This document shows positions 1 through 34,453 of a stretch of DNA of 34,453 bases, in pieces. The stretch's first letter is position 1. Each line of letters begins with the position of its first letter. The DNA is from Alphaproteobacteria bacterium (GTDB lineage Bacteria > Pseudomonadota > Alphaproteobacteria > Caulobacterales > Caulobacteraceae), in NCBI GenBank assembly GCA_003241825.1, contig QBLX01000008.1:1-34453 (forward strand), read 5' to 3'. The notes beneath the pieces were generated by a model that did no database searches, was not told the DNA's origin, and worked only from the letters and a program-made list of their open reading frames with translations. The position numbers and the translations under genes are program-made.

Positions 1-15
1 GCGCCTCCCGCCCCG

Positions 16-1296
16 ATGACCCCGGCTCGCCGCCTCCGGAATATCAGCGGCGGGTCGACCGGGAACCTCGTGGAATGGTTCGACTGGTACGCCTATGCGG
101 CCTTCACCCTGTATTTTGCGCCGCTGTTCTTTCCGTCCAGCAGTGACACGGCCGAGTTGCTGCAGGCAGCGGCTGTTTTCGCTGTCGGCTTCCTCATGCG
201 TCCGATCGGGGCCTGGGTCATGGGCGTCTACGCCGACCGCAAGGGCCGCAAGGCCGGACTGACGCTTTCGGTCACCCTGATGTGCACGGGGTCGCTGATC
301 ATCGCCTGCATCCCGACCTATGCCTCCATCGGTGTCGCAGCGCCAATCCTGCTCCTGGTCGCGCGGATGCTGCAGGGGCTGAGTGTCGGCGGCGAGTACG
401 GGTCATCGGCGACCTATCTGTCAGAAATGGCCACGGCCAAGCATCGCGGGTTCTGGTCCAGCTTCCAGTACGTCACACTGATTTCGGGGCAGCTGCTGGC
501 CCTGCTCCTGCTGATCGTCCTTCAGAACACGTTGAGCGAGGCCGCACTCTCGTCCTGGGGCTGGCGGATCCCGTTTTTCGTCGGAGCGGCTCTGGCGATC
601 GTGGTGTTCTGGCTCCGGCGCGGCCTCGACGAGACTGCAGAGTTCGAGGCGCGGGAAAAGGGCACCGAGGCGAGGTCCAGCGCCCTGCTGCTGTTCATGA
701 AGCACCCGAAAGAGGCGCTCATGGTCATCGGCCTGACCGCCGGTGGTACGCTCGCCTTCTATACCTACACGACCTACCTGCAGAAATTCCTGACCAATAC
801 GGCGGGATTCCAGAAGACCACGGCGACCGAAATCAGCGCCGCCGCCCTGTTTGTCTTCATGCTGCTGCAACCTGCCGTCGGCGCCCTGTCGGACAGGGTC
901 GGGCGAAAGCCGGTCATGATCACATTTGGCGTCCTGGGTGTCGTTTGCACCGTCCCGATCATGACGGCGCTGTCGACGACCACCGATCCCATCATGGCCT
1001 TCCTGCTGAGCCTTTCGGCACTCGTGATCGTGTCGGGCTACACCGCCATCAATGCGGTCGTGAAGGCCGAGCTGTTTCCAGCCCATATCCGCGCGCTCGG
1101 CGTCGCCCTGCCTTACGCAATCGCCAATGCGGCCTTTGGCGGAACCGCCGAATATGTTGCCCTCTGGTTCAAGCTGGACGGCAAGGAGAGCCTGTATTTC
1201 TGGTATGTCACCGGCATGATCGGCATTTCGCTGCTGACCTATGTAACCATGCGCGACACCAGAAATCACAGCCTGATCCGGGATGAGCACGGCTGA
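16..1296 (+). CDS. MFS transporter, metabolite:H+ symporter (MHS, alpha-ketoglutarate permease-like) family
   Basis: ORF of 426 aa; GNLVEWFDWYAYAAFTLYFAPLFFP, RPIGAWVMGVYADRKGRKAGL and LQGLSVGGEYGSSATYLSEMA are typical MHS-family motifs. Confidence 0.9.
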   Translation: MTPARRLRNISGGSTGNLVEWFDWYAYAAFTLYFAPLFFPSSSDTAELLQAAAVFAVGFLMRPIGAWVMGVYADRKGRKAGLTLSVTLMCTGSLIIACIPTYASIGVAAPILLLVARMLQGLSVGGEYGSSATYLSEMATAKHRGFWSSFQYVTLISGQLLALLLLIVLQNTLSEAALSSWGWRIPFFVGAALAIVVFWLRRGLDETAEFEAREKGTEARSSALLLFMKHPKEALMVIGLTAGGTLAFYTYTTYLQKFLTNTAGFQKTTATEISAAALFVFMLLQPAVGALSDRVGRKPVMITFGVLGVVCTVPIMTALSTTTDPIMAFLLSLSALVIVSGYTAINAVVKAELFPAHIRALGVALPYAIANAAFGGTAEYVALWFKLDGKESLYFWYVTGMIGISLLTYVTMRDTRNHSLIRDEHG

Positions 1297-1373
1297 CCGC
1301 GCCAACCTGACCGTTGTTAAGTTAGCTCGCCTTCGCTAGGCCTCACCCAAACCACCGGAGCGAAGACACCCCG

Positions 1374-2246
1374 ATGCAGCGGCCGACCGAACGGTTCGAG
1401 GGCACCTCGAACTATATCGCAACCCAGGACCTGAAGATCGCGGTCAACGCCGCCGTCGCACTCGAACGCCCCCTGCTGATCAAGGGCGAGCCCGGCACGG
1501 GCAAGACCGTCCTTGCCTATGAGATGGCCAGTGCCCTGAACGCTCCCTTGATCACTTGGCACATCAAGTCGACGACCAAGGCCCACAATGGCCTGTATGA
1601 ATACGATGCAGTCAGCCGTCTGCGCGACTCGCAACTCGGCGATCCGCGGGTTCAGGACGTGAAGAACTATCTCAAGCCTGGCAAGCTGTGGGAGGCCTTT
1701 ACCAGCCCGGTTCGCCCCGTCCTGCTGATCGACGAGATCGACAAGGCGGATATCGAGTTCCCGAACGACCTTCTGCAGGAACTCGACCGGATGGAGTTCT
1801 TCGTCCAGGAGACCGGCGAGACCATTCGCGCCGCTGTTCGACCTGTCGTCGTGATCACGTCCAACAACGAGAAGGAACTGCCGGACGCCTTCCTGCGCCG
1901 CTGCTTCTTCCACTACATCCGCTTTCCCGACGATGAGACGATGAAGGCGATCGTCGAGGTCCATTTCCCTGGCATCAAAGGCCGTCTGGTCTCCCAGGCG
2001 CTGAAGACCTTCTATGAAATCCGCGACACGCCGGGCCTGAAGAAAAAGCCCTCAACGTCCGAACTGCTGGATTGGCTGAAACTGCTGCTGGTCGAGGACA
2101 TCGATCCCGAGACCCTGCGTGAAAAGACCCCGAACAAGCTGATCCCGCCGCTTCACGGGGCCTTGCTCAAGAACGAGCAGGACGTCCACCTGTTCGAGCG
2201 CCTGGCCTTCCTGAACAGACGCGAAGGCGCACGGCCCGGAAGCTGA
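1374..2246 (+). CDS. MoxR-like AAA+ ATPase
   Basis: Walker A GEPGTGKT, Walker B VLLIDEIDKAD, sensor VVITSNNEKELPDAFLRRC. Confidence 0.92.
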   Translation: MQRPTERFEGTSNYIATQDLKIAVNAAVALERPLLIKGEPGTGKTVLAYEMASALNAPLITWHIKSTTKAHNGLYEYDAVSRLRDSQLGDPRVQDVKNYLKPGKLWEAFTSPVRPVLLIDEIDKADIEFPNDLLQELDRMEFFVQETGETIRAAVRPVVVITSNNEKELPDAFLRRCFFHYIRFPDDETMKAIVEVHFPGIKGRLVSQALKTFYEIRDTPGLKKKPSTSELLDWLKLLLVEDIDPETLREKTPNKLIPPLHGALLKNEQDVHLFERLAFLNRREGARPGS

Positions 2247-2363
2247 CACGCCTTCGTCACGGCAGGGACATCGCGGCACACCAGAGCCGCCACGCCGATT
2301 ACCGCGATTTCACTGGCGCATGGATGCGATCGGCAGGACTATGGGGTATCCAAAAAGGATAGG

Positions 2364-3248
2364 ATGATGCGGACCGCCTTGATCACCTTCTGCGCTGTGG
2401 CTGCTCTTCTTGCGGGTTGCGATGTGCGCACCAGTTCGCGGGTCGATGCCGACGGTGACAGGAATGAGGGTCACACCGCCCTGCGCGTCATTGAAACGCT
2501 CCAGTGCCCAGACACGCTTGGTGCTCTGACACGCAAGGGATCAGCACAGGCCGGAGGGACAGTCTGTACCTATGGCGGCCCACGTGGAGCCGAGGTTTCC
2601 CTGCATCTGGTCAGCCTCGACGGCACGACACCCGATCTGGCCCTCGCCCGGTTCGAAAATGAACTCATTGCGGGCATGCCCGGTACCGCCGCCCAGATGC
2701 GCGGAGCAGCTGCAGATTCAGACGCCGACCAGGCGGACGCCGAGGCAGCCCGTGCGGATGCAGAGGTCGCCCGGGCCGACGCCGAGATGGCAAGGGCGGA
2801 ATCCAGCGCGCAATCAGGCGACCGCGCAACGGTTCGCTTGCCCGGCGTCACGGTCGAATCCAGCGGCGAGGACGCCAGCGTGCGCATTCCCGGCATGGCT
2901 GTCGATACGGATGGCGACAAGGCTCGCGTCCGCATCGGTGGCTTCAGCATCGATGCCAGCGAAGGCAGTCAGGCGGTCGCTATCTCTTCGTCTGACGAAT
3001 CCGTCAGTATCCAGGCCCACGACGACGCTGCCGAGATCCGCACACGGGCCCCCGGATCGGCAACCCGCGTGACCTATATCCTGACCGACAATGCTGCGTC
3101 CGAAGCCGGCTGGCGTCTGGTAGGCTATGAGGCCCGCGGTCCCCAGGGGGGGCCGATTGTTGTTGCGACAGTTCGCGCCAAGGATCGCAATAATGACGGC
3201 GTCTTCGACGATGCCAAGGACCTGGTCTCCCTCAACGTGGGCGAATAG
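2364..3248 (+). CDS. Putative lipoprotein with heptad and beta-type internal repeats
   Basis: Signal peptide with lipobox LLAGC; (ADAExAR)3 repeat followed by repeated VRxPGxxVDxxGDxA units; no family recognised. Confidence 0.7.
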   Translation: MMRTALITFCAVAALLAGCDVRTSSRVDADGDRNEGHTALRVIETLQCPDTLGALTRKGSAQAGGTVCTYGGPRGAEVSLHLVSLDGTTPDLALARFENELIAGMPGTAAQMRGAAADSDADQADAEAARADAEVARADAEMARAESSAQSGDRATVRLPGVTVESSGEDASVRIPGMAVDTDGDKARVRIGGFSIDASEGSQAVAISSSDESVSIQAHDDAAEIRTRAPGSATRVTYILTDNAASEAGWRLVGYEARGPQGGPIVVATVRAKDRNNDGVFDDAKDLVSLNVGE

Positions 3249-3270
3249 CGGCCTTGATCGTGGCGCCGGA

Positions 3271-3975
3271 ATGGGTCACCTGACCGACCCGCCGCCCAGG
3301 ACTGCTACCTTGTCTGAACGCCCGATCTCGACGCCCGTCGCCAGAAAGTCTCGAAACCCGGCTCCACGCGCCTGGCAACGAATGCTGTCCGGTCGTCGCC
3401 TTGACCTGCTGGACCCGTCTCCCTTCGATATCGAGATCGAGGATATCGCGCACGGCCTCGCACGGGTGGCCCGCTGGAATGGCCAGACCATCGGCGAGCA
3501 CGCTTTCTCGGTCGCCCAGCACTCCTGTGTCGTCGAGGACATCGCGGTGCATATGAAGCCGGATCTGGACCCCAGATGGCGACTCGCCGCCCTGCTGCAT
3601 GATGCGTCCGAATACGTCATCGGGGACATGATCTCGCCGTTCAAATCCGCGCTAGGCGTCAACTACAAGGACTTCGAGGTGCGACTGGAAAGCGCTATCC
3701 ACGTCCGGTTCGGCCTGCCGCCCAAATCCCCCGTTGCGATCAAAACCCTGATCAAGAAGGCCGACCGGGCCTGCGCCTACTTCGAGGCAACCCAGCTCGC
3801 CGGGTTCGAGCGGAGCGAGTCCCTCAAGCTGTTCGGTGCGCCACCCGCGGGTTTCCATTTGACCATCGACCCCTTGCCTGCTCCGGTTGCCCAGATGCGT
3901 TATATCGAGCGATATCGCGCCCTGGCCGAGGCCGTCGGCATCCTGCCCGGGGCCCACCCCCGGCCTGCGGAGTGA
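3271..3975 (+). CDS. HD-domain phosphohydrolase (YfbR/5'-nucleotidase-like)
   Basis: GEHAFSVAQHS...LAALLHDASEYVIGDM (H...HD motif). The ORF track opens at 3127 but ATG 3271 avoids overlap with the lipoprotein gene. Confidence 0.82.
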   Translation: MGHLTDPPPRTATLSERPISTPVARKSRNPAPRAWQRMLSGRRLDLLDPSPFDIEIEDIAHGLARVARWNGQTIGEHAFSVAQHSCVVEDIAVHMKPDLDPRWRLAALLHDASEYVIGDMISPFKSALGVNYKDFEVRLESAIHVRFGLPPKSPVAIKTLIKKADRACAYFEATQLAGFERSESLKLFGAPPAGFHLTIDPLPAPVAQMRYIERYRALAEAVGILPGAHPRPAE

Positions 3976-3979
3976 AGTC

Positions 3980-4915
3980 ATGTCCTTTGGGGGCGAGCAT
4001 GGCGTCCGCATCGGTCTTTCGGCTGTTGTCATGGCCCTGCACGACCGCGCACTCTGCGTCCTGACGACGGGCTCAGGCCCTGACCTCGCTCTGCCCTTCG
4101 GCCCCTTTGACCCCGTCAGGGACCGGACATTCGAATTGTCCCTGCGCGCCTTCGTGGCCGCCCAGACCGGGTTTCGTCCCGGCTTCGTGGAACAGCTCTA
4201 CACGTTTGGCGACGCGGGACGGGCTTCGCCCCGCCCGACACCCGGCCCCGAACGCGCTCGCGAAGTCTCCGTCGGCTATCTGGCCCTGACGCGCGAGGCT
4301 GACACAGCATCCGTGGCCGATGCACTCTGGACCCCGCTTTTCGATATCTTCCCCTGGGAAGATCGCCGGAGCGGCCCGGCCTCGTCAGTGCCAATCTCCA
4401 GCGCCCTCATGGACTGGGCAGGCCATGACGATCGCAGGAGTGCCCGGGTCCAGTCGCTCTTCGCGACAGGGGCCGATCATCGCTGGAACGAGGAACGGGC
4501 GCTGGAGCGCTACGAACTGCTCTATGAAGCCGGGCTGGTCCCAGAGGCCGCACGTGATCGGGATCAGCCCGGCGCTCACGTCATGCCCGGCCGGACCATG
4601 GCTTCGGACCACCGTCGCATCCTCGCTACAGGCCTCGGCAGGCTGCGCTCCAAGCTGAAGTATCGTCCTGTCCTGTTCGAATTGACGCCGGACACCTTCA
4701 CCCTGTCCGGCCTCCAGTCCGCTGCAGAGGCTGTCGCAGGCCTGACCCTGCACAAGCAGAATTTCCGCCGTGGCGTCGAACGAACCGGGTTGGTCCAGCC
4801 CACGGGCCTTCTGTCAACGGGGACCGGAGGACGCCCCGCCGAACTCTTCCGCATCCGCGACGCCGACCCGCACTCTGGCCAGGCTCCGGGCCTCGCCCTG
4901 CCCGCCCAGCGATAG
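3980..4915 (+). CDS. Nudix-like domain plus winged-helix protein (NrtR/NAD-regulator-like)
   Basis: Nudix-like N-terminal region (AVVMALHDRALCVLT...) and C-terminal LRSKLKYRPVLFELTPDTFTLSGLQSAAEAVAGLTLHKQNFRRGVERTGLVQPTG typical of NrtR-like wHTH. Confidence 0.75.
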   Translation: MSFGGEHGVRIGLSAVVMALHDRALCVLTTGSGPDLALPFGPFDPVRDRTFELSLRAFVAAQTGFRPGFVEQLYTFGDAGRASPRPTPGPERAREVSVGYLALTREADTASVADALWTPLFDIFPWEDRRSGPASSVPISSALMDWAGHDDRRSARVQSLFATGADHRWNEERALERYELLYEAGLVPEAARDRDQPGAHVMPGRTMASDHRRILATGLGRLRSKLKYRPVLFELTPDTFTLSGLQSAAEAVAGLTLHKQNFRRGVERTGLVQPTGLLSTGTGGRPAELFRIRDADPHSGQAPGLALPAQR

Positions 4916-5003
4916 GAACGAAAATCCTCCGCATCCTGCTTGCGGTGAAGGCTCCGGCCCATTAGAGAGGCCGCTCGCTTCGACCTAGCGACTTCGGCAC
5001 CGC

Positions 5004-5093
<90 letters not shown>

Positions 5094-5480
5094 CTGCCTT
5101 TTGGCGATTTTTTCCATAAAAACCAACATATTGAACGCAAGGAATAGTCGCGACTATCGCGCTCAATCGCGCGTGATCGGTAGACGTAAAACGAGATTTT
5201 CGGTTGGATTTAGCCCATTTCGGGCCGGAGTCTCCGGCGCGCCAAACTGACTCCGGTTTTTCCTGCTAACAGGAAGTTTATCTGGGGGTTTTCAGGGATT
5301 TGGGTTCACCGCCAGGATTGCGTTGGCTCACTGGCACTGTGGGGATTGGGCGAGCGGGTCTTGGGCTACTCCTGGCAGGGAACTTTACAGTGTAGCCGAG
5401 TGCTGTCACGTTAGCTTTGCGTGCTCTAATTGAACGATAGTTTCGCCATAGCGGACTGTTCCACTTCGCTTTTGGGCTCA

Positions 5481-5516
5481 TCAGTGGAGACAAGTTAGCA
5501 TTGGACTGACAGCACC
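5481..5516 (-). repeat. Solo copy of the IS right-end sequence found at 23463-23498
   Basis: tcagtggagacaagttagcattggactgacagcacc differs from the copy beside the IS6-like element at 2 of 36 positions. Confidence 0.8.
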
Positions 5517-5732
5517 CTGATTTCCGTCCATCAAGCGTGACTGCCTGTTCTTACGACCTTCGCTTCTTCCTTCGCGGCGGCGACAGCGCCGGTGACAGCG
5601 CCAAAATCATCGCTTCAGGCTCCGCTCATCGCTGGACGCGAAGTGTGGAATAGGCGAAACGTAACTCAGGGTTTTTCACCGCTCCGCTCAACATTCGAGG
5701 CGACTTCAGGATTGTCTATACAGGCTCGATCG

Positions 5733-6356
5733 ATGACCGCGCCTGAACCGCCGGATGCGGCGTTGACAGCGGCTCATGCGCGCTTGTTGCGGGACGAGAG
5801 CCTGCAATTCGATCGGGTCGGATTTGAGCTGCCCGAAGTCCCCGGTTGGTTGCGCTGGATCGCAGAGGCGTTTCAGGCTCTGGCCCCGGTGATGCAGTGG
5901 CTGTTCTGGGGCGCTCTGGCTGGCTTGGTGGCCCTGCTTCTGTTTTTCATCGGGCGCGAAATCCTCAATCTGCGCAAGCCGCTCCCGCGACCGACGGCAC
6001 TCGTGCTGGGTGAAGAGCCTGACTGGCGGCCGGACCGCGATGCTGCACGCGATCTGCTGGCGGCAGCCGATCGCCTGGCGGCTGAAGGGCGGTTTGGAGA
6101 AGCCGCTCACCTGCTTCTCCTGCGCAGTGTCGAGGACATCCAGAGCCGCCGGCCCAAGGCCCTTCGTGTCTCGTTGACGACCCGGGAGATCGCCAGTCTG
6201 GAGGCCCTGCCCCCAGAGGCCCGGCCTGCCTTTCGCCGGATCGGACGGGTGGTGGAGCGCAGCCTCTTCGGGGGAGCCGTGATCGGCGCGGACGCCTTTG
6301 CCGACTGTCGCCGCGCTTATGAGGATTTTGCCTTGCCGAAGGGCTGGAGCGCATGA
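5733..6356 (+). CDS. DUF4129-type membrane protein of MoxR/DUF58 cluster
   Basis: Single TM segment, then RDAARDLLAAADRLAAEGRFGEAAHLLLLRSVEDI...TTREIA; genomic context. Start moved to ATG 5733 from ORF-track 5592. Confidence 0.7.
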   Translation: MTAPEPPDAALTAAHARLLRDESLQFDRVGFELPEVPGWLRWIAEAFQALAPVMQWLFWGALAGLVALLLFFIGREILNLRKPLPRPTALVLGEEPDWRPDRDAARDLLAAADRLAAEGRFGEAAHLLLLRSVEDIQSRRPKALRVSLTTREIASLEALPPEARPAFRRIGRVVERSLFGGAVIGADAFADCRRAYEDFALPKGWSA

Positions 6357-7573
6357 GGATCGCTGCAGGAAATGGAGCCTTTTCGCCTCTGACTGTCATC
6401 AGCCTGGTAGTCATAGGAGTATTGTCTCTGGCAGGGCTTGGTGTCCTGTCGGCCTATGCCCCGGAACTGAAGTCGGGCAATGACGGTGGGGCCCATGGGC
6501 TTTCGAAATCGTCGGTCGGGTTCGGCGGGATTGTTCGTTTGCTTGAAACGACAGGCGTGCCGGTATTGCTCAGCCGTGGCGCACTCGGAACGGGTGCAGA
6601 GGGCAGTTTGCTGATCCTCACACCGACACTGGCTACACCGGCCGACCAGATTGCGGATCGCCAGCACCGGGGTCCCACGCTGATCGTCCTGCCCAAATGG
6701 AACGTTGTGGCGGAGCAAGAAAAGCGAGGATGGGTCAATACGGTCGGTGTCATCGAGCCGTCCCGTGCATTGACCTTGCTACCCGACGCCATCCGGCCCG
6801 GAACCCGGATTTCGCAGCGGACCGGGGTGAGCGGCACCCTGCTGACGCGCCCCGCCGGCAATCCAATGGGGCCACGCCTTGCCCTGGAAAATCTGCAGAC
6901 GATTTCTGGCCGCGACTGGATCCCTGTGGTGATCGACGAACGCGGTGAACCGGTTGTCGCCCTGCGACGGGGAACACAGACCTATGTGCTGTCCGATCCC
7001 GATCTGTTGAATACCCACGGCTTGAAGCGGCTGGCAGGGGCACAGGTCGCGATAAGCATCCTCGATGTCGTGCGGGCTGATGGTGAGTCCGTCGTGTTCG
7101 ACCTGACCCTCAACGGCTTCCAGCGAACCCGCAGCCTTTTGCGATTAATGCTGGAGCCGCCTTTGCTCGGAGTCACCCTGGTCATCGCAGCCCTGTTTGT
7201 CGTCGCCGGCCTGCAAGCCGGCGTGCGGTTTGGCCCGGCGCGAGAAAGGGCCAGGGCCGTCGCCCTTGGAAAGCAGGCGCTGGCTGACAATACCGCCGGG
7301 CTCGTGCGCATGGCGCGACGGGAACATCGCATGGCGTCACCCTATGCCCTGCTGGTCCGCGCGTCCGTGGCGCGGGCGATTGGCGCGCCCCGTCGGCTCA
7401 GCGAGCCAGAACTTGATGCCTTTCTTGATCGCGTCGGAGCCCAGTCGGGTGTCGAGGCCCGCTATTCGATCCTGGCCACCCGTGCCGCCGAAGCCCGCAC
7501 CGCGGGAGATCTGATGACGGTGGCACGCGACCTTCACCGCTGGAAACTGGAGATGACCCATGGACATCAATGA
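6353..7573 (+). CDS. DUF4350-domain membrane protein
   Basis: N-terminal [24 protein letters not shown], second TM near the C-terminal half; overlaps upstream stop by ATGA; cluster context. Confidence 0.72.
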
Positions 7574-8516
7574 GGTGATGGCGATTGCCGTCCGCATTCG
7601 AACCGAGATCGCCAAGGCCGTGGTCGGACAGGACGAGGCGGTCGACCTGCTGCTGACAGCATTGTTTGCTGGCGGCCATGTACTGCTGGAAGGCCCGCCA
7701 GGAACGGCCAAGACCCTGCTGGCCCAGGCTTTTGCGCGTACAGTTGGGCTGGATTATGGACGGATCCAGTTCACTCCGGATCTGATGCCCGGGGACATCA
7801 TCGGGTCGAACCTGTTCAACTTCCAGACCTCAAGCTTCACGCTGACGCGCGGCCCGATCTTTTCGGAACTGCTGCTGGCCGACGAGATCAACCGGACGCC
7901 TCCAAAGACCCAGGCAGCCCTGCTGGAGGCCATGCAGGAGCGGCGCGTCACCATCGATGGCCAGTCTCACGCCCTGTCCGGTCGCTTTACCGTCATCGCG
8001 ACCCAAAACCCGATCGAGCAACAGGGAACCTATCCTTTGCCCGAAGCCCAACTGGACCGGTTCCTGTTCAAACATGTCATCGACTACCCCAGCCAGGCCC
8101 AGGAACGGGCGATTGTGGCTGCGCATGGTGCCCGGTCCGGTCAAATGGACCCGGTTGCACTGGGTGTCGCGACCGTCGTCGACCGCGCCAACATCGACGC
8201 CGCAGTCGCGGTCGTGGCGAATGTGCGCCTGACCGACGAGGTCATCGACTATATCGTGGCCCTAATCCGCGCGACGCGGGACTCGGCGGATACCGATACA
8301 GGGGCATCGCCCCGAGCCGGAGCCATGCTGGCTGTTGCCGCTCGGGCGAGGGCTGTCCTTGATGGACGGGACTATGTCATTCCCGACGATGTGAAGGGAT
8401 TGGCCGCCCCGGTTCTGCGGCATCGGTTGATCCTGTCACCTGCGGCAGAGATCGAAGGTCGCAAGGTCGATCAGGTCCTGTCGACATTGGTCGATCAGGT
8501 CGCGGCTCCGCGGTGA
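7560..8516 (+). CDS. MoxR family AAA+ ATPase
   Basis: [82 protein letters not shown]. Confidence 0.97.
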
Positions 8517-9826
8517 TCTACCCGACCCGCCGCGCTGTTCTGATCGTCGCCGCCGGTGCGCCGGTGGCGCTGGCGTTTGGCCTGATCGGATCAGCGGGCT
8601 GGGTGGCCGGTCCTGTCTGGGTCGCGTGTGGTTTATTGCTGGCGGCGACAGATGCGCTGGTATCTGCATCGCGGGCCGGCCTCACGATCGATCAGCCGAT
8701 AGCGCCGCGTGCTGCGATCGCGCGCCCAGGACAGGCCAATGTTCTGGCCCGGTTTGGCAAGGGCCTGATGCCATCGCAGGCCGAGGCTGCCCTGGCAGCC
8801 GATGCAAGACTGGGTTTGGGCTCTGTGATCGCGCGGACCGGCGTCAAGGATCAGAAGGCCGCATTTTCTTTCCCGTTCACGCCTGAGCGGCGCGGGGAAG
8901 CCATGCTGAAATCGTTGTGGGTTCGCTGGCAAGGGCCGTTGGGACTGGTCTGGAAGCAGAAGACCTTTGCGCTCAATATCGCCGCCCCGGTTCTGGTCGA
9001 TCTCGAGAGCGTCCGGGATGACGCTGTCCGGCTATTCGCCCGCAACGCCCTGTTCGGAGCCAAGACCCAGATCGAGTTGGGAGAGGGATCCGAGTTTCAG
9101 GCGCTGCGCGATTTCCAGCCTGGCATGGATCGCCGGGCCATCGACTGGAAACAGTCCGCCCGTCACGCAGCCCTGCTGGCCAAGGAGTTCCGGACCGAGC
9201 GCAACCATCACATCATCATGGCCCTCGATTGTGGACGGGCCATGTGCGAGCCGGTGGGCGGAGCGCCCAGGATCGACCGGGCGATAAACGGGGCACTGCT
9301 TCTGTCCTACGCCTGTCTCCGAGCCGGAGACCGGGTGGGTATGTATGCCTTCGACAGCCGCCCCCGCGTCTCGACAGGTGCTGCAGCTGGGCTGGATGCC
9401 TTCAGGCACCTGCAACGCGTCGCGGGCCGGATCGACTATTCAACCGAGGAGACCAACTACACCCTCGGCCTGACAACACTGTCCGGATCCCTGCAACGGC
9501 GGTCACTGGTGGTGGTCTTTACCGACTTCACAGATACGACCTCGGCAGAACTGATGGTCGAATCGCTTGGTCGACTACTTCGGCGCCATCTGGTTCTGTT
9601 CGTAGTCCTCCGTGACGAGGAACTTGAAGCCCTTATGGAGACAGATCCGCGCGAGCCGGATGATGTGGCGCGGGCCGTGGTTGCGGCCACCCTGCTCAAG
9701 GAGCGCGACCTGGTCGTCGCCCGGCTGCGGCGCATGGGCGTGCATGTCGTCGAGACAAAGGCCCAGCTTGTGGGACCCGCTGTCATCAACGCCTATCTGG
9801 ACCTGAAGCGGAGGGACCTGCTGTGA
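8513..9826 (+). CDS. DUF58 domain-containing protein
   Basis: [56 protein letters not shown] start overlaps MoxR stop. Confidence 0.93.
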
Positions 9827-10833
9827 GTGTCACACAGGCTGACGGGCGACTGAAAAGCCAGAAGTTCCGGCAGGCCCGCGAGGATGACTGGAAGCAGCTG
9901 GAACGGCTGATGGACAAGGCCGAGAAGGGATCGGCGCGACGTCTGTCAGACGAAGATATCCTGGCCATTCCGGTGCTCTATCGGTCTACCCTGTCTGCCT
10001 TGTCCGTGGCTCGGGAAACATCGCTGGACCGGGCACTGATCGGTTATCTGGAGACCCTGTGCGCGCGGGCCTACTTCTTTGTCTACGGCTCGCGTTCGAC
10101 CTTGAGCGGCAAGCTCGGTTCCTTCTTTCGCCAGGACTGGCCGGCAGCCGTGCGGGCCGTATGGAAAGAGACCTGCGCTTCGGGGTTGTTGTTGCTGGGC
10201 GGGGCCGTAGCGGCGGCTGTTCTGGTCGGCCAGGAGCCGGACTGGTTCTATGCCTTCGTACCAGGCGAACTGGCGGGTGGACGCGATCCAGCGGCCTCGA
10301 CCGAGACCCTGCGGGCCACACTGGCGGGTGAGGGTTCGAGCGATGGCCTGTCCGCCTTTGCAACCTTCCTGTTCACCCACAATGCGAAGGTTGCGATTCT
10401 GGCTTTCGCCCTCGGGTTTGCCCTGTGCATCCCGACCGGACTTCTCCTGCTCTACAATGGAGCAACGATCGGAGCCTTCGTGACCCTTTTCGCCAGCCGC
10501 GGGCTGGGTTTCGAGGTCGGGGGCTGGCTGCTGATCCACGGTGTCACCGAGCTGTTAGCTGTGGTCCTCGCCGGAGCGGCAGGGCTCCGGATCGGCTGGG
10601 CGATCGCCTTTCCCGGCGTTCGGGATCGACTGGACGCCGCGGCCGCGGCAGGGCGCACGGCGGCCACAGTCATCGCAGGCGTCGTGGTCATGTTGTTCGT
10701 TGCCGGTCTGCTGGAAGGGTTCGGACGCCAGCTGATCGAGAGCACCACGGTCCGGTATGTCGTTGCCGGAACCAGCGCCCTGATCTGGGGCCTGTATTTC
10801 TACGGGCCGCGAAGAGGCCGTACTCATGTCTGA
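9823..10833 (+). CDS. Stage II sporulation protein M-like (SpoIIM) membrane protein
   Basis: Multi-TM; TFLFTHNAKVAILAFALGFALCIPTGLLLLYNGATIGAF...LIHGVTELLAVVLAGAAGLRIG is characteristic. Confidence 0.9.
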   Translation: MSVTQADGRLKSQKFRQAREDDWKQLERLMDKAEKGSARRLSDEDILAIPVLYRSTLSALSVARETSLDRALIGYLETLCARAYFFVYGSRSTLSGKLGSFFRQDWPAAVRAVWKETCASGLLLLGGAVAAAVLVGQEPDWFYAFVPGELAGGRDPAASTETLRATLAGEGSSDGLSAFATFLFTHNAKVAILAFALGFALCIPTGLLLLYNGATIGAFVTLFASRGLGFEVGGWLLIHGVTELLAVVLAGAAGLRIGWAIAFPGVRDRLDAAAAAGRTAATVIAGVVVMLFVAGLLEGFGRQLIESTTVRYVVAGTSALIWGLYFYGPRRGRTHV

Positions 10834-11746
10834 TGCGACGACTGCTCCCGGTCGCAAGGCCCGTCGAAAGGCACCGTCCAACCCGCCAGGGACACGCGAG
10901 CGGGCCTTTGTAACACCCGAAGGCGTCGATCTGAGGCTGGAGATCGGCGACGCAGGTCAGCGCGCCGCAGCCTTCATGCTGGATGCAGCGATCATCATCG
11001 GAGTGCTGCTTGCCATGACCCTGGCCGCCGTCTTCGCAGGCATCGGCAGCGTCATCACCGGGGGAACCAGCGGCGAGATGATCGTCGTGGTCTGGCTGCT
11101 CGGGTTCTTCCTGCTGCGAAATTTCTACTTCACCGGCTTCGAGCTGACAGCACGCGCAGCAACGCCCGGCAAGCGTGCGATGGGGCTGCGGGTCGCTGCC
11201 CGTGATGGTGGCCGCCTTCGCGCCGAGTCGGTCGTGGCCCGCAATGCCATGCGCGAACTTGAGGTCTTCCTGCCCTTCGGACTGATCGTCAGCCGCGCTG
11301 ACCAGGGCGGCGTCGACAGCTGGATGTATCTGCTGGCCTTCGTCTGGGCAGCGATCTTCGTCTTCTTTCCTCTGTTCAACCGCGATCGGTTGCGGGCAGG
11401 AGACCTGATTGGCGGGACCTGGGTGGTAAGAACACCGAAGCAGAAGCTCGTCCGAGACATGGCCGACGAGGGCACGGCGCGCATGGACCGCTATCAGTTC
11501 ACAACGGCCCAGCTGGATGCCTATGGCGCTCGCGAGCTGCACGTCCTCGAGGATGTGCTGCGGCTTCGAAAACGAGAGACCATGAAGGCCGTCACCGAGC
11601 GAATTGTGCGCAAGATCAACTGGGTCCAGGACGGCGATCAGGACGACTTCGATTTCCTGAGCGCTTACTACACCGGACTGCGAGGACGGCTCGAAGGGCG
11701 GCTTCTCATTGGACAGCGGCGTGCTGACAAACATGACCGTGGTTGA
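10826..11746 (+). CDS. RDD family membrane protein with extended cytoplasmic tail
   Basis: AGQRAAAFMLDAAIIIGVLL, ARAATPGKRAMGLRVAARDGGRL, FPLFNRDRLRAGDLIGGTWVV. Confidence 0.9.
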   Translation: MSDATTAPGRKARRKAPSNPPGTRERAFVTPEGVDLRLEIGDAGQRAAAFMLDAAIIIGVLLAMTLAAVFAGIGSVITGGTSGEMIVVVWLLGFFLLRNFYFTGFELTARAATPGKRAMGLRVAARDGGRLRAESVVARNAMRELEVFLPFGLIVSRADQGGVDSWMYLLAFVWAAIFVFFPLFNRDRLRAGDLIGGTWVVRTPKQKLVRDMADEGTARMDRYQFTTAQLDAYGARELHVLEDVLRLRKRETMKAVTERIVRKINWVQDGDQDDFDFLSAYYTGLRGRLEGRLLIGQRRADKHDRG

Positions 11747-11755
11747 GGCCAGCCG

Positions 11756-12523
11756 TCAGTCGAACAATTCCGCCAGTTCGTCGATCCCGACACCTTCCCT
11801 GGCGGTCCGGAGCTCGTAATAGAGCGCGGCAATGCCAGCCGAACCGATGATCGACTGAACCACAGCGATCAGGGGTGTGAAGATCATAGTGACGACGGGA
11901 CTCCCCGTACCGTCCATTGCGCCGCCGGTCGCAATACTGATGCCCGTCACCGTGCCGCTGATGACTGTCGCGACGACCATGTAGATCACGAACAGTCCGA
12001 AGATCGGCCAGCGGAAGCCCGCCGTCAGCTCGCGACTACGCCCGAAACTTTGGAATATGGACCTGTTCTCCATGACCAGAACCGGGGCTACGACGCAGAA
12101 TACGACGGCAATGATGATGCCGGGGACGATCAGAAAAACCATGCCGAGCATCGTTGCCAGGAACGTCAGGAGGCCGAGACCAAGCAACGGCAGCAACTTG
12201 CCGACCGCAACGCCGAGGGCGGCGCGCAGGGTGACGGCGCGCTTGTTCAGGGCGTTGACGGTGACGTGGACGACCGCAGCCTGAAGCAGATAGGCGCCCA
12301 ACAGCGACAGCAGCCACCCTGTCCCCATGATAACCCAGCCCCGCGGGCTGGTCGGAAACGGCGTGCCACCTTGACCGATGACGGTGATCAGAGACGGAAC
12401 GCCGGTCAGGACGATCGCAGCGAGCGCGAACGTGACAAAGTTACGGCCGATGACGGTGAAAGTGCGCTCCATGACGCGTCCGAGATCGAACCGCCCCGTT
12501 CCCCTTGCCACGTCTGCTGTCAT
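11756..12523 (-). CDS. Multi-TM membrane protein (glycerophosphodiesterase-associated membrane-domain-like)
   Basis: DLGRVMERTFTVIGRNFVTFALAAIVL..., several TM helices, IVPGIIIAVVFCVVAPVLVMENRSIFQSFGRSREL. Confidence 0.7.
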   Translation of the reverse strand: MTADVARGTGRFDLGRVMERTFTVIGRNFVTFALAAIVLTGVPSLITVIGQGGTPFPTSPRGWVIMGTGWLLSLLGAYLLQAAVVHVTVNALNKRAVTLRAALGVAVGKLLPLLGLGLLTFLATMLGMVFLIVPGIIIAVVFCVVAPVLVMENRSIFQSFGRSRELTAGFRWPIFGLFVIYMVVATVISGTVTGISIATGGAMDGTGSPVVTMIFTPLIAVVQSIIGSAGIAALYYELRTAREGVGIDELAELFD

Positions 12524-13154
12524 CGCTTCATCCCATGCTTCGGATTCATTGAAGCCTTTACATCCGGGCGTGGCAATCTCCAGCGTGTAACAACCTTCAC
12601 AAAGCCTCTGTCAGCGCAAATTGAATGCCGCCGACAGGGCCGCGCCGCAGCGTGGGTACAGGGCCAGATCGACCAACCCCTTCCGCTGCTTCGACAGTTC
12701 GCCGGAGGTCTTCCGGCAGCTGGTCAAGCCATGACGACCGACGACTTGCGATCCTGCGAGGCTTCAGTGAAGGAGGTCGATAACACCGCCAGGCAGGAAG
12801 TGGGGGCGCTGGGCAAACAACAGGGCGAACGATATGTGCCCACTGCAGTGCCTTGAGCAGTGCCGGATCCGCCGATTGCCGGGGCTTCAACGCTGCCCGT
12901 ACGGGGCAGCAATCTAGGTCCTGCCGCCCCGAGACACCGGTCGGCCCAACGACACGCAGTCCAGCCTCGCCGCTTTCCCGCTGGTCTCGACCAGTTTCTG
13001 ACCGGTTGGGAACTTGGTCCGGCTCTGGGCGACGGCAGCAGCGCCGAGATCATTTACATGAGCAACAGTCATCACGTGCGCTCGCTCCACACCTAGGTGC
13101 CATTCCTCGAACCGTGACTGCATGTTCGACCGACCGTTACTCCCTCGAAAGCCA

Positions 13155-13168
13155 TGACACCGGTGACA
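13155..13168. promoter_or_regulatory. Candidate LacI-type operator upstream of aldose epimerase gene
   Basis: TGACACCGGTGACA, one mismatch to the perfect palindromic core at 20266-20281. Confidence 0.7.
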
Positions 13169-13262
13169 GAAGGTCAGCAAATACGCATAGTGAAAGGGAG
13201 CATGCCAATACGCGGTGCAACACCGAAATGCGAGGTGTGCGGAACAGCAACAGGACGACCCC

Positions 13263-14429
13263 ATGACCGGACCCGTTCTTGGCCGTCGCGTGTTTGCCGG
13301 GGGCCTGGCCGCCGTGCCCCTGTCCGCCTGCACGACCCTTCGGCCCTCGAGGCAATCGTTCGGCACCGCCGGTGTGACCGAGTCCAGGTTCGGAACCACG
13401 GCCTCAAGTGAACCGGTCTGGCTTTTCACCTTGACGAACCGGGCCGGCCATTCGGCGAAAATCATGACCTGGGGCGCGGCAGTGACCTCGCTGATGATGC
13501 CTGACCGGGCCGGGGTCTCGGCCGATGTCGTCCTAGGCCTGGATACCTATGAGGACTATGTCGCGCGCTCGCGCAATTTCGGCACGACCGTTGGCCGTTA
13601 TGCAGGTCGGATCGCCGACGGCCGGTTCGACCTCGATGGTCGCACCGTTCAGCTCGACACCAGCGGCGGGGCCCACAGTTCCCATGGCGGGCCGATCGGC
13701 TTCGCGAAGCGCAACTGGACCGGACGTGTCGACGAGACGGCTGCGGGACCAGGCGTGGCAATGACACTTGCAAGCGCCGACGGCGATCAGGGCTTTCCCG
13801 GCGAACTGATAATCACCGTCATCTACCGGCTGACCCATGACGACCGCCTGACCTTGTCATTCGAGGCGACGACGACCCGGCCGACGGTCCTCAACCCCAC
13901 TCATCACAGCTATTTCAACCTGTCTGGTGACCCCGAGCGACTGGTGCTCGACCATGTCGTCACGATCAACGCCGACCGCTTCACCGCCTTCGGACCCGAC
14001 AAGATCGTCACCGGCGAGCTGAGGCCGGTGGCCGGTACGCCGCTTGACTTCCGCCTCCCCAAACCGGTCGGCCGCGACCTTGCGGTGCCAGATGAGCAGA
14101 TGACGATCGGCGGTGGCTACGACCACAACTTTGTCGTTCGCGGGCCGCAGGGGACGCTGCGACGCGCCGCCCGGGTCGACCACCCCGCCAGCGGACGCCG
14201 GCTGGAGCTGTGGACCACCGAGCCCGGCGTTCAGTTCTATACCGCGAATCCGGTTGAGATGATCGGCCGGGGCGGCGTCGCCTATCATCCGCGCTGTGGC
14301 CTGTGCCTCGAGCCACAGCACTATCAGAACAGCCCGAACCGACCCGAGTTTCCTTCCACCGTGCTGCGTCCGGGAGAGACCTTTCGCTCCGCCAGCGAAT
14401 ACCGTTTCAGCCTTGCGGGCTCAGTTTGA
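13263..14429 (+). CDS. galM: Aldose 1-epimerase (secreted or lipid-anchored)
   Basis: LSACTT lipobox-like N-terminus; TTVGRYAGRIADGRF, LNPTHHSYFNLSG, GGYDHNFV, GVQFYTAN. Confidence 0.93.
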   Translation: MTGPVLGRRVFAGGLAAVPLSACTTLRPSRQSFGTAGVTESRFGTTASSEPVWLFTLTNRAGHSAKIMTWGAAVTSLMMPDRAGVSADVVLGLDTYEDYVARSRNFGTTVGRYAGRIADGRFDLDGRTVQLDTSGGAHSSHGGPIGFAKRNWTGRVDETAAGPGVAMTLASADGDQGFPGELIITVIYRLTHDDRLTLSFEATTTRPTVLNPTHHSYFNLSGDPERLVLDHVVTINADRFTAFGPDKIVTGELRPVAGTPLDFRLPKPVGRDLAVPDEQMTIGGGYDHNFVVRGPQGTLRRAARVDHPASGRRLELWTTEPGVQFYTANPVEMIGRGGVAYHPRCGLCLEPQHYQNSPNRPEFPSTVLRPGETFRSASEYRFSLAGSV

Positions 14430-14431
14430 GG

Positions 14432-15712
14432 ATGCAGAAGATGACGCGTGAAACTCCACCCGGTCGGCATACAAGCTCCCCGACTTCGTCAATGAAGAGA
14501 TGGGCGCTATCTTCAACTGTTGTTTTGACCCTTTGCCTTCTCAGTGGCTGCGCTCACAAAAGCGCGATGACGGGCATCGCTGCAGCGCCGGGATGGTCCG
14601 CGACTACCGGGTTGACGCATGCGACCGAGGCAACGGCGATCCCGCAATCCTCGACCGACACGCCATGGAGCCGCGACGTCATAATCCAGGCCCGACGCAT
14701 CGCGGACTGGCGACTCGAGAATTCGGCCCGGCTCAAAGACGAAGCTGCAGGATCGACGGCCTGTGAACTCACCGCTCTGATCAACGCCACGACCTATCTC
14801 GGTCTGGCTGATTTCGGCACTGTATCGGGTGACGCGCGCTTCGGCGACGCGGTCCAGGTCGGGGGTCGCGCGTTGGGTTGGGCGACGTCCGACGGAGCGG
14901 GTGGCTGCCAGCAGAGCGCTAATCAGTACGATGTGATCCGCCTGGCCTGGCTGTCGGCTGCCGCGAGGGTTGACGGCAGCGAGCGTCAAGAACGGCTGCA
15001 ACCGACCCTGGATCGCCTGAACCAGACGCTTGCGACGCTCGACGTTACCGGAGCCGTCCCCTGCCTGGAGCGATCATCTTGCAGGAACGACACGGATCTT
15101 CTGTCGATTGCGCTCTGGGCTGAAGCAAGCCGCCTGACCGGCGACCCCCGCTATCTCGCGCATGGCGATGATCGCTATCGCACCGCTTTCGAGCCTCTCT
15201 ACGACACCAAAACATTTCTGTTCCACGACCAGGTTGGCGCCGAAGCCAGCGCCGCCGGAGCGGAGGCTTCTGCTCTTTACAATGGGTTGGCCTATGCAGG
15301 GCTGGCACGGACAATCCAGGCAATCCCCGCCGACAATCCTGCCAGACTGTATTACGTCGCCCTTTATCGCGAGATGTCACGGACCATCCTGGCGCGCCAG
15401 AGAGACGACGGCCACTGGTCGGCTGGCTTGCGGCACCAGGACGATGGTCCCCCGGACATGATGGCGAGCGCGCTTTTCGTCTATGGGCTGGCGTGGGGTT
15501 TGAACACCCAGATGCTGAGCTTCAATGAGGGCGAGACCGCCGCACTGTCCGGTTGGGCGGCGCTGACGAGATCCCTCAGGGCCGACGGGGTCCTTACCGA
15601 AGCGAATGACACCGGGTTGAACCCGCGCCCGGGGGGCAGAAACCCTTCTCCGCGCGACGCGGTCGGGGTCTACCTGATGGCCACAGCGCAGATCGCGGAG
15701 CGAAAATGGTGA
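14432..15712 (+). CDS. GH88/GH105-like six-hairpin glycosidase lipoprotein (unsaturated uronyl hydrolase type)
   Basis: Lipobox LLSGC; ADWRLEN, NDTDLLSIALWAEASRLTGDPRYLAHGDDRYRTAFEPLYDTKTFLFHD, DDGHWSAGL...MMASALFVYGLAWGLN; ATG 14432 chosen over ORF-track 14303. Confidence 0.68.
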   Translation: MQKMTRETPPGRHTSSPTSSMKRWALSSTVVLTLCLLSGCAHKSAMTGIAAAPGWSATTGLTHATEATAIPQSSTDTPWSRDVIIQARRIADWRLENSARLKDEAAGSTACELTALINATTYLGLADFGTVSGDARFGDAVQVGGRALGWATSDGAGGCQQSANQYDVIRLAWLSAAARVDGSERQERLQPTLDRLNQTLATLDVTGAVPCLERSSCRNDTDLLSIALWAEASRLTGDPRYLAHGDDRYRTAFEPLYDTKTFLFHDQVGAEASAAGAEASALYNGLAYAGLARTIQAIPADNPARLYYVALYREMSRTILARQRDDGHWSAGLRHQDDGPPDMMASALFVYGLAWGLNTQMLSFNEGETAALSGWAALTRSLRADGVLTEANDTGLNPRPGGRNPSPRDAVGVYLMATAQIAERKW

Positions 15713-15762
15713 TCAACGCAAACGCCCTCTCACATCGGACCTTCGCAAGAGGATCTCGAACC

Positions 15763-16902
15763 ATGCGCTTGACCACAGCCGTTCTTGCCCTCGCCCTCGT
15801 CCTCGCCCTCGCCCTCGCCCCTGCCGTAACGGAGGCAGGAAGCGTTGACACGACAGGGGCGTCCTCAAGTCACGGCGACCACTTCGCCTTGTTCAATGCA
15901 GAGGCCCGATGCGCTCTCCCCCAACTGGCGCAAGGACCAGAGGGCATAGCGGTGCTCGAGCGGGCAGAGGCCGGACTGACGCGGCCGCACGGGGCCGTCC
16001 CTGTAATGCACACCGAAGGCACCCTGCCGGGCCGAGGCATCCGTGAATTCAGCGCCAAGGCGCGCGAGGACTTCCCTGTCGTCCAGGCCCTGGCCCTGGC
16101 CTATCGAATGACCGGGGAAACCCGATTTCGCGATGCCGCTGAACGCTACCTCCTGGCCTGGGCCGGAACTTACCGCTGGTCGTTCAACCCCATCGATGAA
16201 ACCGGCTTTGACGCCCTGCTGATTGCGTCAGATCTGATTGAGGACGACCTGTCCCCGGACAGCCGGGCCCGGCTGACCGACTTCTGGCATCGTCTTTCGA
16301 CAGGCTATCTGGACGCCATGGACGGCGCGCCGATAAACGCTCACACGAACTGGCAAAGCCACCGGATCAAGCTGGCAACACTGGCCGCCTATGCCGTCGG
16401 CGACGTCGCTCTGATCGATCGGGCCCGCGCCGCCTACCGGCGCCACGTCTCGGGCAATATCCAGGCCGACGGCTCGGTCCACGATTTCCATGAGCGCGAC
16501 GCGATCCACTATGTGACCTATAATCTGGATCCGCTGATGACGGCCGCCCTTGCGGCCGAGAACCACGGCGAGGACTGGTTCGGTTGGCGCAATGAGGCCG
16601 GGGCAGGCGCGCGCGACGCCATCCTCTGGTTGCTCCCCTACGCCGAGGGCAGGCTCACCCATCAGGAGTTCGTCCGCTCCACGATCAAGTTCGACGCCGA
16701 TCGCGCCGCCGTGGGCCAGCCGGGATACACCGGACAGTGGAACGCCGGCGGGGCGGTAAACACCCTGCGTCTAGCCGCCCTCCTGGATGACCGCTTCAAC
16801 GCCGAAGCGTCGGCTCTTTCCACGCGCGTCGACAAACCGGCTGCTCCCTGGATGGTTCTCATGTACGAGGCCCGTGCCGCCGAAGGTAACTGCAGACGCT
16901 GA
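15763..16902 (+). CDS. Alginate-lyase-domain (PL5-like) secreted protein
   Basis: Signal peptide MRLTTAVLALALVLALALAPAV; ARAEDFPVV-type region, NAHTNWQSHRIKLATLAAYAVGD, FHERDAIHYVTYNLDPLMTAAL as in alginate-lyase-domain proteins. Confidence 0.78.
   Translation: MRLTTAVLALALVLALALAPAVTEAGSVDTTGASSSHGDHFALFNAEARCALPQLAQGPEGIAVLERAEAGLTRPHGAVPVMHTEGTLPGRGIREFSAKAREDFPVVQALALAYRMTGETRFRDAAERYLLAWAGTYRWSFNPIDETGFDALLIASDLIEDDLSPDSRARLTDFWHRLSTGYLDAMDGAPINAHTNWQSHRIKLATLAAYAVGDVALIDRARAAYRRHVSGNIQADGSVHDFHERDAIHYVTYNLDPLMTAALAAENHGEDWFGWRNEAGAGARDAILWLLPYAEGRLTHQEFVRSTIKFDADRAAVGQPGYTGQWNAGGAVNTLRLAALLDDRFNAEASALSTRVDKPAAPWMVLMYEARAAEGNCRR
15790..15819 (+). repeat. Hexanucleotide tandem repeat (CTCGCC)5 inside signal peptide
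   Basis: CTCGCC CTCGTC CTCGCC CTCGCC CTCGCC, four exact and one C-to-T variant, in frame. Confidence 0.9.
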
Positions 16903-17200
16903 AAGCCAGGCTGCGGTATCGCCTGCTGCTCCTGGCTTTAGCGCTGGATAGGGTTTCGTACGTGGAGGTTTGACGACGCCTTTCAGGCTCTGAGCCGGCA
17001 ATCAGGCCAAGCGGCCGACGGTCCTTTCGTACGAATGACAACGATCGACCTTTCGGACGGCCGGCGCTTCAGGGAAACGAACATCGAAACCGTCGGAAAC
17101 TCGGTGCGACTGGCCCTGCCTATGTGGGCCAGGTCAGTCTCTGCTGCGCTGAGTCCGAATTGATAAAAGAACAGATGCCGTGCTCAGAGCGGTCCCGGGC

Positions 17201-17238
17201 AAAAAAACGCCCCGTCGTCTCGTGACGTCGGGGCGTTA
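17201..17238 (-). terminator. Rho-independent terminator of TonB receptor gene
   Basis: Minus strand reads AACGCCCCGACG...CGGGGCGTTTTTTT; GC stem followed by T tract, about 50 bp past the stop codon. Confidence 0.85.
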
Positions 17239-17286
17239 CAGTTCCCTGGGCCCGTCCAGCGGGACGAGCCCAAGGGTCAGGAGGCC

Positions 17287-20193
17287 TCAGAACCGGTAGC
17301 GAGCTCCGATCACGAATTCACGACCGGTCTTCTCATAGTTGAGGTTGTTCTTGCGCTGGCTGTTGATCCAGCGCTCGTCTGCCTGATCGGTCAGATTGAT
17401 GCCTTCGAAGGAGATCGTAACGTTCTCGCCGACATCATAAGACAGGGCCATGTCGACGTTCAGAGATTCCGCCTTGCCCTCGACGTCGTTGCTGCTCCCA
17501 CCCGGAACCCGGATAAGATACTCGTCGCGATAAGTCCCCGACAGACGAGCTTCGAACGGACCGCGCTCATAGTAAAGCGTGGCGCTCCACGAAGCCGGTG
17601 ACTGGCCGACGATTGGTTGCCTGACCGTTGTACCGACCGTGGGGCTGACGATGTATTCGATCTCGGAATCGACCGACGTATAGTTGAACAGGCCCCCGAA
17701 ATCGTCGAACGGCGCGGGCAGGAAGCTGAACGGCGTCTGCAGCGTGATCTCGAACCCTGTCAGGTCACCGCCCGGCGTGTTCTGGCTGGTGGTGAACAGT
17801 ACGTCGCTGGAGGGCAATACACCCGTGGGCAGGATAGAGTTCGGAAAGCCCGTTTCCGAGAACGGCAGGCGTTCGCGAGTCGTCTGGACGAAGGAGTCGA
17901 TCGACTTCTGGAACAGGGCGAAGCTGAACAGAGCCTCGGAATAAGGATACCACTCCACGCTAAGGTCATAGTTGGTCGCGCGGATCGGCTCCAGGAACGG
18001 ATTGCCGACCGTCAGGGTGACGTCCGACACGCCCTGGGCGATCGCGCCACCGGGTGTGAGTTGGTTGAGTGCCGGTCTCGCCATGACCTTTGCGGCTGCG
18101 AAACGGACAAGAAGGTCCGGAATCGGTTCAATCGAGACATTGATCGCGGGCAAGGTGTCTTCATAGTTGTTGACCAGCCTCAGGGTATTGGGGCCCAAAA
18201 TGCCGACCGATTCGACCTCGGTCTCCACATAACGGACGCCCGCATTTCCTCGGACCGGCATGCCATAGAATGAGGTCTGGAAATCCAGCTGGAGGAAGAT
18301 CCCGTCCGACGTCTCGTCAACCGCCCGGTTCTCGCCGGGGAACGGGGTGACGCGGAAATCGCCGAAGTCGTTGACGCAGTTGCAGCTGAAGCCGATCAAG
18401 GCGTCCAGCCGCGCCAGATCGGGGATCACCCAACTCGTTGGCGCACCCGGCGGCAGGCCCAGGCCGCTGCCGAAGTTGCTGACCGTCGTGGAATAATCGG
18501 CGATCGTACGGCCTCGGGACGCAAGCAGGGCCAGGGCCGAGGCAGGTACCCCCTCGACCGCCTTGCGGTTTTCCGCGACCGAGAAGCCGAACGACTTGGT
18601 GGACAAGCCGCCGCGCAGTGTCAGGGCATCGTTGAGGTCGTAGGTGAAGTCGACTTCGATCGTGTCGTAGGAGTTCACCGTCTCGTTTGGACGTATCCGA
18701 ATGATCGATGCATCGCCCAGGGCTGACGATGGACTGAGAGCCCAGTTTGCCGGATTAGTGATATCGAATCCGAAGTTGAAGGCTGGCAGGTTCGGATTGG
18801 CGGAATAGTCGTATGAGTAGCCATCGACGTCATAGCGGTCGAACGAAACAGTCGTCTGTTGCGGATTGCGGCCCAGGGCTTCCGATCGGCCATAGAGCGC
18901 CTTCATGCGGAACCTGTCCGAGAACTCGTGCGTCAACAGAAGCGAGTTTTGCGTGAACTCGGTCGAGAGCACGTCAACGCGCTGCTCGGTCCGGGCATCC
19001 ACATCGTCGAAGACGGCGGAGATCAGAGTGTTGTTGTTGTCCACGACGCCAGAGACCAGGTCCATGGCCCGAAAGCCCTGTACCCCGGCTTCGCGCGCCG
19101 GGCTGATGATCTCTACGAATTCCTCGTTCCGCGTCTGATCCAGCTTGGCGTGAAGAACGTCATAGGTGATCCGCGTACGGTCCGAAACATCGAACTGGAA
19201 AGCACCCGTCAGGCCCAGCCGTTCGCGCTGATAGGTGATGCGCCCATAGCGCGGGATCCGCGGATGCGCCGCGAAATGTGCCGCGCGCTGAGCCGCCAGA
19301 CCCGTCAGAACCGATCCGTCGGCGGTCGTGATCGTGCCGACCGACTGATAGCATCGCGTGGAGTTGACGTAGGAGGTGATCACGCCGCCGACCATGGTGG
19401 GGACGCAGCCGTCGTCTGCCGGGACCCGGAACTGGACCGAGCTGGATCCTTCCTCGAACGTCAGTCGCTCGCTGTAGGCGGCTGAAACGAGAGCGCCCAG
19501 ACGACCGTCCAGCCAGCGATTGCTCACCAGGACGGTACCGCGAGGGTCGCTGTTCTCTGTCTGATCGTTGTATGACGACTGCCCGCCCACGGCGAAGACG
19601 AAGCCGTCATAGTCGAAGGGGCGAGCCGTTTGCAGATCGACGGTAGCTCCCAGGGAGCCTTCGTTGACAGCGGCTTCCTGCGATTTGCGGACCGTGACGC
19701 TGTTGAAGAGCTCCGACGCGAAGACGTTGAAATCGAAGCCGCGGTTGCGGTTGGCCCGACCCTGGTCCCGACCGCCGGTCGTGGCCAGCGCCTCCAGCCC
19801 GTTGAGGCGGACGCGGACAAAATCGGAACTCAGCCCCCGCACGTTGATCGACCGACCTTCGCCGCCATCGCGATCGATCTGAACGCCTGGAACGCGTTGG
19901 AGCGAGTCTGCCAGATTCAGATCGGGGAAGTCAGCGATGTCTTCGGCAGTGATCGCATCGACGATCGAGTTCTCATTGCGCTTCACTGCGATAGACGCCT
20001 GAAGCGAGCGCCGGAAGCCGGTCACAACAATCTCTTCGACCTCGGTGGCCTCGTCCTGCGAAGGCACCGGCGCAGTCTGGGCCGAGGCGGCAACTACGCC
20101 GACAGAGAAAGCTATTACAAAACTGGAAGCGCCGCTGCAAAGGATACCGCGCAAGGCGCGATCCTTCGTCGGGTAGAGTTTCAGCATTTTCAT
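17287..20193 (-). CDS. TonB-dependent receptor (polysaccharide-locus type)
   Basis: Signal peptide; EVEEIVVTGFRRSLQASIAVKR plug box, FPDLNLADSLQRVPGVQIDRDGGEGRSINVRGL, C-terminal FVIGARYRF. Confidence 0.96.
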   Translation of the reverse strand: MKMLKLYPTKDRALRGILCSGASSFVIAFSVGVVAASAQTAPVPSQDEATEVEEIVVTGFRRSLQASIAVKRNENSIVDAITAEDIADFPDLNLADSLQRVPGVQIDRDGGEGRSINVRGLSSDFVRVRLNGLEALATTGGRDQGRANRNRGFDFNVFASELFNSVTVRKSQEAAVNEGSLGATVDLQTARPFDYDGFVFAVGGQSSYNDQTENSDPRGTVLVSNRWLDGRLGALVSAAYSERLTFEEGSSSVQFRVPADDGCVPTMVGGVITSYVNSTRCYQSVGTITTADGSVLTGLAAQRAAHFAAHPRIPRYGRITYQRERLGLTGAFQFDVSDRTRITYDVLHAKLDQTRNEEFVEIISPAREAGVQGFRAMDLVSGVVDNNNTLISAVFDDVDARTEQRVDVLSTEFTQNSLLLTHEFSDRFRMKALYGRSEALGRNPQQTTVSFDRYDVDGYSYDYSANPNLPAFNFGFDITNPANWALSPSSALGDASIIRIRPNETVNSYDTIEVDFTYDLNDALTLRGGLSTKSFGFSVAENRKAVEGVPASALALLASRGRTIADYSTTVSNFGSGLGLPPGAPTSWVIPDLARLDALIGFSCNCVNDFGDFRVTPFPGENRAVDETSDGIFLQLDFQTSFYGMPVRGNAGVRYVETEVESVGILGPNTLRLVNNYEDTLPAINVSIEPIPDLLVRFAAAKVMARPALNQLTPGGAIAQGVSDVTLTVGNPFLEPIRATNYDLSVEWYPYSEALFSFALFQKSIDSFVQTTRERLPFSETGFPNSILPTGVLPSSDVLFTTSQNTPGGDLTGFEITLQTPFSFLPAPFDDFGGLFNYTSVDSEIEYIVSPTVGTTVRQPIVGQSPASWSATLYYERGPFEARLSGTYRDEYLIRVPGGSSNDVEGKAESLNVDMALSYDVGENVTISFEGINLTDQADERWINSQRKNNLNYEKTGREFVIGARYRF

Positions 20194-20262
20194 CCTCCCA
20201 AGGACCTATCAGAGCCAGGATTTTTCCTGATCAACGCATTTATCGGGAAGTCTGACCTTGCC

Positions 20263-20282
20263 ATTTGACACCGGTGTCAAAT
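20263..20282. promoter_or_regulatory. Perfect 20-bp palindromic operator upstream of TonB receptor
   Basis: ATTTGACACCGGTGTCAAAT, perfect dyad, about 70 bp upstream of the ATG at 20193. Confidence 0.85.
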
Positions 20283-20741
20283 CACGGCGAAAATTAGGCG
20301 TCCCCCCCAAAATGAAACTAGAACGATGTTCGTCGTCCTTGCAAGCCCGCAATGCCCGCTTTCAAACCCTGCGCGCGGCTGTCCGCCCGTTAGTAATTAA
20401 AACGCTTGCCCCGGCATTCGCCCAGATCGGTCACGCCCGGGGTCCAGTCCCCCTCCCAAATCCAGCCATGAAGCACACGGTGACGGGTCGTATTGCGCCG
20501 CAGGTCGAGGCTTTAGTGACGCAACTGCTGATCTGAATGCGGACGTTCTGGCTAGACGGTGTCGGCGTCTCCATCGCGGACGACAGGTTCATGCTTGGCT
20601 GGGAAGACCAGAGCAGTTCCGACATACTCCTTGCCCGCACGCTGGGCCATTTCTGTCAGTGCGCCTTCAACTATGACCGTCCCGAAGAGACGAGCGGCGC
20701 GGGCCAGGCCACCGCTACAGCGTCCTGATCGGCGACATCGC

Positions 20742-22598
20742 CTATCGAAATCTCAAGGTCCAGCCGATGGCGAGTAGAGGGTCTGCCGGGGCATCGTCAC
20801 GACAGTTCAACAATGACCGGAACGGTCCCGTCGGCGTCCGATGCTCCTCGCCAGGACTGGCGATCTCACACTGCAGACCGACGGGAGCAAAGGCTGCGAC
20901 CTCGCCGACTGCGTAGGACACCTCTGTCCCTACCTTCACGGGGTTTGACGAAAAGCTCGCAAAATCGAGAGCGACAGACGCGATCTCGGCTCCCTGATGA
21001 GCAGCGATCTCGTCGGTGCGGCTTATCTGGCCATCCTCAAGTACATAGCGCGTTTTGAAGCTCACGCGGGCGTCGACCTCGGCGTCATTTCCGCCCAGCC
21101 GGCTGGCGTCCTGCGTCCAGGTCACAACTGTGCGCAGCGGCTCCGTCTGAACTACAACGTTCTTGAAGAATGACGTCGGAGACAGCACCGCTCCATCGGT
21201 CAGAGTGATCCGCGGAAGAAGCTGGGCATAGGACTGGTCGGGCGAACCCGCGAGAACACCCGGCGAGAACGGTATCGGAAAATAGGGCGTGTTCATGTGC
21301 TGGCCGGGGCCGCCATTGATGACAGGTAGCCCGATAACGCGATCTCCATCCCGGTAGGTCACCAGCAATCGATCGTAGGTCCCCTTCGAGAACCAGGTCG
21401 TCGTGGATTTTGGCAATGTGCCCAACCAGGCTTCATAGCCATCCGTCAAGGGGCGGTCGTCCCAACCACGCTCTGACCAGATCTGGTTTGTGTAAGTGAA
21501 CTGATGACCGAGGCTGAGGTTTTCGCCGAGGATGCGGTGCTTGCCGCGATAGGCATCTGTCAGACGTCCGTGATCCCAGAGATTGACCGATCCTGTTGCA
21601 GGATCTTGCCAGAAGCCGACATAGCGCGCCGCAACGCGCGACGAGAAGGCATAGGCCATGGCCTCCTCTTCCGGCGTGAGCAGGTCCAGTGCGGCAGCAG
21701 CACTCAGCACCTCCAGGAAGGCCGTTTCGCCATAGGCTCCTATGCTGCGGCCATATTCGAAGCCCTCACCTCTGAGGTTGAGGCGCGGAAGCAGAACATC
21801 GACAGATTGGCGAAGCCATACCCGCACCTCGGGAGGCGGTGCTATCCCCGTCTCGATGAAACGCTGCGCGATCTCGCCGATCAGCAGGACGCTGTAGCGA
21901 TCGTAGCGCCCGAGGCCGTCCGTCTCGTCGGCAAACCCGTATTCGCCCGAATACTCTTTGTAATGAGTGATCATCCTTGCGAGGAGGCGATTGCTGTCCT
22001 GTTCACCTTCCCAGCCCAGCAGAAATCGGAGACGCGCAATGCTGAAAGCCACGCCATAATAATTGTTCGGCAGATTGATCAGCGCAAGGCTTTGCGGGTC
22101 CACGAAGGACCGCCAATCCAGCTTGGTGCGGAGTTGCGCCAGGGTTTCCGGCGACACGGCCTTGTCCAGCAGACCCAGCTTTTCGAACCTGTAAATTGCT
22201 GAAATATAGTAATATTGCCCCCATGTGTCGTTCGTATCGTCGATCATGAGGGCCGATAGGTTTCGGAAGCCTGCAAGATATCGATCCCGGCGCGGGTCAC
22301 CCGGGTCCATGCTTTCGACAGCATGGGCGAAGGCAATGGCGACCTTGCCCGGAAGGAATTTGTCGTTCGCCGCAAAGACCTCGATGCCATCCAGACGGGT
22401 GGCCTTGCCATTCGCCATCACGGTTTCAAGCAAGGCCAGTGTCGACGGAGTTATACGCTCCGAGACGGTCTGGTGCATCGGCAGGACATGGCGGAACTCC
22501 GGGCCCCGCTCGACCTGAGCAAAGGCTGCGCCAGCAGAACTGGCGAGAGCTATCGCCAACAGAAACGAGGCTGCCGTGACGTTCGATTTCGCGACCAT
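20742..22598 (-). CDS. Secreted ~618-aa protein, putative polysaccharide lyase/hydrolase (helical N-terminal half, beta-rich C-terminal half)
   Basis: Signal peptide ending AFAQ; domain layout resembling toroid + beta-sandwich polysaccharide lyases; shared operator with the polysaccharide locus. Confidence 0.55.
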   Translation of the reverse strand: MVAKSNVTAASFLLAIALASSAGAAFAQVERGPEFRHVLPMHQTVSERITPSTLALLETVMANGKATRLDGIEVFAANDKFLPGKVAIAFAHAVESMDPGDPRRDRYLAGFRNLSALMIDDTNDTWGQYYYISAIYRFEKLGLLDKAVSPETLAQLRTKLDWRSFVDPQSLALINLPNNYYGVAFSIARLRFLLGWEGEQDSNRLLARMITHYKEYSGEYGFADETDGLGRYDRYSVLLIGEIAQRFIETGIAPPPEVRVWLRQSVDVLLPRLNLRGEGFEYGRSIGAYGETAFLEVLSAAAALDLLTPEEEAMAYAFSSRVAARYVGFWQDPATGSVNLWDHGRLTDAYRGKHRILGENLSLGHQFTYTNQIWSERGWDDRPLTDGYEAWLGTLPKSTTTWFSKGTYDRLLVTYRDGDRVIGLPVINGGPGQHMNTPYFPIPFSPGVLAGSPDQSYAQLLPRITLTDGAVLSPTSFFKNVVVQTEPLRTVVTWTQDASRLGGNDAEVDARVSFKTRYVLEDGQISRTDEIAAHQGAEIASVALDFASFSSNPVKVGTEVSYAVGEVAAFAPVGLQCEIASPGEEHRTPTGPFRSLLNCRDDAPADPLLAIGWTLRFR

Positions 22599-22651
22599 GA
22601 AAGGCTCTCAAGCGATTGGCGCAGACCCGGACCTACGCAGCATCGCCAGCT

Positions 22652-22665
22652 TGCCACCGGTGTCA
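22652..22665. promoter_or_regulatory. Candidate operator upstream of the 618-aa protein gene
   Basis: TGCCACCGGTGTCA, one mismatch to TGACACCGGTGTCA. Confidence 0.7.
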
Positions 22666-22737
22666 TGGCCAGTCCAGCCCGAGTCCTCAATACAGAAGGA
22701 CGGCATCCGGTCAAAAGACATCCATCCCCGCCTGAGT

Positions 22738-23475
22738 TCAGGAAACGGCGGCCGCCCGAGCGGCATTGCCTTCGGCGGGGAAGCGTCCAAAAGAGGGTCT
22801 GCTGATGAGATGGCGTTGGTGATTGAAGGTGTTGTAGATCGCTGCGTGGGTGGTGAGAAATCGCTGGGCCGAGGCTTGGGATGTTAACAGCTGCTGCTGG
22901 AGTTCTTGTCGTCGGATCGCCAGGTGCGAGTTCTCGATCAGATTGATTTTACGAAGCCATCCCGGTTGATGCAGCTACCTCACATCCAGCTGGTCCAAAG
23001 CCGCTACGTATGATGCCAGGCCGTCCGTCGTGATCGTCTGCGGCTCCACCGGCTGGTTGTGAAGGAGCCGCCTTAGCAGCTTCAAGGCCGCCTCTGTGTT
23101 CCACCGGCGCTGGACCAGGACGTCGAGGACCTCACCTTCATGATCGACGGATCGCTACCGAAACATCCACTTGCCGCCGATGGTGCAGACCACCTCTTCC
23201 AGCTGCCAGCGAGGCGTCGGCGGCCACCGCCGCTTCTTCAGTCGCCGGGCGATCAGAGGACCAAACTTGATCTTCCAGCAGCCAACCGTCTCATAGCTCA
23301 CGTCCACGCCGCGAGCGGCCATCAGTTCCTCGACGTCCCGAAAACTGAGGCTGAACCGGAAATCAGCCATACCGCCTGACGGATCACATCGGCTGGAAAA
23401 CATTGGCGCCTGAACGAGTTTGGCTTCAAGAAACATCATCCCCATCAGCGGCTTAGCCGTCCTCAGTGGAGACAA
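22738..23475 (-). pseudogene. IS6-family transposase, degenerate
   Basis: FRFSLSFRDVEELMAARGVDVSYETV, TTDGLASY, IENSHLAIRR, SAQRFLTTHAAIYNTFNHQRHLISR on one frame interrupted by TAG at 23155-23157 and 22975-22977; N-terminal DVIRQAVWL lies in another frame. Confidence 0.9.
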
Positions 23476-23498
23476 GTTAGCGTTAGACTGACAGCACC
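23463..23498 (-). repeat. IS right-end sequence, second copy at 5481-5516
   Basis: 34/36 identity between the two copies. Confidence 0.8.
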
Positions 23499-23511
23499 AA
23501 CGGCACCGCCA

Positions 23512-24420
23512 TCAGACCGGGGCGGAAAGATGGCTCTCGATCATGCCCATTGCATTTCGGATCGCCGCGTTGCGGAGTGCCGCGCGGCGTGTGATCCGGC
23601 GGATGTCGAGACTCGGTAGCGGCCGCTCGAACCGGACACTCGTCAACCCCCGTGTCTGGATCTCATCGCGCCCAATGGCCTCGAACATACACGTGTAACC
23701 GAGGCGGCGATGAAGGCAGCTGAGGATCAACCCGAACTCGGCTGTTTCAACCACATGATTGTTCTGGGTGACGCCGACCTGCCGCATCAGCGCATCGACC
23801 GCGCGGCGGATTGGCTTTTCAGGCGACAGGCTGATGGATGGTGTCTCGCTTAGCTCCTGGGCAGTCACCAGCGGCTGGCTGGCCAGTGGATGGTCGCTCG
23901 CGACAAAGATCGCGAGAGGCTCTTGCGCGACGACCTCGCCCAGAGTGTCGAGACCATCGGCAGAGTAGAAATAGGCGACGTCCAGTTCACGCCCCATCAC
24001 CAGTCTTTGCAGTGCTTCGGGCGGGTTTTCATTGCTGCGCAAGTGGATGGCGCGGTCAGCGGTACCATTCCAGTCCTGCACCGAATGCCCCAGGTTGCGC
24101 ATCATGAACCCGTGCAGGGCGACTTCTAACGGACCTGTTGATCGGCCTTCGCCAGCCACGTTTTCCATGAAATCGTGAATATGCGAAAGCAGTTCATCCA
24201 CCCCTTCAAGGGCTCGCTTCCCGGCCTCTGTGGGTTTGATTGGGCCCCCCGGTGTCCGCTCAAAGAGCTGGACGCCAAGCTGGGTCTCTAGCGTTCGCAT
24301 ATGTTCGCTGACCGAAACCTGCGAGATACTCAGCTGCTCGGCGCAGCGACGGAAGCTGCCCCGCTGCACGACAACAGCGAATATCTCCAGCTGGCGCAGC
24401 GTAATCATGGCCGTCCCCAT
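23512..24420 (-). CDS. LysR family transcriptional regulator
   Basis: MITLRQLEIFAVVVQRGSFRRCAEQLSISQVSVSEHMRTLETQLGVQLFERT helix-turn-helix; an alternative start is the internal ATG at 24408. Confidence 0.95.
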   Translation of the reverse strand: MGTAMITLRQLEIFAVVVQRGSFRRCAEQLSISQVSVSEHMRTLETQLGVQLFERTPGGPIKPTEAGKRALEGVDELLSHIHDFMENVAGEGRSTGPLEVALHGFMMRNLGHSVQDWNGTADRAIHLRSNENPPEALQRLVMGRELDVAYFYSADGLDTLGEVVAQEPLAIFVASDHPLASQPLVTAQELSETPSISLSPEKPIRRAVDALMRQVGVTQNNHVVETAEFGLILSCLHRRLGYTCMFEAIGRDEIQTRGLTSVRFERPLPSLDIRRITRRAALRNAAIRNAMGMIESHLSAPV

Positions 24421-24458
24421 AGCTTGCGATAGGTAAATCCGAACACCTCTTAGCCTGC

Positions 24459-24483
24459 ACCCTTATTCTCAGAAATCAAGGGT
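24459..24483. promoter_or_regulatory. Candidate LysR-type operator in divergent intergenic region
   Basis: ACCCTTATTCTCAGAAATCAAGGGT, imperfect dyad with 9 of 12 base pairs symmetrical, containing T-N11-A. Confidence 0.5.
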
Positions 24484-24640
24484 ATCCCTACCAATCCCGT
24501 GCCCGCAAAGACGGGAGCCTGTTTGAGCCCAATGAGCCGAGCGGGACAGATATTGGTGAGGAGACCCGCTTGCCCATCACGGCGAAGCTTCGACCTGCAA
24601 CTGGCCACGGCCGTGCGGTCCCCACATCGTGGGGTCGGGC

Positions 24641-26314
24641 ATGATCGCGTTCGATGTGGTTGTGGTAGGCGCCGGTAGCGCGGGATGCGCCTTGGCAGCG
24701 CGGCTCGCCACAGGGGGCGCAGGCCGGATATTGCTGATCGAGGCGGGCGGGGACAATCGCGATTTGATGGTCAAGGTGCCTGCTGCATGGCCCTTTGCCT
24801 CCGCCATGCCCCGATATGGCTGGCAAATGAAGACCGAACCGGAGCCAGCCCTTGGTAACCGGCAACTGGATGTACCACGCGGTCGGCTCATGGGGGGGAC
24901 CTCATCAATCAACGGCATGATGTACAGCCGCGGTCATGCCACCGACTATGATCGATGGGCGCGATCCGGACTTGTCGGCTGGAGCTACGCCGACGTCTTG
25001 CCCTATTTCATCAGAAGCGAAACCAATTGGCGCGGCGCAGGCCCGTTTCATGGCGAAGCCGGTCCGGTCAACGTCACCAACAATCCCCGCCCGTCAGGCC
25101 TCTACGAGCGGATGATCGCGGCAGCTGCAGAGCTGGGCTATGGTGAAAACCCCGATTTCAACGCGGATGATCAGCAAGGCTTTGGCATGCCTGATTTTAC
25201 CGTGGCAGGTGACGGCCGACGTGAAAGTGGTGCCACAGCCTATCTTGCCCTTGCAGCCGGCCATCCGAACCTGACGATCTGGAAGAGCGCAACCGTTCAG
25301 CGCGTACTGGTTGCCAAGGGTGCGGTCACCGGCGTCGAGGTGCTGCGCGAGGGCCGGACGCAGACCATCGCTACCGGAGAGGTCGTGCTGAGCAGCGGCA
25401 CATTCCATTCCCCCAAGATCCTCATGCATTCAGGCATTGGCGATGCTGAAGCGATGCGGGCGATCGGAATCGACGCCATCGTCGATCTGCCGGCTGTGGG
25501 CCGCAATCTGCAGGATCACCCCATGGTGGTGATGGGCTTTGCCTCTTCTCAGCCGCTGGGTTTTGAACAACGGCTGCGAGCAGACAAGTTCGCCGGATCG
25601 GCGCTGAAGTGGGCCCTGGGTAAGGGCGGCCTCCTGTCCGAGGCACCGATGGCTGCGCAGGGATTTGTCCGCGTCCAGCAAGACAGCCCTGTTCCAGACA
25701 CGCAGATCCAGATCACAACCGGATCGGCAATGAGCCGTCCCTGGTTCCCCGGAATTCGCAAGCCCCAGCCGGATATGCTCGTCGTGACGGGGCTGCAGTT
25801 GCGTCCCTGGGGCCGTGGGTCGGTGACGCTACGATCTGCGGATCCTGATCAGGCCCCGGCGATCCGGCTCGGCCTTCTGGACGACCCCCGGGATCGCCAG
25901 TTCGCCCACGACATCATTGGCTTCATCCGCCGCTTCTTTGCTACCGAGGCCGCCAGAGAACTGGTCGCTGCGCATGTCTTTCCGAGCGCGGACGCCACGA
26001 GCCCGGAGGCGCTTGATGCCTTCCTGGCGCAGATGTTCATGACCGGCCAACACCCCGTCGGCACCTGCGCGATGGGTATCGATCCTTCAGAATCGGTGGT
26101 CGATGCTCGCCTCAATGTGCACGGCCTGTCGGGCTTGCGAGTGGCCGACGCGTCGGTGATGCCCAGCATCGTCGGCGGTAACACCAGTGCGCCGGCGATG
26201 ATGATCGGCGAGCGAGCGGCGGACTTCATTATGGGCTCCGGGAGTGGGCAACGGCCCAACAAGCCATCATCCCACCGCGCTGCCTCTAAACCTGTTCTGC
26301 AAGGTGCAGCATGA
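24641..26314 (+). CDS. GMC family FAD-dependent oxidoreductase (choline dehydrogenase-like)
   Basis: [90 protein letters not shown] 24641 preferred to GTG 24629. Confidence 0.95.
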
Positions 26315-27780
26315 CCCTTGATGCGCCCGACGCACCCTCCATCGTTATCGAACATCCGGACCAGCACTATATCGGCGGCACCTGGGTTGCGCCCCGGGAC
26401 GGTGGACGGATTTCTGTGGTGTCGGCACACAGCGAGGAAGAGATCGCCGTAGTGGCCGACGCGTCCGTCGCCGATGTTGAGCATGCCGCACAGGCAGCCC
26501 GTACTGCATTTGATCACGGACCATGGCCGCGCATGTCGCCTGAGGAACGCGCCGGCCATGTCCGGCGACTGTCCGAAGCATTGGCACCCCGGATGCCGGA
26601 AATCGCCCAGGCATGGGTCGATCAAATCGGCGCGCTTGCGACAGCCGCGCCCTTCGTCACTGGAGGCGGCAAGTTCTGGTTCGACTACTATGCCGATCTC
26701 GCCAGCCGCTTTGACTGGATACGTGACGTCTCCCGGTTCGACGGCCAGGGTTCCGCCCGGATCGTGCGCGAGCCTGCTGGTGTGGTGGCGGCCATCGCGC
26801 CGTGGAACAATCCGTTCGGCATCATGGCAGGCAAGGTTGCACCGGCACTGATGGCCGGCTGCACCGTGGTGATGAAGCCTGCCCCGGAAACGCCTCTGGA
26901 AGCCTACATACTGGCTGAGGCCGCCGACGCGGCTGGCCTGCCCGACGGGGTGATCAATCTTGTTTGCGCTGGTCGCGAAGCATCAGAGCGACTCGTTCGC
27001 AGCTCGTTGATCGACAAAGTGAGTTTCACAGGCAGTGTCGCAGCCGGACGCACAATCGGCATGGCCTGCGCCGAACGATTTGCCCGCTGCACACTCGAAC
27101 TCGGCGGCAAATCGGCGGCGATCGTACTTGAGGATGCTGACATCGCGCACGCCGCGCGCGTTCTGGCGAGCGTCATCACCCTGTCGGCCGGACAGGTTTG
27201 CGCCACCCTTAGTCGGGTGGTGGTCGTCGATGCCGTGCACGATCGCCTCGTTGAGGCGCTGGCTGCTGAAATGGCGGCTGTCAGGGTTGGTGATCCGTCT
27301 GATCCCTCATCACAGATGGGCCCACTGGCCATGCAGCGACAGCGGAATCGCGTCGAGGAGTTCGTTGCGATTGGCCAGGCAGAAGGTGCCCGGCTGGTGC
27401 TCGGCGGCACCCGCACCGCAGGTCTGGATCGCGGCTGGTATTTCGACCCGACCCTTTTCATCGGCGTCACAAGCGACATGAGGCTGGCCAGGGAAGAAAT
27501 CTTCGGCCCGGTCCAGGTGGTCCTGCGGGCCCGTGACGAGGCTGAAGCCATCCGCCTCGCCAACGACAGCGACTTTGGCCTGTATGGCGCTGTCTTCTGC
27601 GCCGACCCGGAGCGCGCCTACACTGTAGCGCGTCAGGTCCGGACCGGAACAATCGCGCACAATGGGTTTCTGTTCGACCCTTCGCTGCCGTTCGGAGGCT
27701 TCAAACATTCAGGTATCGGCCGCGAAGGCGGAGATGCAGGTCAGTCCAGCTTCACCGAGACAAAATCAATCATCTTCTAA
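26311..27780 (+). CDS. NAD(P)-dependent aldehyde dehydrogenase
   Basis: [42 protein letters not shown] (catalytic Cys), [20 protein letters not shown] overlap with GMC gene. Confidence 0.96.
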
Positions 27781-27827
27781 ATCAGTAAATACCGCAGATA
27801 ATGCGAATAAAGGGAGGAAAAATCACC

Positions 27828-30125
27828 ATGAATAGGCTTTCAACTCTACGGAACGTTATTCTTATCGGTTCGATGCTTACACCGGTAGCGGTCTATGCGC
27901 AGGATCCCGATAGCAGCTACAAGCTGGATGAAATCGTTGTCACCGCACAGAAGCGCGAGCAAACGCTGCAGGACGTCCCGGTCGCTGTCGCCGTGCTGAG
28001 CAGCGAAACGCTGACAGCACAGCGTATCAACAGCATTGAAACCCTGAACACTGCCGTGCCGAACCTCGTCGTCACGCGGTCCCCGTTCCAGCCCTACGTC
28101 GCAATCCGCGGCCTTGGGTCCGGTGGCGGTGGCCGGGCCTTCGAGCAATCTGTGGCCATGTATGTCGACGGAATCTACGCCGGCCGCGCCAACCAGTTCC
28201 TAAATCCATTCTTCGATGTCGAGCGTGTGGAAGTTGTTCGCGGCCCGCAATCGGTCCTGTTCGGGGTCAACGCCAATGCGGGTGCGATCAACATCGTCAA
28301 CAAGCGGCCGGGCGACTCCTTCGAAGGCTATGTAACCGCCGGATATGACTTTGAATACGAGGGCCACAATCTGGAAGGGGCAATCTCGGTACCCTTGTCC
28401 GATACCTTCGGAGTGCGTGTTTCCGGTCGAACCAATCGTGACGGCGGCTATGTCCGCAACACCGTCAGCGGCCGCGACGAGGGACAGGCGGACAGCGACA
28501 TGGGTCGTATCGTCGCCAGCTGGCGTCCGACCGCAGATCTGCGTTTCGATCTGGCCTATGAGCACGCCAGCAGGGATGTCGAAGGCACCACCTTCCAGAT
28601 CACCTCGCTTGGTCTCGTTACCTTCCCGCCGGCTGTCGAAGATGGCCGGTTTGATTTCCGCAAGTCCACTTCCGGCAGGCCAGAGTTCACCCGTCTGACC
28701 AGCGACAACGCCTCGCTCAACGCCAGCTATGACATGGAGAACGCCACCCTCTCTGCATCGGTCGGTTACTCGACCTATGAATTCTCCCAAGTCCTCCCAG
28801 GCAGTAACCACCCCGTATCAGTGGGCGAGGCGCTCGCTCAGGAAGACTTCGAACAGTTCTATAGCGAACTGCGCCTGGTGTCCTCGGGCGACAACTTTTT
28901 CGATTACATCGTCGGCCTGACCTATTTCAATCAGAGCGCGCAGATCGATCAGGGGGTTGATATCGACTTCGGGGCGTTCGGCGTGCCTGGCCTGCGAGCA
29001 GGCGTCCGGAATGGCCTCGACCAGGGAACCGATGGCTATGCTGCGTTTGCTCAGGGTACGTTCAACTTCAGCGATCAACTCAGCCTGGTCGTCGGTGGTC
29101 GCTACAGCTCAATCACGAAGGAAGCGGACTATATCATCTCGCCGACCGCAGCTGGCCAGCCTGTCCGTGGCTATTCATTCGACGTGCCCAGTCTGTTCGT
29201 TCTGAGTGGTCCACCTTTCGGCTTCTTCCAGTGGTTCAACCGCAACAATCCCGCGACCTTCCGTACAAGCGCATTTTCACGGGAACGGACGGACACTACC
29301 TTCAATCCGTCAGTCAGCCTCAACTACAACTTCGACAACGGGTTGTCGGCCTATGCCAGCTATACCACGGGCACCAAGTCGGGCGGATTTAACGATCAAG
29401 AGAAGTCAGGTACCGTTCCCGAGAACGGCTTCAGTACTGACGTGTTCGAATATGATGCGGAAGACGCCCGTAACTTCGAACTCGGCCTGAAGGCAAGTCT
29501 GGATCAGGTGCGTTTTAATGTTGCAGCCTTCTACACCAAGTATGAAGACCTGCAGGCGACCCAGGTCCTGCCCGGCGGTACGCTACTGACCACAAACGCT
29601 GCGGCGGCAACGGCCAAAGGCATTGAAGCCGATGTCACCTGGCTGGCCGCTGCCGGGCTGACGATCAGTGCCGACGCAGCCTACATCCATGCGCGCTATG
29701 ACGATTATCCGGGCGCCTGCACCATCGGCAATCGGAACTGCAGTGACCCCACGACCGGCAACGCGCGCGGCGGCCTCCTTGAGGGCGTGCCAGAACTGTC
29801 TGGCAGCATCAACGTTGCCCATGCGGTCGAGGTGATGTCCGGCTGGGAACTGCGCACCCGCGGTCGTGCCTATTACAACGACGGCGCACAGTTTGGCTCC
29901 GACCAGAACCCGCTCAACCGGGTGCCCGATTATGTGTTCATCGATGCGTCAATCGGCCTTGCCCAGATCGGGACCGGACTGAGCGTCACTCTGAGTGGCA
30001 AGAACCTCGCCAATGAAGCTGCTCGCGGTTTCAGCGCACCCTCGGTCGCAGACGCCCTTTTCGGCTTCTATTCCGCCACCCTGCCAGGACGGCAGATCTT
30101 TCTCGACCTGCGCTACGACTTCTAA
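27828..30125 (+). CDS. TonB-dependent receptor
   Basis: KLDEIVVTAQKREQTLQDVPVAVAVLS, RGPQSVLFGVNANAGAINIVNKRPG, C-terminal GRQIFLDLRYDF; ATG 27828 gives a signal peptide. Confidence 0.96.
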   Translation: MNRLSTLRNVILIGSMLTPVAVYAQDPDSSYKLDEIVVTAQKREQTLQDVPVAVAVLSSETLTAQRINSIETLNTAVPNLVVTRSPFQPYVAIRGLGSGGGGRAFEQSVAMYVDGIYAGRANQFLNPFFDVERVEVVRGPQSVLFGVNANAGAINIVNKRPGDSFEGYVTAGYDFEYEGHNLEGAISVPLSDTFGVRVSGRTNRDGGYVRNTVSGRDEGQADSDMGRIVASWRPTADLRFDLAYEHASRDVEGTTFQITSLGLVTFPPAVEDGRFDFRKSTSGRPEFTRLTSDNASLNASYDMENATLSASVGYSTYEFSQVLPGSNHPVSVGEALAQEDFEQFYSELRLVSSGDNFFDYIVGLTYFNQSAQIDQGVDIDFGAFGVPGLRAGVRNGLDQGTDGYAAFAQGTFNFSDQLSLVVGGRYSSITKEADYIISPTAAGQPVRGYSFDVPSLFVLSGPPFGFFQWFNRNNPATFRTSAFSRERTDTTFNPSVSLNYNFDNGLSAYASYTTGTKSGGFNDQEKSGTVPENGFSTDVFEYDAEDARNFELGLKASLDQVRFNVAAFYTKYEDLQATQVLPGGTLLTTNAAAATAKGIEADVTWLAAAGLTISADAAYIHARYDDYPGACTIGNRNCSDPTTGNARGGLLEGVPELSGSINVAHAVEVMSGWELRTRGRAYYNDGAQFGSDQNPLNRVPDYVFIDASIGLAQIGTGLSVTLSGKNLANEAARGFSAPSVADALFGFYSATLPGRQIFLDLRYDF

Positions 30126-30154
30126 AGTCGTCGCGGGCCAAAACAGGAGTATTC

Positions 30155-30541
30155 ATGAGCGATTTATTTGAGAGGGGCATGCAGGTCCGACGCGAGATGT
30201 TCGGGCCGGAGCTGGCAGAGCGGGCCGTAGCTTCTGCCAGCGATTTCGCCAAGCCGTTCCACGACATCATGACGCGGTACTGTTTTGGCGAGACCTGGAA
30301 CCGGGAAGCGCTGGGTCGCCGTGATCGCAGCATCGCCACGATCTCCATGCTCATTGCCCAGGGCAAGGAGCTGGAGATCAAGATGCACGTCAAGGGCGGC
30401 ATTGCCAACGGCCTGACCGTCGAGGAGATCCGTGAACTGGTCCTCCACGCGATGATCTATTGCGGCGTCCCCGCATCGTTCACCGCGCTGCGTGCTGCCG
30501 AGGCGGCTCTGGCCGAGATCGAAGAATCGAATCCGGCATGA
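30155..30541 (+). CDS. Carboxymuconolactone decarboxylase (CMD) family protein
   Basis: MSDLFERGMQVRREMFG, ATISMLIAQGKELEIKMHVKGGIANGLTVEEIRELVLHAMIYCGVPASFTA. Confidence 0.9.
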   Translation: MSDLFERGMQVRREMFGPELAERAVASASDFAKPFHDIMTRYCFGETWNREALGRRDRSIATISMLIAQGKELEIKMHVKGGIANGLTVEEIRELVLHAMIYCGVPASFTALRAAEAALAEIEESNPA

Positions 30542-31413
30542 AGATTGGCTTCATTGGCCTGGGCATGATGGGCCGCCCCATGGCGGAGCGGCTCATCACC
30601 CAGGGGTTTGACGTCCGCGTGTCGGACACGAACCCACAAATGGCGGATATCTTCGGCGAGGCCTTCGCCCAGAGTGCAGCCCTGGCCACGGCTGGTGCCG
30701 ATGTGATCGTGACAATGCTGCCGAATGGCCAGGTTGTCCGGGATGCATTGCTCGGCGCCGGGGCGGGATTAACATCAGCCAATCCCGGCACGATCGTCAT
30801 CGATTGCAGCTCTTCAGACGCGAGCGGCACGATATCGCTAGGCGTAGAACTGTCTGGGCGTGGCATTCACCTTGTCGATGCACCCGTGTCAGGCGGGGTG
30901 CCCAGGGCCCGCGATGGCAAACTGGCGCTGATGGTCGGTGGAACCGTTGATTCCGTCTACGACCAGATAGCCCCGGTACTGGAAGCGTTAGGCGACAGGA
31001 TTGTTCGGGTAGGTCCCCTGGGGGCAGGCCATGCCGCCAAGGCGATCAACAACGCTATTGCCGCCGCGACACTCGCAGCGACCGCTGAAGGGCTCCTGAT
31101 GGGTGAACGTTTCGGGCTTGAGCCGGAAACGCTGCTGGAAGTGCTCAATAGTTCCACCGGACGCAGCGCGGTTTCCGAATCCGTGTTTCGCACCCAGATC
31201 ATCCCCAGGACCTATGCCCAGGGATTCGCCCTCGGACTGATGGCCAAGGACGTCGGAATAGCCGACGCGATGCGCAACAGCCTCGGACTGGATCTGCCGA
31301 TGCTTCAGCAGACCCACGCGCAGTGGCAGTCGGCGCTGCACGCCCTTGGTCATGCTGCCGATTTCACGGCGTTTCACGCCTATGTCGAACAAACACTCAC
31401 CGAAGGCCGATGA
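30538..31413 (+). CDS. NAD(P)-dependent beta-hydroxyacid dehydrogenase (3-hydroxyisobutyrate dehydrogenase-like)
   Basis: IGFIGLGMMGRPMAERL, VDAPVSGGVPRARDGKLALMVGG, GHAAKAINNAI; ATGA overlap with CMD gene. Confidence 0.92.
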   Translation: MKIGFIGLGMMGRPMAERLITQGFDVRVSDTNPQMADIFGEAFAQSAALATAGADVIVTMLPNGQVVRDALLGAGAGLTSANPGTIVIDCSSSDASGTISLGVELSGRGIHLVDAPVSGGVPRARDGKLALMVGGTVDSVYDQIAPVLEALGDRIVRVGPLGAGHAAKAINNAIAAATLAATAEGLLMGERFGLEPETLLEVLNSSTGRSAVSESVFRTQIIPRTYAQGFALGLMAKDVGIADAMRNSLGLDLPMLQQTHAQWQSALHALGHAADFTAFHAYVEQTLTEGR

Positions 31414-31420
31414 GGACATA

Positions 31421-32887
31421 ATGGCCCTAAGCCCCCGATACCCAGACACCGTCCACTACACCGGGCTCAACCGTCCGACCCACATCGAAGCCACCGCCCA
31501 CGACCTGTATGTCGAAGGCGACATTCCCGGTGAAATCGAGGGCACGTTCTTCCGGGCCCTCCATGACCCGGCCCATGTTCCGTTGCGCGAGGAAGATGTT
31601 GTCCTTTCACGCGACGGGGTCATCGGCAAAATCGAGTTCCGGGACGGCAAGGTAAACTGTGCTGTGCGCTATGTTCGCACCGAGCGCTTTCTGGCGGAGC
31701 AGAAGGCCGGGCGCGCCCTGTTCGGGCTGTATCGCAATCCCTTTACGGACGATCCTTTAGCTGCTGGCGTTGATCGCACCGTCGCCAACACGACGCCCTA
31801 CTACCACGCCGGCCGGCTGTTCATGTCCAAGGAAGACGGCCTGCCCTACCGCATCAATCCGGACACCCTGGAGACGATCGGGCGGTGGGACTATCATGGA
31901 ACCCTGAAGTCGCCGACGCTCACGGCGCATCCCAAGATCGATCCTGACACAGGCGAGCTGTTCCTGTTCGGCTATGAGGCGGCGGGTCTTGCCACGCCCA
32001 CCGTCGCCTATTGTGTAATTTCACCGGAGGGCGAGTTGATCTCCGAACAGTGGTTCGACGCGCCCTACTGTTCGATGATGCATGACTTCGCGATCACCCC
32101 CGACCATGCGATTTTTACGGTCTACCCGACCAAGGCCGATCTCGACCGGCTGAAGGCGGGCGGGGTGCACTGGATCCACGATCCCCAGGACTACAGCTAT
32201 ATCGGCATCATGCCGCGTTACGGCAAAGTTGAGGAGATCGTGTGGTTCAAGGGCCCACGAGGCGTCCACAGCTACCATGTGATGAATGCTTTCAGCGAAG
32301 GCAGCAAGGTCCACCTTGACCAATGCATGGCCGACCGAAACCTCATCCCCTTCATTTCCGAAGACTCGGGCCTCGATCCTTTCGCCCAGGGTGGCCTTAC
32401 GCGTTGGACGATGGATCTCGCCCAGCCGGAGGCCGGCATTACCGAGTGGCAGATCGGTCCCTTCGGGGAAATGCCACTGATCGCACACCGGGATACCGGC
32501 AAACCCTATTCGCGGGGTTGGTATCTTTCGGTCGATCCGACGAAGCTGACCCGGCTGGCGAACGGCCCCGGGGAATATGTGTTCAATCAGCTTGTCCGCG
32601 TCAGCTTTCCGGATGGCGGACTGGAAGTCTTCTCCGAGGGGCCAGGCTGTGGCTTTAACGAGCCCGTTCACATCCCATCGCAAGATCCGGCACATGGCGG
32701 CTGGCTGATGCTGATGGTCGACTGGATCGTGGCCGAGGGATATTTCGCCCAGCAGGTCTGGATTTTCGAGGCCGACGACATCGCCAAAGGTCCGATAGCC
32801 AAGGTGCTTATGCCGTTTGTGACCTGCGAGCAGGTCCACGGAACCTGGGTGCCGCGCGCGCGGCTCGATCAGGCAAGGGAGATCTGA
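31421..32887 (+). CDS. Carotenoid oxygenase family protein (possible lignostilbene-alpha,beta-dioxygenase)
   Basis: Four candidate Fe-ligand His motifs: TAHPKIDPDTGE, MMHDFAIT, YHVMNAFSEG, NEPVHIP; ATG 31421 chosen. Confidence 0.92.
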   Translation: MALSPRYPDTVHYTGLNRPTHIEATAHDLYVEGDIPGEIEGTFFRALHDPAHVPLREEDVVLSRDGVIGKIEFRDGKVNCAVRYVRTERFLAEQKAGRALFGLYRNPFTDDPLAAGVDRTVANTTPYYHAGRLFMSKEDGLPYRINPDTLETIGRWDYHGTLKSPTLTAHPKIDPDTGELFLFGYEAAGLATPTVAYCVISPEGELISEQWFDAPYCSMMHDFAITPDHAIFTVYPTKADLDRLKAGGVHWIHDPQDYSYIGIMPRYGKVEEIVWFKGPRGVHSYHVMNAFSEGSKVHLDQCMADRNLIPFISEDSGLDPFAQGGLTRWTMDLAQPEAGITEWQIGPFGEMPLIAHRDTGKPYSRGWYLSVDPTKLTRLANGPGEYVFNQLVRVSFPDGGLEVFSEGPGCGFNEPVHIPSQDPAHGGWLMLMVDWIVAEGYFAQQVWIFEADDIAKGPIAKVLMPFVTCEQVHGTWVPRARLDQAREI

Positions 32888-32890
32888 TCC

Positions 32891-33826
32891 ATGACCATTG
32901 CCATTACCGGAGCTTCCGGCCAGTTCGGCCGAAGCGCTACCGAACTGCTGCTTGAATCGGTTCCGGCGCAGGACCTCATCCTCATCTCACGCTCGCCGGC
33001 GAAGCTGGAGGATTTCGCTGCGCGCGGCTGCGTAGTGCGCAAGGGCGACTTCGACGATCGCAGTGGCCTGACCGATGCACTTCGTGGTGCGGACAGGATG
33101 CTGATGATCAGCGGAACCCGCGTCGGCTTCCGCGAGCCCCAGCACACCAATGCGGTGGAAGCGGCAAAGGCCGCAGGCGTGTCGCATATCGTCTATACGT
33201 CCTTCATCGCGGCGAACCCCAGCAACCCGTCGATGGCGGTGAAGGACCATGTGTTCACCGAAGCCCTGCTGAGCCAGTCGGGTCTGACTTGGACCGCCCT
33301 GCGCGATGCCCAGTACTCGGAGGCCGTGCGCGATGCGATGGCACCGATGAATATCGCAACCGGCCGGATGATCAGCCTCGCGCGCAACGGCAAGATGGCC
33401 TTTGTGTGCCGCGAGGACTGCGTGGCATCGGCCGTCGCGGTGCTGCTGGGCGAGGGGCATGAGGGCAAGGTCTACAACATCACTGGGCCCGAGCTGATCA
33501 GCTATCACCAGGTCAGTGAACTCCTGGCCGAGGTTTCAGATCGTCCTGTCACGTTCCTGGATACAGACGTCGATGGCCTGTACGCGATGTTCGATGCCAT
33601 CGGCATCCCGCGCGAACCCGTCGATGATCTAACCGTCGCCAACTTCCCCTGGAACTCGGACGATATGGTGAGCTTCGAGGTCGCGGTGCGAGACGGCTAT
33701 TTTGCGGTCATCAGCGATGATGTCGAGCGCTTGACCGGACGCAAGCCGCGGAGCCTGCGCGATCTGTTGCATGCACATCGCGATAGCATTCTGGCCGCAG
33801 CGGACGCCATGGGCCATCCCGGGTGA
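32891..33826 (+). CDS. NmrA-like / SDR family NAD(P)-binding oxidoreductase
   Basis: MTIAITGASGQFGRSATELLLE, GADRMLMISGTRVG, AAKAAGVSHIVYTSFI, YNITGPELISYHQVSELLAEV. Confidence 0.9.
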   Translation: MTIAITGASGQFGRSATELLLESVPAQDLILISRSPAKLEDFAARGCVVRKGDFDDRSGLTDALRGADRMLMISGTRVGFREPQHTNAVEAAKAAGVSHIVYTSFIAANPSNPSMAVKDHVFTEALLSQSGLTWTALRDAQYSEAVRDAMAPMNIATGRMISLARNGKMAFVCREDCVASAVAVLLGEGHEGKVYNITGPELISYHQVSELLAEVSDRPVTFLDTDVDGLYAMFDAIGIPREPVDDLTVANFPWNSDDMVSFEVAVRDGYFAVISDDVERLTGRKPRSLRDLLHAHRDSILAAADAMGHPG

Positions 33827-33830
33827 CGGC

Positions 33831-33980
33831 GTGAGATCGGTCGGCGGGTTCCGCACCCCGGAGGATGCCGAGATCCCGTGTGTCACCCACCGGCTCTATC
33901 CGGGCGATGTGGCGACCGTCGCGATCCAGGCCGGCGCGGTCACTGCCGACGGACGCCTGGTCAGCGTCGCCCGTCCTTGA
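33831..33980 (+). CDS. Small ORF (49 aa), unknown; possible gene remnant
   Basis: GTG-initiated VRSVGGFRTPEDAEIPCVTHRLYPGDVATVAIQAGAVTADGRLVSVARP in the operon gap; no family recognised. Confidence 0.3.
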   Translation: MRSVGGFRTPEDAEIPCVTHRLYPGDVATVAIQAGAVTADGRLVSVARP

Positions 33981-34024
33981 CCCGTATTCACTGCCGCCAA
34001 GCTATAAATCCGGAACACCCTTCC

Positions 34025-34453
34025 ATGCCCTATTTCGAGAATGTGTCGCTGCCAGCCGAACCGCGTTTCGAGTTTCTATTCGAGATCGAATTGAAATGGG
34101 CCAATCTGCAAAACATCCCTGACATGCCCTCTGGCTACGGGCGGGGTGCAACCTATGTCGATACCGGTGTTGTCAGTGGACCGCATCTGAACGGCAAGCT
34201 GGTGCCCAGAAGCGGGGCCGACTGGGCACAGTTCCGCCCGGATCAGGTTCTGGCGCTGGATGCCCGATACATGATCGAGGCGGACGATAGTGCGCTGATC
34301 CTGATGCACAACCGCGGCTATCTGGCCGGCAGGGCCCCCGACGTTCTCCCCAGGATCCAGGACTGGATGTTCCGCAACGGGCCTGAAGTGCCGTTCGAGG
34401 ACTACTACCTGCGAACCACGCCCACTTTTGAGGTCAGCCAGGGCCCCTATGAC
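34025..34453 (+). CDS. DUF3237 family protein, truncated by window end
   Basis: MPYFENVSLPAEPRFEFLFEIELKWANLQNIPDMPSGYGRGATYVDTGVVSGPHLNGKLVPRSGADW...DARYMIEADDSALILMHNRGY; open through the last base, so absent from the ORF track. Confidence 0.82.
   Translation, partial: MPYFENVSLPAEPRFEFLFEIELKWANLQNIPDMPSGYGRGATYVDTGVVSGPHLNGKLVPRSGADWAQFRPDQVLALDARYMIEADDSALILMHNRGYLAGRAPDVLPRIQDWMFRNGPEVPFEDYYLRTTPTFEVSQGPYD

Follow-up and report, generated by a model that had tools for sequence, protein, structure and literature searches.

Three shared operator sites point to a probable KdgR-like LacI-family regulon for pectin and uronate use in a Brevundimonas-like bacterium

Operator sites in the polysaccharide-utilization locus

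Which regulator acts on a polysaccharide-utilization locus whose transcription units are preceded by near-identical palindromes? We addressed this question for the window, the whole 34,453-nucleotide stretch of DNA analyzed here, for which an earlier note had proposed three such operators and a LacI-family regulator encoded elsewhere. A search of the window with the 14-bp core TGACACCGGTGTCA at up to 3 mismatches gave six matches, and exactly three have at most 1 mismatch, as the note had counted. Operator 1 (CCATGACACCGGTGACAGAA, 13152..13171) contains the core TGACACCGGTGACA at 13155-13168, with 1 mismatch to TGACACCGGTGTCA. Operator 2 (20263..20282) is the perfect 20-bp palindrome ATTTGACACCGGTGTCAAAT; the note's position 20263 is its first base, and its core, TGACACCGGTGTCA with 0 mismatches, occupies 20266-20279. 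Operator 3 (GCTTGCCACCGGTGTCATGG, 22649..22668) contains TGCCACCGGTGTCA at 22652-22665, again with 1 mismatch. The sites are listed without strand, and their symmetry is complete in operator 2 (10/10 pairs) and partial in operators 1 and 3 (6/10 and 7/10 pairs, respectively).

All three sites lie upstream of predicted starts. Their centers are 101.5 bp 5' of an aldose epimerase start (13263, plus strand), 79.5 bp 5' of a TonB receptor start (20193, minus strand), and 60.5 bp 5' of the start of a 618-aa protein (22598, minus strand), in keeping with the roughly 50 to 110 bp given earlier. The description of the units as convergent is also correct, because the epimerase unit faces the other two. 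LacI-family sites are typically even palindromes with a central CG and mostly lie 30 to 140 bp before starts, according to the main text of Ravcheev et al. 2014 (PMC4052901), and the window sites, 14 or 20 bp long with centers at 60.5 to 101.5 bp, have this form and placement. Scans for sigma-70 promoters returned only weak plus-strand matches, which overlap two of the sites and are too little to place promoters. In the literature, the string TGACACCGGTGTCA appeared in no paper, and searches with TGACACCGGT, and with CACCGGTG combined with LacI and operator, gave nothing evidently relevant, as judged by titles and abstracts.

Genes downstream of the operators

Operator 1 precedes a plus-strand operon whose first gene encodes an aldose 1-epimerase (13263..14429; Pfam PF01263, E 1.9e-82; start codon inferred). 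The operon continues with a GH88-type unsaturated uronyl hydrolase (14303..15712, plus strand; PF07470, E 4.5e-21), which has GH88 relatives with solved structures, and a PL5-like polysaccharide lyase (15706..16902, plus strand; PF05426 Alginate_lyase, E 4.9e-32), which has weak matches to solved polysaccharide and mannuronate lyases. Reading of the translation suggests that the true start of the GH88-type gene is likely near 14492, which would give it a lipoprotein-like signal peptide. Downstream of operator 2 is a TonB-dependent receptor gene (17287..20193, minus strand), assigned to the TonB-Xanth-Caul subfamily by Pfam and by TIGR01782 above its cut-off.

Operator 3 precedes the gene of the 618-aa secreted protein (20742..22598, minus strand). 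By sequence, this protein falls outside the described lyase families, as Pfam, NCBIfam, and PDB sequence searches gave no match. Its structure model is of moderate confidence, with several low-confidence loops (pLDDT 76.8, pTM 0.78), and the top Foldseek matches were PL33, PL8, and PL17 lyases (E 6e-11 to 1e-8, TM ~0.5). Like these lyases, the protein is predicted to have a helical domain followed by a beta-sandwich; unlike members of these families, it shares only 9 to 14% identity with them, at TM-scores mostly of ~0.3 to 0.54. A PL33/PL8/PL17-like lyase fold is predicted on this basis.

Beyond the operator-bearing genes, positions 23512-33826 carry genes for a LysR regulator, a GMC oxidoreductase, an aldehyde dehydrogenase, a second TonB receptor, a hydroxyisobutyrate-dehydrogenase-like protein, and an RPE65-like carotenoid/stilbene oxygenase; this segment has no operator and is a separate pathway. 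An open reading frame (ORF) at 3887-4915 encodes an NrtR-type winged-helix domain and is a possible local regulator of an adjoining operon.

Frequency of the motif in the genome

We counted the motif across the genome (2.93 Mb in 167 contigs) by pattern searches and inspection of individual stretches. At up to 2 mismatches, there were 18 places versus 5 for a reversed-pattern control, and at up to 1 mismatch, 8 versus 0. The latter lie on three contigs, that of the window (C156), C22, and C79, plus one place on C9. The motif is therefore not at background frequency, as its good matches are concentrated in three polysaccharide/uronate loci. The C9 site, AAATGACACCGGAGTCATTT (L004:6238-6257), has a DNA-adenine-methylase-type gene (N6_N4_Mtase plus RAMA) on one side and an ABC transporter gene on the other; no sugar gene is beside it, and it is probably a chance match.

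For an independent measure, we scored the sites with a symmetrized matrix built from 168 unique sites at loci L080-L159 in other genomes, none of them from the window; the training sites were themselves chosen for their likeness to the consensus, which makes the matrix independent of the window but not of the motif. Operators 1, 2, and 3 scored 23.7, 30.6, and 20.1, and the highest score elsewhere in the window was 8.1, which bears out the earlier statement that the window has no further such match. The other three matches from the pattern search, each with 3 mismatches, do not exceed 8.1. In sequence simulated with a similar composition, scores of at least 20 occur 0.2 times per Mb, so that ~0.007 such sites would be expected per 34 kb, and the window has 3. 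Some matrix hits in other genomes fall within predicted ORFs, which counts against the regulator assignment made below.

A candidate regulator beside kduI

The genome contains five LacI-family genes, all on contigs other than that of the window, and a search of the window for a LacI gene found none; the regulator, as the note had reasoned, would be encoded elsewhere. Of the five, the strongest candidate lies on C22 (G000:C22:12767-13810, L001). Its product combines a LacI-type helix-turn-helix (PF00356, E 1.1e-20) with a periplasmic-binding-protein-like effector domain (PF13377, E 2.2e-43), as expected of LacI/GalR proteins, and reaches none of the NCBIfam equivalog cut-offs of the listed LacI models. 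It is 94% identical to a Brevundimonas variabilis protein, and its close matches are mostly from Brevundimonas, which places the window in that genus or in a very close relative. The orthologue is present in the type strains of B. variabilis and B. alba. The location on another contig means that the candidate has no physical linkage to the window, which counts against the assignment.

The C22 locus contains genes for a TonB receptor, a PelZ-like pectate lyase, TRAP components (DctM and DctP), the LacI protein, KduI, and a short-chain dehydrogenase in the kduD position. The kduI gene, which lies beside the LacI gene, is the only copy in the genome. Two sites 33 bp apart lie at the TonB receptor/PelZ-like lyase genes. 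The C22 site at 12439 adjoins a 328-aa minus-strand ORF for which Pfam gave no match, and its target is uncertain. The regulator gene is linked to kduI/kduD, and sites precede these genes, an arrangement that is KdgR-like. The C79 locus (L002 and L003) carries a TonB receptor, three pectic-lyase-type genes, GH43, DUF4861, and DUF6298 genes, a second LacI gene, and sugar-acid enzymes. Genes were called mechanically as ORFs, and some C22 and C79 starts are probably over-extended. The polysaccharide-utilization regulon proposed in the note is thus supported, in a refined form: it comprises at least three loci, extends beyond the window, and is most aptly called a pectin/uronate (KdgR-like) regulon.

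Two other LacI genes have palindromes of their own. Beside the C79 LacI gene lies the operator-like TGTTACCGCTAACA (L003:4315-4328), and most of its orthologues (L068-L073) have TGTTAGCGCTAACA-type sites next to them. Between a third LacI gene (C103) and a GH1-like ORF is TGTAATCGGTTACA (L008:7548-7561), probably the operator of the C103 LacI itself.

Co-occurrence and conservation in other genomes

Among 41 genomes, the motif at up to 1 mismatch is present in 16/16 with a C22 LacI orthologue (one of these orthologues is partial) and in 5/25 without (Fisher p = 2.4e-7; the genomes are related, so p overstates their independence). Around LacI orthologues in Brevundimonas, Caulobacter, Rhizomicrobium, and Rhodospirillales, 78 of 80 named loci have a site, which lies before the LacI gene in 43, kduI in 29, kduD in 35, a TonB receptor in 45, and a pectate lyase in 32. 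Sites stand before the regulator gene and kduI/kduD in dozens of species. Paired sites in these loci are mostly spaced 33 to 34 bp apart. One genome (G021) counts against the assignment, as it has paired sites and a C22-type TonB receptor (L192, G021:C55:1-19000) and no detected LacI orthologue; the contig begins close by, and the gene was possibly lost in assembly.

Of 130 other Brevundimonas genomes, 11 have an orthologue of the 618-aa protein and 5 have one of the PL5-like lyase. The gene order around these orthologues varies, and the sites recur all the same. Five genomes have a site before a TonB receptor of 79 to 81% identity, three have one before the operon with the PL5-like and GH88 genes, and in six a site separates a divergent TonB receptor from the 618-aa protein or its GH88 operon. 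The motif is thus conserved before rearranged orthologues in other Brevundimonas. Against this, two loci with a PL5-like orthologue (L182 and L185) had no site, so some copies of the window genes may stand outside the regulon.

The recognition helix VSKKTVSR is identical in the C22 LacI orthologues that we read. Loci of Sphingomonadales and Azospirillaceae with SKK (SKKTVSR) have TGACACC-type sites, and those of four Pseudoalteromonas and one Saccharobesus with SKR (SKRTVSR) have TGCCACCGGTGGCA sites (TGCCACC). The SKR loci (L215 and L218-L221) carry TGCCACCGGTGGCA on Alteromonadales plasmids, and the Pseudoalteromonas sites are near tagaturonate reductase, altronate dehydratase, kduID, or TonB genes. 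A Catenovulum LacI gene with the SKR helix had no site near it. The SKR/TGCCACC cases, all from Alteromonadales, share ancestry and may represent one event rather than independent ones.

Weighing alternative explanations

Uronate loci are often under GntR/FCD regulators, and a protein of this type is encoded on C79; together with the window LysR (23512-24420) and the NrtR-like protein (3887-4915), it offers a non-LacI regulator for the sites. We consider this very improbable, since the sites recur around the C22-type LacI gene in the loci of many species, their sequence shifts along with the LacI helix, and even CG-centered palindromes are typical of LacI proteins, as the main text of PMC4052901 describes. 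Ownership of the sites by another LacI paralogue is equally improbable. The chief contender is the C79 LacI (L003:3289-4293), which is 43% identical to the C22 LacI and has three good sites 5 to 18 kb away. However, its helix is SPMTVSR rather than SKKTVSR, TGTTA[CG]CG[CG]TAACA-type palindromes adjoin it and most of its orthologues, and orthologues of at least 50% identity occur in few of the motif-bearing genomes. With a different helix and a conserved operator type of its own, the C79 LacI was set aside as the regulator.

Least credible of all is the view that the sites are chance palindromes of GC-rich DNA. Dinucleotide shuffles of the window do yield up to 5 matches at up to 3 mismatches (mean, 1.46), compared with the 6 observed, and the C9 match sits at an unrelated gene. 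This view conflicts with the three high-scoring sites in 34 kb, where almost none would be expected, and with their conservation before rearranged orthologues. Co-occurrence, position, helix specificity, and exclusion of the C79 paralogue all converge on the C22 LacI. From the sequence features together, namely, the sites, their positions and conservation, co-occurrence with the regulator, helix/site covariation, and the single kduI, we consider it highly probable that the three sites are operators of one LacI/GalR repressor, the C22 KdgR-like protein, which would also control the C22 and C79 loci.

Proposed regulon and relation to known systems

We infer binding, repression rather than activation, the inducer, and the substrate, and the system might work as follows. 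A dimer of the C22 LacI would bind TGACACCGGTGTCA and repress the window targets, i.e., the epimerase/GH88/PL5-like operon, the TonB receptor gene, and the 618-aa lyase-like gene. It would likewise repress the C22 pectin locus (TonB receptor plus PelZ-like lyase, kduID, and probably the TRAP side) and the third, pectin-like locus on C79 (TonB receptor, a pectic-lyase-type gene, and a LamG-type gene). Lyases and uronyl hydrolases would free unsaturated uronates. In the established pathway, these give 5-keto-4-deoxyuronate, which KduI and KduD convert to 2-keto-3-deoxygluconate. A common catabolite, for example, one of these two, would bind the repressor and release it from DNA. As the genome has a single kduI, one sensor beside it could serve several polymer-specific loci.

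The LacI-family uronate regulators ExuR, KdgR, UxaR, and UxuR are known (PMC4052901, main text). The C22 system resembles the uronate regulons in that text in its LacI-type protein, CG-centered palindrome before starts, uronate genes, and probable autoregulation. It differs in that, for Caulobacterales, the main text names GluR and BglR1-3 and no uronate regulon, and its KdgR is a Bacteroides protein; "KdgR-like" here denotes likeness. LacI repressors are also known from TonB-receptor carbohydrate utilization (CUT) loci, such as that of SuxR in Xanthomonas (PMC1790865), where a TonB receptor and degradative enzymes are similarly under the control of a LacI/GalR-family repressor. Unlike SuxR, which is encoded inside its sucrose locus, a single regulator would here act on several uronate loci that are not linked, and the window locus lacks one of its own. 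The regulon is new, but it is a conventional example of known sugar-gene control; an earlier description of it is possible.

A wider reading, to which we give somewhat less than an even chance, is that one LacI sensor around a single kduID pathway jointly controls separate uronate-polymer loci, with the same holding for the Alpha- and Gammaproteobacteria orthologues, that the change from SKK to SKR re-codes TGACACC to TGCCACC, and that the operators, by extending into the window, also mark out the 618-aa protein as a new lyase family. The pairing of SKK with A and of SKR with C may offer a natural change of protein-DNA specificity within the LacI family. For Brevundimonas and its relatives, the proposed regulon provides a testable regulator-operator-target map of acidic polysaccharide use, in which a regulator-less locus can be assigned to a regulator through its operators, and the unannotated 618-aa lyase-like protein gains a functional setting.
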